From Methylophilus sp. 5 (GTDB lineage: Bacteria; Pseudomonadota; Gammaproteobacteria; Burkholderiales; Methylophilaceae), in the NCBI RefSeq assembly GCF_000515275.1, contig NZ_KI911560.1, positions 2,966,124 to 3,030,123 on the forward strand: 64,000 nucleotides of DNA, read 5' to 3'. Each line of letters opens with the position of its first letter. The first letter of the stretch is position 1. Below, in pieces: positions 1 to 64,000 of the stretch. Under the pieces are notes generated by a model. The model was given only the letters and a program-made list of their open reading frames with translations. It had not been told where the DNA came from and did no database searches. The translations under genes and the position numbers were made by a program.

Positions 1-469
1 TACGGGCAGCCTGTACGGCTGAAATAGATTGAATGCTACGCTCAAGCTCACCTTCCAGCCCACGCTGAAAATTCACTTGCTCTACAAACTGGGAAACACC
101 AAACTTTTGGTTTTCGAGTAATTCAAAGCCAATATTGCCACCTTTTGGCAAACCTTGTGCGGCCAGTTTCAAGCGTATTTGATGCACCTGATCGGCTGGC
201 ACCAGAATGGCATTGCCGCCTTCAGCAAATTGATAAGGCACACTCAACTTGTCGAGCTCAGCCACAATCGCGCCGCCATCTTTGTCAGCAAAGTTGGAAA
301 ACAACACGCGGTAATCTGGCTTTTGGCTCCACAGCCAGAACACAACCATCACGGCTACGATGGCCGCAATGCCTGCGACCAATAGTAGTTTTTGCCCCAG
401 TTGACCGAACATATTCGGTGCACTGTTGGGCTCACCCGTTGATGTAAGTAAGGCAGCGTCAGCAGCCAT
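1..469 (-). CDS. fliF: Flagellar M-ring protein FliF, N-terminal part
   Basis: FliF forms the MS ring of the flagellar basal body in the inner membrane. Only the first 156 residues are in the window; the gene continues past base 1. The ATG at 469 is preceded by GGAGG with five bases of spacing, which decides it over the ATG 12 bases upstream. A hydrophobic segment near residues 33-50 (LLLVAGIAAIVAVMVVFWLW) is the first membrane helix, followed by the YscJ/FliF periplasmic fold (DYRVLFSNFADKDGGAIVAE). It is divergent from fliE, a common arrangement for the basal-body genes. Confidence 0.93.
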   Translation of the reverse strand, partial: MAADAALLTSTGEPNSAPNMFGQLGQKLLLVAGIAAIVAVMVVFWLWSQKPDYRVLFSNFADKDGGAIVAELDKLSVPYQFAEGGNAILVPADQVHQIRLKLAAQGLPKGGNIGFELLENQKFGVSQFVEQVNFQRGLEGELERSIQSISAVQAAR

Positions 470-751
470 CTGAACCTCCATGTTTACTACTTTTGGCTTT
501 TTGAATCTTGCGCCCAACCCGTGTTTGCTAACTTAAGGTTTGCTCACTCAAAAACACCTTTTTGAACTCGAGTGCGTTTTAAGGACACACTCACATGGAT
601 CACATTATGCGCTTACTGCTTATTTTCAAATTGGCAAATAAGACCGATTAATGTTGCCTGTTTTACAAAGCGAGCCTAAGCACAGAATGCTAAAGTGTCT
701 ACCATGACAATTAAGGGCTTAATGTGCCCGTGATGATGAAAGGAGCCCACC

Positions 752-1117
752 ATGAACGCAGGCGGTATTGATGCACAACGTATCTCGTCCATGCTGGCAC
801 AATTGCGTGCAGCCGCCCAAAAGCCTGAAGGGTTAGGCAGTGCGGCCATCGCAAATCCTGTGCAGAAAACCAATGCAGCAGCGCCGACCAGCCAGGTCAG
901 CTTTAGTGATGCATTGAAAGCCTCACTGGATCAGGTCAACAATATGCAACTGCAATCCGAAAAGCTGGGGCAAGACTTCGCCATGGGCAATGATAATGTC
1001 AGCCTGTCTGATGTGATGATTTCCGGCCAAAAAGCCAACATCGCCTTTCAGGCAACGGTGCAAGTACGCAATAAGTTGGTCACGGCTTATCAGGACATGA
1101 TGAACATGCAAGTGTAA
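752..1117 (+). CDS. fliE: Flagellar hook-basal body complex protein FliE
   Basis: FliE joins the MS ring to the proximal rod and is the first substrate exported by the flagellar type III apparatus. The 121-residue length fits the family (about 100-120). The C-terminal half carries the conserved pattern NNVSLSDVMISGQKANIAFQ followed by VRNKLVTAYQDMMNMQV. AAGGAGC precedes the ATG. The 282-base gap to fliF holds an inverted repeat GAGTG...CACTC near 570-593, but I found no convincing sigma-54 or sigma-28 promoter in it. It is convergent with the fhlB-like gene, 23 bases apart. Confidence 0.95.
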   Translation: MNAGGIDAQRISSMLAQLRAAAQKPEGLGSAAIANPVQKTNAAAPTSQVSFSDALKASLDQVNNMQLQSEKLGQDFAMGNDNVSLSDVMISGQKANIAFQATVQVRNKLVTAYQDMMNMQV

Positions 1118-1140
1118 ACCTGCATGCACTACCCTCACAC

Positions 1141-1431
1141 CTAAACGGCAGGCGCTTCGCGCGTTTCGCCCTGCTCCAATTGATATAACCACGCCAATAT
1201 TTCGGCAATTGCCTGATATAACTGCGGCGGAATATGGGCATCCAGCTCTACCTGCATCAACAGGCTTAATAATGCCTGCGATTCATGCACATAGACTTCG
1301 TGTTCTTTTGCCAGCGCAATAATGCGCTCAGCCAGCAAACCATTGCCTTTGGCCACCACGCGTGGCGCCAGATCTCCAGCTTCGTAAGCCAGTGCGACGG
1401 CAGACTGGGTATAAGCCTTATCCTGCTGCAT
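1141..1431 (-). CDS. FlhB C-terminal-like (FhlB/YscU-type) export switch protein
   Basis: This small protein matches only the cytoplasmic C-terminal domain of FlhB, the substrate-specificity switch of the flagellar export gate (AVALAYEAGDLAPRVVAKGNG...AERIIALAKEHEVYVHES). The membrane domain is absent, and so is the NPTH autocleavage site of full-length FlhB, so it resembles the already-cleaved fragment. I chose the ATG at 1431, with AGACAGG upstream; ATGs at 1458 and 1461 are possible. The gene overlaps the end of fliK by 14 bases. FlhB and FliK act together in hook-length switching, so the pairing makes functional sense. Confidence 0.8.
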   Translation of the reverse strand: MQQDKAYTQSAVALAYEAGDLAPRVVAKGNGLLAERIIALAKEHEVYVHESQALLSLLMQVELDAHIPPQLYQAIAEILAWLYQLEQGETREAPAV

Positions 1432-2557
1432 AGTGTGGCCTGTCTTGTGCGGTGTCATCACGGCTAATCTGCAAAGACTCCAGCTTTAACCCGACTGACT
1501 GCAAACTCATGGCCAACTGACTGCGGCCAGACTGCATTTCTTTTAAAGCACTGGCATCACCTGGTGCGACGCGTACGCTAAAGCGACCATTCACCATGGT
1601 AATTTTGACCGAGACCTCGCCCAATCGTGGCAACTGCAAGGTCAAGTCGCTCTGCAAGCTGTTTAAAACAGGCTCATCTGCTGAGTGCGCCGAATTTTCC
1701 TGCTCATTGACCTGCCACTGCATTGTTTGCCCTGGCCAGACCTCGCCATGCCACACCACACGCTGCTGCTCCAATACCTGCAACTGCTGTGCCACCATTT
1801 CAGGCGGCATAAAAGCGGGTTTATTTTGCGGCTCCTGCAATAATTGATGCCAGGGCCGGCTACCTAACGTCGCTTCTTTAAGGTGTGCCTCGTAAAACAG
1901 GCCAGAGCTGTCTAAGGCATGCTTGAGGTCTTGCGCCAGCACTTGTGGCTTTTGCGGACTATGGCTGACCACCGTTTGCGCTTGCAAGGCAGTGGTTTGC
2001 TGTTGAAACTCAGAAGAACTTAGCCAGCGCTGCAAATGCTTGGCCGGCGGACTGAGCTCAACCAGGCTGGCTTGCCCGGCAGCTGTTTTTGCCATGGTTT
2101 GCAAATGCTCGTCATGGTCAGCGTGCGACATATCGGTTAATAAGGCGGCATCGGCCAAATGCATGCTGTTGGCACTCGTTTGGCCATTACCCGGCTGTAG
2201 CCCCCATTTCACCTGCGGCAGCTGATCTTTGCCTGTGCCCTGCTGGGCAAGGCCCATAAACTGCATATGCAGGGTTTGTTGTTGTGCCAGATAAGCAGGC
2301 AGCTGCATTTGCACAGTGGCAGGCGGCTGATTGGGGAGTTGAATTTGAACTTTGAATTGTGCCAGTTCTGAGGCTTTAGCAGCCCCTGACTCTTTTTGCA
2401 GAATCAGGCCAGTAAACTGCATGCCGGGGCGCATACGCTCCCACAACGGTGCTTCTGACTGCGTGCCTTCGACTGGCATGATAGACGAGACCGCACGCAA
2501 GCTCTCTGTTTCACTGGCGATTAAACGTGGTGAGAGAACTTGCGGGATCGGTAACAT
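1418..2557 (-). CDS. fliK: Flagellar hook-length control protein FliK
   Basis: FliK is an exported ruler that sets hook length and triggers the switch to filament export. The protein has 379 residues. It has a variable, Gln-rich N-terminal and central part, and a C-terminal hook-length domain from about residue 270 (WHGEVWPGQTMQWQVNE, then LTLQLPRLGEVSVKI and RSQLAMSLQSVGLKLESLQI). The ATG at 2557 touches the fliT stop with no gap, so the two are probably translationally coupled. It lies in the fliC-flaG-fliD-fliS-fliT-fliK-fhlB run. Confidence 0.88.
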   Translation of the reverse strand: MLPIPQVLSPRLIASETESLRAVSSIMPVEGTQSEAPLWERMRPGMQFTGLILQKESGAAKASELAQFKVQIQLPNQPPATVQMQLPAYLAQQQTLHMQFMGLAQQGTGKDQLPQVKWGLQPGNGQTSANSMHLADAALLTDMSHADHDEHLQTMAKTAAGQASLVELSPPAKHLQRWLSSSEFQQQTTALQAQTVVSHSPQKPQVLAQDLKHALDSSGLFYEAHLKEATLGSRPWHQLLQEPQNKPAFMPPEMVAQQLQVLEQQRVVWHGEVWPGQTMQWQVNEQENSAHSADEPVLNSLQSDLTLQLPRLGEVSVKITMVNGRFSVRVAPGDASALKEMQSGRSQLAMSLQSVGLKLESLQISRDDTAQDRPHYAAG

Positions 2558-2890
2558 CTATAAGCCATCCGGCGGGATGCGCGCATGTAACTGCGCATCA
2601 AAGATCATATCGGTGATGCGGTGCATCACCGGATAAAGCAAATTTCGTATTTCGCCATCATCGGCCAGAATTTTCTGTACCAATGCCTGCTTACGCGCAT
2701 TGAGCACAGGTGTTAAAGGCTCAGATTCCAGGCGCATGGTTTGCTCCAGGCTTTTAACCACTTCGAGTTTGAGCATGTAAGACTGCTCAAGCTCGGTGAC
2801 TTTTTCCCAGGCATTCTGTCGCGCCGCAATCAGCATCTGCTCCATTAATTTGGCAGCAGACTCATAAGTGTTAATCAGTGCTTGTGACAT
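2558..2890 (-). CDS. fliT: Flagellar chaperone FliT
   Basis: This is a short helical protein of 110 residues (LMEQMLIAARQNAWEKVTEL...). The pattern of helices and the position right after fliS identify it as a FliT-type export chaperone, which in characterised species binds the filament cap FliD. The start at 2890 has GGAGCC upstream and lies one base after the fliS stop; a longer reading frame starts 54 bases upstream but overlaps fliS. Sequence conservation in FliT is low, so the name rests partly on context. Confidence 0.78.
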   Translation of the reverse strand: MSQALINTYESAAKLMEQMLIAARQNAWEKVTELEQSYMLKLEVVKSLEQTMRLESEPLTPVLNARKQALVQKILADDGEIRNLLYPVMHRITDMIFDAQLHARIPPDGL

Positions 2891-2891
2891 C

Positions 2892-3395
2892 TTAGGCTCC
2901 GGCGGTGGCCAAACGGTTAACTTGTCCCATGTGTTGCAATTCATGTGTTTTCTGGGCGACCATCTGGCCCAGAGACATATCCGCTTGTACTGGACGTGCT
3001 AACGCTGATTTTTCCAGTGTTTCCCACGCGCTTTTTAATTCCATCAGCAATTGTTGAATTTCTTGTACTTTTTTTACATCCTGACGCACACTGGCTTCCA
3101 TCAGGGTACGGGTCATATATTGATAAAGCTGATCCAGATTTTGTGCGATATTGCCACCCGCACGTTTGTCCAGGCAGGCACGCAAGCCGCTATCGACGAT
3201 GGTCACTGCCTGCGTCAGGTATTCACCTTTTTTGGCAATATCATGTTGCGCCATGGCTTGCTGGGCATGAATGCAGGCTGAAATCGCGCCGTCATACAAC
3301 ATCACAATCAATTTCAATGGGCTGGCATCAACCACGCCGGTTTCCAACCCTACGCTTGCATAAGCATTGACACCTGATTTTTTCATCCCGAACAT
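2892..3395 (-). CDS. fliS: Flagellin export chaperone FliS
   Basis: FliS binds the C terminus of flagellin in the cytoplasm and keeps it unpolymerised until export. The N-terminal pattern YASVGLETGVVDASPLKLIVMLYDGA is typical of the family, as is the DQLYQYMTRTLMEAS helix. At 167 residues it is somewhat longer than the usual 125-140, with an extra C-terminal tail after about residue 140. AGGAG precedes the ATG. It is followed immediately by fliT. Confidence 0.93.
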   Translation of the reverse strand: MFGMKKSGVNAYASVGLETGVVDASPLKLIVMLYDGAISACIHAQQAMAQHDIAKKGEYLTQAVTIVDSGLRACLDKRAGGNIAQNLDQLYQYMTRTLMEASVRQDVKKVQEIQQLLMELKSAWETLEKSALARPVQADMSLGQMVAQKTHELQHMGQVNRLATAGA

Positions 3396-3475
3396 TTTTA
3401 CTCCTGAATTCTGCTTTAAAGCGTATGGTTAGCGATTATTTGCCAGCTACCCTCCGCAGACCTTTACCGCTTCAA

Positions 3476-5143
3476 CTAACTGTTGGCGCTAATGGCGGCC
3501 AGTTGTGAAGTCAGGTTGGTACTGGTGCTTTGCAAACTACTGAGCAAGGCATCCAGCTTTGCATATTGGGCACGGTAACGTGCTTCAATCGCAGGCAGCT
3601 TGGCACTTATATCATCGGCCTTTTTGTTCAAATCTTTAATCGAACTTGAAATACCATCTGTTTTTGTAGTCAATGCACCATCAGTATCCAGCCAGCCGTC
3701 CAGCAAGCTGCTCAGCTCCCCTGCCAGGCCTTTGCTAAAGGTCACGGTGCCACGGCTGCCAGTGGCCGTGCCAGTGACACTCAATTGCAGCCCATAGCTG
3801 CCATTGCCGATCACACCGGTGAGCACAGAACCTGTGGTGTTGGCTGTCACGCCATTAATCGTACCAATCGCATTGACGCCAGTGCCGCCCAATTGCGAAA
3901 TGTTCACGGCATAGGTGCCAGAGGCCGTATCATCCTTGCTGCCGAGAAAAGTCACTTGCGGATCGGTAGAGGTCGCCGACGGCGAAAACAACTTGGCCAC
4001 ATCACTGACGTTGGTGGTGATGGCTTTTTGCAGTTTGGTACTATCCAGCGTTAATGCGCCAGTAGAGCCCATAGTGACCCCAATATCGGTCAGCGTTTTA
4101 AACGTGGTTGCCGTCGGCGAAGACGCCGATAACATCGACTTCAACTTGACCATAATATCGCGCGCCGTCGAATCTCCCAGCAAGGCCCCGTTTGAACTGG
4201 AGCCAGCCGACACAAACTTGGTCAGATTACGCATGCTGGTATTGAGCGCATTATAGGCATCGACAAAGCTCTGCACCGAGGCTTGTATGGTGTCTGTGTC
4301 AGTCCCCACACTCAGCGTATTACTGGCCGAGGTGATCGACTTCAGCGTCAAGGTGACGCCCTGAATCACGTCAGAAACCGTATTACTGGATTTACTGATG
4401 CTCATGCCGTCTACATTAAGCAAGGCATTTTTCGCTGCCGTCATTTGCGTCATGTTATTGCTGCTGGCCAGCGGGTCATAGGCGAGTGCAGACAAGCCTC
4501 CAGTGTCCGTGTTGTTACCATCATCATCGGCCACCGATATTTTGAGGCTGTTCACCTCCCCGGTGTCTTTAGAGGTAATCACCAGGCGGTTGCCGGTACC
4601 ATCATTGACAATAGACGCCGAAACAGACGCGTTTTTTGCATTGATCGCATCACGGATACCCGCCAGCGTATTGTTGCTGCTGGTGATGTCTATGGTGATG
4701 TCGGTTTTGTCGGCATTGGCTGTAAATGAAGCAGGTACAGTACCGGTCGTCCCAAAAGAGATGGTCAGTTTGCCGGTGCCGACAATATCGGTAGCACTAC
4801 TGTAAGCAGGCGATGCCAGTTTTTGCGAGGTCGCCAGTTGAGTGACTGACACACTATAGTTACCAAGCACAGCGGTGCCATTGGCGGTGGCGCTGATACT
4901 GGTCGCATCACTCGCAGTCACCGATTGCGCATTAAATTTGGCCGCGGTGGCCAATTTGTCAACGGCCGTTTGAAACGTACTTAGCCCGCTTTTAAGCGTG
5001 CTATAGGCGGACAACTTGGTGTTATAAGACGATATTTTGGTTTGAATATCGGTAATGGGTTGCTGTTCCGCCTGCATCTGCGCCGTAACCAAAGAGTCAA
5101 TAGGCAGGCCAGATGCGCCAGTAGAGGATACAATCGATGCCAT
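3476..5143 (-). CDS. fliD: Flagellar filament capping protein FliD
   Basis: FliD forms the pentameric cap under which flagellin subunits fold at the filament tip. The 555-residue protein starts with the family pattern SIVSSTGASGLPIDSLV, has the N-terminal FliD domain (residues about 10-110), a Ser/Thr-rich middle region and the C-terminal domain with ADDISAKLPAIEARYRAQYA and a final coiled region. GGGAG lies upstream of the ATG. The high Ser/Thr content means it could also be a substrate for the neighbouring glycosylation genes, but that is inference. Confidence 0.95.
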   Translation of the reverse strand: MASIVSSTGASGLPIDSLVTAQMQAEQQPITDIQTKISSYNTKLSAYSTLKSGLSTFQTAVDKLATAAKFNAQSVTASDATSISATANGTAVLGNYSVSVTQLATSQKLASPAYSSATDIVGTGKLTISFGTTGTVPASFTANADKTDITIDITSSNNTLAGIRDAINAKNASVSASIVNDGTGNRLVITSKDTGEVNSLKISVADDDGNNTDTGGLSALAYDPLASSNNMTQMTAAKNALLNVDGMSISKSSNTVSDVIQGVTLTLKSITSASNTLSVGTDTDTIQASVQSFVDAYNALNTSMRNLTKFVSAGSSSNGALLGDSTARDIMVKLKSMLSASSPTATTFKTLTDIGVTMGSTGALTLDSTKLQKAITTNVSDVAKLFSPSATSTDPQVTFLGSKDDTASGTYAVNISQLGGTGVNAIGTINGVTANTTGSVLTGVIGNGSYGLQLSVTGTATGSRGTVTFSKGLAGELSSLLDGWLDTDGALTTKTDGISSSIKDLNKKADDISAKLPAIEARYRAQYAKLDALLSSLQSTSTNLTSQLAAISANS

Positions 5144-5178
5144 TTCTTAATCTCCCAACCGTATTTTAAAACGCAATA

Positions 5179-5523
5179 TCAGGCTGTCTGTCGTATCACC
5201 AGCCCACGTAATTTATCCAGCGTTTTACTAATGGCTAGCACCTCTTCATTGGGAATCTGGCGTAAAACCTTTTGGGTTTCGGTATCCACCACTTTCACAA
5301 TGATGCGGTCGCTATCATCGTCGATAGAAAACTCTATCGTTTGTAACGCTGGCGCTACATACTCATTTAACTTTTTGACAGCACCGCTAATCGCAGCTTT
5401 GTCATTTACATCGGCTGCAGCTTTATCAGCAGATGATTCAGCATATTTCACCAGTTTCAAACTACTGGCTGCCTGCACACCCTGCACGCTACTACCTACA
5501 CCATTTACAGATGAATCACTCAT
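5179..5523 (-). CDS. flaG: FlaG family flagellar protein
   Basis: FlaG-type proteins influence filament length in several bacteria; their biochemical role is poorly known. The C-terminal half has the family pattern (KLNEYVAPALQTIEFSIDDDSDRIIVKVVDTETQKVLRQIP, seen here in residues about 50-90). The protein has 114 residues, normal for the family. AAAGGAG precedes the ATG by a good spacing. It lies between fliC and fliD, the usual order in polar flagellar systems. Confidence 0.9.
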   Translation of the reverse strand: MSDSSVNGVGSSVQGVQAASSLKLVKYAESSADKAAADVNDKAAISGAVKKLNEYVAPALQTIEFSIDDDSDRIIVKVVDTETQKVLRQIPNEEVLAISKTLDKLRGLVIRQTA

Positions 5524-5547
5524 GATGTTGCTCCTTTTACCTAGGCC

Positions 5548-5576
5548 AAATCCACAGGGTCTAGGCCTGTGGATTT
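5548..5576 (-). terminator. Stem-loop between fliC and flaG
   Basis: AAATCCACAG and CTGTGGATTT form a perfect 10-bp stem around a 9-base loop, 20 bases after the fliC stop. No long T run follows on the minus strand, so it may only partly terminate or may protect the fliC 3' end. This would allow flagellin to be made in large excess over FlaG and FliD from the same promoter. Confidence 0.6.
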
Positions 5577-5595
5577 AGCGTTACCGTGTGATGGA

Positions 5596-6393
5596 TTAAC
5601 CTCTCAGTAATGTCATCACTTGGTTAGGCAACTGGTTCGCTTGAGCCAGCATCGCAGTACCAGCTTGTTGCAGAATCTGTGCACGTGTCATTTTGGCTGT
5701 TTCTGAAGCAAAGTCAGCATCAGTGATACGAGACTTGGCAGCAGACATGTTCTCAGAAGCCACACCCAGGTTGCTTACGACTGAAGCAAAACGGTTTTGG
5801 TAAGCACCCAATGTCGCACGGCTGGTGTTCACAGCAGTCAATTGTGCGTCAATCGCAGTAATCGCATCTGACGCTGCATCCGCTGTTGACAAAGAGCCAG
5901 ACAAAGAAGCCGCTGCTACTGAAGACACGCTAATGGTATCGCCACTGTCAGCACCAATCTGGAAGTTGTAACCCGCACCGAATGCTGCCTGGCCGTTAAA
6001 CTTGGTTGCAGTGCTCAAACGAGTCAGTTCTGACTTCAATTGCGCAAATTCAGTATCCAGGTTTGCACGGTCACCAGAGCTGTAAGAACCGTTAGCTGCC
6101 TGTACAGCCAGTTCACGCATACGTTGCAATGAATCTGTTGCGCTGCTCAAACCACCTTCTGCAGTTTGCAGGAAGGAAATCGCATCGTTAGCGTTACGTG
6201 TTGCAACATCCATACCGCGAACTTGTGAGTCCATACGTGTTGCAATCGCCATACCAGCCGCATCGTCTTTTGCGCTGTTGATACGCAGACCAGAAGACAA
6301 GCGTTGAATAGAAGTATTCAGGCTGCTTTGGGAAGCGTTTAAGTTACGTTGTGCATTTAAGGATGCCAAGTTGGTGTTAATTACTGAAGCCAT
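5596..6393 (-). CDS. fliC: Flagellin
   Basis: This is the filament subunit, 265 residues. The N-terminal D0/D1 region (SVINTNLASLNAQRNLNASQ, then RLSSGLRINSAKDDAAG) and the C-terminal D1/D0 region (NMSAAKSRITDADFASETA...ANQLPNQVMTLLRG) are both intact. The middle is very short, about 40 residues around 135-175, so the outer D2/D3 domains are missing. That short middle is rich in Ser and Thr (DTISVSSVAAASLSGSLST) and is the likely surface for O-glycosylation. AAAGGAG precedes the ATG, and a sigma-28 promoter lies about 110 bases upstream. A phosphonate operon runs divergently from it. Confidence 0.97.
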   Translation of the reverse strand: MASVINTNLASLNAQRNLNASQSSLNTSIQRLSSGLRINSAKDDAAGMAIATRMDSQVRGMDVATRNANDAISFLQTAEGGLSSATDSLQRMRELAVQAANGSYSSGDRANLDTEFAQLKSELTRLSTATKFNGQAAFGAGYNFQIGADSGDTISVSSVAAASLSGSLSTADAASDAITAIDAQLTAVNTSRATLGAYQNRFASVVSNLGVASENMSAAKSRITDADFASETAKMTRAQILQQAGTAMLAQANQLPNQVMTLLRG

Positions 6394-6506
6394 GTTAAAT
6401 CTCCTTTAGAGGTCGTATACCCAGTTAAGTGTCAAATCGTCATGTTACTTTCAACGTTGATCGCTATTTACCACTTAATGTTTGCTATCTAGCGTTGTTA
6501 GTTGTG

Positions 6507-6533
6507 TTATCGACCGCTTGCGAAATTTCTTTA
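6507..6533 (-). promoter_or_regulatory. Sigma-28 (FliA) promoter of fliC
   Basis: Read on the minus strand, TAAAGAAA, 11 bases, then GTCGATAA. The flagellar sigma-28 consensus is TAAAGTTT-N11-GCCGATAA, so the match is close and the spacing is exact. Transcription would start near 6498, giving a 5' leader of about 100 bases before fliC. The rest of the 6394-6842 gap holds no gene that I can support. Confidence 0.85.
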
Positions 6534-6842
6534 ATACTTGTTGCAAATTTCTTATTTCGATCAATCATGCACTTGAAACTATTTACGACCCCGTTACCAA
6601 AATCTTTAGCCTTTCATTAAGCACTGCACAAAATTGTTTACATCAATCTATTTTATAAAAAGATGTGCCGTTACCATTAACCGAGCTAAATAGAGAATCA
6701 GTCTTAATTCTGCTTTTAAAGCACGTCCCGTTAAACGGCTGGTCATGCGCTCTATATCACACCAGATATAAGGCCGCTTTTCCGCGCTTATCTGCAAATC
6801 ATTCCCGGGCATTGCCAACGATAATCAGGCTATCCATTTCGC

Positions 6843-6860
6843 ATACCTTATATAAGGTAT
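6843..6860. promoter_or_regulatory. 18-bp palindrome upstream of aepX, probable operator
   Basis: ATACCTTATATAAGGTAT is a perfect 18-bp palindrome that ends 24 bases before the aepX start codon, just before its ribosome binding site (AAAGGAG). A dimeric repressor bound here would cover the promoter or early leader of the whole phosphonate operon. Its core CTTATATAAG is the same as the core of the palindrome at 51185-51196 upstream of the GntR-controlled citE operon. Confidence 0.6.
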
Positions 6861-6884
6861 CCAAAAAGACTAAAGGAGTTTTGC

Positions 6885-8183
6885 ATGGCATCAGTTTATG
6901 TAGGGATGACCGTAGACATTCTGCACCATGGCCATATCAATATTATTGAGCAGGCCAGAAAGTATGGCGACGTCACCATCGGCCTGTTATCAGACGCGGC
7001 AGTGGCAGACCATAAACGGCTGCCCTACCTCACTTATGAACAACGTAAACAGATCGTCGGCAATATTCGCGGTGTGGTGAATGTGGTGCCCCAAGAAGAA
7101 TGGGACTACGCGCCTAACCTGCTCAAATACAAACCGGACATCATGGTGCATGGTGACGACTGGCTGGAAGGCCCATTGATGCCCTACCGTGACCGTGCCC
7201 GCGCGGCACTGGCCGAATACGGCGGTCACCTGATTGAGATTCCTTATACGCGTGGCGTGTCCTCTAACGAAATGCTGGGGCAGCTGCAGGCGTTGGGCAC
7301 CACGCCTGATATCCGCCGTCGCACCTTGAAAAGATTACTGACCGTCAAACCGATTTCACGCTTTATTGAAGCGCACAACCCGATCTCGGCACTGATTGCC
7401 GAACATGTTAGCGCAGAGCGCAATGGCAAAAATTGCCAGTTTGATGGTTTCTGGTCCAGCTCGCTGACCGACTCCACCGCACGCGGCAAGCCTGATATTG
7501 AAGCGGTAGAGATCAACAGCCGTTTGTCTAATATTAATGACATTTTCGATGTCACCACCAAACCTTTAATTATGGACGCCGACACCGGCGGCAAGCTGGA
7601 GCACTTTGAACTCAATGTGCGCAGCATGGAACGCCTGGGGATTTCGGCCACTATTATTGAGGACAAAATCGGCCTCAAAAAGAATTCTTTATTTGGCAAC
7701 GAAGTGCCGCAGTTGCAGGACGAGATTGAACCGTTTTGTGAAAAAATTGCTGCAGGCCGTGCTGCCCGCGTCAGTGATGACTTTATGGTGATTGCGCGTA
7801 TTGAGAGCCTGATTCTGGAAAAAGGCATGGCCGATGCCGTCAAACGCGCACAGGCCTATGTCGGCGCTGGCGTGGATGGCATCATGATACACAGCCGCCA
7901 GAAGGCGCCAGACGAAGTGTTTGAGTTTGCCAAGATATTCAAATCAGAATTTCCGACGATCCCGCTGGTATGTGTCCCCACCAGTTACAACAAAGTGACT
8001 GAAGAAGAGCTGGCGGCACATGGCTTTAACCTGGTGATTTATGCTAACCATATGATGCGCGCGGCATATCCGGCCATGCAAAACGCCGCCAGGGAAATTC
8101 TCAAAAATGGCAGGACAGCAGAAATAGAATCCAGCCTGATGTCGATTAACGATGTGCTGGAACTGATCCCAGGCACCAAATAA
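6885..8183 (+). CDS. aepX: Cytidylyltransferase-phosphoenolpyruvate mutase fusion
   Basis: PEP mutase makes the C-P bond by converting phosphoenolpyruvate to phosphonopyruvate, the first step of nearly all phosphonate biosynthesis. Residues 1-about 135 are a nucleotidyltransferase domain with the HxGH motif (H14-H17, in DILHHGHINI) and a later SSNE segment that replaces the usual ISTT. Residues about 145-432 are the PEP mutase, with the diagnostic EDKIGLKKNS signature at E259-S268. Fusions of this kind are known from Treponema and others, where the nucleotidyltransferase activates aminoethylphosphonate with CTP. It is the first gene of a six-gene operon with a strong AAAGGAG site. Confidence 0.93.
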   Translation: MASVYVGMTVDILHHGHINIIEQARKYGDVTIGLLSDAAVADHKRLPYLTYEQRKQIVGNIRGVVNVVPQEEWDYAPNLLKYKPDIMVHGDDWLEGPLMPYRDRARAALAEYGGHLIEIPYTRGVSSNEMLGQLQALGTTPDIRRRTLKRLLTVKPISRFIEAHNPISALIAEHVSAERNGKNCQFDGFWSSSLTDSTARGKPDIEAVEINSRLSNINDIFDVTTKPLIMDADTGGKLEHFELNVRSMERLGISATIIEDKIGLKKNSLFGNEVPQLQDEIEPFCEKIAAGRAARVSDDFMVIARIESLILEKGMADAVKRAQAYVGAGVDGIMIHSRQKAPDEVFEFAKIFKSEFPTIPLVCVPTSYNKVTEEELAAHGFNLVIYANHMMRAAYPAMQNAAREILKNGRTAEIESSLMSINDVLELIPGTK

Positions 8184-8193
8184 GCGGAGCGCC

Positions 8194-9372
8194 ATGATGA
8201 TTGATGCCGAAGATTTTTTAACTGCCCTGCACGCTGAGCAAGTGCAGTTTTTTGCCGGTGTGCCAGACTCACTGCTTAAAGAATTGTGTGCCTGCTTTTC
8301 AGATAGGCTTGCTACAGGCCAGCATGTGATTGCGGCCAATGAGGGCGGTGCCATTGGCTTAGCCATTGGCCACTACCTGGCAACCAATCAACCGGCGCTG
8401 GTTTATATGCAAAATTCAGGCTTGGGCAATGTGGTCAACCCGATCGCTTCACTGGCTGATCCGCAGGTGTATGGCATTCCTATGTTATTGGTGGTTGGCT
8501 GGCGTGGTGAGTTGTCTGCCGATGGCGCACAAATTCATGATGAACCGCAACATGTGAAACAAGGCCAGATCACGCTGCCGCAACTTGAGGTCATGGGCAT
8601 GCCTTATCAAGTCATGTCTACTGAGATCGACACGGCGCAGCAACAGCTGCAAACCCTGTTAAGCCAGGCCATGAAACGCCAAGGCCCGGTTGCCCTGGTG
8701 GTGCGTAAGCAAAGCTTTGCCCCTTACAAAAAAACCAGTGCAGCAACTCAACCGGCGGCTACACTGGCAGATAAATTGCCAGCGCTGCAAAGCCGTGAAC
8801 ACATGATTGAAGCCATCGTGGCTGATTTACCGCAAGATGCAGCGGTGGTCGCTACCACCGGCATGGCGTCACGTGAACTATTTGAACTCAGAAAAGCGCA
8901 ACAGGCCGGGCATGGCCGCGACTTTCTCACCGTTGGTGGCATGGGCCACGCTTCGCAAATTGCCTGCGGCATTGCGCTGGCACAACCTGAGCGCCAAGTG
9001 GTGTGTATTGATGGCGATGGCGCCCTGCTCATGCATATGGGCAGTTTGACCATTAGCGCCCAGCAATCCAACTTGCTGCATATCGTGCTCAATAACGGCG
9101 CGCATGACTCCGTCGGCGGCCAACCCACGGTGGCTGCGCAATTGGGCTTGGCCGAGATTGCCAGCGCGGCAGGCTATGCGCAGGTATTTAGTGTCTCTGG
9201 CGTAGCGCAATTGCAACAAGCATTGCAACACACATTAGCCAGCGGCAAAAGCAGCTTTATTGAAGTGCTGTGCCGCAAAGGCGCGCGTGCTGACCTCGGT
9301 CGCCCCACCCGCACGCCGGCGCAAAACAAGCAGGATTTTATGCAGTTTTTAACCGAGGCCGAATATGCTTGA
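8194..9372 (+). CDS. aepY: Phosphonopyruvate decarboxylase
   Basis: This thiamine-diphosphate enzyme decarboxylates phosphonopyruvate to phosphonoacetaldehyde, the step that pulls the unfavourable PEP mutase reaction forward. The protein has 392 residues, normal for AepY/Ppd. It shows the N-terminal pyrimidine-binding pattern (NEGGAIGLAIGHYLA, then MQNSGLGNVVNPIASL). The ThDP/Mg motif starts at GDGALLMHMGS and ends with NN (VLNNGAHDSVGGQ). The start has GCGGAGC upstream and lies 10 bases after aepX. The end overlaps the next gene by 8 bases. Confidence 0.95.
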   Translation: MMIDAEDFLTALHAEQVQFFAGVPDSLLKELCACFSDRLATGQHVIAANEGGAIGLAIGHYLATNQPALVYMQNSGLGNVVNPIASLADPQVYGIPMLLVVGWRGELSADGAQIHDEPQHVKQGQITLPQLEVMGMPYQVMSTEIDTAQQQLQTLLSQAMKRQGPVALVVRKQSFAPYKKTSAATQPAATLADKLPALQSREHMIEAIVADLPQDAAVVATTGMASRELFELRKAQQAGHGRDFLTVGGMGHASQIACGIALAQPERQVVCIDGDGALLMHMGSLTISAQQSNLLHIVLNNGAHDSVGGQPTVAAQLGLAEIASAAGYAQVFSVSGVAQLQQALQHTLASGKSSFIEVLCRKGARADLGRPTRTPAQNKQDFMQFLTEAEYA

Positions 9373-10360
9373 AGCCTCCCCTAATATACACGCCCATGTG
9401 GCCGCACAAAACCAGCACAAAGTGCTGTTTACCGCCGGGCCAGCGAGCTTGCTCGAAGAAAACCTGCTTGGCCTGCGCCCCTGTTTTGGCCGCGGAGATT
9501 TAGATTACAGCCAGGTTGAAGACGCGGTATTAAGCGCACTCAAAACCATGACTGGCCATGCGCAGATTACGCGCCTGCAAGGCTCTGCCAGCCTGGCGCT
9601 GGAAATCGCCAGCCTCAACTTTTTGCACGGCAAGGTGCTGGTGATAGACAGTGGCTATTATGCCCAGCGCCTGGTTAGCTTTGCGCAACTGGCGCAACGC
9701 ACGGCTGGCCAAGTGTCACTGGTGACTGTCTGCGACTGGCAACAACTGGCAAGCGTCAGTGGTCATTATGACTGGGTCGTCGCTTGCTATACCGAAACCA
9801 GTGCCGGTTTATTGTTGCCGATTGCCGATTTGCGCGCATTGGCAGATCGTGTGGGTGCGCAACTGATGCTGGATGCCACCGCCTCTATTGGGCTGGAGAC
9901 AGACCACGGCCTGGCCGATGTGATTGCCTACAGCTCTTGCAAAGGCTTGTTTGGCCTCACCGGCGCGGCGTTTATTGCTTTTAATCAATTACCCAAGCAC
10001 GAGGTCGACTCGTTTTACCTCAACTTGACGACGCACCTCGAACGCCGCATGACCGGCCCTTATCACGCCATTGCCTCTTTATACGAAGTATTGCCCAAGC
10101 ATGCTGATTTACGTGAAGCGGTGTTTATCAACAAAGCACACATGCTGAAAAAGATTGCCACCTACGCCACGCACCCTGTGCATTACCAACCAGTGTTGTG
10201 CACCTGGGTCGATGCCAAAGTGAGCAGCCAGGATGCGCGTGCAGTGCTGTACCAACCACGCGGCATTAGCCGTGGCAGCGTGGTTTGCCACTTAGGCGAA
10301 GCGCATCTGGGCAGCACGGCACAAGGGGCGATTCTCGATTTACTGGAGCTACAACCATGA
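9365..10360 (+). CDS. Class V aminotransferase, probable 2-aminoethylphosphonate-forming
   Basis: This PLP enzyme of 331 residues has FTAGPASL near the N terminus, as in PhnW. It has the cofactor Asp in LMLDATASIG and the likely Schiff-base Lys in SSCKGLFGLTGAAF. In this position it should aminate phosphonoacetaldehyde to 2-aminoethylphosphonate. It is shorter than catabolic PhnW (about 365), and no phosphonatase (phnX) is nearby, which favours the biosynthetic direction. It overlaps the aepY end by 8 bases and the next start by ATGA. The exact substrate is inferred from the operon. Confidence 0.8.
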   Translation: MLEASPNIHAHVAAQNQHKVLFTAGPASLLEENLLGLRPCFGRGDLDYSQVEDAVLSALKTMTGHAQITRLQGSASLALEIASLNFLHGKVLVIDSGYYAQRLVSFAQLAQRTAGQVSLVTVCDWQQLASVSGHYDWVVACYTETSAGLLLPIADLRALADRVGAQLMLDATASIGLETDHGLADVIAYSSCKGLFGLTGAAFIAFNQLPKHEVDSFYLNLTTHLERRMTGPYHAIASLYEVLPKHADLREAVFINKAHMLKKIATYATHPVHYQPVLCTWVDAKVSSQDARAVLYQPRGISRGSVVCHLGEAHLGSTAQGAILDLLELQP

Positions 10361-10770
10361 CGCAGCCGCCAAAACGCATTATGGTCGATATGTCAGCCAC
10401 GCTGATCCATCACGGCCACGTGCGCTTGTTAAAAGCCGCTAAGCAATTAGGCCATGTGGTGGTCGCGCTCACCACCGATGAAGAGATTCGTGCCAAAAAA
10501 GGCTACGAGCCTGAGCTTGATTATGCGGCACGCGCCGAAGTATTACTGGCACTGCGCGACGTAGACGAAGTGGTGCCTAGCCCCTGGCTGCTGGATGAAG
10601 CGTTTATACAATTGCACCAGATTGATCTGCTCGTACACGGCCACGATAACAGCAACCAGATTGCAGCCGATAAATTACATATTTTGCCGCGCACAGAAGG
10701 CATCAGCAGCACCTTGTTGCGTGCCCGCGTGCTCAAAGCCGTCAGTCAAAAAATGGAAGCAAATACATGA
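10357..10770 (+). CDS. Stand-alone cytidylyltransferase-like protein
   Basis: This is a single 137-residue nucleotidyltransferase domain of the glycerol-3-phosphate/ethanolamine-phosphate cytidylyltransferase type. It has the HxGH motif in ATLIHHGHVRLL (residues about 17-20) and a C-terminal EGISST that matches the family RTEGISTS/T motif. It would activate a phosphate or phosphonate alcohol/amine with CTP. I start it at the ATGA overlap with the preceding gene. This is the second such domain in the operon. The better-preserved EGISST here makes it the stronger candidate for the active enzyme. Confidence 0.82.
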   Translation: MTQPPKRIMVDMSATLIHHGHVRLLKAAKQLGHVVVALTTDEEIRAKKGYEPELDYAARAEVLLALRDVDEVVPSPWLLDEAFIQLHQIDLLVHGHDNSNQIAADKLHILPRTEGISSTLLRARVLKAVSQKMEANT

Positions 10771-11465
10771 GTAACCTCTGGCAACAGATTTGGGAAAAAC
10801 GCACGCTGCAACCGCAGCACGCCATCACGCTGGATACTTTGATTGCGCTGGATGGCTTTGATAGCGGCGCCGGTAAAATCAACCCGGCCGACTGGCAGGA
10901 ATATACGCGCCGTATCAGTGATAAACTGGGCCTTAGCTCTGGTGACTCTGTGTTTGAAGTCGGTTGTGGCGCCGGTGCTTTTTTATATGCGCTGCGTCAA
11001 CAACATACATTGACGGTGGGTGGCCTCGACTATGCCGCCGGGCTGATTGAAGCCGCGCAGCAGGCCATGCCTGATGGTGACTTTCAGGCGCAGCCTGCAC
11101 AAACCATGGCCACCGAGCCCCAATATGACTTTGTGATCGCCAACAGCGTGTTTCATTACTTTGACGAAGCCATGGCCGCCGAGGTATTCCAGGCCATGTG
11201 GCAAAAAGCCAAGGTGGGTGTCGCCATTCTGGATATCCCACATGCAGCCACGCGCGAAGCCTGCGAGCACGCCCGCCGCGATGCGCTGACAGTTGCCGAG
11301 TATGAAGAAAAATACCGTGGCTTGCACCACACCTATTACACCCCTGAATGGTTTAGCCAGCAATTGCCGCAAAAACCGCATCAGGTGTTTGAAAGCTGCG
11401 TACCCAATTATGCACAAAGCCAATTTCGCTTTAGTGTTATTTTTACTAAACGCTTGCATGGATAA
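10767..11465 (+). CDS. Class I SAM-dependent methyltransferase
   Basis: The 232-residue protein has SAM motif I (VFEVGCGAGAFLYAL, residues about 60-74), an acidic motif II (GLDYAAGLIEAAQ) and a motif IV region (YDFVIANSVFHYFDE). The start overlaps the previous stop by ATGA, so it is translationally coupled to the cytidylyltransferase. The substrate cannot be read from the sequence. The context suggests methylation of the amino group of aminoethylphosphonate or of a sugar in the final glycan. Confidence 0.8.
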   Translation: MSNLWQQIWEKRTLQPQHAITLDTLIALDGFDSGAGKINPADWQEYTRRISDKLGLSSGDSVFEVGCGAGAFLYALRQQHTLTVGGLDYAAGLIEAAQQAMPDGDFQAQPAQTMATEPQYDFVIANSVFHYFDEAMAAEVFQAMWQKAKVGVAILDIPHAATREACEHARRDALTVAEYEEKYRGLHHTYYTPEWFSQQLPQKPHQVFESCVPNYAQSQFRFSVIFTKRLHG

Positions 11466-11471
11466 ACCATC

Positions 11472-12863
11472 ATGACGAATACCCTTTCGCACCAACCTGT
11501 GTTCACCTTTTTTTATACTGACAACTGCGAACGCCAGGCATTGGCACCCGTTGCCGACGAAATCGCCAGCAGAGGCTATGTGATTCAATGGAGCACCGAC
11601 TCCAGGCAATATGCCGAGGTTGGCGTTTACTGCGAGCATGCTTGCAAACCCAATGCCGGATTTTCTGTCATATTGCTGCACGATTTGGCCCAGCGCCATG
11701 ATATCTGGCCACATTTCTGGCACCACGAGCCCTGGTCTGCCTTTGACATTGGCGTTGTGCCAGGCCCAGCCTGGGTTGAGCGCTGGCAAACACAAGCTAA
11801 TTTCAAGCAGGCGCAGCCCAAGCTAGGTATGTTTGACCTCGGTTGGCCCAAGGCTGATTTGGTCTATCGCAATCAGGATACCTTTAAACAAGAAGCGCAA
11901 AAATTGCGTGAGCAGCTGGGCTTAAAATACGAGCACTCTATTTTGTATGCGCCATCATGGGAAAACCACGGCAAGCAAGATGAGTTTGTGCAAAGCCTGA
12001 AAGACTTGCCAGTCAACCTGCTGCTAAAACAAGCACCATGGTCAGACAAATACCGCTGGGTGCTGAATAACATCGACGAGATGGACGCACTGCATCGCGA
12101 TTGCGCCGATAACGTGTATGTGATTGATCGCGAAATCAGCATTATGTATTGCTTAGGGTTGGCCGACGTGATGGTGTCGGATGAGTCTAGTGTACTCACA
12201 GAAGCCTTATTGCTCGATGTGCCCGGCATTGCCGTCACCGACTGGCTGATTCCAGACACCAATCCGCCGCGCCCGGCCAGTGTGCCGTATGACTACGTGA
12301 TTAAAACCGTGAAAGCCGACTTGCGCCGCACGGTTGAAGACGTGCTGCAAAACGCCGCCACCTACCAGCAACAACTCGCCCAAAACAAACAACACCAGTT
12401 TGCCCACCTGGGGCAAAGTGCCACCTTGATTGCCGATAACATTCTCGCCGCCCTCGCTGGCGCAACAGAATTACCGACGCCAGCGATTAAATCTCAGGTA
12501 GAGGTTGACCGTAACACCTATCACTATGCCGAAAAACTGGCCGCCGAAGGCGATATGAAACTGTCTACGCAAGTGATGCTGGAGCTGATTAAAAAAGAAA
12601 GTTGTTGCTGGGAGCCTTACAATGACTTGGGGACGTTGTTAGTCAGCCAGGGCCAATTTGAAGATGCCGAGCTGCTGCTGGAAAAAGCCGTACTATTGGC
12701 ACAAGAAAATGCGACGATTCCGCTCAGCAACCTGACAGAGGTCTATTGCCTGCAACAAAAAGCAGATAAGGCCTTGTTAACCTTGGCCAAACTTAGCAAA
12801 TACACACCTAACCCGGTGGGCTCTATTCCGCATATTCGCCGTTGCATGGAAACCATGTTTTAA
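11472..12863 (+). CDS. TagF-like CDP-alcohol phosphotransferase with TPR tail
   Basis: Residues about 1-345 resemble the CDP-glycerol:glycerophosphotransferase family (TagF/TagB). They have the conserved segments ILYAPSWENHG, LLLKQAPWSD and VMVSDESSVLTEALLLDVPG, the family's nucleotide-binding C-terminal part. Residues about 355-463 are TPR-like helices (AEKLAAEGDMKLSTQVMLEL, then NDLGTLLVSQGQFEDAELLLE). The family transfers an alcohol phosphate from a CDP/CMP donor to a glycan. Here the donor is presumably a CMP-phosphonate made by the operon. The TPR tail may hold the acceptor protein or the neighbouring TPR-rich glycosyltransferase. It lies six bases after the methyltransferase and is the last gene before a terminator. 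Confidence 0.82.
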   Translation: MTNTLSHQPVFTFFYTDNCERQALAPVADEIASRGYVIQWSTDSRQYAEVGVYCEHACKPNAGFSVILLHDLAQRHDIWPHFWHHEPWSAFDIGVVPGPAWVERWQTQANFKQAQPKLGMFDLGWPKADLVYRNQDTFKQEAQKLREQLGLKYEHSILYAPSWENHGKQDEFVQSLKDLPVNLLLKQAPWSDKYRWVLNNIDEMDALHRDCADNVYVIDREISIMYCLGLADVMVSDESSVLTEALLLDVPGIAVTDWLIPDTNPPRPASVPYDYVIKTVKADLRRTVEDVLQNAATYQQQLAQNKQHQFAHLGQSATLIADNILAALAGATELPTPAIKSQVEVDRNTYHYAEKLAAEGDMKLSTQVMLELIKKESCCWEPYNDLGTLLVSQGQFEDAELLLEKAVLLAQENATIPLSNLTEVYCLQQKADKALLTLAKLSKYTPNPVGSIPHIRRCMETMF

Positions 12864-12884
12864 AACACGCCATACCGCATCTTT

Positions 12885-12917
12885 AAAATCCGGCCACCTG
12901 CGTATGCCGGATTTTTT
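12885..12917 (+). terminator. Terminator of the phosphonate operon
   Basis: AAAATCCGGC and GCCGGATTTT form a 10-bp stem around an 11-base loop. A T run follows, 21 bases after the last stop codon of the plus-strand operon. Confidence 0.88.
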
Positions 12918-12951
12918 ATTGACTGACTGTTCTACCTGTTCTACAGGCATT

Positions 12952-12985
12952 AAAAAAGCATGCACATCACGGTGCATGCTTTTTT
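12952..12985 (-). terminator. Terminator of the giant glycosyltransferase gene
   Basis: AAAAAAGCATGCAC and GTGCATGCTTTTTT form a perfect 14-bp stem with a 6-base loop. It lies 15 bases after the stop of the minus-strand 2494-codon gene. The A/T ends allow function in both directions. Confidence 0.9.
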
Positions 12986-13000
12986 AATCAGCGCTGCTTG

Positions 13001-16000
13001 TTATGTAAACAGTTGGCGCACCGGTAACTCGGCACGCGTGAACTCAGCCGTGAGGCCATTCACCACATGCTCTGGCGCACCTTGCGTCATATTTTGCAGA
13101 CGGTTAAACACACTGATCAACGCTTGTAGTTGGTCATCGCGGTAATGGTAGCCATTGGCCTCCAGCACCGCCAGCGTCAAGCTACCAAGGTTGCTTGGCG
13201 TGCTGGCATGTGGTTTGCCGCAACTGCGCACGCGGTGCAAGGTGAGGAACAAACCTCGCAAAGCCACAAAAGCCACTGGTAGCGGGATAGCAAAATCCCA
13301 TTCCAGGTCAAAGAAATGGCCCTGCCCGGCTTTATCCATCACAAAATTGGTTGGCGTCGCATCAAAATACTGTGAAGGCAGCAAGGCTGAATAGCCCGCA
13401 AACTCTGGCAAGGTTTTGCCGCCTGTTAGCGCAGCGGCCTCCAGGCCTTGCAACCAGGGCGCAGCCCAGGCCGCCAGGTCTTCTACACGCCAGCCAGGGC
13501 GGTTCATCAACTGGGTCAGTTTGTCCATCCACAACTGGCCGCCATGGTAAGGTGCGTGCTCCCACGCAGCCTGCAACAACTGTGCAGTTTCACCAGTATT
13601 ACGCGTACGCGTTGCCAAGCCTTGCTCTGCCTGCACAAACTGGGTTTCTTTGCTAAACACTGCCTGGCGTTGGCAACCATAATGCGCAGCTAATACGTCA
13701 GGGTGCAATTTAGTTGCCTGGCGTTGCGGGTAAGCCACAAACATAAAGGAGTTGGCCACATCTTCAACCAGGTTATTACGTGCAATCACCTGCCAGGCGT
13801 TCTCGAGTGAAAATGTCGGATGACGTGGTGATTGTCTGTCATGCACCACTGAGCCAGCGGCCAATGCGCCTACATCCCAGCCTGCGGCACGGTGTGCCTG
13901 GTTAAAACCCTCCGGGTAAATCACGCTGACAGGGGTTTTATAGTCAGGTAATGGTACATAAAGCTCGGTTGTTTCAAAGCCTGCACTGCGGATCAAGGCA
14001 TCCAGTTCTACGCGGCCAAACGTGATCGGGCTGGTCGTGCTGTAAGAATCATTGATGCCATACATGGCTTGCCCCATATGGTCTTCAGGCGCGCCGCAAA
14101 AGTACTTGAGGCCTAACTGGTTTTCAATCGCCACGATCAGCATGCCATCTTCTTTAAGGAAAGACTTGGCCGTTTGCAGCAAAAAGCGCAAAGGATCGGC
14201 TTCTTTCACATAGACCTGCGCGTATTCAAGCACGCCTATCAAAGTGACGACATCAAATTTTTCATCGGTTTCAAACGACTGAATCAGGTCAGAGTAAATC
14301 GTCACATTGTTCAAATCGACACAACGCTGGCCGATCACGCGCGCACGATTCGGGCTACCTTCCAGCGCCACCACTTCACCACCCAACTCGCCCAAAAAGC
14401 GGGTAATCGCGCCGCAACCGGCGCCCAACTCTAATACTTTACCGTTGGCGATTTTGTCAGCAAACGGACGTAACAAATTGGCACGTTGTGAAGTCAGGTG
14501 ATAGTAACTCGGCCAGTCGGTCGCCTTGGCGGCCAACTCACTCGAAAACACGCTCTTGTCGCGGGACTGGCGAATCATGTCATACAGGCGCTGCTCGGCA
14601 TTGCCCACATCCTGGTAGCCAAACGCCTCATTTTGCGCGCGCTGATAAAAGTTGTCTTGCGCACGGTAAATATACGGCCCTTTGCGCACAACATCAGCGG
14701 CAACCGCGGGCTGGCTGTATTGGCCTTGCAATGCATCCGCATCAGCGGCGGCCAGGCCATTCTGGCGGGCAAACGTGATCACATCCAGCACTTCATTTTT
14801 GGGTGCCGTCAACGACAGCTCGCCAATGTAAGCTTGCCAGTAGGCAGGTTGTTGCGGTGCCAGGATCACAGCCTGCTCCAGCAGCGGCAAGACTTCTTCT
14901 GCTTTGCCCGCTTGTTGTGCCAATAACCCTAACTGAAAATACGTGGCAGCATGCTTGTCGTCGATACGCAAGATTTCCTGATAAAAGCGCATCGCCTGCG
15001 CTAAATCACCTTGTTGCTGCATTTGCAACGCCTGCTGAAACACCTCAGTAATCGAGTCTTGCAGTGCGTTAGCCGGTGCCGCTTGTGGGTTAAGTGTTGT
15101 ATTCATAGAGATACCTTTATCAGAGGGTTCAGTCACGCCTGGCGCAACAGAAGGTTCTTTCAGCGTTAAGGAAGGAATAGCAAAGCTTGTGGCAGCTTGC
15201 CCCTGGCACCAGCGCTGCCACATCTGGCGCACGGCCTGTGACAAGGCTTGCGCCAATGGGGTCGCTTGTGCCAATGCAGACTGCGCAAAACGTGCGCGCA
15301 TAGTGGCGCGTAAATCAGCCAGCGCTTGCAGGTCAGACAATACATATTGAGCTTGTGGTACAAATTGCTGCGGGGTTGCTGCTACCCAGTCGGTAAGACC
15401 CAGATGCTGCATCAGCGCCATGGCACCACGGCTGGCCAGTCGGTCGCCAGCCACACACAGTGTTGGTACGCCCATCCATAACGCATGGGCCGTGGTGGTC
15501 ACGCCATTAGACGGGAATGTATCCAGGCAAATATCGACCAAGTGATATTGCTGCAAATAATTGCGCATATCGGTGCGAGCATAAAACGATAGGCGATCAG
15601 CCGAGATACCCGTTTCGGCAAACCATTGCTGCACATGCGTACATGCGCCCGCCTCTGCCATGCCGCCCACTACCATACGGCTGCCTGGGCAAGCCTGCAT
15701 TACAGCGGCCCATTGTTGCACCGTGGCTTGGGTAATTTTGTTGGGGCGGTTAAAGCAGCCAAAAGTGATAAAGCCATTGCTGAGCGCAGGCAAAGTATTG
15801 ACGGCTGGTGCCTGTGGATGCGGTACAAAGGGCGCATTCACCGGCAATTGCACCAGCTGCTCGGTAAACTGCTGGTCAAACTGCCCGGCTGGCAACAATG
15901 CACTGTCGGCCAGGTAATAATCCATAGACGTCAGGCCTGTGGTATTCAAATAACCTAACCAACTGGCCTGCACGGGTGCTGGTTTTCTGGCAAACGTCAG

Positions 16001-19000
16001 TAAGCGATTGCCAGAGGTGTGGCCGGACAAATCAATCAGGATATCAATCTGGTCTTGCCTGATGGTCTCTGCCAGTGCTTCATCGGATACGCTTGAAACC
16101 ATGCGCCATTGTTTGAAGTACTGACGCATCTCGGCAGTGACTTCGTCCTCCAGTGCGTAATTAGCATAGGCAAACAGGTGCAATGTGCTGTCCTGCGCCA
16201 GCGAAGGCAACAAAGGCAACAGAAAATGCGCCACTGAATGCGCGCGCAAATCGGCAGAGACAAAACCGACACGCAGCGGACGTGCTGCATCACGCGTATT
16301 GCTGTGCGGCTGCCAATCGGCTTTTAACGGCGCCTCATACAGTGCGGCATAAGCCGTATGCGCTTGCAACAAGGCTTCGTTATCCACATGCGCGGCATGC
16401 GTCATGCAAAATAGCAAATTGCTAAAGCAATCGGCATACTGCGGCTGCAAGCGCAGCGCCTGCTTGAATTGCTTGATGGCTTCATCGACCTCGCCCAAAT
16501 CTTTGAGCACACTACCCAGATTGTTATATGCCGCAGCGTAATCTGGTTTCAGGTGTATGGCCTGGGCAAAGGCGGCTGCGGCTGCATTGAGTTCATTTTG
16601 TGCTTTGAGGACCAGCCCGTAGTAGCAATGCTCTTCAGCGCTTTGCTTATTCAGCGCCAGCGCTTTGCTGGCCGCTAGGCGGGCATCTTTCTTCTGTATC
16701 ATTAACACATCAGACAGCATTTTCCAGCCACTGAGCCAGACAGGATATTGCTGCAATAGGGTATGCAATTCACCTTCCATCTCGGCATATTGCTGTTGTT
16801 CGAACAGGCCCAGCAATGCTTGCTGGACTTGATCTGATGGCTGTATATTGGTCGTTTGCACTGGCAACTGCCAGTCTTGCATCAGCGCTTGCAAAGCCTG
16901 TGCATGCTGGCCATTACTCATGGCTTGCGCGAATACTTGCTCCAGCTTGGCGGTCTCATTACTGTTTTTGAGTGCCGTCAGATAGCTGCTTAACAACTGC
17001 CACTGCGCTGGGGCTAGCGCATAAGCCTGCGCCAGCAAGCGCAATGCCTCTGTTTGCTGCCTAGCCTGCCAGTAAATCAAACCCAAATTATGGGTAGCGA
17101 GTGCATGCTGGACATCTACCGCAAGAATTTCCTGGTATAGCTGCCTGGCCGTTTCCAGGTCGCCCTGCTGCTGTGCACGTGAAGCCAGGTCAAATACCTC
17201 GGCCATCGAGTCTTGCAAGGCAGTCGATACTGGCGTCTGAGTGGGTTCCCACTTGTGGCGATAGCTCAAATAGGTTTCACGCCAGCGCGCACTGCCAAAA
17301 GCCCCGCCACTCTGGTGTGTCATGCGTACAGGCCACACGCCTAGTTTCAACCCGGCACGCGTGGCGGTACGGCAAAAATCCAGGTCATAAAAATGAAACT
17401 CAAACTGCTGGTCAAAACGCACGCCGCTTTGCAGCAAGGTTTGCTTGTGTGCGGCCAGAAAAACGCCGTCCATCAACTGGCACTCACCAGACACATCACC
17501 ATAACTGGAGGCTGGGCCAAATGCATGCTGGCCATGGCTCACGGCACCACGCAAATAGCGCGTATCGTCCCAGGTGAACTGCAAATCTACAAAGCACCAG
17601 CCAGGCTGGCCAGGCTGCACCCGGGCATTGCCTGCAATGCCAATCACATCATATTGCTGCAAGCCCTGCTGCATGGTGTGTACAAAAGCGTTTTCATCCA
17701 GCCAGACATCATCGTGTATCAGTACCAGCAAGGCATGGTCAGGCGCGGCAGCAATCGCTTCATTAAACACTTGCGATAAGCCGCGTGTGTTTTCATAAGC
17801 CACCACTGGCACCAAGCGCTGATCCTGCTGCATATGCCGTTTGAGTGACCGGCCCAAAGCAGACTCACGCCAAAAGGCTTGTTCTGTCATGCGCGTTGCA
17901 CTCACTACCCAAACTGGCTGCTCACCGGCAAAAGCATCTTGCACCGGGGCCGCAGCCAATAGCTGCTCAGGGCTTAAATCTGCCAGTGTTTGCTGCCAGA
18001 GGCCAAACAGTAATTGCTCAAAGTCGTGGGCAAACTGCCCGGCATTCATCAATGGTGAAGCCAGCACCTGCTCACGCAGTTGCGCGCGCAAGGCAGCTAA
18101 CGCATCCAGGTCGCTCGCCAGCGCAATCGCTTTGCGCACGTAGTCAGCACGGCTGGTTGCCACCCAATCATGCAAGCCCACGCACTGCAAAAAGCTTGCC
18201 CCCTGGCGGGCAATTAAAGTGTCTCCGAGCAAAGTGACGGTGGGCACGCCCATCCATAAGGCTTCGCAGGTGGTGGTGCCGCCCGTAAACGGGAACGTAT
18301 CCAGAATCACATCCACCTGATGATGATTACGCAGGTATTCTTCTCGTGGCACCATGCCAGATAAGGTGCAGCGTGCCGCGGCAATACCGTATTGTTGTAA
18401 CCTGGCCAAGGCTTCTTCGCGCACCAGGCCATCATTAAACGCCTTGCTTTGCCAGAACAAGCTGGCCGTTGGCAAGGCCTGCAAGACTTCACCCCAGCAA
18501 GCTAATACGTCGTCACTCACCTTGCTGTAGTTTTGAAAACAACCAAATGTCAGCGTCCCGCTGGTCAATGCCGGTAAGGCATTCACAGCAACATCGCAAG
18601 GCGGTGCAGTAAAGCACATGCGTGTATGTGGCAGATGTACCACTTGCTCGGTGAACTGTGTTGCCACCTGCGCATCAATACTCACCGGGTCAGCAATCAC
18701 ATAATCCATGACTGGCAAGCCAGTCGTCCCCCAGTAACCGAGCCAGGTCGCCTGCACCGGTGCAGGTTTATGCGCAAAAATCGGTAAACGGGTGCCACCA
18801 GACAAACCGGATAAATCCAGCAAAATGTGCACACCATCTTCGCGAATCTGTTTCGCCGCCTGTGCATCGGTCAATCCGGCCAGCGAGCGCCACTGGTTGC
18901 ATAAATCTTTCAACTCATGCGAAAAAGCATCTTCACGGCCATCGGTTGAATATCCATAGATTTCTAAACGGCTGGCATCAAAAGCCTGCAACCATTGATG

Positions 19001-20485
19001 CAGAAAATAGCCTACCGGGTGTTTGCGCAAATCAGCCGATACCAGGCCAATACGAATACGTTGTTCCTGCGCATGCACCTGCCAGCTGTCGTATGGCGTC
19101 ACATCATGCATCATGGCCGCGCCGAGTCTGTGGGCGTAGTCCAGGCTCTCGTTCGGCGGCAAGCCATTGTTATAGCTGTTGGCAAACAACACATTTCTGA
19201 GCGCCATCATGTGTGTAGGCTCAATCTGCAAGGCTTGCTGCAAGGTGACAATAGCGGTGTCAATCTGGCCCATGTCTAAATACACGTTAGCCAGATTAAT
19301 ATAGGCAGGCATGAATTCAGGCTTGATACGCAACGCTTTTTCCAGGCAGACGATCGCTTCGGTATAACGGCCCAGCATGCGCAAATTGATGCTGTAGTTG
19401 TTTAAGATGCTTTCAGACTCAGGCAACTGCTGCAATGCTTTTTCACAATACAGGCAAGCTTTGTCATAGGCGTTTCTGGCATTCTCAATCAACGCCAGGT
19501 TAGCCTGCACATAAGGATTTTCTGGGTCTAACGCCAACGCTTTCTGGCAATAAGTCTCAGCCTCGCCATACAACTGCTGGTTCAACATCTCGGTGGCGAG
19601 GTTATTCAGCATCTCAGGGTTTACGCCTTGCGCCTGCATGACCTGGTCAATATAGGCCTGATACTCTCTGGTGCGGTGTGTCACGCGATACAGCTTGGCC
19701 AGATTTTTGAGTAGAGACAACTCGGCAGGGTTTAATGCTATGCCAGCCAGCAACCACTGCTCAGCCTCTTCTACATCGCCATGCTTGAGATAGAGTGCAC
19801 CCAGGTAGCTGTAGGCCTCTACATAGTCTTTTTGAATCGCAATCGTTTGCTGGTAAGCCGCAATCGCCTCCGCCGTATTGCCCAACTGATCCAGCGCCAG
19901 CGCCAGATTGAAAAAAATCACAGCATTGCCAGGTTCAATCGCCACCGCTTCACGATAGTATTGAATCGCCTCCAGCGGTTTTTCTGCCTCATGCAACAAA
20001 GTCGCCAGTTCAAAGTTAACGCGACCATCCTGCTGATGAATATTAAGGCCCCGGCGCAATAGTTTTTCGGCCTCTTTTAATTGGCCGGTTTGCTTGAGCA
20101 CACTGGCCCAATTAGCATAAGCCAGGCTAAACGCCGGGTTCAATTTGAGTGTCTGCCGATAGTATTTAATCGCCTGCGCAGGCTCTTGCAGTTGCGCATA
20201 GACATTAGCCAGGTTATACAACACCTCGGCATCTTTTTTTAAGCTTTTGCTGGCCTGCAAAAAAGCCTCAGCAGCCAAGGCTAAGGCATCTTGTTGTTGA
20301 TACAGGCTGCCTAATAACTTCCAGGCCAAGCCTTCTTCAGGAAACTCACGGGTAATCTTTTGCGCCAAGCTTAAACATTGCGCCCACGCCCCCTGCTTCC
20401 AGGCCTGGGTCAGCGCTTGCATCCAATAGCTGCAATCCTGCGCATTCACAGCAGTAGACTGCATATGGCCTGGCGAGAGTTTCAT
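13001..20485 (-). CDS. Giant TPR / double OGT-type glycosyltransferase with GT2-like and methyltransferase modules
   Basis: A single uninterrupted protein of 2494 residues with no signal peptide, so cytoplasmic. Order: TPR repeats (about 30-450); OGT/GT41 catalytic module 1 (about 475-835, with GLVSADLRKHPVGYF and DTFPFTGGTTTCEALWMG); a GT2-like module (about 853-1085, VWVVSATRMTEQAFW, IHDDVWLDE, FYDLDFCRTA); a second TPR block (about 1095-1390); OGT module 2 (about 1400-1770, GFVSADLRAHSVAHF, DTFPSNGVTTTAHALWMG); a short TPR block (about 1800-1900); a SAM methyltransferase module (about 2010-2170, KVLELGAGCGAITRF, with VVALEGSP); and a C-terminal extension. GT41 enzymes transfer sugars to Ser/Thr of proteins. 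Its place beside fliC and the phosphonate operon points to flagellin or another surface protein as acceptor. The ribosome site is weak (GGAATT, 13 bases away). Confidence 0.9.
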   Translation of the reverse strand: MKLSPGHMQSTAVNAQDCSYWMQALTQAWKQGAWAQCLSLAQKITREFPEEGLAWKLLGSLYQQQDALALAAEAFLQASKSLKKDAEVLYNLANVYAQLQEPAQAIKYYRQTLKLNPAFSLAYANWASVLKQTGQLKEAEKLLRRGLNIHQQDGRVNFELATLLHEAEKPLEAIQYYREAVAIEPGNAVIFFNLALALDQLGNTAEAIAAYQQTIAIQKDYVEAYSYLGALYLKHGDVEEAEQWLLAGIALNPAELSLLKNLAKLYRVTHRTREYQAYIDQVMQAQGVNPEMLNNLATEMLNQQLYGEAETYCQKALALDPENPYVQANLALIENARNAYDKACLYCEKALQQLPESESILNNYSINLRMLGRYTEAIVCLEKALRIKPEFMPAYINLANVYLDMGQIDTAIVTLQQALQIEPTHMMALRNVLFANSYNNGLPPNESLDYAHRLGAAMMHDVTPYDSWQVHAQEQRIRIGLVSADLRKHPVGYFLHQWLQAFDASRLEIYGYSTDGREDAFSHELKDLCNQWRSLAGLTDAQAAKQIREDGVHILLDLSGLSGGTRLPIFAHKPAPVQATWLGYWGTTGLPVMDYVIADPVSIDAQVATQFTEQVVHLPHTRMCFTAPPCDVAVNALPALTSGTLTFGCFQNYSKVSDDVLACWGEVLQALPTASLFWQSKAFNDGLVREEALARLQQYGIAAARCTLSGMVPREEYLRNHHQVDVILDTFPFTGGTTTCEALWMGVPTVTLLGDTLIARQGASFLQCVGLHDWVATSRADYVRKAIALASDLDALAALRAQLREQVLASPLMNAGQFAHDFEQLLFGLWQQTLADLSPEQLLAAAPVQDAFAGEQPVWVVSATRMTEQAFWRESALGRSLKRHMQQDQRLVPVVAYENTRGLSQVFNEAIAAAPDHALLVLIHDDVWLDENAFVHTMQQGLQQYDVIGIAGNARVQPGQPGWCFVDLQFTWDDTRYLRGAVSHGQHAFGPASSYGDVSGECQLMDGVFLAAHKQTLLQSGVRFDQQFEFHFYDLDFCRTATRAGLKLGVWPVRMTHQSGGAFGSARWRETYLSYRHKWEPTQTPVSTALQDSMAEVFDLASRAQQQGDLETARQLYQEILAVDVQHALATHNLGLIYWQARQQTEALRLLAQAYALAPAQWQLLSSYLTALKNSNETAKLEQVFAQAMSNGQHAQALQALMQDWQLPVQTTNIQPSDQVQQALLGLFEQQQYAEMEGELHTLLQQYPVWLSGWKMLSDVLMIQKKDARLAASKALALNKQSAEEHCYYGLVLKAQNELNAAAAAFAQAIHLKPDYAAAYNNLGSVLKDLGEVDEAIKQFKQALRLQPQYADCFSNLLFCMTHAAHVDNEALLQAHTAYAALYEAPLKADWQPHSNTRDAARPLRVGFVSADLRAHSVAHFLLPLLPSLAQDSTLHLFAYANYALEDEVTAEMRQYFKQWRMVSSVSDEALAETIRQDQIDILIDLSGHTSGNRLLTFARKPAPVQASWLGYLNTTGLTSMDYYLADSALLPAGQFDQQFTEQLVQLPVNAPFVPHPQAPAVNTLPALSNGFITFGCFNRPNKITQATVQQWAAVMQACPGSRMVVGGMAEAGACTHVQQWFAETGISADRLSFYARTDMRNYLQQYHLVDICLDTFPSNGVTTTAHALWMGVPTLCVAGDRLASRGAMALMQHLGLTDWVAATPQQFVPQAQYVLSDLQALADLRATMRARFAQSALAQATPLAQALSQAVRQMWQRWCQGQAATSFAIPSLTLKEPSVAPGVTEPSDKGISMNTTLNPQAAPANALQDSITEVFQQALQMQQQGDLAQAMRFYQEILRIDDKHAATYFQLGLLAQQAGKAEEVLPLLEQAVILAPQQPAYWQAYIGELSLTAPKNEVLDVITFARQNGLAAADADALQGQYSQPAVAADVVRKGPYIYRAQDNFYQRAQNEAFGYQDVGNAEQRLYDMIRQSRDKSVFSSELAAKATDWPSYYHLTSQRANLLRPFADKIANGKVLELGAGCGAITRFLGELGGEVVALEGSPNRARVIGQRCVDLNNVTIYSDLIQSFETDEKFDVVTLIGVLEYAQVYVKEADPLRFLLQTAKSFLKEDGMLIVAIENQLGLKYFCGAPEDHMGQAMYGINDSYSTTSPITFGRVELDALIRSAGFETTELYVPLPDYKTPVSVIYPEGFNQAHRAAGWDVGALAAGSVVHDRQSPRHPTFSLENAWQVIARNNLVEDVANSFMFVAYPQRQATKLHPDVLAAHYGCQRQAVFSKETQFVQAEQGLATRTRNTGETAQLLQAAWEHAPYHGGQLWMDKLTQLMNRPGWRVEDLAAWAAPWLQGLEAAALTGGKTLPEFAGYSALLPSQYFDATPTNFVMDKAGQGHFFDLEWDFAIPLPVAFVALRGLFLTLHRVRSCGKPHASTPSNLGSLTLAVLEANGYHYRDDQLQALISVFNRLQNMTQGAPEHVVNGLTAEFTRAELPVRQLFT

Positions 20486-20725
20486 AAATAGAGAATTCCA
20501 AAAATTTTCTCTTATTATTCAAAACTCTCGGTCGTTTGCATTGCTTAAAAAAAGCGGCAAACACCAGCTATCTTCGCTGTTAGCTGAATATATGAAACAC
20601 ATGTATTGCTTGCCAACCCGCATAAACATTGGCATTGCAGGTCAATCCATGCTTTTTAGAGACGATGGACTGGTAAAAAGATTTATTCAAGAATCAGGGA
20701 AGGATGCCGTAAACCTTGTCCCAAT

Positions 20726-20756
20726 AAAAAACCTCCGGGAATATCGGAGGTTTTTT
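20726..20756 (-). terminator. Terminator after the XRE regulator gene
   Basis: AAAAAACCTCCG and CGGAGGTTTTTT form a perfect 12-bp stem with a 7-base loop, directly after the stop codon of the minus-strand regulator. It isolates the giant glycosyltransferase gene from it. The 20486-20725 stretch between them holds no gene I can support and should contain the giant gene's promoter. Confidence 0.9.
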
Positions 20757-21005
20757 CTAGGCCACATGCTCTTGCGGCAATGCAATATCAGGCTCCCAGC
20801 GCACCAGGCTATACAACTCACATTGCAAATAAGTACACAACTTATTTAAGTGATCGGTGCTGGCATTGTAGGTTTGATCTTTTAACATGCGATGCAAGGT
20901 CATGCGGCTAATACCGCTCGCATCGGCAATTTCAGTGATGGTAATGGTTCTGCCCCACTCCAATTGTTTTTTAAGAATAACGGTCTTTAACTCTACGTAA
21001 ATCAC
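20757..21005 (-). CDS. Small XRE/Cro-type transcriptional regulator
   Basis: The reading frame is a compact helix-turn-helix protein: TITEIADASGISRMTLHRMLKDQ is the HTH (A-A-G-S-TLHR pattern), followed by TDHLNKLCTYLQCELYSLVRW, typical of YozG-like XRE proteins. These proteins usually start just before the VELKTVILKKQ helix. The GTG at 21005 with AGGA seven to ten bases upstream fits; an ATG at 21101 gives a longer 114-residue form. It may control the adjacent glycosyltransferase gene, but nothing in the sequence proves it. Confidence 0.75.
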   Translation of the reverse strand: MIYVELKTVILKKQLEWGRTITITEIADASGISRMTLHRMLKDQTYNASTDHLNKLCTYLQCELYSLVRWEPDIALPQEHVA

Positions 21006-21297
21006 ACAACTTCCTGACTTCAATGGTAATACTTGTTCGGCATCGGCTTCTGGCCGCCTTGAAACATCCTGCCAGCCGAACACGACAAGTACATTATACA
21101 ATTTTATATAGTGTTTAATATCAGTGGAATGACGCAGAAACAGAATCTTTTGTCAAAATTGCGCCTTGAATGCAAGGATATGAAAAGTCTTTGCCGGATT
21201 GTATTAATAGCTTAATCGGACTATTGGCAAACTAAAACAATCTAGATAATAATCAAGCCATTATTAAAAACAACAATAAATAAGTGAGGGTGACATC

Positions 21298-21492
21298 ATG
21301 GGTTTACTAAGCGGATATTTGTATTTTTTTGCCGGGGCCAAGCCAGCCGTCAACACCGATCACGCCTTGCTGCAAGCATGCTATGACGAAGGCTTGCATG
21401 CATCGACTGCAGGGTTAAATCACAGTGAAAACCCCTATGCAGAAGGTAGCGCAGAAGCACAAGCCTGGAGTCGTGGCTTCTGGGTTTGGTAG
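21298..21492 (+). CDS. Rmf/CrpP-like small protein
   Basis: A 64-residue protein with GAGGGTG before the ATG. The core ACYDEGLHASTAGLNHSENPY followed by a spaced WSRGFWVW resembles the ribosome modulation factor/CrpP pattern (A-x3-G-x2-A-x3-G ... NPY ... W-x2-GF). Rmf dimerises and inactivates ribosomes in stationary phase. The basic residues that bind RNA in Rmf are few here, so a different role is possible. It stands alone, divergent from the XRE regulator, with about 190 bases of AT-rich leader. Confidence 0.5.
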   Translation: MGLLSGYLYFFAGAKPAVNTDHALLQACYDEGLHASTAGLNHSENPYAEGSAEAQAWSRGFWVW

Positions 21493-21516
21493 TTAGTGTG
21501 CCGCTCAGGCACGCGC

Positions 21517-22452
21517 TTATGTTTTAGCAACCGGGTGTCGAGTGGCAAGCATCGCTGCGCCATTCTTGGATAAAGCCTGTGCTAAAGCCCGCGGGGTCTC
21601 CTGAGCCTTGCGTGAACCAAAAATATGGGAATATGCCCAGGTAAACTCAGCCCCCATCAGGAACACTTGCGCTGAGTAATAAATCCAGATTAACAACGCC
21701 AGCAATGCGCCCGCAGGCCCGTAGCCACTGGCAAAAGCACTTCTGCCGATATAAAAACCGATCAACCATTTACCCAGCGTAAATAATGCAGCCGTCATGG
21801 CCGCCCCAATCCACACCTCACTCCAGCGGATATTGACGCGCGGCATGATCTTATAAATCAACGCGAACATACCTGTTGTCAGTAAAAAACCAACAATAAA
21901 GTTCACAATGCCGGCAACCACTATCCAGCCAGTAAATACAGGTGACCACCATTTGCTCATTGCTGATAAGCCTGCGCTAAAAACAAGCGACACCATTAGC
22001 AAAAAACCTATGCCCATAATCATGCCAAAAGATAACAACCTGGCGCGAATCAGGCTCCAAACACCACCGCTCATTCTCGCTGGCGCCTTCCAGATGCTAT
22101 CCAGCGCATTCTGTAACTCGCCAAACACAGTAGTCGCGCCCACTAATAGCAACACAAGCCCCAACGTAGTTGCTGCAATGCCCTCAGTCGGCTGACTCGT
22201 GCTTTCCAGCAAGTTTTGCACCACCAACGCGCCCTGCTCGCCCAACAGATGATTCAGTTGCGCATAAATCTCTCCACGCGCAGCCTCCTGGCCAAAAATA
22301 ATGCCCGCCATCGAAATCACAATCAGCAATAACGGCGCAATTGAAAACATCGTGTAATAAGCCAATGCCGCACCCATGCTTTGCGCGCGGTCATTGCTCC
22401 ACGCAGTCAAAGCGGTTTTACTTAACAGCCAGATTTGTTTGATTGACATCAT
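21517..22452 (-). CDS. YihY/BrkB family inner-membrane protein
   Basis: The 311-residue protein has six hydrophobic segments and the family patterns QSMGAALAYYTMFSIAPLLLI near the N terminus and GAALTAALF/WIYYSAQVFLMGAEFTWAY near the C terminus. The family was once called RNase BN by error; its true function is unknown. AAAGGATG precedes tandem ATGs at 22452 and 22449. It is convergent with the Rmf-like gene, 24 bases apart. Confidence 0.9.
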   Translation of the reverse strand: MMSIKQIWLLSKTALTAWSNDRAQSMGAALAYYTMFSIAPLLLIVISMAGIIFGQEAARGEIYAQLNHLLGEQGALVVQNLLESTSQPTEGIAATTLGLVLLLVGATTVFGELQNALDSIWKAPARMSGGVWSLIRARLLSFGMIMGIGFLLMVSLVFSAGLSAMSKWWSPVFTGWIVVAGIVNFIVGFLLTTGMFALIYKIMPRVNIRWSEVWIGAAMTAALFTLGKWLIGFYIGRSAFASGYGPAGALLALLIWIYYSAQVFLMGAEFTWAYSHIFGSRKAQETPRALAQALSKNGAAMLATRHPVAKT

Positions 22453-22601
22453 GGGCTCATCCTTTGCGAATCAGGATACAGGCAGACGTTACCTAAAAGC
22501 ATCAGACGATGTCGCACGCGCGTGTCAGACATCTCTGACTGCAGACACGAACTAAGGTGACACCAAGGTTAAGCTGAGAAGATATAAAAGGATAAAAAAC
22601 A

Positions 22602-22627
22602 AAAAACCAGCACTAAGGCTGGTTTTT
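22602..22627. terminator. Terminator-like hairpin at the island edge
   Basis: AAAAACCAGC and GCTGGTTTTT form a 10-bp stem with a 6-base loop, with a T run on each strand side. It sits three bases before the distal att-like sequence and probably ends transcription leaving the island on the minus strand. Confidence 0.7.
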
Positions 22628-22630
22628 GTA

Positions 22631-22653
22631 GTGGTGCCGGAGCCTGAACCGAA
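22631..22653. repeat. Distal attachment-site-like copy of the tRNA-Leu 3' end
   Basis: Twenty-three bases that match the tRNA-Leu acceptor/T-arm end (27476-27499) with one missing C, one inserted T, and two substitutions or shifts. It marks where the island probably ends. The 22654-22762 stretch between it and the first gene holds nothing I recognise. Confidence 0.55.
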
Positions 22654-22762
22654 TGTTGCTCTTAACACTCAGTTTCAAGCCATTCTGAAATATATATATT
22701 TTCATGTTATACACATTCATATACATATCTTTTAAAGTCACTCTCTTTTGTCGAGTCTGTAA

Positions 22763-23488
22763 TTAATCCACACTATCGAGTCTCTCATTGTCTCTGTTGC
22801 TTACAACTTCATCAGCATATTTTTTCATAGATGCAGCCTTAACTTTACCAATTCCTTTAATTGCCGTTAAGACATCGAACCCAGCACTTGATAGCTGATT
22901 CGGTGTTTTAATACCAATTAAGGTAAGTTGCTCTTTCACTGGAACACTTAAACCTGGAAGGGTATCAATAAAAAGTGGGAAAAAAGTATTTATTACTGCG
23001 TCAATGCCTTGATGTTTTTGTACATAATCTGACCATTTTTGTTTTTGTAATTCAGCACGCAATTGATAAATACGTTCATCTATGCTGCCTTTACTTTCAA
23101 CCTGCGTCCTTACGGCTATTAAAAATGGTAAATAGGATTTCCTGTCAACATATCCTATTTGGCTAGCTGATACGCTATCCTCAAGCTCATCAATATCTAA
23201 ACCTAGCTCTCGCCATGATTTAAGCTTAGGCACCCATGTCCCATGCCATTCATCAATTTGCATATCTGGGAGTGGTTTCAATGGGTCGGCATGTTTTGCA
23301 CCATCGAGCATTAAAACTCTAAGTGGCGTTCTAAACTGTAGCGTGGCAATAAATTCTAAGCTTTCCATGACATCCTGACCATCTTTGAAGGCGGAAAGAG
23401 GATCACCAGAGCTTATTCTAATCGTTTGGTGATTATCAAGAGTGGTAGCCTTAGAAAAGAAATCAATAATCTTTCGCAATATTCGCAT
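22763..23488 (-). CDS. Unknown island protein with C-terminal helix-hairpin-helix
   Basis: A 241-residue protein. I start it at the ATG at 23488, with AAAAGGA upstream; a longer frame begins inside the preceding gene. Residues about 190-225 look like a pair of helix-hairpin-helix units (LTLIGIKTPNQLSSAG, then DVLTAIKGIGKVKAASMKKYADE), a DNA-binding fold as in DNA-repair ligases and nucleases. The N-terminal half is not recognised. It is the last gene of the island and could be cargo, perhaps a DNA-associated factor. Confidence 0.65.
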   Translation of the reverse strand: MRILRKIIDFFSKATTLDNHQTIRISSGDPLSAFKDGQDVMESLEFIATLQFRTPLRVLMLDGAKHADPLKPLPDMQIDEWHGTWVPKLKSWRELGLDIDELEDSVSASQIGYVDRKSYLPFLIAVRTQVESKGSIDERIYQLRAELQKQKWSDYVQKHQGIDAVINTFFPLFIDTLPGLSVPVKEQLTLIGIKTPNQLSSAGFDVLTAIKGIGKVKAASMKKYADEVVSNRDNERLDSVD

Positions 23489-23511
23489 CGTTAATATTCC
23501 TTTTAAGGAGG

Positions 23512-23775
23512 CTAAAAATGCCCGTTTATAATGTCGTGTAATCTTACCCCCTGCCTTTGCATCATGCGGTATAAGCTGCGAAAAGTCCACGGATTGCCAC
23601 GGCTGGTTTGTATATTGCCAGCGTTCAATCTCTCGGCCAATTCTTTATAACCAAGCCTAGGTCGCCTTAAATAAAAACGCCTTAAATTTAAAGGCATGGC
23701 CTTTCTGGTTTTGTGCCAAGTTATCACCAGCGCAATGATTGCTTGATTATGTTGTTTTATCTCTAATCTGTTCAT
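23512..23775 (-). CDS. Small recombinase-like helix-turn-helix protein
   Basis: An 87-residue basic protein. The segment YKELAERLNAGNIQTSRGNP followed by WTFRSLYRMMQRQG matches the DNA-binding Recombinase domain of large serine recombinases (LN-x2-GI-x-T-x-RG-x2-W). The catalytic serine domain is absent. Such mini-proteins are common in small mobilizable islands; a role in relaxosome or regulation is a guess. GGTGAAG precedes the ATG at 23775. It lies 96 bases after the relaxase gene. Confidence 0.65.
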   Translation of the reverse strand: MNRLEIKQHNQAIIALVITWHKTRKAMPLNLRRFYLRRPRLGYKELAERLNAGNIQTSRGNPWTFRSLYRMMQRQGVRLHDIINGHF

Positions 23776-23871
23776 GACTTCACCAGCGCACAATTATCAT
23801 GTTTGGAGTGCAAACGCTATACACAGGATAGCGTTTTATGCTTTTGGTCGTTTATTCGCTATATAGCGTTT

Positions 23872-24624
23872 TTAGCGTTTAAAACTCCCTTTACCTTTGC
23901 TACGTTTATGGTCTACAAAGCTTTTGACCTTTGCGCTGGTGGTCTTTTGCAAACTGATTGATAATGTTTGTGCCCAAGGTAACGGGTCTTTATGGATTGC
24001 ATCACGCACACATGCCCAAACACTTGATTGCATCACTACATCGGCTTTAAGCCGCGTTAAAACCTCACGCTCAAGGGCTTGCCTATCCGTTATGGTTAAC
24101 CGCTTTCTATCGCTTTTAGAAAGTCCATAGCGGTGAGCCACTTCAGCATGGAACAAATTGATTAAGCGCATTAAATTGCCTGTGTTGCCTATCATCTTGT
24201 TGCCTTGCATTTTCCCATCGACTAATGGCAATATCAGGGCGTGAGCATGAGGTGCGCTCTCATCTAAATGAATATCAAAACTTAGCACCTCACCCACAAA
24301 GGTCTTTAGCGTCCAGTGGTAGCAATCCATAAAAAACTGTTTTGTATCTTGCTGGTGTCTTTCAATCGGTAAGCTGAATATAACCTCAACCGCCATCACG
24401 CCATTTTTTCGCGGTGTTTCAATGCCAGCCTTCAGCATTTGCACTTTTGCATGGGTGGCAATATTCGCGGGTGTGTCGTTACCTGCAAGACAATAGTTAA
24501 GCGGTGTTCTGGAAACATCAATATGCGCATCAGGTGGCAATTCCCGTTTGTTGTGCTTGGAAGCTGCCAAAACACCATGCTTGCCCGATTTTGATTTTAG
24601 TTTGATTAAATGACTAGAGGCCAT
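23872..24624 (-). CDS. MOBV-type relaxase (Mob/Pre family)
   Basis: A 250-residue protein with the MOBV metal-binding motif HxDE-x2-PHxH (HLDESAPHAHALILPL, residues about 119-134). It also has an N-terminal HNKRE-like segment and AEVAHRYGLSKSDRK downstream, as in pMV158 Mob. Relaxases nick the origin of transfer and lead the strand into a recipient. It is short (pMV158 MobM has about 490), lacking most of the C-terminal coiled region, but the catalytic part looks complete. Its start lies four bases after a 47-codon gene, so the two are coupled. Confidence 0.82.
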   Translation of the reverse strand: MASSHLIKLKSKSGKHGVLAASKHNKRELPPDAHIDVSRTPLNYCLAGNDTPANIATHAKVQMLKAGIETPRKNGVMAVEVIFSLPIERHQQDTKQFFMDCYHWTLKTFVGEVLSFDIHLDESAPHAHALILPLVDGKMQGNKMIGNTGNLMRLINLFHAEVAHRYGLSKSDRKRLTITDRQALEREVLTRLKADVVMQSSVWACVRDAIHKDPLPWAQTLSISLQKTTSAKVKSFVDHKRSKGKGSFKR

Positions 24625-24628
24625 CGAC

Positions 24629-24772
24629 TTAACTCTCCTGCAATCTTAAAAGCCAAGTTATTAAACCTGAAAGCTGCAAGCTATCCATGCAGGCCAATTC
24701 AGGGATAATTTCATAGCGGCCAGCCTTTAAACAAAGCTCATAGGCGCGTTTTTGTAGGTCAGTAATATTCAT
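24629..24772 (-). CDS. 47-residue peptide coupled to the relaxase
   Basis: A short frame beginning MNITDLQKRAYELCLKAGRY and ending ITWLLRLQES, with GGAAGGTG upstream of the ATG at 24772. It ends four bases before the relaxase ATG and begins 14 bases after the preceding HTH gene, which supports a real gene in an operon. It looks like two amphipathic helices. A relaxase accessory role is inference. Confidence 0.6.
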   Translation of the reverse strand: MNITDLQKRAYELCLKAGRYEIIPELACMDSLQLSGLITWLLRLQES

Positions 24773-24786
24773 GCATCACCTTCCTT

Positions 24787-25089
24787 TTAAATCGCTTCTA
24801 CGGGCTGTTTTTGGGTTAATACATAGCGTCCAATTCTGTGTTTAATACCGTGTTCGCTAGTCCAGTTATCCCAAAACGTGACAATCTGATAACCCGCCCT
24901 GCGTAATTCCATAATGCGCGGCGCGGGTGACATCACGTCTAAATACTCGCGGGCTTGGGCGGTGGTTATGCTGTCCTTTTCAAAAAGCCAGTCGAGAATT
25001 TTCAAGCGTTGATTGTGGGCGCTGTTATCGTTAAAATTTGAAGTGTCTTCTTTGACGCCTGCCTGTGTGTGGGCTATTTTTTTATCCAT
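24787..25089 (-). CDS. Helix-turn-helix protein (HTH_39-like)
   Basis: One hundred residues. After a polar N terminus, HNQRLKILDWLFEKDSITTA...AREYLDVMSPAPRIMELRRAGYQIVT is a winged-helix pattern seen in phage and island proteins that read a DNA site. The C-terminal GRYVLTQK completes the wing. It lies three bases after the AlpA-like gene and is probably co-transcribed with it and the relaxase genes. Confidence 0.7.
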   Translation of the reverse strand: MDKKIAHTQAGVKEDTSNFNDNSAHNQRLKILDWLFEKDSITTAQAREYLDVMSPAPRIMELRRAGYQIVTFWDNWTSEHGIKHRIGRYVLTQKQPVEAI

Positions 25090-25092
25090 GAC

Positions 25093-25323
25093 TTAGCCCT
25101 CCACTTTCCCTGACATAAATGCACGCAGGTCACCTGCTCGAACTGTAGTCGTTCTTTCAGTGAGTTTGTGAGTTTTGAGTTTGCCTGTAGATACAAGCCG
25201 CCAGAATGTGGCAATCCCTATGCCAAGCAAAAGCGCAGCTTGCTTTGGGCGGATATGAACATCGTCGGATAAATGGCTAAAGTTAGCCATTATTGGGTTG
25301 ATATTGCTATGTATTGCTTTCAT
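25093..25323 (-). CDS. AlpA/excisionase-like DNA-binding protein
   Basis: A 76-residue protein with the pattern VHIRPKQAALLLGIGIATFWRLVSTGKL...RTTTVRAGDLRAFM, the merR-like HTH of AlpA and phage excisionases. AlpA activates integrase expression in P4-type elements, and excisionases direct excision. It sits in the expected place, downstream of the integrase and before the transfer genes. The ribosome site is weak. Confidence 0.78.
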   Translation of the reverse strand: MKAIHSNINPIMANFSHLSDDVHIRPKQAALLLGIGIATFWRLVSTGKLKTHKLTERTTTVRAGDLRAFMSGKVEG

Positions 25324-25409
25324 CGTTAATCACTTTAAGTAGTTGGAGTGATTACGGATTTTATACACTAAAAAAAAATAGTATGTGCTTGTGCTAGCAG
25401 GGTAATAAG

Positions 25410-26006
25410 TCAGCTAGCAGACTGCATTTTTTCTTTTTCCCATTGTCTACACCAACCAGTAATAACCGCTACGCTGCTAAGGTGGTTGACTTCATCCTCT
25501 GGATTATCTGGGCGAAACTTATCAATCATGTCTTGTGCAAATTTCGTATTGTTTCTGTAATGCCCATATGGCGGGCTTGCAACTTTTGATTCTTGCCATC
25601 TTTGCCAACATTCTTTAACTACCTGTTTCTCTTTTTGTTTTGGGTCATTTTTAGTTTTATTTAAACCACCTTTTGAGTGATCGGATTGTGCTTTACTGAC
25701 TTTCTTCTTAGCATCTATCAGCTCAACTTCTTGAGCATTATGCTTAATGATTAATGGGTTCATTGCTTGCTTAACTGTCAGATTGAGCAAAAAATCTTGT
25801 ACAGTACCTTCGAAAATCAAATCTGCAAGGTATTTGGTTAGTATCAACCAATCTGTGCTTTGCGAAGCATCTTTTATTAACTCTTGAATCTGCGACCTAT
25901 AATGCGGTGAAATTTCGGCTATATTAGCGCGACTTACAAGCTTATGCTGTAGCTCTACAATCAGAGTATTTAAATCATTCTTATACTTATTAGTTTGTTC
26001 ATACAT
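25410..26006 (-). CDS. Hypothetical island protein
   Basis: A 198-residue hydrophilic protein that I do not recognise. The middle is Lys-rich and probably disordered (KKKVSKAQSDHSKGGLNKTKND), and the C terminus has several Trp (CWQRWQESK, GWCRQWEKEK). Proteins of this general type accompany AlpA and integrases in other islands. The ribosome site AAAGGGG sits in the loop of a small hairpin (AAACGC/GCGTTT, 26009-26026), which might limit translation. Confidence 0.65.
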   Translation of the reverse strand: MYEQTNKYKNDLNTLIVELQHKLVSRANIAEISPHYRSQIQELIKDASQSTDWLILTKYLADLIFEGTVQDFLLNLTVKQAMNPLIIKHNAQEVELIDAKKKVSKAQSDHSKGGLNKTKNDPKQKEKQVVKECWQRWQESKVASPPYGHYRNNTKFAQDMIDKFRPDNPEDEVNHLSSVAVITGWCRQWEKEKMQSAS

Positions 26007-26037
26007 AAACGCCCCTTTGCGTTTGCCCTATATCGGA

Positions 26038-26095
26038 AACCACACCAGCTAGGCTAGGGTTGCCAAGTTTTCGCCCCGTCGGACTAGGTGTGGTT
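26038..26095 (-). ncRNA. Structured intergenic palindrome, possible regulatory RNA
   Basis: AACCACACC and GGTGTGGTT pair perfectly over 9 bp. Inside, CTAG/CTAG and GGG/CCC can stack further, leaving a large loop that contains TTGGCAA. It lies between the integrase stop and the next gene, both on the minus strand. It is too elaborate for a plain terminator and has no T run. The place and shape recall the C4 antisense RNA of P4-like elements, but I cannot confirm a match. Confidence 0.4.
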
Positions 26096-26101
26096 AAACG
26101 G

Positions 26102-27313
26102 TTAAGCTGTTTTGAACGGCACTACTTTTGCCCCTGCCTTTAGTTCGTCCAGATAATCCGCCCATGTTTGCATCATCACTTTACGGTCTTTTAAGAATTG
26201 TGCTCTTTCATACGCCGTGCCCAATGGGTTCGCTACTGAATGGGCAAGCTGGCGTTCGATGTGTTTGGGGTCTAGTCCAAGCTCTTGTTCGCCTAGTGTT
26301 TGCGCTATAGCTCTAAAGCCGTGCCCTGTAATTTCTGCTTGCGTGTCATAGCCCATGTTGCGTAATGCGGCATTAATGGCATTTTCACTCATAGGCCGTT
26401 CATGTGTTCTGCCACCGGGGAAAACATACATGCCATGACCTGAGTATGGGCGCATGGTCTCGATAATGGCAACCGCCTGCCGCGACAATGGCACGATGTG
26501 TTGCGTTTTGGTTTTGGTGACCAGATAACGCCACTCGTTGTTCTCAAAATCCAAATCTGCCCATTTCATGTGTCGTAACTCACCGATACGCTGAAACAGT
26601 AACGGGGCAAGCTTAAGCGCACATTGCACGGTAAGTGTGCCTTGATAACCGTCTATGCTGCGCAGTAACTCTGCAAAATCTTTCGGCTCAATCATGGCGG
26701 CCATGTTCTTAACTACAGGCGGCGGCAATGCTCCTTTAAGGTCTGGCGCTGGGTTGTATGTGGCAAACCCTTTTTGGATGGCATAACGAAACACCTGCCC
26801 AGCGGTTTGAATAATGCGGTGCGCGGTTTCTAGTTTGTTTTGTTTTTGTAGTGTGCTGGTGGTGTCTAACACCATAGGCGCGGTTATGGTCGATATTGGC
26901 TTGTTGCCTAGGCTTGGGTATAGGTACACCTCTAGCCAGCGTTTAACGCGTTGCTGGTGGCGTTCTGACTTGGCTTTATTGTGTAGGGCGTGCCAATCAT
27001 CGGCAACGGCTTGAAAGGTATTTGTAGCCTCTAGCTTGGCTTTGACTTTCACCTCTTTGCGGTGTTGGCTTGGGTCGATGCCATCGGCCACCAGCGCACG
27101 CGCTTCGTCACGCCTAGCCCTTGCTTGTTGTAACGATATTTCAGGATAGGTGCCCAGTGATAACAGCTTAGGCTTGCCCAAGTACCGATAACGAAACCGC
27201 CACCACTTGCCACCCTTGCTGGATATAAGCACAGATAAGCCTAAGCCATCAGTTATGGTGTAATCCGCATCTTTAGGCTTGGCATTACGTAAAGCAGTAT
27301 CTGACAGAGGCAT
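26102..27313 (-). CDS. P4-type tyrosine integrase
   Basis: A 403-residue site-specific recombinase with the DUF4102 arm-binding domain at the N terminus (LSDTALRNAKPKDADYTITDG, GKPKLLSLGTYPEISLQQAR) and a core catalytic domain from about residue 200. Catalytic residues fit R...K...H-x2-R...H...Y: LFQRIGELRHMKW, TKTKTQHIVPLS, HGFRAIAQT, and the RQLAHS/TAYER end with Tyr. It starts 163 bases from tRNA-Leu, the usual arrangement for this class, which recombines at tRNA 3' ends. Confidence 0.95.
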   Translation of the reverse strand: MPLSDTALRNAKPKDADYTITDGLGLSVLISSKGGKWWRFRYRYLGKPKLLSLGTYPEISLQQARARRDEARALVADGIDPSQHRKEVKVKAKLEATNTFQAVADDWHALHNKAKSERHQQRVKRWLEVYLYPSLGNKPISTITAPMVLDTTSTLQKQNKLETAHRIIQTAGQVFRYAIQKGFATYNPAPDLKGALPPPVVKNMAAMIEPKDFAELLRSIDGYQGTLTVQCALKLAPLLFQRIGELRHMKWADLDFENNEWRYLVTKTKTQHIVPLSRQAVAIIETMRPYSGHGMYVFPGGRTHERPMSENAINAALRNMGYDTQAEITGHGFRAIAQTLGEQELGLDPKHIERQLAHSVANPLGTAYERAQFLKDRKVMMQTWADYLDELKAGAKVVPFKTA

Positions 27314-27476
27314 GTGTATAACACCTTCGCATGTATAACTGAGTGATACACAAAGTTATACGCATCATGTGTATATGTCAAGACAGTGCCTGATACGCTG
27401 TGAAACTGTTGCTTTTGAGTTAACCCTTGATTTTATTGGGTTTTGATAGGAATTTAGACTACTTGATTGAGGTAAG

Positions 27477-27563
27477 TGGTGCCCGGAGCCGGAATCGAAC
27501 CGGCACAGCCGTTAAGCCGAGGGATTTTAAGTCCCTTGTGTCTACCAGTTTCACCATCCGGGC
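27477..27563 (-). tRNA. tRNA-Leu (UAA)
   Basis: An 87-base gene with a 7-bp acceptor stem (GCCCGGA/TCCGGGC), anticodon loop CTTAAAA (anticodon TAA), a long variable arm as in class II tRNAs, and encoded CCA. It is the integration site of the adjacent island. Confidence 0.95.
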
Positions 27564-27641
27564 GGTAGGGTCTGCAAGCTTTGTATTCTAGCATCCTGAT
27601 CTACTTTGCATAGTGGTCAGAAAACATGCTTGAGAGAAATT

Positions 27642-27717
27642 TGGAGCGGGAAACGAGTCTCGAACTCGCGACCTCAACCTTGGCAAGGTTGCGCTCTACC
27701 AACTGAGCTATTCCCGC
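27642..27717 (-). tRNA. tRNA-Gly (GCC), copy 2
   Basis: A 76-base gene with acceptor stem GCGGGAA/TTCCCGC, anticodon loop TTGCCAA (anticodon GCC) and encoded CCA. It is identical in sequence to the copy at 27872-27947. Confidence 0.97.
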
Positions 27718-27735
27718 ATATTTGCTACATGAGAC

Positions 27736-27809
27736 TGGAGGCGCGAGCCGGAGTCGAACCGGCCTAAACGGCTTTGCAGGCCGCGGCATAACCGCTTTGC
27801 TATCGCGCC
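27736..27809 (-). tRNA. tRNA-Cys (GCA)
   Basis: A 74-base gene with acceptor stem GGCGCGA/TCGCGCC, anticodon loop CTGCAAA (anticodon GCA) and encoded CCA. It lies between the two glycine tRNAs, as in the E. coli glyW-cysT-leuZ block. Confidence 0.97.
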
Positions 27810-27840
27810 AGAACCAACAACATAAAAACTACTTATGTTA

Positions 27841-27863
27841 AAAAGGGAAAGCTGAGCTTTCCC
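27841..27863 (-). terminator. Hairpin between tRNA-Gly copy 1 and tRNA-Cys
   Basis: GGGAAAGC, a 3-base loop, GCTTTCCC, then TTTT on the minus strand. It could end part of the transcription coming from pgsA and the first tRNA-Gly, or serve as a processing signal. Confidence 0.6.
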
Positions 27864-27871
27864 CCAAAATT

Positions 27872-27947
27872 TGGAGCGGGAAACGAGTCTCGAACTCGCG
27901 ACCTCAACCTTGGCAAGGTTGCGCTCTACCAACTGAGCTATTCCCGC
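27872..27947 (-). tRNA. tRNA-Gly (GCC), copy 1
   Basis: Seventy-six bases, the same sequence as the copy at 27642-27717, with anticodon GCC and encoded CCA. It follows pgsA by about 110 bases on the same strand. Confidence 0.97.
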
Positions 27948-28055
27948 GTATTTCCTTACGCCGTGTGTCGTAAAGAAGCTGGCATTTTAATGATTTTGAG
28001 ACCTGTGTCAAGGACGATTTTTAAAAAAACCTATTCTTTTTGCAGAATGCGTTTT

Positions 28056-28637
28056 TTAGATGGTTTCGCGGATGGCAGGCCACGCGGCACGCAGATAATA
28101 GCCCATGGAAATCAGGGTGAGTAATGCGGCAATGACGATGAGCCACTCGCCCAACCATTGAATATCCAATCCGAGTAACGGGTCGTACCACAGCAATAAA
28201 GTGATGGCGGCCATTTGTGCCGCGGTTTTTATTTTGCCAACCATGGCGACCGTCACATTGGCACTTTTGCCTATACTGGCCATCCATTCACGCAAGGCGC
28301 TGATGGCAATTTCGCGACCGATAATAATGAGTGCAACAACCGCGCCAACGCGATTTAACTCAACCAGGACGATGAGGGCTGCAGCGACCATGAGTTTGTC
28401 TGCCACCGGGTCGAGGAAAGCACCAAATTTGGACATTTGGTGATATTTGCGCGCCCAGTAGCCGTCTAGCCAATCGGTAAACGCGGCCAATATAAACACA
28501 CTGGCGGCGGTTAAGTTGACCCAGTGTGCAGGCAGGCCATCAGCCGCGACGGCCTGGGCAGGCAGATAAAAGATGCCAACAAACACCGGAATCATGCCGA
28601 TGCGTAACAAGGTGAGTATATTCGGGATATTCCACAT
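28056..28637 (-). CDS. pgsA: CDP-diacylglycerol-glycerol-3-phosphate 3-phosphatidyltransferase
   Basis: This inner-membrane enzyme makes phosphatidylglycerophosphate, the committed step to phosphatidylglycerol and cardiolipin. The CDP-alcohol phosphotransferase motif D-G-x2-A-R-x8-G-x3-D-x3-D is complete in DGYWARKYHQMSKFGAFLDP followed by VAD (residues about 62-84). The 193 residues and four hydrophobic segments fit the family. It follows uvrC by about 45 bases, the same pair as in E. coli. Confidence 0.95.
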   Translation of the reverse strand: MWNIPNILTLLRIGMIPVFVGIFYLPAQAVAADGLPAHWVNLTAASVFILAAFTDWLDGYWARKYHQMSKFGAFLDPVADKLMVAAALIVLVELNRVGAVVALIIIGREIAISALREWMASIGKSANVTVAMVGKIKTAAQMAAITLLLWYDPLLGLDIQWLGEWLIVIAALLTLISMGYYLRAAWPAIRETI

Positions 28638-28681
28638 GTTTATTCGTCTATGGATGCATACAAAGGACAGCGTACAAGGGC

Positions 28682-30481
28682 TTAATGCAAGCGTTCGTAA
28701 ATGGTTTGTGCCAACGCCAGACTAATGCCTTCAACCTGGGCAATCTCGTCTATGCTAGCACTTTTTATCCCATCCAGGCCACCAAATCGCACGAGTAAGG
28801 CTTTGCGGCGTTTGGCGCCGACGCCTTCAATCTCTTCGAGGCTGGAAGTAATACGCGCTTTGGCGCGGCGCGCGCGGTGGCCGGTAATGGCAAAACGGTG
28901 TGCTTCATCGCGAATTTGCTGCAACAAATGCAAGCCCTGGTTGTCGCTAGGTAAATTAAGCATTTCACCGGTGTCAGAAAAAATCATGGTTTCGAGGCCA
29001 GGTTTGCGCTCTTCACCCTTGGCAATGCCGACCATTAAAATATCGTCCAGGCCAACTTCTTGCATCACCTCTATCGCAACGCCGAGCTGGCCTTTACCGC
29101 CGTCAATAAAAATCAGGTCTGGACGCTTACCCTCGCCCGCTGCCACTTTCTTATAGCGCCGTGTCAGCACATCGCGCATGGCGGCGTAATCATCGCCTGG
29201 CGTGATGCCTGTGATGTTGTAGCGACGATATTCGCTGTTCTGCATGTCACCCCGGTCAAACACTACACAGCTGCCCACAGTGGCTTCACCCATGGTGTGG
29301 CTAATATCAAAACACTCAATACGCTCAGTGGTTTCTGCCAGCTTGAGCGCTTCGCGCAGCGACAACAAGCGCGCCTGCTGGCTGGCAGAGGTCGCCTGGC
29401 GCTGCTGCAATGCCAGCTCGGCATTGGTTTGCGCCATTTTGAGCCAGACTTTTTTATCGCCAATGGCATTGGTCAGTACGCGTATTTTGCGGCCAGACTG
29501 CTCGCTGAGCACATCTTCAAATTCGACCTTATTGACCTCGGCGCCACACACCAGCAACGGCGGCGTATTTTGCGACAGGTAATATTGCGTGATAAATGCT
29601 TCTACGGTTTCAGCGAGCTCAGCGTCCTGGCTGTTTTTAGGAAAAAAGCTCTTGTCGCCCAAATGACGACCACCACGGATCATCACCAGATTAATACAAT
29701 GCTGCCCCTGCACTTCTGCACACGCAATCACATCAGCATCGCTGACACTAAAGTCGCTGACAAACTGCTTGGCCTGTACCTGACGCAAGGCCTGAATACG
29801 GTCACGCAAAATCGCCGCCTGCTCGTACTCCATCGCCTCGGCCGCAGCATTCATGCCCTCTGCCAGCGAATCAACCACCTCACTGGTTTTGCCCAGCAAA
29901 AACATGGCGGCATGGCGCACATCGCCAGCGTAATCGGCCTCAGAAATCAAATTGACGCAAGGCGCGGTGCAACGGGCGATCTGATATTGCAAGCAAGGCC
30001 GCGAGCGATTGGCAAACACCGTATTTTCGCAGGTGCGCAGCTTAAATACCTTTTGCAGCAACTGGATGCTCTCACGCACCGCTGGCGAACTAGGAAAAGG
30101 CCCGAAATACTGATGGCCTTTGCGCTGTGTGCCGCGATGAAACGCCAACCTGGGGTAGGCATCGCCAGTCAGCGTGATGTAGGGATAGGACTTGTCATCG
30201 CGAAACAACACGTTGTAACGCGGCATCAAGCCTTTAATCAGGTTATTTTCCAGCAGTAGCGCTTCGGCTTCTGAGCGCGTCACCGTGGTTTCAATATTGG
30301 CGATCTGCGACACCATCATTTTGGTGCGCGGGCTGGCCAGATTTTTATTAAAGTAACTGGAAACCCGTTTTTTCAGGTCTTTAGCCTTGCCAACATAAAT
30401 CACCGTGCTTTCCGCATTAAGCATACGGTAAACCCCGGGCAGATTAGGCAGGTTTTTGAGGATGGGTTTGGGGTCAAACAT
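28682..30481 (-). CDS. uvrC: Excinuclease ABC subunit C
   Basis: UvrC makes both incisions around a DNA lesion in nucleotide excision repair. The 599-residue protein has the N-terminal GIY-YIG nuclease (GVYRMLNAESTVIYVGKAKD), a UVR domain (EYEQAAILRDRIQALR), the RNase-H-like endonuclease (RIECFDISHTMGEATVGSCV, with FIDGGKGQL) and C-terminal helix-hairpin-helix repeats (IEGVGAKRRKALLVRFGGL). All parts are intact. It is upstream of pgsA on the same strand. Confidence 0.97.
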   Translation of the reverse strand: MFDPKPILKNLPNLPGVYRMLNAESTVIYVGKAKDLKKRVSSYFNKNLASPRTKMMVSQIANIETTVTRSEAEALLLENNLIKGLMPRYNVLFRDDKSYPYITLTGDAYPRLAFHRGTQRKGHQYFGPFPSSPAVRESIQLLQKVFKLRTCENTVFANRSRPCLQYQIARCTAPCVNLISEADYAGDVRHAAMFLLGKTSEVVDSLAEGMNAAAEAMEYEQAAILRDRIQALRQVQAKQFVSDFSVSDADVIACAEVQGQHCINLVMIRGGRHLGDKSFFPKNSQDAELAETVEAFITQYYLSQNTPPLLVCGAEVNKVEFEDVLSEQSGRKIRVLTNAIGDKKVWLKMAQTNAELALQQRQATSASQQARLLSLREALKLAETTERIECFDISHTMGEATVGSCVVFDRGDMQNSEYRRYNITGITPGDDYAAMRDVLTRRYKKVAAGEGKRPDLIFIDGGKGQLGVAIEVMQEVGLDDILMVGIAKGEERKPGLETMIFSDTGEMLNLPSDNQGLHLLQQIRDEAHRFAITGHRARRAKARITSSLEEIEGVGAKRRKALLVRFGGLDGIKSASIDEIAQVEGISLALAQTIYERLH

Positions 30482-30567
30482 GACGGCATTTTAGCATCAG
30501 ATGTTTGCCCAAGTGACACCCAACACACGATCAGCCTTGAAAGAAACCCTTAGCCGTTAAACAGCAT

Positions 30568-30921
30568 TTAATCATCTAGCGGCTCCCATGCCTTTCTCCA
30601 TTGCTTAACGCGCTTTCCGGACTTGCTCAACTCAAGTGGATAAAACCGTCTTCGATATCTTTTACCGTTGTACAAGACAACTTCCCAGCTCTGCGCATCT
30701 GGGTGCCTCTGATCTAAGCTCTCATCCAGCAGCTCATGCGCTGTATAACGTAGAAGCCCGCGACGTTTAAGATCTTCTTCAATGTGGTGCACTCTCTCAG
30801 CCGCCGCCTTAGCCTCCATATCCAACGGGTTAACGCGGTTTGCAGAATGCGCCGCAGACCATCGCTCGGCCACCTCATTAAGCTGTGCATTTGCCAGCTT
30901 CAAGTCTTCGATGGTGTACAT
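30568..30921 (-). CDS. Hypothetical protein
   Basis: A 117-residue charged, soluble protein that I do not recognise. Residues 1-50 look helical (LANAQLNEVAERWSAAHSAN, then HHIEEDLKRRGLL). The C-terminal part (WEVVLYNGKRYRRRFYPLEL) looks like a short beta-rich motif followed by basic residues. No signal peptide. It stands between uvrC and a tautomerase gene on the same strand. Confidence 0.6.
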   Translation of the reverse strand: MYTIEDLKLANAQLNEVAERWSAAHSANRVNPLDMEAKAAAERVHHIEEDLKRRGLLRYTAHELLDESLDQRHPDAQSWEVVLYNGKRYRRRFYPLELSKSGKRVKQWRKAWEPLDD

Positions 30922-30963
30922 CGTTTACCAACTTCTTTGAAAAACACTTTGATCAAGATTTAG

Positions 30964-31143
30964 CTAGCCTAAAAGCTCGCCACCAATGGCCCAATCTTCA
31001 TACGCCACCTCTTCAAACACAACGTAGGTGTAGTTAGCGGGTTTATGCGCATGTTTTTGCAGGGTTTCGGTGATTTCTTTGGCAATTTGCTTCTTTTGCT
31101 CTTTGGTGACTGAGCCTGCGAGTTTCACGTTGACATATGGCAT
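30964..31143 (-). CDS. 4-oxalocrotonate tautomerase family protein
   Basis: A 59-residue protein (MPYVNVKLAGSVTKEQKKQI...) of the 4-OT type. The catalytic Pro is the first residue after Met removal, followed by the usual beta-strand and the amphipathic KEITETLQKHAHKPANYTYV helix-strand. Such enzymes catalyse keto-enol shifts as hexamers; the natural substrate cannot be told. CGGAGC lies upstream of the ATG. Confidence 0.85.
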   Translation of the reverse strand: MPYVNVKLAGSVTKEQKKQIAKEITETLQKHAHKPANYTYVVFEEVAYEDWAIGGELLG

Positions 31144-31180
31144 ATTGGCGCTCCGTTAATGAATCAAAGTCTTCAAAAAG

Positions 31181-31897
31181 CTAGTGATGATGGCCGGTTT
31201 CGCCGCGATGAATATCACGGATTAAATTGAGCGTGACCACCAATAACAGCAACGAAATCAAGATAGACAGAATCGGGTCTATGGTCATCCAGCCGGTGAA
31301 GTAGATCACCACACCTGCGGCGACCGCCGTCACTGAGCCTAACAAGTCACCCAGCACATGCAAAAATGCGGCGCGGTGGTTCAAACTGGCATCACCGCCG
31401 TGATGTTCGTGCTGGTGATGCATGTGTTTGGCCACAAACAGGTTGATTAACAGGCCAACCAAAGCAATCACGCTGACGTAACCGCCGGCGACTGGCACCG
31501 GGTGTTTTAACCGGTCTATGGCTTCAACCACAATCCAGCCAGTCACCACCAACATAGACAACGCATTAATCATGGAAACACGACGCTCGGTTTGCTGTGA
31601 GGCCGGATGCCCGGTGCGGGCCCGATGGGCCGCCCACATAGCGAGCCCCAGCGCCAGCACGTCAAACAACATGTGCCAGGCATCGCTAAGCAAGGCCAGT
31701 GACTGTGTCCAGAGCCCGCCGGCAAACTCGACCACCGCAAACAGTGCAATGGCGAGAAAAGGGATCCAGAACGGGTTGCCATGTGCGGCCTCGTCGTGCG
31801 CATGGGCATGGTTTTCGTGAGCGTGGTCGTGCGCACAACCATTGTGGGCGCGCTCAGGGGCGTGAGCGTGGTCGGAGTGTGTATGACTAGGTTTCAT
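31181..31897 (-). CDS. Cation diffusion facilitator (CDF) metal transporter
   Basis: A 238-residue membrane protein with a His-rich N terminus (about 17 His in the first 40 residues) and six hydrophobic segments. The CDF metal-site patterns are in helix 2 (LLSDAWHMLFDVLALGLA) and helix 5 (HVLGDLLGSVTAV). A second His cluster (KHMHHQHEHHGG) lies between helices 4 and 5. The family exports Zn, Co or similar ions in exchange for protons. It lacks the usual C-terminal cytoplasmic domain of about 80 residues, as some DmeF/ZitB relatives do. Confidence 0.88.
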   Translation of the reverse strand: MKPSHTHSDHAHAPERAHNGCAHDHAHENHAHAHDEAAHGNPFWIPFLAIALFAVVEFAGGLWTQSLALLSDAWHMLFDVLALGLAMWAAHRARTGHPASQQTERRVSMINALSMLVVTGWIVVEAIDRLKHPVPVAGGYVSVIALVGLLINLFVAKHMHHQHEHHGGDASLNHRAAFLHVLGDLLGSVTAVAAGVVIYFTGWMTIDPILSILISLLLLVVTLNLIRDIHRGETGHHH

Positions 31898-31983
31898 GCC
31901 TGCATGCTAATGCAAATTGGCCTGTTTTCACAAGAGCGCACAAACTTTGTAGCTTATAATGGCGACTTATTGAGAGTATATGC

Positions 31984-32820
31984 ATGTTAAGTTACCGTCA
32001 CGCCTTTCACGCTGGCAATCACGCCGACGTTTTGAAACACTGGATGTACAGCCTGGTGCTGGACTACTTTAACCAGAAGGATAAACCTTACTGGGTAATA
32101 GATACGCACGCCGGGGCTGGCCTTTACAGCCTGGACAGCACAGTTGCCAACAAAACAGCAGAATATGTAGATGGCATTCAACGCTTGCAGAAAACTCAGG
32201 CACCAGACGCTTTTGCAGGCTATTTGCAAGCCGTCGCAGCGGCAGGTAATGGGCAACCAAACCTCTACCCCGGTTCACCTTGTATTGCCAGCTATTTTTT
32301 AAATGCGGCAGACAAATTGCGTTTATTTGAGCTGCATCCGGCAGATGCCACCCTGCTGGAGCAACACTTTTTGCCGCAGAAAAGACAAGTGTCGATTCAG
32401 CAAAAAGATGGCTTTGAAGGTATTAAAGCCTGTTTGCCACCGCCCGCCAAACGCGGCATTGTGCTGATAGACCCGCCTTATGAGGTGAAGGACGATTATG
32501 CGCGTGTGGTTGACTGCATCAAAGATAGCCTGAAACGTTTTGCCACCGGCACTTACCTGATCTGGTATCCGCGCTTGCAACGGCCAGAGCCACAGCAAAT
32601 GATAGACAAGCTACGCAGCCTGAATACAGATTATTTGCATGTAACACTGGATGTGCAACAACCATCTGCCGATGGCTTTGGCATGCATGGCAGCGGCATG
32701 TGGATCATTAATCCGCCGTGGACCTTGCGCCAGACAATAGAGCCTCAGCTTGCCTGGCTAGCCTCTACCCTAGCGCAAGATGCAACCGCACATGCGGCCT
32801 GCGAAGGCGATCAACGCTAA
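31984..32820 (+). CDS. rlmJ: 23S rRNA (adenine-2030-N6)-methyltransferase
   Basis: RlmJ methylates A2030 of 23S rRNA. The 278-residue protein begins with the family pattern MLSYRHAFHAGNHADVLKHW and has the N6-adenine methyltransferase catalytic motif DPPYE (residues about 162-166), preceded by the RQVSIQQKDGFEGI segment. It is divergent from the CDF gene and convergent with the DUF2914 gene. A weak ACGGCC/GGCCGT hairpin at 32820-32841 lies between the convergent ends. Confidence 0.94.
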   Translation: MLSYRHAFHAGNHADVLKHWMYSLVLDYFNQKDKPYWVIDTHAGAGLYSLDSTVANKTAEYVDGIQRLQKTQAPDAFAGYLQAVAAAGNGQPNLYPGSPCIASYFLNAADKLRLFELHPADATLLEQHFLPQKRQVSIQQKDGFEGIKACLPPPAKRGIVLIDPPYEVKDDYARVVDCIKDSLKRFATGTYLIWYPRLQRPEPQQMIDKLRSLNTDYLHVTLDVQQPSADGFGMHGSGMWIINPPWTLRQTIEPQLAWLASTLAQDATAHAACEGDQR

Positions 32821-32843
32821 CGGCCCAACAACGCTGGCCGTCA

Positions 32844-33962
32844 TTAGTAACGAATACGTGTGCGATGTTGTGGATCTAAACCACTGCTAATAGAGACATT
32901 AAACGCACTCACAGCAATGGTTTGCCGGGTAGCCGTTTGGATACGCACACGCCACTCGCCCGCGGTCAGGTTGGTTTTATAGGTATAGCCGCGGTAGCCG
33001 CTATCGCGGCCGCCAGTGAGCGAAAACCCTGGCATGGACACACTCACCCACTCCCCTTTCACCTTCTTTTGCCAATCGTGTACCAGCTTGGTATGCAAGC
33101 CTTGTGGGGCAAACACCGATGAAAAACACACCAGCTTCTGCCCTGGCTGCAGATAAAAACGGTCACTATCTACGCGCCAAAACTGCCACCAGGGCGACTT
33201 TTCAACGGTCATCCAGTAGCCCTCAGGTGACTTTTCCAGATCATAAGCCACCACCACGGCCTGCTTGACCAAGGGCACGGGCGGAATCATATCTGCACGA
33301 TAAGCAAGCATCAGCAGCCCGGCAATCACCCATACCGGCCAGATACGGCCCGCATGATGTGGCGCACGCTGATACAACACATAGGTGATAGTGGCGCCCA
33401 GCAAGGTGCTCAAATAAAACCAGGCCGCATGCACACTGCCAAACAAAAATGGAAAAGCAAAGTTGCACCATAAAATGGTGCATAAGCCAAACATGCTCCA
33501 GCACAAGCTCAAGCGTCGATACTCACCCTCAATAAACTCATTGGCCACCAACAGCACGCCTAATACCAGCGTGACGACCCAAGCCAGGCCATAGCTTGAG
33601 CTCTTGAAATAAAGGATAAATAAAGCACTGAGCAGGCTGCCAAACAAAAATTGCAATATCCAGTAGGGCCAGTCTTGCACCGGCCAATTTGCAACCCGGT
33701 TTTGCAACCACTGCCAACTGAGCAAACGCTCGCCCAGCCGCCTGACTGCAGAGGAAGGCTCTGCAAGCTGATACATCAGCAACGCAGCCAACAACAAATA
33801 TACCGCAAAAATTGCCATGTCAGACAACGCCACTTTTTTGCCTATGGTAATCGCATCCCAGACGAAGCCGCCGATAAAAAATGAAATCGGTAAAACCATG
33901 CGGCTGCGCGCCAGCCAGCGTGACCATCTGGAAGGTGATTGAGCGTCAGTAGGGTTCGTCAT
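32844..33962 (-). CDS. DUF2914 membrane protein
   Basis: An approximately 372-residue protein with seven or eight hydrophobic segments in residues about 15-230 and a soluble C-terminal DUF2914 domain (LVCFSSVFAPQGLHTKLVHD, then GYTYKTNLTAGEWRVRIQT). The DUF2914 fold looks extracellular or periplasmic; the function is unknown. The start at 33962 (MTNPTDAQS) is chosen by typical N termini; a frame starting at 34022 is possible and neither has a strong ribosome site. Confidence 0.75.
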   Translation of the reverse strand: MTNPTDAQSPSRWSRWLARSRMVLPISFFIGGFVWDAITIGKKVALSDMAIFAVYLLLAALLMYQLAEPSSAVRRLGERLLSWQWLQNRVANWPVQDWPYWILQFLFGSLLSALFILYFKSSSYGLAWVVTLVLGVLLVANEFIEGEYRRLSLCWSMFGLCTILWCNFAFPFLFGSVHAAWFYLSTLLGATITYVLYQRAPHHAGRIWPVWVIAGLLMLAYRADMIPPVPLVKQAVVVAYDLEKSPEGYWMTVEKSPWWQFWRVDSDRFYLQPGQKLVCFSSVFAPQGLHTKLVHDWQKKVKGEWVSVSMPGFSLTGGRDSGYRGYTYKTNLTAGEWRVRIQTATRQTIAVSAFNVSISSGLDPQHRTRIRY

Positions 33963-34182
33963 GCAGATAAATCGCCAAAAGGACAGAATGTCGGCATTTT
34001 TATCACAGATGCCGTTAACCACACTATTATTTTACGTTCTGAAAAGTAAACTTTCTTTGATAATCAAATCGAGCCTGCTAAAATTTAAGTTATCTTAAGA
34101 AAAGTCCGTTAACTATCAATATAGGTTAGATTTCCCTTTGCGCCGGTATCAAGTAAGCGTACAACCCTGATCCATCATAAGC

Positions 34183-36450
34183 ATGCGAGATTTAGTTAGA
34201 CAGTTAAAGCAAAAAGTGACAGAAATAAAGTCTATCAGTTATGAAACTGAGCAGGCTCTCATCCGTGTTGCTTTCGTCAGCTTTATTACGCTCTATCTCC
34301 TTATTAATCACAGCAGCTACGAGCCTGTATTGCTCTGCCTGATTTATTTGTGTTTTGGCTTTTTGATGCTGTATAACATCCTGCAAAACCCACAAAAAAA
34401 TGAAAAACGCCAGTGGGTAGCGATGGTGATGGACATTACAGCCACCTCGCTTGAGCAGATGATTTCAGGCGCAATGGCGGGCGTATTTATCGGCATTTAT
34501 CTGTGGCTTATCATCGGCTATGGCTTACGTTATGGCACCAAGTTTTTTAAAGGCTGCTACGTCTTTAGCCTGATCGGCTTTAGCCTGACACTGTATTTAA
34601 ACCCCTACTGGAACCAGCATCAGCATTTAGCCTATGGCTTTTTGCTCACCTTGTTACTGGTTCCACCGCACGCACTGCGCTTGCTGGTCAGCCTCGAAAA
34701 AGCCACCAAAGAAGCAGGACAAGCCAGCGAGGCAAAAACAAACTTCCTGTCTAATATCAGCCATGAAATGCGCACCCCGCTTAACGGCATTATTGGTGCC
34801 AGTGAGTTAATGGCGCAAACAAAACTCGATAGCAAACAATCCGAATTACTTAAAATGGTTGGCACCTCAGCCTCCAGCCTCAAAAAACTGATTAATGACG
34901 TGCTGGACATCAGCAAAATTGAAAAAGGCAAAGTTGAGCTCGAAGAAATCACTTTTTTCATGCCTGACCTGATCCAGCGCTTGCACTTGATGTTTCAGAT
35001 TGAGGTTGAACGCAAGCAATTGTGGCTGCGGTTTCACCTTGACCCATTGGTAGAGCGCCACTATGTCGGCAGCATGCACCACATTGAGCAGGTATTAACC
35101 AACCTGATTGCCAACGCTATTAAGTTTACCCAACACGGCGGGGTCGACGTAGTGGTGAGCGTGATACAAGGCCATGCCGAGATGAGTAAACTCAGCTTTC
35201 GCATACGTGATACCGGCATAGGCATTAAAAATGACGCATTGCCGCTGATTTTTGACAGCTTTACCCAAGCGGATAGCAGCATCACCAGGCGTTATGGCGG
35301 CACCGGGTTAGGCACTGCCATTGCGAAACAGCTGGTCGAGGTGATGTCTGGAAAAATCAGTGTCACCAGCCAGGAAAATGTCGGCACGACTTTTGTGGTG
35401 AGCCTGCCGCTCACACATGCGGCGGCACCCGCACAGCCGGCGGCAAACGAAATCAATCTCGATAGCCAGTCGAATGTTGTGCCATTAAGCAGTCATACCA
35501 AGTTCCGCAAAAAGATTCGCGTGCTGATTGCAGATGACAACGTGGTCAATCGACTGATTCTGAACGAAACCCTGCAAAGAATGCACTGTGTGGTCAAAGC
35601 GGTAGACAACGGCGATGCGGCACTGGATGCACTGGAACATCACCGGTTTGACTTGATGATTCTGGATTACAACATGCCGGAAATGAACGGCCTGGAGGTG
35701 TTTAATATCCACCATGCCCTGCCCGGGAGCAAACCACTACGTACCGTCATTTTGACCGCAGATGCGACCAAAACCACACAGGACCGCTGTTTGCGTGCAG
35801 GCGTGTATCAGGTATTAACCAAACCGGTGGTTTCAAGACAAATTCAAAGCCTGATTGAAGCGATTGCCGCGACCATAGAGACGGAACAGTTGGCACAAGT
35901 CGCGCCAGTCAGACGCAAAAAAGCGAAAACCACTACGCAAGAACAAGCTGCAGCGCCGACACAGATAGATTCACCGCGTCAGGATACACCACTGGTCGAG
36001 TCAAGGGCCCCCAACTCGCCAATGCGGGGGGCAAAACCCGCACCAATAGACGCACAAAACATCACCAGCATCACGCCAATCACTGAACCATTACTGGATG
36101 ATGATCGCATGGCCCACTTGCTAAAACTGGGCGGCAGTGAAGCATTTCTGCACAAGCTCATCACCGAGTTTATTGAGTCTACCGACATTTTGGTACGCAC
36201 ACTGGGCAAAGCCAGCCTCGATTTAAACTTTGAACAAGTACATAAACTGGCGCACGAGCTGGCGGGTGAATCTGCCAATATGGGCTTGATTCCACTCAGC
36301 AAACTCAGCCGCCGTTTATTGGGCTTGAACATGGAAGATGCCCAGACTATTTCCGGCCTGTATCAGGCCGTTGCTGATTGCTATGAAGAGACGCGTGGGC
36401 ACCTGCTACAACATCGCAGCAAGCTCTCATCCAAGCGCTCTCACAAATAG
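34183..36450 (+). CDS. rpfC: RpfC-like hybrid sensor kinase of the DSF system
   Basis: A 755-residue inner-membrane kinase that should sense diffusible signal factor. Four or five hydrophobic segments lie in residues about 25-165. These are followed by the histidine kinase (phospho-acceptor His194 in SNISHEMRTPLNGI; ATPase N box near LTNLIANAIKFTQ and G box GIGIKNDALPLIFDSF, GGTGLG). A receiver domain follows (phospho-acceptor Asp495 in LMILDYNMPEM), then a C-terminal HPt domain (His691 in HKLAHELAGESANMGL). This is the architecture of Xanthomonas RpfC. It faces the DSF synthase gene tail to tail with a 21-base gap. The ribosome site is weak. Confidence 0.88.
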   Translation: MRDLVRQLKQKVTEIKSISYETEQALIRVAFVSFITLYLLINHSSYEPVLLCLIYLCFGFLMLYNILQNPQKNEKRQWVAMVMDITATSLEQMISGAMAGVFIGIYLWLIIGYGLRYGTKFFKGCYVFSLIGFSLTLYLNPYWNQHQHLAYGFLLTLLLVPPHALRLLVSLEKATKEAGQASEAKTNFLSNISHEMRTPLNGIIGASELMAQTKLDSKQSELLKMVGTSASSLKKLINDVLDISKIEKGKVELEEITFFMPDLIQRLHLMFQIEVERKQLWLRFHLDPLVERHYVGSMHHIEQVLTNLIANAIKFTQHGGVDVVVSVIQGHAEMSKLSFRIRDTGIGIKNDALPLIFDSFTQADSSITRRYGGTGLGTAIAKQLVEVMSGKISVTSQENVGTTFVVSLPLTHAAAPAQPAANEINLDSQSNVVPLSSHTKFRKKIRVLIADDNVVNRLILNETLQRMHCVVKAVDNGDAALDALEHHRFDLMILDYNMPEMNGLEVFNIHHALPGSKPLRTVILTADATKTTQDRCLRAGVYQVLTKPVVSRQIQSLIEAIAATIETEQLAQVAPVRRKKAKTTTQEQAAAPTQIDSPRQDTPLVESRAPNSPMRGAKPAPIDAQNITSITPITEPLLDDDRMAHLLKLGGSEAFLHKLITEFIESTDILVRTLGKASLDLNFEQVHKLAHELAGESANMGLIPLSKLSRRLLGLNMEDAQTISGLYQAVADCYEETRGHLLQHRSKLSSKRSHK

Positions 36451-36471
36451 CCGGGCACCCATGGCTACGCA

Positions 36472-37437
36472 CTACTGATTCACCGCCAGGTGATGGTCGA
36501 TTGGTAAAACACTCGCCTGTTGCGGCAAATCAATGACAGGCGCTTGATCGGGAAACAAGCGTGACTGCGCGCGATAAAAGCGATCCATCACCTTGAGGTC
36601 TCGCTCAGTCAGGCGCAAGGCGTTCTCTACCCAAACATCGACAATATCCTTGAGCTCGTCGTAGGTGAGTGGATTCACCCTGGCTTTAGCCTTTTGTGCA
36701 GATAAAAAGCCTTCGGCACGTTTGCTATTTTTATGGATAAAGTCGTGCACAGCCTGCTCGCCTTCGCCCTCCTCAACCACGATATCAATCAGGCCCATTT
36801 GCAGGCACTCTTCTGCGGTATAGCGCTCGCAACCCAGGATCATTTTATCTGCAACGGCGATGCCTGCTTTACGCGCGATAAAACTGTAAGCACCCATGCC
36901 TGGAATCATGTTAAAAAACAGCTCAGGAAAACAAAACACAGATTGTTTTTCAGCGATAAGTACATCACTGGTCATGGCAGCTTCAATCCCAGCGCCCAGC
37001 ACCTCGCCTTGTAGCAATGAGATTTTAGTCACGTGATCCAGCTGAAAGCGGAAGGCGCGCTGGGCAACAACATCAATGCTGAGCTTGGCATAAGCCTGCA
37101 ACAATGCCCGGTCTTGCTGACGAATAGCCGCAGCCATTTTCTGTAAGTCGCCACCCATATTAAAATAGCCCGGCGTGGCTGACGCAAACACAGAATAACG
37201 AATCGGCAGTACAGTCTCATTGTCCGTCTGGACATAGCCGCCACTACGCTGGACATCCGCATGATGCTGGTGCAGATTCATCAGTAAATCATGGTTGATG
37301 CAGGGAATACGCTGTGGCTGATGTATATAACTCCATAACGCCTGTTGTTCTGCATCAAAACGGCAAAATACCTGACCGTAATCATGTGACAGTAAACGTT
37401 GTTGATAGTTAACCAAGCCTTGTTCGAACGGTTTCAT
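36472..37437 (-). CDS. rpfF: DSF synthase, RpfF-like enoyl-CoA hydratase/thioesterase
   Basis: RpfF makes cis-2-unsaturated fatty acids of the DSF family from acyl-ACP. The protein has 321 residues and the crotonase fold, with the oxyanion pattern GYFNMGGDLQKM and the second segment SLLQGEVLGAGIEAAMTSD, FCFPELFFNMIPGMGAYSF. These regions hold the two Glu used by RpfF (one in GEVLGAGIEA, one in FPELFF). The ATG at 37437 has AAAGGAG seven bases upstream; an ATG 18 bases earlier has none, and the same AAAGGAG lies inside it. Pairing with rpfC fixes the role. Confidence 0.88.
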   Translation of the reverse strand: MKPFEQGLVNYQQRLLSHDYGQVFCRFDAEQQALWSYIHQPQRIPCINHDLLMNLHQHHADVQRSGGYVQTDNETVLPIRYSVFASATPGYFNMGGDLQKMAAAIRQQDRALLQAYAKLSIDVVAQRAFRFQLDHVTKISLLQGEVLGAGIEAAMTSDVLIAEKQSVFCFPELFFNMIPGMGAYSFIARKAGIAVADKMILGCERYTAEECLQMGLIDIVVEEGEGEQAVHDFIHKNSKRAEGFLSAQKAKARVNPLTYDELKDIVDVWVENALRLTERDLKVMDRFYRAQSRLFPDQAPVIDLPQQASVLPIDHHLAVNQ

Positions 37438-37606
37438 GAACTTCTCCTTTGACATTAAAAATGTATTGAATCAATCAGTGGTATTGACGTATCGGTAGAT
37501 CGAGTCGTTGACGTCAGCAAATACATCATAATCAAAACAGCAGGTCGCCGTGAGGGAGCCTCTCAGGTTTTACAGTTGCAAGGATATGTCCTGCCTTAAA
37601 AACAAC

Positions 37607-37628
37607 AAAGGGGGCGAATGCCCCCTTT
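37607..37628 (-). terminator. Terminator of acnB
   Basis: AAAGGGGG and CCCCCTTT form an 8-bp stem with a 6-base loop, followed on the minus strand by TTTGTTGTTTTT. It lies 26 bases after the acnB stop codon. Confidence 0.9.
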
Positions 37629-37653
37629 GCTGATTGCGTTAAATCATGAGTCG

Positions 37654-40233
37654 CTATGCAGTTTCTTGAATCGGAATGACTTTTTTCACGTTTTCCAAAG
37701 ACCCTGCATATTGGGTCATCTGGTTAAAGTTGAGATATTTGTAAATCTCCGCCGTATTGGTCAGTTTGCTGCCTAAGGTGTCCAGGTACTCTTGGACCGT
37801 TGGCATGCGACCCAGCTTAGCGCACACCGCCGCCAGCTCAGCAGAGCCTAGATAAACACGTGCGTCTTTACCCATGCGGTTATCAAAGTTACGGGTAGAG
37901 GTAGAAAACACGGTGGCCTTGTCTGCCACGCGCGCCTGGTTACCCATGCATAGCGAGCAGCCCGGCACCTCGGTACGCGCCCCTGCCACGCCAAAGGTCG
38001 AATACACGCCCTCTGCACGCAACTGTGCCTCGTCCATACGGGTTGGTGGTGCAATCCACAAACGGGTTGGGATACCACCCGCGCCTTCGAGCACTTTACC
38101 TGCCGCGCGATAATGGCCAATATTGGTCATGCAGCTACCAATAAACACTTCGTCGATTTTATCCCCCACCACTGCGGTCAATGGCTTAATGTCATCCGGG
38201 TCGTTGGGACAAGCCACCAGTGGCTCTTTAATATCAGCGAGATCAATTTCGATCACATGCGCGTACTCAGCGTCGGCATCCGGTTGCAGCAGCTCTGGTT
38301 TTTCCAACCAGGCTTTCATGCTGGCAATACGGCGCTCGAGTGTACGCGCATCGGCATAACCGTTTTCGATCATGTTTTGCATCAGCACAATGTTAGAGTT
38401 AAGAAACTCAATCACTGGCTCTTTGTTCAGCAATACAGTACAACCATTGGCGGAGCGTTCAGCAGAAGCATCAGCCAGTTCAAAGGCTTGTTCTACTTTT
38501 AAATCTGGCAAGCCTTCGATTTCAAGCACACGGCCGTTAAATACGTTTTGTTTACCTTGTTTGCCAACCGTCAGCGTACCTTCCTGAATAGCCGCATAAG
38601 GGATCGCATTGACCAGGTCACGCAAGGTGATGCCAGGTTGCATTTCGCCTTTAAAACGTACCAATACAGATTCCGGCATATCTAACGGCATAGCGCCAGT
38701 CGCTGCGGCAAATGCCACCAACCCAGAACCTGCAGGGAAGCTGATACCAATAGGAAAACGGGTATGTGAGTCACCACCGGTGCCTACAGTATCCGGCAAA
38801 ATCAGGCGGTTAAGCCAGGAGTGAATCACGCCATCGCCAGCGCGCAAACTGACACCACCACGGCTGGACATAAATTCCGGCAACTCATGCTGCAGTTTAA
38901 TATCAACAGGTTTGGGATACGCTGCCGTATGGCAGAAGCTCTGCATCACCAGGTCGGCACTAAAGCCAAGGCAAGCCAGCTCTTTCAGTTCATCACGTGT
39001 CATACCACCCGTGGTGTCTTGTGAGCCGACAGTGGTTGCTTTTGGCTCGCAGTAAGTGCCCGGGCGCACGCCCAAACCAGCAGGCAGGCCACAGGCGCGA
39101 CCGACCATTTTCTGGGCCAAGGTATAGCCTTTACCCGTATCTTTAACCGGGGTAGATTTAATAAAGGTATCGGTCTCGCCCAAGCCCAGCGCTTTACGCG
39201 CATTCGCGGTCAAGCCACGGCCAATAATTAATGGAATACGGCCGCCAGCACGCACTTCATCTGCCAGCGTGACCGGATTCATCTCGAACGTGGCCAACAA
39301 GTCACCCGCCTCTGACAGCACTTTGCCTTCAAATGGCTTGATCACAATCACATCACCGGTGTTCAGCTTGGACACATCGCACTGAATCGGCAACGCGCCG
39401 GAATCTTCGGCGGTATTAAAGAAAATAGGTGCAATTTTATTGCCGATGACGACACCACCGGTGCGCTTGTTTGGGATAAACGGAATATCATCGCCCATCC
39501 ACCACTGCACAGAGTTAATCGCTGATTTACGTGAGGAGCCCGTGCCCACCACGTCACCCACATAAGCCAACGGCAAGCCTTTTTGCTTGAGGCTTTCAAT
39601 GGTTTGCAGGCCGTCGGCCATGCGATTAATCAACATGGCTTTGGCGTGCAATGGAATATCCGGGCGGCTCCAGGCATCTTGTGCCGGGCTCAGGTCGTCG
39701 GTATTGGTTTCACCCTCTAACTTAAACACCACCAGCTTTATTTCTTCTGCCAGCGCAGGCTTGCTGGTAAACCACTCGGCATTCGCCCATGAAGTAATCA
39801 GCGCTTTCGCGTGTGGATTACCTGCTTTCATTTTGGCATCGACATCATGAAAAGCATCAAACATCAAAATGGTGGTCGACAATGCTTTCACAGCCTGTGC
39901 GGCCATCGGCGTATCCAGCAATGCCACCAATGCCTGCACGTTGTAACCACCAAGCATGGTGCCCAGCAATTCAATCGCTTTTTCAGCAGTCACCAATGGT
40001 GAGCTGGCGTTACCGTTGGCCACGTCAGCCAGAAAAGCGGCTTTGACATAAGCAGCCTGATCAACACCCGCCGGGATACGATTTTGCAGCAGGTCAACCA
40101 GCAAGGTCTCCTGACCTGCAGGCGGTGATTTTAGCAGCTCGACCAAGGCAGCGACTTGCTCTGCGTTGAGTGGTAAAGGAGGCAGGGTTTGCGCGGCGCG
40201 CTCTTTAACGTGGGTTTCGTATGCTTGTAACAT
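37654..40233 (-). CDS. acnB: Aconitate hydratase B
   Basis: AcnB interconverts citrate and isocitrate, and can also hydrate 2-methyl-cis-aconitate in the methylcitrate cycle. The 859-residue length and order (HEAT-like N-terminal domain, swivel domain, then the Fe-S catalytic part) fit the family. The cluster cysteines are visible in [15 protein letters not shown] and CSLCMGNQ, and [26 protein letters not shown] are family patterns. No acnD/prpF pair accompanies the prp genes here, so AcnB is the likely partner of PrpD. It is the last gene of the minus-strand carbon block, with its own terminator. Confidence 0.97.
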
Positions 40234-40423
40234 GATGTGTAGGCTCTACCAATAAAACAAAAAACGGGGAATGGGCCAGGGCTAACCACTGACTGCTGAG
40301 GATCTCTTCTCGCTTGATTATAGTCCAGTCCATTCGCCAGAATGTTAACTGCTTGTAACATTCCAGCAATTGATGCAAATGACAGCCGCCTGCAAGCAAC
40401 AAAACAACACTGTCGTGCGGTTG

Positions 40424-40756
40424 TCAGCGCGTGCTGTCTCCATATAACTCTTTGGCAAATGGCGTACTGCAACTCTTACCGTAGGCAGACGACTCCCATT
40501 TGTCCAGTAACTCTTTTTGGTAACCCTTGCCGTGCTGCTTTTCCAGCCAGGCACGCACCTCAAACACATCGGCAAAGCCATTGTGATCGCTATCCATCAG
40601 GGCCACCTGATCTTCCAGTGTCGGCCCGCTGTAACGGCCACTGCTATCAGTAAAATATTCTAGCGCCGACTCGGCATGCACGGGCAAACTGAGGCTGCCT
40701 GTCAGCCAAACACACGCCACAGCAAAAAATATTGCCCCAGTGTCGATTTTTATCAT
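40424..40756 (-). CDS. Secreted small EF-hand protein
   Basis: A 110-residue protein with an N-terminal signal peptide (residues 1-about 28, cleavage near PVHAES). It has one canonical EF-hand loop (DSDHNGFADVFE, residues about 56-67) that should bind calcium. A second, weak EF-like segment may lie after it. Two Cys in the mature part are possible (only one, in KSCSTP, is clear). GGAG precedes the ATG. No function can be assigned. The 190-base stretch between it and acnB (40234-40423) holds nothing I recognise. Confidence 0.75.
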   Translation of the reverse strand: MIKIDTGAIFFAVACVWLTGSLSLPVHAESALEYFTDSSGRYSGPTLEDQVALMDSDHNGFADVFEVRAWLEKQHGKGYQKELLDKWESSAYGKSCSTPFAKELYGDSTR

Positions 40757-40847
40757 ACTCGCTCCATGATTACGCTTAGTTGTATGACGTATCTTTCACC
40801 AATTTGTGCCCGGCCTCAGTGATTTCACTCACATTGCGCATGCCAAT

Positions 40848-42353
40848 TTAAACTGCTTGCAAAGCAATGGTTTTTTTCCAGAGTGCTGGCCCGGTTTGAT
40901 GCACAGACTCGCCATCTGCACTCACCGCCACCGTCACCGGCATATCCACTACCTCAAACTCGTAAACGGCCTCCATGCCTAACTCTTTAAAGGCCAGCAC
41001 GCGGGATTTTTTAATCGCCTTGCTGACCAGGTAAGCGGCGCCACCAACAGCCATCAGATACACTGATTGATGTTTGGCAATCTCGACCAATGCTTCTTCT
41101 CCGCGTTCGGCTTTACCAATCGAGCCCAGCAAGCCCGTGTTCAGCATCATCTCGGTATAGCTATCCATACGCGTCGCGGTGGTTGGGCCTGCCGGGCCCA
41201 CCGCTTCGTCACGCACGGCATCTACCGGGCCGACGTAATAAATAAACTTGTTGGTAAAATCAACCGGCAACGGCTCACCGTTGGCCAGCATGGTTTGGAT
41301 GCGTTTATGTGCCGCATCGCGGCCAGTCAATATCTTGCCGGTTAAGAGCAAAGTATCGCCGGTTTTCCAGGTTTGTGTTTGTTCACGCGTGACAGTTTCC
41401 AGGTTGACGCGCTTGGCTTGCGGGCTTGGTGCCCAATGCACATCCGGGTAAATATCCGGGCTAGGCGGTGTCAGTTCAGCCACGCCCGACCCATCCAGCG
41501 TAAAGTGCACATGGCGTGTCGCCGCACAGTTAGGGATAATCGCCACCGGCAAACTCGCCGCATGGGTTGGATAATCCAGGATTTTCACATCGAGTACGGT
41601 GGTCAAGCCGCCCAGGCCTTGCGCGCCTATGCCTAACTGATTGACCTTTTCATAGAGCTCTAACCGCAGTTCCTCTATGCGGTTTTGCGCGCCGCGTGCT
41701 TGCAATGCCTGAATATCAATCGGCGCCATGAGCGATTCTTTGGCCAGCAGCATGGCTTTTTCGGCACTGCCGCCAATGCCTATGCCCAGCATGCCAGGCG
41801 GGCACCAGCCTGCGCCCATCTCAGGCACTACTTTTAGCACCCAATCCACAATGCTTTCGTTAGGATTGAGCATGGCCAATTTAGATTTATTTTCAGAGCC
41901 GCCGCCTTTAGCCGCAATCTGGATATCGACGGTATCGCCAGCCACCATCTCAACATGGGTAATGGCTGGTGTGTTATCGCGTGTATTTTTGCGGGCGCCT
42001 GCCGGGTCGCTCACAATCGAGGCCCGCAAAGTGTTATCCGGGTGCAAATAGGCGCGGCGCACGCCTTCATTGACCATCTCGTCTATGGTCATGTCACCTT
42101 CAAAACGTGCCTGCATGCCGATTTTGATAAAGGCCACCACAATACCGGTATCCTGACACAGAGGCCGTTTACCTTCGGCGCACATGCGCGAATTGGTCAA
42201 AATCTGCGCAATGGCATCTTTGGCGGCTGGGGAGGCTTCTTTAGTATAGGCAGCCGCCAAGGCCTGAATATAATCTTCAGGATGGTAATAAGAGATATAT
42301 TGCAAGGCATCGGCAATACTCTCGATAAAATCTTGGGTTTTAATCAGGGCCAT
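40848..42353 (-). CDS. Class I fumarate hydratase (4Fe-4S)
   Basis: Converts fumarate to malate. The 501-residue single-chain enzyme has the N-terminal alpha part (RPLCQDTGIVVAFIKIGM, ENKSKLAMLNPNESIVDWVL, GGSAEKAMLLAKESL) and the C-terminal beta part (GKILTGRDAAHKR, YVGPVDAVRDEAVGPAGPTT), with the cluster Cys in CQDTG, NCAAT and the CPPGMLGIG region. It is the heat- and oxygen-labile type. It follows the acyl-CoA ligase by 24 bases on the same strand. Confidence 0.95.
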   Translation of the reverse strand: MALIKTQDFIESIADALQYISYYHPEDYIQALAAAYTKEASPAAKDAIAQILTNSRMCAEGKRPLCQDTGIVVAFIKIGMQARFEGDMTIDEMVNEGVRRAYLHPDNTLRASIVSDPAGARKNTRDNTPAITHVEMVAGDTVDIQIAAKGGGSENKSKLAMLNPNESIVDWVLKVVPEMGAGWCPPGMLGIGIGGSAEKAMLLAKESLMAPIDIQALQARGAQNRIEELRLELYEKVNQLGIGAQGLGGLTTVLDVKILDYPTHAASLPVAIIPNCAATRHVHFTLDGSGVAELTPPSPDIYPDVHWAPSPQAKRVNLETVTREQTQTWKTGDTLLLTGKILTGRDAAHKRIQTMLANGEPLPVDFTNKFIYYVGPVDAVRDEAVGPAGPTTATRMDSYTEMMLNTGLLGSIGKAERGEEALVEIAKHQSVYLMAVGGAAYLVSKAIKKSRVLAFKELGMEAVYEFEVVDMPVTVAVSADGESVHQTGPALWKKTIALQAV

Positions 42354-42377
42354 GGTGTTTTCTTTAGCGCGGCATCT

Positions 42378-44027
42378 TCAACGGGCATTGCTTTTCAAAT
42401 AGGCAATCGCAGGACTCACATCTTTACGCAAGATTTTACCATTTTTGGTGCGCGGAAACTCTTTAGCGAGATACACGGTTTTGGGTGCTTTATACGCTGC
42501 CAGGTGCTGTTTGCCAAACGCGATTAACTCCTCGGGCGCAATCGCAGCCTCAGGTTTGGGGATGACATAAATCACCACCAGCAATTTGTCTTTTTCAATT
42601 TCTTCGCCCACGGCTGCGCAGTCCGCCACGGCCGGATGGCCTTTGTAGACGCGCTCAATTTCGTAGGGCGATACGCGATAGCCGAAGCTTTTAATAATGT
42701 CATCCTTACGGCCCAAAAACCATAGATAGCCATCAGCATCATATTTGGCATAGTCGCCGGTGAAAAAATAGCCATCGTGTTTGTATTTTGCGGTTTCTTC
42801 AGGCAAGTTCCAATAGTTTAAAAACAAGCCGGGGTCGGTGTCTGGCACGCAAATCATGCCCTCCTCGCCTTCGGCCACCGGCTCACGTGTGTCAGGATTA
42901 AGCAGCACAATATCGTGCCCAGGCTGCGGAAACCCGGCTGATCCTGCGCGAATCGGCCGGAAAATACTTTGCGACAAGTAGTAAGAAAACTCACTCATGC
43001 CAACCGCTTCATAAATATCCAGCCAAAACCGTTCGCGCCATTGCGTCAACACTTCGTCAGACAAATGCTCACCGGCACTCATAAAATGGCGAACGCTAGG
43101 AATCTCGGCCTGCGTCGCAGTGGTTTTTTGCAGCAACTGCCGATAAATAGTCGGCACACCAATAAAAATGGTGGCGCCATGCTTGGCAATCAGCTCCAGC
43201 CACTTTTGCGCATCATTTTTACCCTCATGCACGATCACCGTTTTGCCTAAATACAACGGGTCCATCAGGCCCGTGCCCAACACATAGGTCCAGTTAAACT
43301 TGCCAGAATGCATGATACGGTCTTGCTGGGTGTCACTATAGTTAAACCAGTACTGCGCCGCGGTTTGGCGCCCAAGCAGTGCACGGTGCGCATGCAACAC
43401 GCCTTTTGGGTAACCCGTCGTGCCCGAGGTATAGACCAGGTAAGCAGCCTCTTCACCACGCGTGGCATAAGCAGGTGCGATTTGATTTACGGCTGCCAAA
43501 GCGGCCTCTAGCGAAAGTACATTTAAACCTGCGACTGGTGCAATATCACTCGTGAGCTGTGTTAACAAAATGTGCCTCAGTTGTGGCGTTTGTGCAATAT
43601 TTTGCTGCATTTTGGCCGACATGCCCGCCCAGGCAGCCGCATCTGTCACCAGCACCACCGCAGCAGAGTCTTTAGCTAGGTAAGCAATTTCTTCGGCGGT
43701 TAACAAGGTGGATGTTGGCACAGCAATTGCGCCCGTTTTCATCGTGCCTAAAAAAGCGGTTGGATAATCCAGGCTGTTAGGCAGGCGAATCAGTACACGG
43801 TCACCCGGCGCCACGCCCAGATCACGTAACACCTGGGCAAAACGATCTGTCCTGTCGGCCAGTTCGGCAAAGCTAATGCGACTGGTGCCAAAGGTGTCAT
43901 CTTCCACAATCATGGCGATTTCATCGGCTTTGGCCGTGCCTAAATGGCGGTCACTACAAGCGACCCCGATATTAAAAAACTCAGGGACGTCCCATTGCCA
44001 TTGTGGATAAGGGGCTAACTGTGTCAT
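42378..44027 (-). CDS. AMP-forming acyl-CoA ligase (benzoate-CoA ligase-like)
   Basis: A 549-residue member of the acetyl/benzoate-CoA ligase family. The AMP-binding P-loop (YLVYTSGTTGYPKGVLHAHRA), the A5 segment (YEAVGMSEFSY), the hinge region (YFFTGDYAKYDADGYLWFLGRKDDIIKSFGYRVSP) and the catalytic Lys (RTKNGKILRK) are intact. The start at 44027 has GAAAGG upstream and is preferred over one 33 bases earlier. Given the prp and MaoC/CitE genes around it, the substrate could be propionate or a short dicarboxylate; benzoate is unlikely because no benzoyl-CoA genes are near. Confidence 0.8.
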   Translation of the reverse strand: MTQLAPYPQWQWDVPEFFNIGVACSDRHLGTAKADEIAMIVEDDTFGTSRISFAELADRTDRFAQVLRDLGVAPGDRVLIRLPNSLDYPTAFLGTMKTGAIAVPTSTLLTAEEIAYLAKDSAAVVLVTDAAAWAGMSAKMQQNIAQTPQLRHILLTQLTSDIAPVAGLNVLSLEAALAAVNQIAPAYATRGEEAAYLVYTSGTTGYPKGVLHAHRALLGRQTAAQYWFNYSDTQQDRIMHSGKFNWTYVLGTGLMDPLYLGKTVIVHEGKNDAQKWLELIAKHGATIFIGVPTIYRQLLQKTTATQAEIPSVRHFMSAGEHLSDEVLTQWRERFWLDIYEAVGMSEFSYYLSQSIFRPIRAGSAGFPQPGHDIVLLNPDTREPVAEGEEGMICVPDTDPGLFLNYWNLPEETAKYKHDGYFFTGDYAKYDADGYLWFLGRKDDIIKSFGYRVSPYEIERVYKGHPAVADCAAVGEEIEKDKLLVVIYVIPKPEAAIAPEELIAFGKQHLAAYKAPKTVYLAKEFPRTKNGKILRKDVSPAIAYLKSNAR

Positions 44028-44126
44028 GTTCAAACCTTTCCATTCACTCTGTGCACGCATGGTTTATGCCATGCCGATGTTTGCATTTCTTTTGAAAATG
44101 CTTTTTTAAACTCTATAAATACGGCT

Positions 44127-44259
44127 AAATTCAGAATTTAGCGATGAAGTGCAAGGCGCACAGCGCACAGAAAGCGGAATGTACATAAAGTACATGAGCA
44201 TTTCGAGCACTAATCAAATAACGGCCTGCAACGCCGCAATTCGCGCTAAAAATGAATTT
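44127..44259. repeat. Long imperfect palindrome with GTAC-N5-GTAC centre, copy A
   Basis: The ends pair as AAATTC-(4)-TTTAGCG with CGCTAAA-(3)-GAATTT, further in TGCAAGGC pairs with GCCTGCA, and the centre is GTACATAAAGTAC. It fills the gap between the acyl-CoA ligase gene and the CitE-like gene and ends at the CitE-like stop codon. The same central GTAC-N5-GTAC occurs in the palindrome at 50252-50350. It looks like a dispersed non-coding repeat. The rest of the 44028-44259 gap is not recognised. Confidence 0.65.
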
Positions 44260-45390
44260 TTATAACAGAATGCCGTAGGGCCAGTTTTGGCGTACCACTT
44301 GCGCCGGCATCAGTTGCAATACATGTAATGCAAACTCCATGTCGCTCACTTTTAATGTGCGCAAGGCATGCGCGCGCAACAGGGTTTGCAAGGCTTTACC
44401 AAACATCGGTGGGTCCAGCATTTCGCCTTCAAACTTGATCGCGCCGCCTAGTAAAGCATCTGCCTCAATCGCCGCTTTCAAAATCGCCACTTTCTGGTTA
44501 ATTTCAGTCGGTGACGGCGTATAAGCGGTTTTACATAAATGAATATGGCCCGGGTGTATCACCTGTTTGCCGGTGAGGCCCATCGCGGCCTCCTGGCAGG
44601 CATGTTTGTACACCACGCGCGACTCGTTATCGCCATGCAAATCCAGCCAGCGGCGCACATCGTGCGGCTCAACAAATTTGTCGGGCATGATGTTGCTACC
44701 GATAAGGGTTTCCACGCCGCCAATCACGCCTTTACCGGCAATCCTGGCCTCAAAAATCAGCTGGTTGATAAAATAAAATAACTCTTCAATCCAGTGCTCG
44801 GGTGTGATGTGTATGCCCAGCGCTTTGGAAAAATCATGGATACCGAACACCACGTGTTTCACCGTGTCGTATTGCATCAATTCCGGCGCGATTTTGAGTG
44901 ATTTCGGGTGCTCGATAATCGGCTGTATGGTGATGTGCGGATTAATGCTAAGCAAAAAGCTGGATAAATCGCGCACTTCAGCCGCACCGTAAGATTCGCC
45001 AGCCTTGGCCAGCATCACGACGTCGATATACTCGCTCATGTCGCGTACCAGCTTCATGTCCTCTTCGTATTCATCGGTACGAAAAGAGTTGGCACGAATC
45101 GCAATCGTCACCCGCTCATTGACCTTGCGCAGCTTGGGCAACTCCTGGCGCAGCAAGGTACGGCTCATTTCCTTCTGCCGACAGCCGTCTTCCAGGTCAA
45201 AAATCAGCGTGTGGGCATTGGTGAAATGCGCATGTTTGACCATGCGGTTGGCCGCCTGCGCCATGTCCTCATAAATGCCGAGGCTGGGTGCATATTTCAC
45301 CGGCGGGTAATACAGCTGTATGCCCGGCCAGTAATCCCCCAACGCGCTGGCGTCCAGTGCAATTGGCTCCTCCCCCATATGCTGACTCAT
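44260..45390 (-). CDS. CitE/HpcH-type CoA-ester lyase homologue
   Basis: A 376-residue TIM-barrel protein of the citrate lyase beta/malyl-CoA lyase family. Family residues: LIFDLEDGCRQKEM, the substrate-binding Arg in IAIRANSF, and the two metal ligands in IQPIIEHPKSL (Glu) and VFGIHDFSKALG (Asp). It is 60-70 residues longer than CitE at both ends. It overlaps the sdhE stop by ATGA, where many betaproteobacteria have gltA, so it is co-expressed with succinate dehydrogenase. The CoA substrate is unknown. Confidence 0.8.
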   Translation of the reverse strand: MSQHMGEEPIALDASALGDYWPGIQLYYPPVKYAPSLGIYEDMAQAANRMVKHAHFTNAHTLIFDLEDGCRQKEMSRTLLRQELPKLRKVNERVTIAIRANSFRTDEYEEDMKLVRDMSEYIDVVMLAKAGESYGAAEVRDLSSFLLSINPHITIQPIIEHPKSLKIAPELMQYDTVKHVVFGIHDFSKALGIHITPEHWIEELFYFINQLIFEARIAGKGVIGGVETLIGSNIMPDKFVEPHDVRRWLDLHGDNESRVVYKHACQEAAMGLTGKQVIHPGHIHLCKTAYTPSPTEINQKVAILKAAIEADALLGGAIKFEGEMLDPPMFGKALQTLLRAHALRTLKVSDMEFALHVLQLMPAQVVRQNWPYGILL

Positions 45391-45674
45391 GTTGTTTCCT
45401 GTTCTGCCGTGGGTCGGCTTGCTCTTAACTTTTCAAGAATAGCGGCGGATTGCGCCATGCCAGGTTGAGGATTCACACCCTGTATCAACTCCCAAAATAC
45501 GTTGTCTGGCAGCTCTAATAAGGCATCCAACTGCTCCATTTCGGCCAGGGTTAAGCCGCTAAAGTATTCGCTGACAAAGCGTTGCAATACGATATCTAGC
45601 TCCAGCATGCCCCGGCGGCAACGCCAGGCCAAACGCCGCTGTTCTGCTTCACGTAAAATCTCAGCATTTAACAT
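45387..45674 (-). CDS. sdhE: Succinate dehydrogenase FAD assembly factor SdhE
   Basis: A 95-residue YgfY family protein that helps attach FAD covalently to SdhA. The diagnostic RRGMLELDIVL motif is at residues about 20-30, and the C-terminal ALLELPDNVFWELI is typical. It starts 9 bases after sdhB and overlaps the next gene by four bases. Confidence 0.93.
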   Translation of the reverse strand: MLNAEILREAEQRRLAWRCRRGMLELDIVLQRFVSEYFSGLTLAEMEQLDALLELPDNVFWELIQGVNPQPGMAQSAAILEKLRASRPTAEQETT

Positions 45675-45683
45675 ACATCGCTC

Positions 45684-46445
45684 CTATAACACCTTGATGC
45701 CAAAGATTTTCTTACCCGGTTTGGCCTCGCCCGACTTGGCTGCGCTATGTGCCTTGGCTTTTTCAATCTTGAGGTCTTTAATCGCCGCAATCGCCGCGTT
45801 TGGGTTGAGTTTTTTTGGGCACACATCAGTACAGTTCATGATGTTGTGGCAGCGATACAAACGGTAAGGGTCTTCCAGATTTTCCAGCCTGGCGTCCTGC
45901 GCCTGATCGCGGCTGTCAGCAATAAAGCGATACGCCTGCATCAAGCCAGCCGGGCCGACAAACTTGTCCGGGTTCCACCAAAAGCTCGGGCACGAAGTGG
46001 TGCAAGCGCCGCATAAAATACACTCATACATGCCATCGAGCTTGGCGCGGTCTTCGGGGCTTTGCAGGCGCTCTGTTTCCGGCGGCGTGTCATGGTTTTG
46101 CAGGTAAGGCATCACTGAGTGATAGTGGTCAAAAAACTGCGTCATATCCACCACCAGGTCACGGATCACCGGCAGGCCGGGCATGGGGCGCAATACCACC
46201 GGCTCCTGCAACTCACTCAGTTTGGTAATACAGGCCAGGCCGTTTTTGCCATTGATATTCATGGCATCACTGCCACAAACCCCCTCTCGGCACGATTTGC
46301 GCATACTAAGCGACTCATCCAGTTCTTTAATGCGCATCAAGGCATCCAGCAACATCTGGTCGCTGTCTTCCAGTCTGACGTCGTAATCCTGCATGTAGGG
46401 CTTTTTGTCTACATCCGGGTTAAAGCGGTAGATAGAGAAACGCAT
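45684..46445 (-). CDS. sdhB: Succinate dehydrogenase iron-sulfur subunit
   Basis: A 253-residue subunit that carries electrons from SdhA to ubiquinone. The 2Fe-2S cysteines are in SCREGVCGSDAMNINGKNGL followed by AC, the 4Fe-4S in CILCGACTTSC, and the 3Fe-4S in CHNIMNCTDVCPKKLNP. The start codon is one base after the sdhA stop. Confidence 0.97.
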   Translation of the reverse strand: MRFSIYRFNPDVDKKPYMQDYDVRLEDSDQMLLDALMRIKELDESLSMRKSCREGVCGSDAMNINGKNGLACITKLSELQEPVVLRPMPGLPVIRDLVVDMTQFFDHYHSVMPYLQNHDTPPETERLQSPEDRAKLDGMYECILCGACTTSCPSFWWNPDKFVGPAGLMQAYRFIADSRDQAQDARLENLEDPYRLYRCHNIMNCTDVCPKKLNPNAAIAAIKDLKIEKAKAHSAAKSGEAKPGKKIFGIKVL

Positions 46446-46446
46446 A

Positions 46447-48237
46447 TCAATACACCCTTTTCTTCAACTCAAATGGTTCGACCGTCAATGGCTGCAATCG
46501 CACTGGCTTATAAGCGAGCTTTTGCTCATTGGCAAAATACAGTGAATGGCTGAGCCATTGCACATCGTCACGTTCAGGGTAATCTTCGCGCGCATGCGCG
46601 CCGCGGCTCTCCTGGCGGGCATGCGCGGCCTGCATGGTCGCCAATGCCACTTGCATCAGGTTGTCCAGTTCCAGCGCCTCTACACGGGCGGTGTTAAAAA
46701 CTTTGCTTGTATCGGTAATTTTCAAGTGCTGTGCTTGCTGGGCGACTTGTTTGATCGCATCTACGCCCTGCGCCAACAACTCAGGAAAACGAAATACACC
46801 ACAGTGTTTTTGCATGGTTTGACGCATGGCTAGCCCTACCTCGGCCACCCTCTCGCCATCGTGACTATTTTCCAGCCGGTTCACACGCGCTAACGTCGCG
46901 TCAGCCGCATTAGCAGGTAAAGGCTTATGTGCTTTGCTGGCAGCAATATCAGCCGCCATTTTGTCACCTGCCGCTTTGCCAAATACCACTAAATCCAGCA
47001 AAGAATTAGAACCCAGGCGGTTGGCGCCATGCACAGACACACAGGCACACTCACCCACGGCATATAATCCATTGACCACACGCTCAGCTTGACCATCGTG
47101 CACCACCACTTGGCCGTCGAGGTTAGTCGGAATGCCGCCCATCATGTAATGCGCCGTCGGCACTACGGGGATAGGTGCACTGGTCGGATCAACGCCAGCA
47201 AAGGTTTTGGCAATTTCACGAATACCAGGCAAACGCTTGCTGATAATGTCTTCGCCTAGATGATCCAGCTTGAGGTAGACCGCATCTTTGTGTTTGCCTA
47301 TGCCACGGCCTTCTTTAATTTCAGTCGCCATCGCACGCGACACCACGTCACGGCTGGCAAGGTCTTTGGCGCTGGGGGCGTAGCGTTCCATAAAACGCTC
47401 ACCCTCGCTATTGACTAAATAACCACCTTCACCACGCACGCCTTCGGTGATGAGTACCCCGGCATTCAGTACGCCAGTCGGGTGAAACTGCCAAAATTCC
47501 ATATCCTGCAACGGCAAGCCAGCGCGTGCCGCCATGCCCAGGCCATCACCGGTATTGATATAAGCATTGGTGCTGGCCTGAAAAATACGCCCGCCACCGC
47601 CAGTTGCCAACATGGTGGCTTTGGCGTGAATAACATGAATATCGCCTGTTTCAATCTCCAGCGCGATCACGCCCACTATATCGCCATCACTGTCGCGGAT
47701 TAAATCCAGCGCAAACCACTCAATTAAAAATTGGGTATTGGCTTTGACGTTACGCTGATACAAGGTATGCAACATGGCATGACCGGTGCGGTCAGCCACG
47801 GCACAGGTACGCGAAATCGGTGTTTCGCCAAAATTGCGCGTCATGCCGCCAAATGGGCGCTGAAAAATACGGCCGTTTTCCAGGCGATCAAACGGCATGC
47901 CAAAATGCTCCAGCTCGATAATCGCCTTGGCAGCATTGCGGCACATAAACTCAATCGCATCCTGGTCGCCCAGGTAGTCAGAGCCCTTAATGGTGTCATA
48001 CATATGCCATAACCAGTTGTCATCAGACACATTCCCCAAAGCCGCTGCGATACCACCCTGCGCGGCCACAGTGTGTGAACGGGTTGGAAACACCTTGGAC
48101 AACACGGCAACATCGGCACCAGACTCTGCCAGTTGCAGTGCTGCACGCAAGCCTGCGCCACCGCCGCCGATGATGACGGCATCTACCTGATGATGCTGTA
48201 GTTTGCTTGCACCTGTCACATTGGCTGTATTGGTCAT
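46447..48237 (-). CDS. sdhA: Succinate dehydrogenase flavoprotein subunit
   Basis: A 596-residue catalytic subunit. It has the FAD-binding [11 protein letters not shown] near the N terminus and the His of covalent FAD attachment in [16 protein letters not shown]. Active-site regions [11 protein letters not shown] and [15 protein letters not shown], and C-terminal [20 protein letters not shown] (here [18 protein letters not shown]), complete the set. The start at 48237 has AAGGTGAG upstream and lies 10 bases after the sdhD stop; a frame starting at 48264 overlaps sdhD. Confidence 0.97.
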
Positions 48238-48247
48238 GCCACTCACC

Positions 48248-48601
48248 TTAAAAATCCATTCCAAATAAAATCCACAACACCGCTAGCGCATTGCCGCATA
48301 CCGCAACATTCACCAGCCCTTGCAACACCGCCCGAATACCCAAGTGCTGTACGTAGTCGCGTAACACATCTCGCACCCCCAGCCAGGCATGCAATAGCAT
48401 GCATACAAAAAACCACACCACCAGCAAGCGCCACCACAACGGGGCAAACAACGCCAGCCAGTCGTCATAACTGTGTGGTGACAGCCAAACGACTCTGATC
48501 AATAACAGCAATAACACCACTGCCATCGACAACGCACACAGGCGCTGCGTCAACCAGCGACGCATGCCCGGGTATTTGGCCGTTAGTAACTCAAACAACA
48601 T
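48248..48601 (-). CDS. sdhD: Succinate dehydrogenase membrane anchor SdhD
   Basis: A 117-residue protein with three membrane helices. The haem/quinone pattern [14 protein letters not shown] (residues about 72-85) is the SdhD signature. It lies 10 bases after sdhC and before sdhA. Confidence 0.9.
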
Positions 48602-48611
48602 AGCGGCCTTT

Positions 48612-49001
48612 CTACCAAACGGCCCATATCACAAACAACATGGTGCCCGCGACCAGCCATAGCACCACCCGGCTGGAAAATCTGGCTTTTTGCAACGTTG
48701 TCATCCAGTGCACATCCATCGCCAAATGGCGAATACCAGCGTAAAAATGATGAAAAAACGCACAAGCCAGCACCGTGATGGCCAATTTAACCGGCCATTG
48801 CTGACACTGCGTGGCCACGGCTGTATAGCCTTGCGCGCTGGACAAGGACAAATACAATGCCCACAACAACAGCGGCTGGATCAAAAACAGCAGCACACCG
48901 CTGGCGCGGTGCAAAATTGACACCACGGCATTGATTGGCAAACGGATCGTGAATAAATCCAGATTTTTAGGGCGCTGTTTTTTAGGCTTTTTAACAATCA
49001 T
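48612..49001 (-). CDS. sdhC: Succinate dehydrogenase cytochrome b556 subunit SdhC
   Basis: A 129-residue protein with three membrane helices. Family patterns are RPKNLDLFTIRLPINAVVSI, then SILHRASGVLLF (quinone-site Ser/Arg), and the haem His in HHFYAGIRHLAMD. It begins three bases after the maeB stop, so the sdh genes are in one transcript with malic enzyme. Confidence 0.94.
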   Translation of the reverse strand: MIVKKPKKQRPKNLDLFTIRLPINAVVSILHRASGVLLFLIQPLLLWALYLSLSSAQGYTAVATQCQQWPVKLAITVLACAFFHHFYAGIRHLAMDVHWMTTLQKARFSSRVVLWLVAGTMLFVIWAVW

Positions 49002-49004
49002 GCA

Positions 49005-50207
49005 CTACTCACCTGCTTTAGCTGCACGCGCCACGGCGCCTGCGACAAACGCCATTAAGCGAGGGTCAAACGGTTTAGGAATAATGTAGTCTTTGCCAAA
49101 AGACAAAGACTGTAGTTGATACGCATCCAGCACTTGTTGTGGCACCGGTTCGCGGGCCAGTTGGCCTAAAGCCTTGGCTGCAGCCACTTTCATCTGCTCT
49201 GTAATCTGTGTAGCTTGCGCATCTAGCGCCCCACGGAACAAATAAGGAAAACACAAAGCATTATTCACTTGGTTAGGAAAGTCACTGCGGCCAGTGGCCA
49301 TAATCGCGTCATCACGCAAGGCAAACACCTGGCTGGGTAAAATTTCGGGGTCAGGATTCGCCAGCGCAAAAATCACTGGCTTGGCTGCCATGGTAGTCAC
49401 TAATTCGGGCGGCAAACCATTCTTGGCAGATACGCCAATAAACACATCAGCGTCTTGCATGGCATCGGCCAACGTATTGATTTTTCCCGCGGCAATCGCC
49501 AACTCGCGATTGTTGTCATGCAAATCGTCACGGCGGTCATCCAGCACGCCTTTGCGATCAACCATGGTGATATTGGTCGCACCCATCAATTTGAGTAACT
49601 TGGCACAAGAACAACCCGCTGCGCCTGCGCCTAAAAACACAATTTTAGCGCCTGGCAACGTTTTGCCCTGGAGCTCGAGCGCATTTAACAAGGCGGCTGC
49701 CACAATCACGGCCGTGCCATGCTGGTCGTCGTGAAAGACTGGAATATCCAGACGTTTTTTTAATTCATTTTCGATATAAAAACAGTGTGGTGCAGCAATG
49801 TCTTCAAGGTTAATGCCGCCAAAAGTTGGCGCAATATTAACCACAGTTTGAATAAATTCATCCGGGCTCGCGGCATTGACCTCAATATCAAACACATCAA
49901 TATCGGCAAAACGCTTAAACAGCACCGCCTTGCCTTCCATCACCGGCTTGCCAGCCAGCGCACCAACATTACCAAGGCCCAACACCGCAGTGCCATCGGT
50001 GATCACTGCTACTAAATTACCTTTATTGGTATATTTATAGGCATTGGCCGGATCGGCTTCAATTTCGAGCACTGGCGCGGCCACGCCTGGCGTATAGGCC
50101 AGCGATAAATCTTGTTGCGTGGCACAAGGCTTGGACGACTCCACGCTCAGCTTCCCTGGCTTGGGAAACTGGTGGTAATCCAGCGCGCGTTGCTTTAAAT
50201 CGTCCAT
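49005..50207 (-). CDS. NADP-type malic enzyme, short form
   Basis: Decarboxylates malate to pyruvate. The 400-residue protein has the N-terminal malic enzyme domain ([39 protein letters not shown]) and the NAD(P)-binding domain ([18 protein letters not shown]). It lacks the C-terminal phosphotransacetylase-like domain of MaeB, as in shorter proteobacterial forms. As first gene of the sdh transcript it turns the malate made from succinate into pyruvate. The cofactor preference is inferred from the family. Confidence 0.92.
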
Positions 50208-50251
50208 TTGTGATCTCTTCTTTCTATTGCATCAGCCTTATGTTCCAACAA

Positions 50252-50350
50252 GACTTTTCAAAATGCATTTTGGCTAGGCGGACAAGCGCAGACAGTACGA
50301 TCAGTACGGCAAGCGAAGTCCAACAACGCGAAAATGCGTTTTCAAAAGTC
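50252..50350. repeat. Long imperfect palindrome with GTAC-N5-GTAC centre, copy B
   Basis: The 20-base ends (GACTTTTCAAAATGCATTTT and its near complement at 50331-50350) pair with three mismatches, and the centre is GTACGATCAGTAC. It ends three bases before the gntR stop codon. Same architecture as 44127-44259, although the arms differ in sequence. It may also end transcription of gntR. Confidence 0.65.
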
Positions 50351-50353
50351 GCC

Positions 50354-51088
50354 CTATTCTAATTCGCTCATGTAGTGGTGATCGTCAGTGAGACATAAAC
50401 CCAAACGCCACTCCATCGGCTTATCACCATAGGTAAACGACACGCGCTCTATACTTAACAATGGATAGCCTTCTTTCAGGCCCAGGGCTTTGGCGACCTC
50501 TGCATCGGCAGCCACCGCTTTGATGCGCTCTTCGGCACGGATCATGCGCACGCCAAACTGTGATTCATACATGCTGTACATCGAGCCATTGCTTTCTTCT
50601 ACCTTGGCGCGATTCAAGCCTTTAAAAGGTGCTGCTGGCACAATAATGTGGTCATAAATCAATGGCCGACCAGAAAAAGTCAGCAATCGTTTAACATCAA
50701 TGGTAGTGGCGCCAGCTTTCATTTCGAGCACTTTGCCAATATGTACACTGGCCTTGCCTTTTACACATGAAATAAACGCATTTTGCAGCATTTCTTTCTG
50801 GCCGGTTTCAGCTGTCAGGCGTAAAAAACGTAGCTTGACGTCATCCTGATTGTGCGTGGCGACAAAGGTGCCCTTGCCTTGGCGACGGATCAAAATATTT
50901 TCTGTCGCCAGACTATCAATCGCCTTGCGCACTGTGCCTTGGCTCACCTTAAATCGCTGCGCCAGGTCAATCTCACTGGGGATCATATCTCCGGGACGCC
51001 ACTCCCCACCGATCAGGCTTTGCGTGATCAGCACTTTAATTTGGTCATACAGCGGCCTGTAACTTGGCGACCCTAACTGCTTATCCAT
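50354..51088 (-). CDS. GntR family regulator, HutC/UTRA type
   Basis: A 244-residue repressor-type protein. The winged helix is at residues about 12-75 (IPSEIDLAQRFKVSQGTVRKAIDSL, then RRQGKGTFV), and the UTRA ligand domain covers about 95-240. The ATG at 51088 has GGAG nine bases upstream; a longer frame begins at 51136. It is divergent from the citE-maoC-citE-prpBCD operon, with a palindrome in the shared region, so it very likely controls that operon and perhaps the maeB-sdh transcript. The ligand is probably a small acid or CoA-pathway intermediate, by inference. Confidence 0.9.
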   Translation of the reverse strand: MDKQLGSPSYRPLYDQIKVLITQSLIGGEWRPGDMIPSEIDLAQRFKVSQGTVRKAIDSLATENILIRRQGKGTFVATHNQDDVKLRFLRLTAETGQKEMLQNAFISCVKGKASVHIGKVLEMKAGATTIDVKRLLTFSGRPLIYDHIIVPAAPFKGLNRAKVEESNGSMYSMYESQFGVRMIRAEERIKAVAADAEVAKALGLKEGYPLLSIERVSFTYGDKPMEWRLGLCLTDDHHYMSELE

Positions 51089-51182
51089 AGATCCGACTCC
51101 ATTCATGATTGGCACCATCAATTGCACCTGAAACAAGGTTTTTAGTTTATATCACAGGGCTTTTTTATTGTCCACTGTTTTA

Positions 51183-51238
51183 TATCTTATATAAGACATA
51201 AGATAGTTGTTGACACCATTTTTTTATTCATGAATAAT
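51183..51238 (+). promoter_or_regulatory. Operator and sigma-70 promoter of the citE-maoC-prp operon
   Basis: TCTTATATAAGA (51185-51196) is a perfect palindrome, extended by TATCTTAT (51183) against ATAAGATA (51198-51205). Directly downstream are a -35 box TTGACA (51210-51215), 17 bases, and a -10 box AATAAT (51233-51238), predicting transcription from about 51245. A second palindrome, TTATTCATGAATAA (51224-51237), overlaps the -10 box. This promoter position supports the citE start at 51273 rather than earlier. Confidence 0.75.
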
Positions 51239-51272
51239 GAATCCAATTTCTTGCCGCAACAAAGGAAAACCC

Positions 51273-52154
51273 ATGTCGTATGCACTCAGACCCAGGCGCT
51301 CGATACTCTATGTCCCGGGTTGCAATCAGCATTATCTGGAACGTGCTCGGTCACTGGCGGCAGACGCTGTCATTCTCGACCTGGGCGACCCTATTCTGGT
51401 CGATGCAAAAATCCAGTCGCGTCACAATGTGGTACATGCAGTGCAGCAAGGCGGCTACGGCAAAAGAGAAGTCGTGGTGCGCGTCAATGACCTGCACTCC
51501 ATTTGGGGCCATGACGATATTAAAGCGGTGGCCAACATAGGCGCAGACGCGATTTTGTTCCCCAATATAGAGTCGCGCGAAGATGTATTGCAGGCGCAAC
51601 AATTATTAGACGATGCGGGCGGCAAAGATGTGCCTATGATGGTGATGATAGAAAGCCCGCTGGCGGTATTGAATGCCAAAGAGATTGCCGCGGCTTCAGA
51701 ACGCATTATCTGTATGGTGATGGCGACCTCGGACCTGATTTCGCAACTGCACGCACGCGTGACACACGAGCGATCAGCGATATTAACTTCGTTATCGCTA
51801 GTGATTCTGGCAGCACGCGCCTATGGCAAAGGCGTGATTGACGGCATTACGTCAGACTTTAAAAACATGCATTCGTTTGAATATGCCTGCCGCATTGGCC
51901 GTGACATTGGCATGGATGGCAAGTCATTGGTGCATCCGGCACAAATTGCTTATTGCAACGATGCTTATACGCCGCAACGGGCAGAAGTCGAGCATGCACG
52001 GCTGATTATTAAAGCCCTCAAAGAAGCCAACGAGGGTGGGCGCGGCACGGTGGTGGTGAATGACAAGCTGGTCGAACATCACCACATCAAAGCCGCACAA
52101 CGCTTGATTCAACTGGCAGAGGCCATCGCCGAGCTAGAAGAAGAGTTTATATAA
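51273..52154 (+). CDS. CitE-type CoA-ester lyase (malyl/methylmalyl-CoA lyase-like)
   Basis: A 293-residue HpcH/HpaI-type lyase, the size of malyl-CoA/beta-methylmalyl-CoA lyases. It has RRSILYVPGCNQHYLERARS at the N terminus, the catalytic Arg in VVRVNDLHS, and the metal ligands in MIESPLAV (Glu) and ATSDLISQLHA (Asp). The family DLED pattern reads DLGD here (VILDLGDPI), a change worth noting. AAAGGA precedes the ATG at 51273. First gene of the plus-strand operon. A role in cleaving or making a C4-C5 hydroxyacyl-CoA is inferred from the MaoC gene next to it. Confidence 0.82.
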   Translation: MSYALRPRRSILYVPGCNQHYLERARSLAADAVILDLGDPILVDAKIQSRHNVVHAVQQGGYGKREVVVRVNDLHSIWGHDDIKAVANIGADAILFPNIESREDVLQAQQLLDDAGGKDVPMMVMIESPLAVLNAKEIAAASERIICMVMATSDLISQLHARVTHERSAILTSLSLVILAARAYGKGVIDGITSDFKNMHSFEYACRIGRDIGMDGKSLVHPAQIAYCNDAYTPQRAEVEHARLIIKALKEANEGGRGTVVVNDKLVEHHHIKAAQRLIQLAEAIAELEEEFI

Positions 52155-52165
52155 AGGAGTTGAAA

Positions 52166-53227
52166 ATGAGCACAAAAATCAACACCGGACGCTTTTTTGA
52201 ACATTTTACTCTGGGTGAAACCATCCAGCACGCTACGCCGCGCACCATCACTTCAGGTGATACGGCCTTGTATATTGCACTCACGGGCGCACGCAACCCC
52301 TTGCATTGCAGCGAGCCGCTTGCGCAGTCATTAGGTTACCAGCAGGCACCGATCGACGACCTGCTGGCCTTTCATATTGCCTTTGGCAAAACCGTGCCTG
52401 ACATTTCGGTGAATGCGGTGGCTAATTTGGGCTACGCAGATGTGCGTTTTATACAGCCGACCTATGTGGGCGACACCCTCACGACCTCAAGCGAAGTGAT
52501 TGGCCTCAAACAGAATTCCAACGGCAAAAATGGTGTGGTCTGGGTACGCTCCACCACGGTCAACCAGCATCACCAACCAGTGCTGAGCTGGGTGCGCTGG
52601 GTCATGGTGCACAAAAAAAACCAGGATGCCCCGGCGCCAGAAACCGTGATTCCCGAGTTGCCGGAGTTTGTGAGCGCTGAATCATTAGCCGTGCCGCCAC
52701 AGTTCAAGCTCAATAGCAGCCTGGGCGCAGCTACCGGCGGTAAATATTGGTGGGATGACTACGCGGTGGACGAGTGCATGCGCCACCCATCAGGCCTGAC
52801 CATCAATGAAAGTGACCATACCATGGCCACGCATTTATACCAGAACAATGCGCGGCTGCACTTTGATGCACATTTGATGAAAAGTACGCCGCAGGGCCAA
52901 TGCCTGGTTTACGGTGGCGTGGTCATTTCGGCTTGTCGCGCACTGAGTTATGAGGGCCTGGAAAATGCCATCTCTATTCTGGCGATTAATGGCGGCACCC
53001 ACGCTAATCCGAGTTACGCAGGCGACACCATCTACTGCCTGACCAAAGTACTGGATAAGTGGGCCCTGCCCCACCCTGAGTTGGGTGCACTGCGCTTGCG
53101 TATGGTAGGCGTTAAAAATATGCCGCCCGCCACGCTGGAAAACATCAAAACCACACAGGGCTACCACCCGCATGTGGTTCTCGACCTGGACTACACCGTT
53201 TTAATGCCAAGAAAAGGAAACTCATAA
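52166..53227 (+). CDS. Two-domain MaoC hydratase, mesaconyl-CoA hydratase-like
   Basis: A 353-residue protein with two hot-dog folds: a MaoC domain at residues about 10-150 (TPRTITSGDTALYIALTGARN) and a second at about 195-345. The length and layout match mesaconyl-CoA (C1) hydratase, which interconverts mesaconyl-CoA and beta-methylmalyl-CoA. AAAGGAG lies seven bases before the ATG at 52166. It lies 11 bases after citE, and its stop overlaps the next start as TAATG. Other MaoC hydratases cannot be excluded. Confidence 0.78.
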   Translation: MSTKINTGRFFEHFTLGETIQHATPRTITSGDTALYIALTGARNPLHCSEPLAQSLGYQQAPIDDLLAFHIAFGKTVPDISVNAVANLGYADVRFIQPTYVGDTLTTSSEVIGLKQNSNGKNGVVWVRSTTVNQHHQPVLSWVRWVMVHKKNQDAPAPETVIPELPEFVSAESLAVPPQFKLNSSLGAATGGKYWWDDYAVDECMRHPSGLTINESDHTMATHLYQNNARLHFDAHLMKSTPQGQCLVYGGVVISACRALSYEGLENAISILAINGGTHANPSYAGDTIYCLTKVLDKWALPHPELGALRLRMVGVKNMPPATLENIKTTQGYHPHVVLDLDYTVLMPRKGNS

Positions 53228-54225
53228 TGGCCGTTCATCCAAATCAGGCACTGTTTGGCGGTGAAAAACCGTTTCCGGTGATTCCAGCCTGTGAACACTT
53301 TGCTGGCAGTGAAAAACTCATCCTGAAAGCGTTATCGCTGCAAGACCCGGCCACGCCAAATGGCGTTGGCCCGGTGTTTGATATTACCTGTGACTGCGAA
53401 GACGGTGCCGCCAGCGGCCAGGAGCAGGCACACGCCGAGATGATCGTGCGCATTTTGAACTCTGACGCTAACCGATACAAGATGGCGGGTGCACGCATTC
53501 ATGATTACACGCATCCGCACTGGAAAAAAGACATCGACATTTTGGTCGGCGGTGCCGGTGAGGTGCTGAGCTATATCACCATTCCTAAATGCACAGACAT
53601 CGCGCAAGCGCGCGAAATGATTACTTACATCCAGCAAGTGGCAAAACAGCATGGCATCACGCGTGAAATCCCGGTGCATATCCTGATTGAAACGCATGGT
53701 GCGCTCAGGCAAGTACATGAGATTGCTCAATTACCCTGGCTACAAGTGCTGGATTTTGGCCTGATGGACTTTGTCAGCGCGCACCATGGCGCGATCCCTG
53801 CGACCGCCATGCGCAGCCCTGGCCAGTTTGAGCATCGTTTGCTGGCGCGTGCCAAAACAGAAGTGGTCTCCGCCGCGCTGGCCAATGGCGTAGTGCCTGC
53901 ACACAACGTGACGCTCGACCTGAAAAATGTAGAAGTCACTTACAGCGATGCCTACCGTGCCCGCAACGAATTTGGCTTTATGCGCATGTGGAGTATTTAC
54001 CCGACGCAGATTCAGGCGATTGTCGATGCCATGAAACCTAACTTTGATGAAGTCATCGACGCCGCCAACATATTACTGGCCGCACAAACAGCTGACTGGG
54101 GCCCGATTCAGTATGCCGGTGAATTGCACGACCGCGCGACGTATCGCTACTTTTGGGAAGTGTTGCAAAAAGCCAAGCAAACAGGTGTTGCCATGCCGGA
54201 AGATGCTGAAGAAGCGTTTTTTTAA
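53227..54225 (+). CDS. Second CitE/HpcH-type CoA-ester lyase
   Basis: A 332-residue family member only distantly like the first. Landmarks are FDITCDCEDGAASGQEQAHA, the Arg in ARIHDYTHPHW, the Glu in HILIETHGAL, and the Asp in LDFGLMDFVSAHHG. Its C terminus ends EDAEEAFF. It overlaps the MaoC gene by one base (TAATG), so the two are coupled. Together with the gene at 51273 this gives two lyases and one hydratase in one operon. The substrate is not readable from the sequence. Confidence 0.8.
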   Translation: MAVHPNQALFGGEKPFPVIPACEHFAGSEKLILKALSLQDPATPNGVGPVFDITCDCEDGAASGQEQAHAEMIVRILNSDANRYKMAGARIHDYTHPHWKKDIDILVGGAGEVLSYITIPKCTDIAQAREMITYIQQVAKQHGITREIPVHILIETHGALRQVHEIAQLPWLQVLDFGLMDFVSAHHGAIPATAMRSPGQFEHRLLARAKTEVVSAALANGVVPAHNVTLDLKNVEVTYSDAYRARNEFGFMRMWSIYPTQIQAIVDAMKPNFDEVIDAANILLAAQTADWGPIQYAGELHDRATYRYFWEVLQKAKQTGVAMPEDAEEAFF

Positions 54226-54231
54226 TACTTA

Positions 54232-54369
54232 GCCATAGAGGTCACAGAACACACCGAGAAAACCTGAGATTTTTTTACTCAGTTTATGAGCATTCAATCA
54301 ATGTTGAATAGCAAGTCATTTCAATCAGTCTTTGATGACTCTCTCTGTGAACGCTGTGTTCTCTGTGGC
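54232..54369. repeat. CCACAGAGG-type palindromic repeat, diverged copy
   Basis: The left arm GCCATAGAGGTCACAGAA and right arm TGTGTTCTCTGTGGC are degenerate complements, separated by about 100 bases of AT-rich filler. They match the arms of the perfect copy at 56460-56525. It fills the 163-base gap before prpB and adds a false upstream start (54332) to the prpB frame. Confidence 0.65.
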
Positions 54370-54388
54370 AAAAAATAAGGATTCAAAT

Positions 54389-55267
54389 ATGCAACAAATG
54401 ACTTCAGCAGGCGCACGATTTCGCGCAGCACTTGCCGCCGAAAAGCCATTACAAATCATAGGGGCGATTAACGCCTATCATGCCATGCTGGCCACACAAT
54501 CCGGGTTTAAAGCCATCTATTTGTCTGGCGGCGGCGTGGCGGCAGGCTCTTTAGGCTTGCCTGACCTGGGCATTTCTGGCCTGGAAGATGTGCTGGTTGA
54601 TATCCGCCGCATTACCGATGCCGTGGATACGCCGCTACTGGTGGATATTGATACTGGTTTTGGCGGCGCCTTTAATATTGCGCGCAGCATTAAAAGTGTG
54701 GCCAAAGCGGGCGCGGCTGCCGTACATATTGAAGACCAGGTCACCGCCAAACGCTGTGGCCATCGGCCAAACAAGGCCATTGTCAGCCTGGATGAAATGG
54801 TGGACCGCGTGAAAGCAGCCGTTGATGCCAAGCCTTACGATGACTTTGTGGTGATGGCGCGCACCGATGCGCTGGCAGTTGAAGGGTTGCAATCAGCGAT
54901 AGACCGTGCCTGTGCTTGCGTGGAAGCTGGTGCAGACATGATTTTCCCAGAGGCCATGACTGAGTTAGGCATGTATCAGCAATTTGTTGATGCGGTGAAA
55001 GTGCCCGTGCTGGCGAACATTACCGAGTTCGGCTCTACGCCTTTATTTACTGTGGACGAATTGGCGACTGCAGGCGTGGGCATGGTGTTGTACCCGCTAT
55101 CGGCTTTTCGCGCCATGAATCAGGCCGCACTCAATGTGTATCAAAGCGTACGCAAAGACGGCACCCAGAAAAACGTGCTGGACTTAATGCAAAGCCGTGC
55201 CGATTTATATGAGCATCTGGGCTACCACGCTTTTGAACAGAAGTTGGATGCACTTTACAAGAAATAG
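54389..55267 (+). CDS. prpB: 2-methylisocitrate lyase
   Basis: PrpB cleaves 2-methylisocitrate to pyruvate and succinate, the last step of the methylcitrate cycle. A 292-residue isocitrate-lyase-superfamily protein with [17 protein letters not shown], the metal pattern [10 protein letters not shown], and the family active-site KRCGH (in [15 protein letters not shown]). AAGGA precedes the ATG at 54389; the 19 codons upstream in frame come from the palindromic repeat and are unlikely to be translated. Confidence 0.94.
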
Positions 55268-55286
55268 TCTGAGTAGGAGTTGAGCG

Positions 55287-56450
55287 ATGAATACGAGCAC
55301 CAATCCCCCCTCTACCGAAGCCCCTAAACGCAAAAAAGGGGTGGCCCTGGCCGGTGTCGCTGCAGGCACCACGGCCATTTGCACGGTTGGCCATAGTGGC
55401 AATGACTTGCATTACCGGGGTTACGATATTATTGAACTGGCAAAACATGCCACCTTCGAAGAAGTCGCTTATATGCTGATTTACGGCGAGCTGCCCAACC
55501 AGGCACAACTCACTGCCTATCATCAAAAGCTCAAAAAGCTACGCGGCCTGCCCAGTGCACTCAAAGCTGTACTGGAACAGATTCCTGCCAATGCGCACCC
55601 GATGGATGTGATGCGCACGGGCTGCTCAATGTTGGGCACACTGGAGCCAGAAGCGGTTGACCGCAACACGGCCGGCGCACAGGCACTGGGTGACCGCCTG
55701 ATTGCCAGCTTTGGCTCCATTCTCATCTACTGGTATCAATTTAGCCATCGCGGTGTACGCATTGAGGTAGAGACGGACGACGACTCTATCGCCGCGCACT
55801 TTCTACATATATTGCATGGCAAAAAACCATCTGAGTTGCATATCAAAGCCATGAACACCTCGCTGGTGTTATATGCCGAGCATGAGTTCAACGCATCAAC
55901 CTTTACCTCGCGCGTGATTGCAGGCACGTTGTCCGACCTCTACTCCTGCATCACTGGCGCGATTGGTGCCTTGCGCGGCCCTAAACACGGTGGCGCCAAC
56001 GAAGCAGCCATGGAGATCATTGAGCGCTACCAGACCCCGGACGAAGCCGAGGCCGACATCATGGCGCGCATGGCGCGCAAAGAAATCGTCATTGGCTTTG
56101 GCCACCCGGTCTACACCATTGCTGACCCGCGCAATGAATCTATCAAAGCGGTCAGCAAGTCACTGTGCGAAGCGGCAGGCAATATGCAGCTGTTTGATAT
56201 TTCTGCCCGCATTGAAGCCACCATGTGGCGTGAGAAAAAAATGTTTCCCAACCTCGACTGGTACAGCGCCTCCAGCTACCACATGATGGGTATTCCCACC
56301 GGCATGTTCACGCCGATTTTTGTCATCTCACGCACCACCGGCTGGGTCGCGCATGCGATTGAGCAACGTATAGACAACAAAATTATTCGCCCGAACGCCG
56401 AATACAACGGGCCCGACAACAGGCCATTTGTGCCGCTGGAAAAACGTTAA
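55287..56450 (+). CDS. prpC: 2-methylcitrate synthase
   Basis: Condenses propionyl-CoA with oxaloacetate. The 387-residue protein has the PrpC-type N terminus ([30 protein letters not shown]) rather than that of GltA, and the catalytic His/Asp patterns HGGANEAAM and [24 protein letters not shown] precedes the ATG. It lies 19 bases after prpB. Confidence 0.95.
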
Positions 56451-56459
56451 CTTAGTCTA

Positions 56460-56525
56460 GCCACAGAGGACACAGAGAGCACAGAGAAACCCGTGCTTCT
56501 TTTTAGCCTCTGTGTCCTCTGTGGC
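56460..56525. repeat. CCACAGAGG-type palindromic repeat, perfect copy
   Basis: GCCACAGAGGACACAGAG (56460-56477) and its exact complement (56508-56525) give a perfect 18-bp stem with a 30-base loop. It sits between prpC and prpD and would fold strongly in the mRNA. It is the same family as 54232-54369. Confidence 0.85.
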
Positions 56526-56554
56526 TTAATCTTTTTATTTGAAAGAAACACATT

Positions 56555-58015
56555 ATGTCCGCCCATATTTCTAACGTCCGCCCCGATCCCGATCAGGTGA
56601 TTGTGGATATTGCCAATTACGTGGCAGATTTTGAGATCAACTCCAATGAGGCGTATGACACGGCACGCAACTGCCTGATGGATACGCTGGGCTGTGGCTT
56701 TGAAGCACTTGACTACCCGGCCTGTACCAAATTGCTAGGGCCGGTGATTGCAGGTACGGTAGTGCCTAATGGCGCCAAAGTACCCGGCACCTCCTTTCAG
56801 CTAGACCCTATCCTGGCCGCCTTCAACATTGGCGCCATGATCCGCTGGCTAGATTTTAACGACACCTGGCTGGCGGCAGAATGGGGCCACCCGTCTGACA
56901 ATCTGGGCGGTATTTTGGCGTCTGCCGACTACATATCGCGCAAAAACGTAGCCGAAGGCAAAGCAGCGTTAACCATAAAAGACGTGCTGACCGCAATGAT
57001 TAAAGCACATGAGATTCAAGGCGTACTGGCACTGGAAAACAGCTTTAACCGCGTGGGCCTCGACCATGTGATTCTGGTCAAAATCGCCTCAACGGCGGTG
57101 GTAACCAAATTACTAGGTGGCGACAAGCAGGATATTATCAATGCAGTTTCAAATGCCTTTGTCGATGGCCAAAGCTTGCGCACCTACCGCCATAGCCCCA
57201 ATACGGGCTCACGAAAATCGTGGGCAGCGGGTGATGCTACCTCACGCGCGGTGCGCTTGGCCTGGATGACCTTGCAAGGTGAAATGGGTTACCCAAGCGC
57301 ATTAACAGCTAAAACCTGGGGCTTTTACGATGTGTTGTTTAAAGGCAATGCCTTTAAATTCCAGCGCCCGTACGGTAGCTACGTCATGGAGCAAGTGCTA
57401 TTTAAAATCTCTTTCCCGGCTGAGTTTCATGCGCAAACCGCGGTTGAGTCTGCGTTTCAATTGAATAAAGAGGTGGGCAGCCGTCTGCAAACATTGGGGG
57501 ACATTGCCAATATTGTAAAAATTGTCATCACCACCCACGAATCAGCGATTCGTATTATTGATAAAACCGGCCCGATGAATAACCCGGCTGACCGTGATCA
57601 CTGCATTCAATATATGGCGGCTGTCGGTTTGCTCAAAGGTAGCCTGACGGCGCTGGATTATGAAGATGCCGCAGCGGCTGATCCTCGTATTGATGCCTTA
57701 CGCGACAAAATGACCTGTGTCGAAAAAGCCGAATACACGCGCGACTACCTGGATCCGGAAAAACGCTCAATTGCCAACGCCATCCAGATATTCTTTAAAG
57801 ATGGGACGCAATCCAGCAATATCGCGGTGGAATACCCGATTGGCCACCGCCGCCGCCGCGGCGAGGGCATCCCGGAGCTGGTGAAGAAGTTCAAGGTGAA
57901 TCTGGCACGCCGGTTTGACACGGCCAGACAAGCTGAAATTTTGGCACTATGTGAAGATCAGGCAACACTAGAGGCAACGCCTGTTCACCAGTTTGTAGAC
58001 TTATTGATGGTTTAA
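56555..58015 (+). CDS. prpD: 2-methylcitrate dehydratase
   Basis: Dehydrates 2-methylcitrate to 2-methyl-cis-aconitate. The 486-residue MmgE/PrpD protein has [19 protein letters not shown], the region [28 protein letters not shown] and [20 protein letters not shown] (here [18 protein letters not shown]) patterns, and the C-terminal [11 protein letters not shown]. It is iron-sulfur-free. It follows the palindromic repeat by 29 bases and has only a weak ribosome site (GAAAGAAA), so its translation may lag that of prpC. Confidence 0.95.
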
Positions 58016-58020
58016 ACGCA

Positions 58021-58056
58021 AACGGTGTAGGGTGCGAAGTTGCTGCCTACACCGTT
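58021..58056. terminator. Hairpin between convergent prpD and the DUF6701 gene
   Basis: AACGGTGTAGG and CCTACACCGTT form a perfect 11-bp stem with a 14-base loop, in the gap between convergent genes. There is no T run, so termination strength is uncertain. Confidence 0.7.
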
Positions 58057-58067
58057 AAGCGACTCAA

Positions 58068-61034
58068 TTAGAAACTTTCGCGCATATAAACAATCGGTGT
58101 TTTGTAAATGCCAAAGGTTGCGCGGGCAACGGGCTCTGCCCCAAACCAAGGCAGCACACCGCTGATGGCTGGAGCTTCCAAGGCGGTAACACAGGTTTTT
58201 TCAGCAATAGCCGCTGTGCCAAGATTGACTTCTACATCAACGCTGCCGGTATTAGGTACGCCGTTTTGCGCCACCCCTGGCGCACTAAGCTTTAAACCTA
58301 GCAAGCCACGACTCATCACGGCCCCAGCGGCCAAGGTCGTCTCACAGGCGGCTAAATTACCTTTATAACTTTTAAGCGCCACGCTTAACGGCGGGACGAC
58401 AGTACAGTTATCCAGCTGGTTTCTGACATAAGCGAGACCGTTCCAGTATTGCGCCTCTAGTTGCATAGGCAAAGGTAATAGCTCAGAGCCATGCGCGTTG
58501 TGTAGCATCAGCTTACCGTAGCGGTAATCCAAATTGGACGCGAGCTCGGTTGATGGCGAAGAGATCGTGACGCCAGTGTCTATATATTGAGGCTGGGTAG
58601 AGATACTCATGCTTTGCGGGCTAACGGGTGCAGCTGGGCGAGCAATCTTATGTTTAGCCACTACCGCAGCAATACCATTAATCCAACTGCCAGTTAACGC
58701 AGGCGCCGCTGCACTCAAACCAAGTGTAGCCCCCACGGATGGCGATAGTGTGAAATGGTAATTGCTGAGCCTTAAAGGATCAAAAATAGCGGCAAAAGTG
58801 CCTGTAAAGTTCTGCGTTGTGACATTAGCCACATTTTGTGCGGTAAGGGTGAACGGCGTTGTCACCCCCGGGTTAAGATGAGTGTCTTGATCAAAGTAAG
58901 AGTAAGCACCACAAGCGTTTCTACTCACAACACCGGCGGTGACCTGAAAATGGTCGGGCACAAAGCGCCCCATATAGACAGTTGTAGCCGGGACATAGCC
59001 AAAGGAGCAGGCCTGCTTATTGTTAAGAGCAGTAAACCCTGCAATACAGTCACCCACACCGGCATCCACCTGGGTAAACGTATCATCGTAAATACCCTGC
59101 GCGGCAAATTTAAAATAGCCGACCTCACTATAACTAAAGTCTGTGCCCGTGCTTGTGCCAATACTAGCCTGGTTAAACGAGCCAGAGACTGTGCCAGAAC
59201 GCACGGCCCCTGTATGTGCGACAATCTTGCTATCGTCTGTTTTAGGCGTGCCATTGTAGTTTGTCAGCCCGGTCGTCACGGTCATGTTAAATCGCCCACT
59301 ACCTGCTTTAATGATAGGGCTATTGCTGGTGTTGCTGCCATTGGTCACATCGGCATTGGCATTACTTGAGCTCACACTATTAAAGCTGGCTGGCCGCACG
59401 GAAAAATTATCTGTTGATAGAGAAATCGGCTGGAAAGCATTGCTATCAGTCACCTGGCAACGTAGGTTCTTATAAGCATTGGTGATCGTTGCAGAGATGC
59501 TTTTGCGGCCAAGATCACTGTTGCTGAAAGTCACACTCTGCGTCGACAGCGTTGTTTTGGTTCCGCCACAGGTTTGATTAATCAACACGGCAGGATCACC
59601 ACAATCCACCACTGTCACTTCAACCGTTTTATTGGCCTCCCCTACCGCCACAAAACCGGTACTGACGCTGTTATCTGCCGCCAGCGCCACCACATCAACA
59701 TTAAACGCACTGTTTGCTATCTGGGTGAGTAAATGGCCATTGGCGGCATTTGGATTAGTCACAGACGGATCAATACAGTTGAATTTTGCAGCTTGCGTAG
59801 TACATTTGCGCACAACGTACCCAAATGGGTTATACACACACGACGTTTGAGAGCAGGTGCCGCTGTTTGCACAGCACACCCCGCCGGTGGTTGAATTAAA
59901 CTCTAACTTGATTGCCCAAATATTATTAGCGGTACTTTTCGCACACCCAGTGATCTTGCCATAATTATCAATCGCCCCGGTCACCGTAACTGAGTTATTA
60001 ATTACAGACTGGCTATCAATATACACATTGTTATTAATTGAAGCCAATGCCCCACTATTGGTCACCTGCACGCTGCCATTGATGGTTGAACCATTATACA
60101 AAAATACGCCTGAATCAATATCAGAGCGCACAGTAACAGTGCCTTGAATAACCGTTTGGTAAATCGTCATACTCGCGTGCACCAAGCCGGTTGCAGTGAC
60201 GTTGACATCGCCCTGCACCGTCGTGCCAGCGCCCAAGGTTAGATAACCTGCCTGCACGTTAATGGCGCCGTAATAGTTGCTATATTGTGAAGAGGCGCCA
60301 TCTAAGTTACCGACGTTAATATAGCCTGACAACGCGTTATTCTGACCATTGACAAACATATAGCAGCCAGCGCAACTGACCCCGTTGGTAATGGTGTTAA
60401 ATCCTGAGAGGTTGAGGCTGCCTGATGTAGTGCTCAACATGCCGTTGACTGCCACCGCCCGCGAGAGCGTGACCGGGCCAGTTCTACCAGCAACATTGCC
60501 ATTGACTACGGCATCTTGTGCCATAAAAATAGACCCGAAACCACTGCTGATCACATCCCCCTGTATGGTGCCAGCAGCGTTAATAGAGCCATTAGAAATA
60601 AGCAGATTGCCACGGATGTATGACGCGCCATAAATATTGACCAGATTAGTACCTGCATTAATGGTTGCATAGACGGTACTTGCATTGAGTGTGACGGCAC
60701 CATTGTTGTAAAACGTGACGTTAGCTAATTGTGTGGCATTACCTACTCGATAAGCACCGACATTCAAGGCACCATTCACGGTCACACTGACATTACCGTT
60801 ATCGAGAAACTGCACCTGATCTTGAATATTAATAAAACCAGTGCAGGTATACACGCCCGCACTACCGATGCAACCCGGTGGCATCGGCGCGCCCGACGCC
60901 GCCGGAAATGAATACAAGGCCGCCACAGACCCGCTGACAATCAAAAGCAAAAAACCGACGATACACTGCACTACTCGAATACTACCAACGCGTTGCTGAA
61001 CCTTTAATACACCATCTGCCAAATGCATATACAA
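58068..61034 (-). CDS. MshQ-like DUF6701 surface protein with bactofilin-like repeats
   Basis: A 988-residue exported protein. A hydrophobic signal segment lies at residues about 22-42 (VVQCIVGFLLLIVSGSVAAL). Residues about 45-370 are repeats of short beta-strands built from G-D-V/I-N-V patterns (NVSVTVNGALNV, TVQGDVNVTATG, INGSVQVTNSG), like polymer-forming (bactofilin-type) or beta-helix repeats. A Cys-rich stretch follows (CCANSGTCSQTSC). From about residue 430 to the end it matches DUF6701, the C-terminal part of MSHA pilus protein MshQ. No other MSHA pilus genes are near, so it may work alone or with the RTX adhesin upstream. Confidence 0.8.
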   Translation of the reverse strand: MYMHLADGVLKVQQRVGSIRVVQCIVGFLLLIVSGSVAALYSFPAASGAPMPPGCIGSAGVYTCTGFINIQDQVQFLDNGNVSVTVNGALNVGAYRVGNATQLANVTFYNNGAVTLNASTVYATINAGTNLVNIYGASYIRGNLLISNGSINAAGTIQGDVISSGFGSIFMAQDAVVNGNVAGRTGPVTLSRAVAVNGMLSTTSGSLNLSGFNTITNGVSCAGCYMFVNGQNNALSGYINVGNLDGASSQYSNYYGAINVQAGYLTLGAGTTVQGDVNVTATGLVHASMTIYQTVIQGTVTVRSDIDSGVFLYNGSTINGSVQVTNSGALASINNNVYIDSQSVINNSVTVTGAIDNYGKITGCAKSTANNIWAIKLEFNSTTGGVCCANSGTCSQTSCVYNPFGYVVRKCTTQAAKFNCIDPSVTNPNAANGHLLTQIANSAFNVDVVALAADNSVSTGFVAVGEANKTVEVTVVDCGDPAVLINQTCGGTKTTLSTQSVTFSNSDLGRKSISATITNAYKNLRCQVTDSNAFQPISLSTDNFSVRPASFNSVSSSNANADVTNGSNTSNSPIIKAGSGRFNMTVTTGLTNYNGTPKTDDSKIVAHTGAVRSGTVSGSFNQASIGTSTGTDFSYSEVGYFKFAAQGIYDDTFTQVDAGVGDCIAGFTALNNKQACSFGYVPATTVYMGRFVPDHFQVTAGVVSRNACGAYSYFDQDTHLNPGVTTPFTLTAQNVANVTTQNFTGTFAAIFDPLRLSNYHFTLSPSVGATLGLSAAAPALTGSWINGIAAVVAKHKIARPAAPVSPQSMSISTQPQYIDTGVTISSPSTELASNLDYRYGKLMLHNAHGSELLPLPMQLEAQYWNGLAYVRNQLDNCTVVPPLSVALKSYKGNLAACETTLAAGAVMSRGLLGLKLSAPGVAQNGVPNTGSVDVEVNLGTAAIAEKTCVTALEAPAISGVLPWFGAEPVARATFGIYKTPIVYMRESF

Positions 61035-61197
61035 GCTAATCTAAAACATTAATTAACTTATTTTACCAATATTAACCACAAATACATCCATATGTTAATA
61101 AATGTTTTTATGCTTCTTATTGCGATATGCGAGCTGATGCCCTCGTTAGGTAACCAAATAATTGTCAGTAAAAATGATTGAACTGGCTTTAGAAAAT

Positions 61198-61225
61198 AAA
61201 AAAGCGACCCGAAGGTCGCTTTTTT
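61198..61225 (-). terminator. Terminator of the RTX adhesin gene
   Basis: AAAAAAGCGACC and GGTCGCTTTTTT form a 12-bp stem closed by a CGAA tetraloop, 15 bases after the adhesin stop codon. The 61035-61197 stretch between it and the DUF6701 gene holds no gene and should contain that gene's promoter. Confidence 0.93.
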
Positions 61226-61240
61226 AACTAACACTGGCAA

Positions 61241-64000
61241 TTAGTCAGTAATCAGTTTTTGCTGAGACAACAAGTTGGAGATAATCGCTGCATCACTGGT
61301 TTGGCCAGTGGTTAGGTCAACACCACTCAACACGATTTGCTGGGTAGTATTGCCACTACTAAAGCTACCAGACACATTGTGTGCATCGGTTGCGAACCCA
61401 CCATTAGAACTGATATGAACAATGGTATCGCTGCCGGATTTTTCAAAGTGAATGTAGTTCACCAGGTTGCCCGCATTCTCGCCTTGCAGCAAGTCACGCA
61501 CGTCCAGAATATCACCACCCTGACTGACAGAGCTCTTGTTAAAGTCAGTGATGGTGTCACGCGCTGGTGTACCAGCCACGCCATCATCACCACGATCCCA
61601 TTTGAATACGTCTACGCCAGCGCCACCAGTCAGGGTATCGTTGCCTTTACCACCAATCAGGATGTCGTTGCCATCGCCGCCATTCAATTTATCGTTGCCA
61701 GCACCACCACGCAAGATGTCATTACCAGCGCCACCATTCAAGGTGTCATCACCTGCATAACCGTAAATGATGTCGTTGCCCGAGGTGCCCGTCACTGTGT
61801 TATTGCCACTATCACCACCCAGAATGGCAGCAGTGTTATTGCTGCTCAACAAATCGACATTAATCAGGTTAGAAGCTGATTCACTGTCTTGCAGGTGCGT
61901 GCTGTCCGTCGCTGTAATTGTAAAGTTCTGGAACAAGCTAATATCCACAGCCTGCTGATTGGTTTTCACCGTGGACAAGAACTCGTTGATGGCGAGGTTA
62001 TCAACCGTGCCTCCATCAGCGGCAGTAATCACCATTTTGCCACTCGCGCCAATCAAGCCAAGGAACCCACTGCTTTGGGTGTAGCTAACATTCAGGCCCA
62101 ACTCACTCGCAACCGCTTGTGAGTAAGTCAGGTAAGCCGTACCCAATGTCACACCAATTAAAGTGTTATAAGCAATCGTCACAGAACTGATGTTGTTATT
62201 CACATCACTTGCAGTAAATGCCTGACGGCTAGAGAAATTGAGCAAGTCAACGTTCAGCAGGCCTGGCAAGGTCAACAAGCCTGCAGCACCCATACCATTG
62301 CCAACTTCTGGTGCAACTTGCGGGATAGATGTCACCTGCTTGGCCACATTGACAGTCAACGTGGCAGAGCTGGTGTCACCATCATTGTCGCTCAGTGTGT
62401 AATTAAATGTACTGGTGCCAGCAGTGCTTGTATTTTTTGGAGTGAATGAGAATGAACCGTCATCCATATCCACCAAGAAAGTGCCTTTGCTGGTTGTAAT
62501 CGTCAGTTTATGGCTGCCAGTGTCATAAGTACTGTTGTTGGTGCCAGTAACAGTGATTGCACCGGTTGATGAGTTAAACGTGTATGTAGACCCATCCACT
62601 GCAATCGACTTCACATAACCACCGTCTGCACCAAACCCACCACCAGACAATAAGCTACCAGTGATTGAGCTACCGACAGTCTCATTCAATACTGAATCCA
62701 ACTGGCCAAATGAGGTCACACGCACGCCATCAGTATTCGTACCCGTTTGACCATCATAAGCAATCGGATTTAGCTCAGTGTTTGAAGTCACACCGGAGCC
62801 GATACCAATAGAGTAAGACTTAATGTGGTTATTGTTCAGGAAGGTAATCCATGTAGCCTCTTCTGCTTGCTGAATCCCTCTATCAGAGTTGTTGCTATTC
62901 TCTGAACCAGTCAAGCTACCGTCACCACCCACGCCACGGTTAGGTTGGCCATCCGTAAAGAAGTAAGACACGTTTTGCGCATTATCCAGCTTACCCGTCG
63001 AGTTAAATGCACTCATTGCTGTGTTTAATGCAGAGTCATAGTTAGTATTGCCATTAGCAATCAGGTTATTCAAGTAAGCTTTAGCGTCTGCAATGCTCAA
63101 CCAGCCATTACCTAATTGTCTGGTTTGATCCAAACCGGCAAAAACAACCAATGCGACTTTGACGTCACCCATATCGTCGTATTTATCCAGCAGGTTTTTC
63201 ACTGACTGAATGGCACTGGCCAAACGTGACTGATTATTGACACCATCTCTTGTGTCCATACTGCCAGAAACATCCAATGTAATCATGATGTTGGTGTTAG
63301 CCGTCGTAGTCGCTGTCACCGTCTGATTCGTTGCTGTTGGCGCATCATCTGACACATTAATGGTAATTGAACCTTTGGTGGTGCTATCTGCATCATTGGC
63401 ATTCACACCAAATTTAATGGCCAATGTATCTTCCTGGCCTGCCACTGGATGATCAACCGGGCCAGACAACTGCACTGCATAGTCGCCTTTGCTGTCGATA
63501 GTCACACGAATCACTTCTTTGCCATTGGCCGAACCGATCAGCGTGCCGGTGTTATTGCCAGACCAGGTAATGGTCGTACCGCCTGACGTATAAGTCGTTG
63601 TTGGTTCCGTCAGGGTCACGCTCTTCAAGTCACCATTAGGATCAGAAATACCCATGGAGCCAGTTGCGATCACATTAGAAGGACCAGCATCCAGCAAACC
63701 GCCTGGTAAGCCGTCTTCAGACACGCTCGTTTCTGAATTCAGAGTCACGAAAACCGGTGACTGATTCAGCGTGTATGCATAGTTATCACTTGGCACACTG
63801 GTATTACCCGCATTATCAGTAGCTGTCACAGTGTAGTTATGCAAGCCTTTGGTAATGTCAGTGGTAGGCGTAAATACCCATTTGCCGTCTTTATCAGCAA
63901 CAGCAGTACCAATCTTAGTCGCACCATCATAAATGGCAACGGTACTACCAGCCTCGGCCTTGCCGGTTAATGTTGGTGTTGCATCATCGGCAACACCGCC
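61241..64000 (-). CDS. Large VWA/RTX type I-secreted adhesin, C-terminal part
   Basis: At least 919 residues; the frame stays open to the window end, so this is the C-terminal part of a larger protein. From the window edge inwards come Ig-like repeats (ATPTLTGKAEAGSTVAIYDG, GLHNYTVTATDNAGN), and a cadherin/VCBS-like segment. A von Willebrand A domain follows, with the MIDAS motif DVSGS and FFTDGQPN, then more VCBS-like repeats (FNYTLSDNDGDTSSATLTVN). Five or six RTX calcium repeats (GGAGNDILRGGAGNDKLNGG) and a type I secretion signal (VFKWDRGDDG...LDVRDLLQGE) end the protein. This is the LapA/BapA-type biofilm adhesin layout. It should be released by an ABC exporter not in this window. Confidence 0.93.
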   Translation of the reverse strand, partial: GGVADDATPTLTGKAEAGSTVAIYDGATKIGTAVADKDGKWVFTPTTDITKGLHNYTVTATDNAGNTSVPSDNYAYTLNQSPVFVTLNSETSVSEDGLPGGLLDAGPSNVIATGSMGISDPNGDLKSVTLTEPTTTYTSGGTTITWSGNNTGTLIGSANGKEVIRVTIDSKGDYAVQLSGPVDHPVAGQEDTLAIKFGVNANDADSTTKGSITINVSDDAPTATNQTVTATTTANTNIMITLDVSGSMDTRDGVNNQSRLASAIQSVKNLLDKYDDMGDVKVALVVFAGLDQTRQLGNGWLSIADAKAYLNNLIANGNTNYDSALNTAMSAFNSTGKLDNAQNVSYFFTDGQPNRGVGGDGSLTGSENSNNSDRGIQQAEEATWITFLNNNHIKSYSIGIGSGVTSNTELNPIAYDGQTGTNTDGVRVTSFGQLDSVLNETVGSSITGSLLSGGGFGADGGYVKSIAVDGSTYTFNSSTGAITVTGTNNSTYDTGSHKLTITTSKGTFLVDMDDGSFSFTPKNTSTAGTSTFNYTLSDNDGDTSSATLTVNVAKQVTSIPQVAPEVGNGMGAAGLLTLPGLLNVDLLNFSSRQAFTASDVNNNISSVTIAYNTLIGVTLGTAYLTYSQAVASELGLNVSYTQSSGFLGLIGASGKMVITAADGGTVDNLAINEFLSTVKTNQQAVDISLFQNFTITATDSTHLQDSESASNLINVDLLSSNNTAAILGGDSGNNTVTGTSGNDIIYGYAGDDTLNGGAGNDILRGGAGNDKLNGGDGNDILIGGKGNDTLTGGAGVDVFKWDRGDDGVAGTPARDTITDFNKSSVSQGGDILDVRDLLQGENAGNLVNYIHFEKSGSDTIVHISSNGGFATDAHNVSGSFSSGNTTQQIVLSGVDLTTGQTSDAAIISNLLSQQKLITD

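Follow-up and report, generated by a model that had tools for sequence, protein, structure and literature searches.

A phosphonate operon beside the flagellin gene of Methylophilus, probably serving flagellin glycosylation

Results

Phosphonate biosynthesis genes next to fliC

In the window, i.e. the whole 64,000-nucleotide stretch of Methylophilus sp. 5 DNA that was analyzed, all the genes named in an earlier note on this sequence were found in place, forming an operon that is divergent from fliC and faces a gene for a giant protein (Table 1). Profile matches bear out the presence of AepX and AepY genes, two cytidylyltransferase domains, a methyltransferase and a TagF-like protein with TPRs. 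The aepX-like product scored 415.3 bits against TIGR02320 (cut-off 319.55) and contains the EDKxxxxxNS motif, as EDKIGLKKNS at residue 259, as well as the HHGH motif. Its N-terminal domain matches 5x3d (E = 8.1 × 10−45), an entry listed as PEP phosphomutase, which we take to be the Fom1 CyTase domain.

Table 1 Features of the flagellin island in the window.
Feature	Position	Strand	Evidence
fliC, flagellin, 265 aa	5596..6393	−	Pfam Flagellin_N 152.4 bits, Flagellin_C 89.6 bits
Sigma-28-like promoter of fliC	6507..6533	−	1 mismatch to TAAA-N15-GCCGATAA
aepX-like, cytidylyltransferase (~1-135) fused to PEP mutase (~148-431)	6885..8183	+	CTP_transf_like + PEP_mutase
Phosphonopyruvate decarboxylase (aepY/ppd)	8194..9372	+	TIGR03297 479 bits, cut-off 312.5
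Divergent class-V aminotransferase	9365..10360	+	best PDB match 7e7g, E = 4.1 × 10−13
Second cytidylyltransferase (CyT2)	10357..10770	+	CTP_transf_like 51.9 bits
SAM methyltransferase	10767..11465	+	Methyltransf_25 44.7 bits
TagF-like putative CMP-phosphonate transferase (~1-335) with C-terminal TPRs (~342-463)	11472..12863	+	PF04464
Giant TPR-GT41-GT2-TPR-GT41-TPR-methyltransferase/kinase-like protein, 2494 aa	13001..20485	−	Pfam
giantC (~1938-2494), SAM methyltransferase + kinase-like domain	13001..14674	−	separate gene in Methylotenera
Second GT41 domain (~1405-1790, approximate bounds)	15116..16273	−	Pfam stretches + motifs
First GT41 domain (~464-840), OGT/SPINDLY-like	17966..19096	−	5djs E = 1.2 × 10−73, SPINDLY 7y4i E = 1.7 × 10−71

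The aminotransferase that the earlier note assigned to 2-aminoethylphosphonate (AEP) synthesis is encoded in the operon but is divergent, scoring 72.5 bits against the PhnW-AepZ profile TIGR03301, far below the cut-off of 360.8, and sharing only 21% identity with the AepZ domain found in another genome (G045). Its best PDB match, 7e7g, is an AEP-pyruvate transaminase, and D170 and K193 are invariant across the 6 aligned sequences; the enzyme is probably an AEP transaminase. A domain 65% identical to CyT2 is fused in G045 to an AepZ domain scoring above its cut-off, and CyT2 is probably a CTP:AEP cytidylyltransferase. Because the aminotransferase is divergent, AEP is, judging from sequence, a likely but not certain end product of the operon.

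The methyltransferase lies within the operon in all 13 mapped loci having both aepX and TagF, and might possibly N-methylate AEP. The TagF-like protein, the only one with a PF04464 match in the 3.03-Mb genome, scored 28.3 bits against this family (Glyphos_transf, cut-off 22.1), with additional TPR matches, and has a predicted GT-B fold resembling TagF. No phosphoserine-phosphatase-like Pfam family was matched at E ≤ 0.001 by the seven island proteins (for the giant protein, among the best 25 of 28 families).

The giant protein and its C-terminal module

The giant protein had been described as an OGT-type glycosyltransferase; its TPR and GT41 regions agree with that description, which overlooked a second GT41 domain, a GT2-like domain and a methyltransferase/kinase-like module (Glyco_transf_41, 361.7 bits in 4 stretches; Glyco_tranf_2_5, 28.1; Methyltransf_12, 38.7; TPRs). 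Motifs are present in both GT41 domains (H489, K655 and LDTFP at 728 in the first; H1416, K1583 and LDTFP at 1654 in the second). GT41 enzymes are protein glycosyltransferases that can act on many proteins.

The C-terminal module, giantC, is WbdD-like by predicted fold. Foldseek aligned its model (pLDDT 94.1) with the WbdD entries 4azt, 4azs and 4ax8 over 575-586 columns, with a TMq of 0.27 and an rmsd of 18.5-20; sequence searches with giantC gave no match to WbdD, and WbdD was not among the 50 matches listed by VIA. Residues D450, N455 and D468 are invariant in 41 giantC sequences, a pattern that we take to be kinase-like.

Flagellin and its promoter

The fliC product is the probable acceptor protein of the island. 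A sigma-28-like site with 1 mismatch to TAAA-N15-GCCGATAA, which we take as the sigma-28 consensus, precedes fliC in the window, in 10/10 other Methylophilus loci and in the 2/2 Methylotenera loci tested. No conserved site of this kind was found upstream of aepX, where the best matches have 3-5 mismatches versus 1 for fliC; the best match for the giant gene of the window has 3. The earlier note saw support for O-glycans in a very short, Ser/Thr-rich flagellin middle, but this feature is non-discriminating: Ser and Thr make up 27% of residues 136-180 versus 21% of the whole protein in the window, and 27-31% of the same region in the operon-less relatives compared, with similar lengths. Among these relatives, flagellin features did not co-vary with operon presence.

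Gene order in related bacteria

In a survey of aepX beside fliC, the order fliC, aepX through TagF, and giant, with fliC divergent from the operon and the giant facing it, was found in 11/11 Methylophilus loci with a strong aepX match (the window and all 10 other loci fetched), which are related by descent and therefore are not 11 independent cases. The spacing between fliC and aepX is 491 bp in the window and 474-511 bp in the other 10 loci, and all 11 share the fliC-flaG-fliD location. In Methylotenera, the order is giantN-aepX-aepY-aminotransferase-CyT2-methyltransferase-TagF-giantC; fliC is on the same contig in 3/3 cases, within ~1.6 kb in two of them and 22 kb away in the third. In Andreprevotia, a cluster directly 5' of fliC-flaG-fliD combines a PEP mutase and MobA-type, not CTP-type, nucleotidyltransferases with a related methyltransferase, TagF and giantC. 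The operon adjoins fliC in all 11 of these Methylophilus loci and lies close to it in two other lineages, which is more than chance. The Andreprevotia TagF beside fliC aligns only over residues 4-330, so that the TPRs are not strictly tied to a flagellin context; TPRs are also present on several database TagF homologues of unknown context.

Two Methylophilus genomes without aepX (G060 and G061) have amino-sugar-type genes between giant and fliC, including FdtA, and a DegT aminotransferase between fliC copies; the region also encodes a GNAT protein, a methyltransferase, an aldo/keto reductase and PhyH in G061, and a formyltransferase in G060. In another genome (G143), most of the operon has been lost through two internal deletions, with fliC, giantN and giantC retained.

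The giantC-type methyltransferase and kinase-like module is the most constant partner of TagF: it was found in 16/16 genomes with a strong TagF match (among 187 of the family), and a relative follows TagF in 4/4 loci seen outside the family. Its fusion to the giant in Methylophilus, versus a separate gene adjoining TagF in Methylotenera, constitutes a Rosetta-stone link.

Probable phosphonate on the flagellin glycan

The phosphonate genes occupy the sugar-gene slot beside flagellin, and therefore Methylophilus and some of its relatives probably attach phosphonate to their flagellar sugars. We put at about two in three the probability that the island is a flagellin glycosylation system in which the phosphonate pathway is variable cargo and acts on the flagellin glycan. 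Relatives support flagellin as the target, because the operon stays linked to fliC where its genes are rearranged and where its nucleotidyltransferases belong to another family. That the TagF-like enzyme transfers a CMP-activated phosphonate to the glycan of flagellin, as the earlier note proposed, and that the TPR/GT41 protein adds the sugars, is the best-supported reading, and it is strengthened by the fliC link in relatives and by the amino-sugar-type genes of G060 and G061; the choice of AEP as the group is likely but not certain. Counting against a flagellin target are the occurrence of TagF with giantC relatives in polysaccharide-type clusters, the lack of a conserved sigma-28-like site before aepX, the loose tie between TPRs and flagellin context, flagellin features that do not follow operon presence, the low AepZ score of the aminotransferase, and the retention of fliC in G143 after loss of most of the operon.

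From gene identities, predicted folds and the conserved association with fliC, we infer substrates, an order of steps and flagellin as the target, as follows. PEP mutase would produce phosphonopyruvate, the decarboxylase would convert it to phosphonoacetaldehyde, the aminotransferase would yield AEP, which the small methyltransferase may N-methylate, and the stand-alone cytidylyltransferase would form CMP-AEP. The giant, an FlmG-like TPR/GT41/GT2 protein, would bind cytoplasmic flagellin prior to its export and build a short O-glycan, onto which the TPR-bearing TagF-like enzyme would move the phosphonate from CMP; the methyltransferase and kinase-like domains of giantC could further modify the glycan. 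A more specific scenario, which we consider rather doubtful, is that a capping module of the O-antigen type, composed of TagF and a WbdD-like methyltransferase-kinase, entered flagellin islands on two or more occasions (in Methylophilaceae and Andreprevotia), was placed on TPR scaffolds in Methylophilaceae, and caps flagellin O-glycans in the cytoplasm, ahead of export, with (possibly N-methylated) aminoethylphosphonate and methylated phosphate. If so, these methylotrophs would permanently have flagellins with a genome-encoded C-P bond.

A serious alternative, given somewhat less than even odds, is that flagellin is modified, but with a group other than plain AEP, such as N-methylated AEP, another phosphonate or a kinase-added phosphate. 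The divergence of the aminotransferase, the constancy of the methyltransferase and giantC module as partners, and the closeness of the aepX N-terminal domain to 5x3d, the substrate of Fom1 being hydroxyethylphosphonate, are compatible with this possibility; against it are the presence of Ppd with an AEP-transaminase-like enzyme, the fusion of a CyT2 homologue to an above-cut-off AepZ, and the lack of any alcohol dehydrogenase family among the operon proteins scanned.

It is less probable, indeed unlikely, that the phosphonate is destined for an envelope polysaccharide or LPS, the neighbourhood of fliC being inherited or incidental. Bacterial phosphonate capacity is described as serving mostly to tailor cell surfaces (PMC6697681, available text), and TagF with a giantC relative occurs in three polysaccharide-type clusters without a fliC match in the fetched stretch, adjoining an ABC-2 exporter gene (L084), adjoining a gene for an ABC ATPase whose Wzt_C score falls below the cut-off (L085), or near flippase and GDP-sugar genes, with no aepX match in 11.9 kb (L090); the aepX/CyT2 pair of G045 likewise lies in an EPS-type cluster with GDP-sugar and flippase genes. 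However, the 16 proteins scanned at positions 1418-24624 matched no family of polysaccharide polymerases, flippases or exporters, relatives without the operon have amino-sugar genes in its place, GT41 domains are part of the giant, and the persistence of the fliC link in the rearranged and Andreprevotia-type clusters also speaks for flagellin.

That the giant and TagF target other flagellar or surface proteins is quite improbable: the broad range of GT41 enzymes would allow it, and a giant-like protein is encoded ~1 Mb from fliC in G066 and on another contig in G078 and G069, but the fliC-flaG-fliD neighbourhood of the 11 aepX-positive Methylophilus loci and the precedent of FlmG argue against it. 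A secreted small-molecule phosphonate, for which the PEP mutase/CyTase fusion of fosfomycin synthesis (Fom1) offers a parallel, can be dismissed almost entirely, given that the operon proteins scanned include no export or resistance family, and a TagF-like transferase and glycosyltransferases are there instead.

Comparison with known systems

The phosphonate modification of flagellin that our main reading entails has a precedent, contrary to the earlier note, which knew of no flagellin carrying a phosphonate: the single case that we found in the literature is 2-AEP, shown in 2022 on a small fraction of Clostridioides difficile flagellin, and the available text of that report describes C. difficile as lacking pepM, leaving the source of AEP open (PMC8861647). 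What is new is a dedicated phosphonate pathway within a flagellin island, present in cultured bacteria including Methylophilus methylotrophus DSM 46235 (L076).

At the level of protein families, the island resembles the C. difficile type A and Pseudomonas aeruginosa PAO1 b-type loci (cd0240-0244; pa1088-1091), where a nucleotidyltransferase, a methyltransferase and a TagF-like transferase are encoded with a glycosyltransferase, and the flagellin sugar bears a phosphorus-linked group with an N-methylated amine (PMC10714395, PMC8861647; available text); a CD0242/CD0244/CD0243 route has been proposed for C. difficile (PMC10714395). The group encoded there is N-methylated phosphothreonine, whereas here the island contains a PEP mutase pathway; unlike in type A, no phosphoserine-phosphatase-like gene was found in the island, and the glycosyltransferase has GT41 domains.

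Caulobacter FlmG, a modular and soluble enzyme, interacts with flagellins through its N-terminal TPR domain and also has a GT-B domain (PMC7591256, available text). The giant likewise joins a TPR region and an OGT-like GT-B domain, a likeness at the level of architecture; FlmG has 596 aa and one GT domain and uses pseudaminic acid, whereas the giant has 2494 aa, two GT41 domains, a GT2-like domain and the methyltransferase/kinase-like module. WbdD, the chain terminator of the O9a O-antigen (PMC3482155, available text), has a methyltransferase followed by a kinase-like domain, as is predicted for giantC, and the Foldseek alignments span nearly the whole giantC model; the likeness is one of predicted fold with a low TM-score, and giantC, unlike WbdD, is fused to a glycosyltransferase.

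With PntC/Fom1 pathways the operon shares a PEP mutase-nucleotidyltransferase fusion, sometimes with a second nucleotidyltransferase nearby, as well as Ppd and a transaminase (PMC6697681, available text), the aminotransferase here being divergent in contrast to theirs. Later phosphonyl-tailoring steps are called unknown in that source, whose main text contains neither 'flagell' nor 'TagF'. TagF and its methyltransferase/kinase-like partner are a candidate enzyme pair for phosphonate transfer, and the system makes it possible to ask by which steps cells make and activate a phosphonate and attach it to a protein glycan, and how the group affects swimming, grazing or phage attack. Abundant filaments with a stable C-P group, once shed, could supply freshwater phosphonate pools. 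A phosphonate on a protein-linked glycan has also been proposed for the phosphonoglycoproteins of Prochlorococcus and SAR11; the Prochlorococcus cluster contains PglC/Wzx/PglL-type genes (PMC8931226, available text), whereas here GT41 domains are encoded beside flagellin.

Conserved association of the phosphonate operon with fliC

In the window, six genes running divergently from fliC encode a fused cytidylyltransferase (CyT)-PEP mutase (aepX), Ppd, an aminotransferase, a second cytidylyltransferase (CyT2), a methyltransferase and a TagF-TPR protein, with neighbors overlapping or at most 10 bp apart; the operon and the gene for the 2494-aa giant are convergent, and two terminator-like hairpins, read by eye, lie between them. 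The earlier note had called for a survey of Methylophilaceae for aepX beside fliC, and this adjacency held in all 11 Methylophilus genomes with aepX and, at close range, in two of three Methylotenera genomes; it failed in the third (G141, where fliC shares the contig at a distance of 22 kb) and in G045, from another genus of the family, where the stretch (L086) contains no fliC match and the aepX genes lie within a GDP-sugar/flippase-type cluster. Both gene content and association are conserved: the window gene order is common to all 11 aepX-positive Methylophilus, the fliC-aepX spacing is 474-511 bp (10 fetched loci), and the three Methylotenera genomes with TagF have the same genes collinear, preceded by giantN (the giant without its C-terminal methyltransferase and kinase-like module) and followed by giantC (that module as a separate gene) and then fliC.

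Strong homologues of TagF, scoring at least 638 bits (next-best match 61.9 bits), were detected in 16 of the 187 family genomes, 13 of them among the 22 of the genus and 3 elsewhere; a search at E ≤ 0.001 returned 60 genomes, of which 44, with at most 62 bits and mostly TPR-region matches, were excluded. The corresponding counts are 15 for aepX (E threshold 1e-30) and 17 for giantC (1e-20). Strict co-occurrence of the three is broken by G143, G045, G076 and G079: in G076 and G079, TagF occurs without an aepX match, and the contigs that carry it are 4.6 and 4.9 kb long, and G045, a genome 48% complete, has aepX without TagF or giantC. Two deletions have removed most of the operon from G143, which shares the genus (g18) of the Methylotenera loci. 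Both giant parts are kept and open there, giantC being retained despite the decay; its fliC is on a different contig. On a tree of FliC, FliD, FlaG and FliS (20 rows), the aepX label requires three changes, at least two of them forced by starred branches.

The slot was mapped in all TagF-negative genus members except G070 and G077. G060 and G061 (L057 and L058) each carry three fliC copies, two of which flank a DegT aminotransferase gene, and their giant lacks the C-terminal module. Between giant and fliC, G061 encodes a TPR protein, GNAT, a methyltransferase, a weak FAD-type match, an aldo/keto reductase, PhyH and FdtA, and G060 encodes FdtA together with a formyltransferase-ankyrin protein. 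These resemble the amino-sugar genes of flagellin islands already described. A glycosyltransferase-like (TOD1_MUCI70) protein lies between fliC and giant in G075, and in G066, G069, G078 and G071 fliC is present and the stretch fetched has no giant match, the giant-like protein of G066 being encoded elsewhere with GNAT and methyltransferase genes.

Coordinates of the features discussed
Feature	Source	Position	Strand	Remark
Window	G000 (3.03-Mb genome, one contig)	C1:2966124-3030123		
fliK-fliT-fliS-fliD-flaG-fliC run	window		minus	
CyT2 start codon	window	10357		ATG
Sigma-28-like site inside CyT2	window	10647-10673	plus	one mismatch
ORF without Pfam match	window	22763-23590		near island
Mob_Pre relaxase-like ORF	window	23872-24624		near island
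PEP_mutase/isocitrate-lyase family protein	window	54332-55267		second in the genome; 27% identical to PEP mutase, partial alignment
aepX	L055 (M. rhizosphaerae)	4437-5732		single TAG at codon 133, between CyT and PEP mutase domains; ATG directly after
aepX-Ppd-(CyT2+AepZ fusion)	L086 (G045)	9467-13412		
Operon remnant	L067 (G143)	9570-10640		deletions join aepX start to CyT2, and CyT2 to TagF TPR end
2061-aa TagF + giantC-like + RgpF + GT2 fusion	L083 (Andreprevotia)	9998-16183		then directly fliC, flaG, fliD

Predicted activities of the encoded proteins

The window PEP mutase contains the motif EDKIGLKKNS, and both CyT domains retain HHGH and GxSS-type motifs. The closest structure match of the fused CyT domain is 5x3d, presumably the Fom1 CyTase. 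In G045, a domain 65% identical to CyT2 forms a single fusion protein with an aminotransferase that passes the AepZ cut-off (379.8 vs 360.8 bits), a Rosetta-stone case that suggests a CTP:AEP cytidylyltransferase role for CyT2. The window aminotransferase is divergent (72.5 bits) and retains D170 and K193, which we assume to bind PLP. The TAG followed by ATG in the M. rhizosphaerae aepX may reflect a natural split of the fusion, with the two domains made separately, or a broken gene.

A kinase identity for giantC gained no support at the sequence level: the best 60 PDB matches listed all fall within profile positions 65-200, the methyltransferase part; WbdD, the O-antigen methyltransferase-kinase, is absent from the best 50 structure matches listed. 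In two TagF homologues, P0062 and P0067, the fusion adds a methyltransferase and a protein-kinase-like domain of eukaryote type (domain matches below cut-offs in P0067), and profile comparison of giantC with their tails aligned only the methyltransferase part.

Related clusters outside the family

Scanning 84,980 genomes with two peptide patterns only, and thus at the risk of missing distant relatives, yielded 16 loci: 10 in Methylophilus, 3 in Methylotenera, and one each in Andreprevotia, a Pseudomonadota MAG and Accumulibacter. Searches for further independent contexts gave matches in four genomes among 399 from the order (3 Methylophilus and 1 Andreprevotia), in one among 43 from the family of Andreprevotia and in two among 369 from the class, G000 included. 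A search of the protein database gave 297 TagF homologues, the best 120 of which were listed, without genomic context.

In the Andreprevotia cluster the PEP mutase is fused to MobA and accompanied by Ppd, an aminotransferase resembling AepZ (its partial frame scores 268 bits, under the cut-off), another transferase of the MobA type and a methyltransferase (52%), so that the same two roles are filled by another nucleotidyltransferase family, with fliC again adjacent. L084 (PEP mutase-MobA with an ABC-2 exporter gene) and L085 (PEP mutase-MobA with an ABC ATPase bearing a sub-cut-off Wzt_C match) are polysaccharide-export-type clusters, and L090 (G700) carries flippase, ManC- and GMD-type genes, with no aepX match within its 11.9 kb. 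A giantC relative follows TagF in all four loci seen outside the family (30-45% identity in matched pieces). The presence of this pair in polysaccharide-type clusters indicates that the TagF module is a general tool for glycan ends rather than one restricted to flagellin.

Flagellin as the predicted acceptor

The genomic context supports flagellin well as the acceptor, with a probability of roughly two in three, and the added group is likely AEP or N-methyl-AEP. The shortness and Ser/Thr richness of the flagellin, whose very short, Ser/Thr-rich middle the earlier note had called suited to O-glycans, lose their value as evidence for a phosphonylated glycan, as operon-less relatives have similar flagellins. 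Shared sigma-28 control of fliC and the operon likewise lost support: no site with fewer than three mismatches lies upstream of aepX in the window or 13 relatives, nor upstream of the giant in the window. Sigma-28-like matches with at most two mismatches number 14 in the window vs 4.54 expected; the fliC site is conserved (one mismatch in 10/10 other Methylophilus and 2/2 Methylotenera loci), and the site inside CyT2 is not (2-9 mismatches in 13 relatives tested).

Among the papers listed in searches of the open-licence PMC literature, one report of a flagellin phosphonate was seen, which shows C. difficile flagellin with 2-AEP on its GlcNAc (PMC8861647). In the type A modification of C. difficile, as outlined in PMC10714395, CD0242 is proposed to make CDP-threonine, the TagF-like CD0244 to transfer and CD0243 to methylate; the window operon follows the same logic, with a phosphonate pathway where type A has a phosphothreonine supply. 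Other papers report N,N-dimethylthreonine in PAO1 (PMC11833859), describe the Caulobacter flagellin glycosyltransferase FlmG (PMC7591256) and propose phosphonates on glycoproteins (PMC8931226); nucleotidyl activation of phosphonates is treated in PMC6697681, in the main text of which the string 'flagell' is absent.

Elsewhere in the window, the second PEP_mutase/isocitrate-lyase family protein is probably a methylisocitrate lyase, and the two ORFs near the island are a possible trace of a mobile element.
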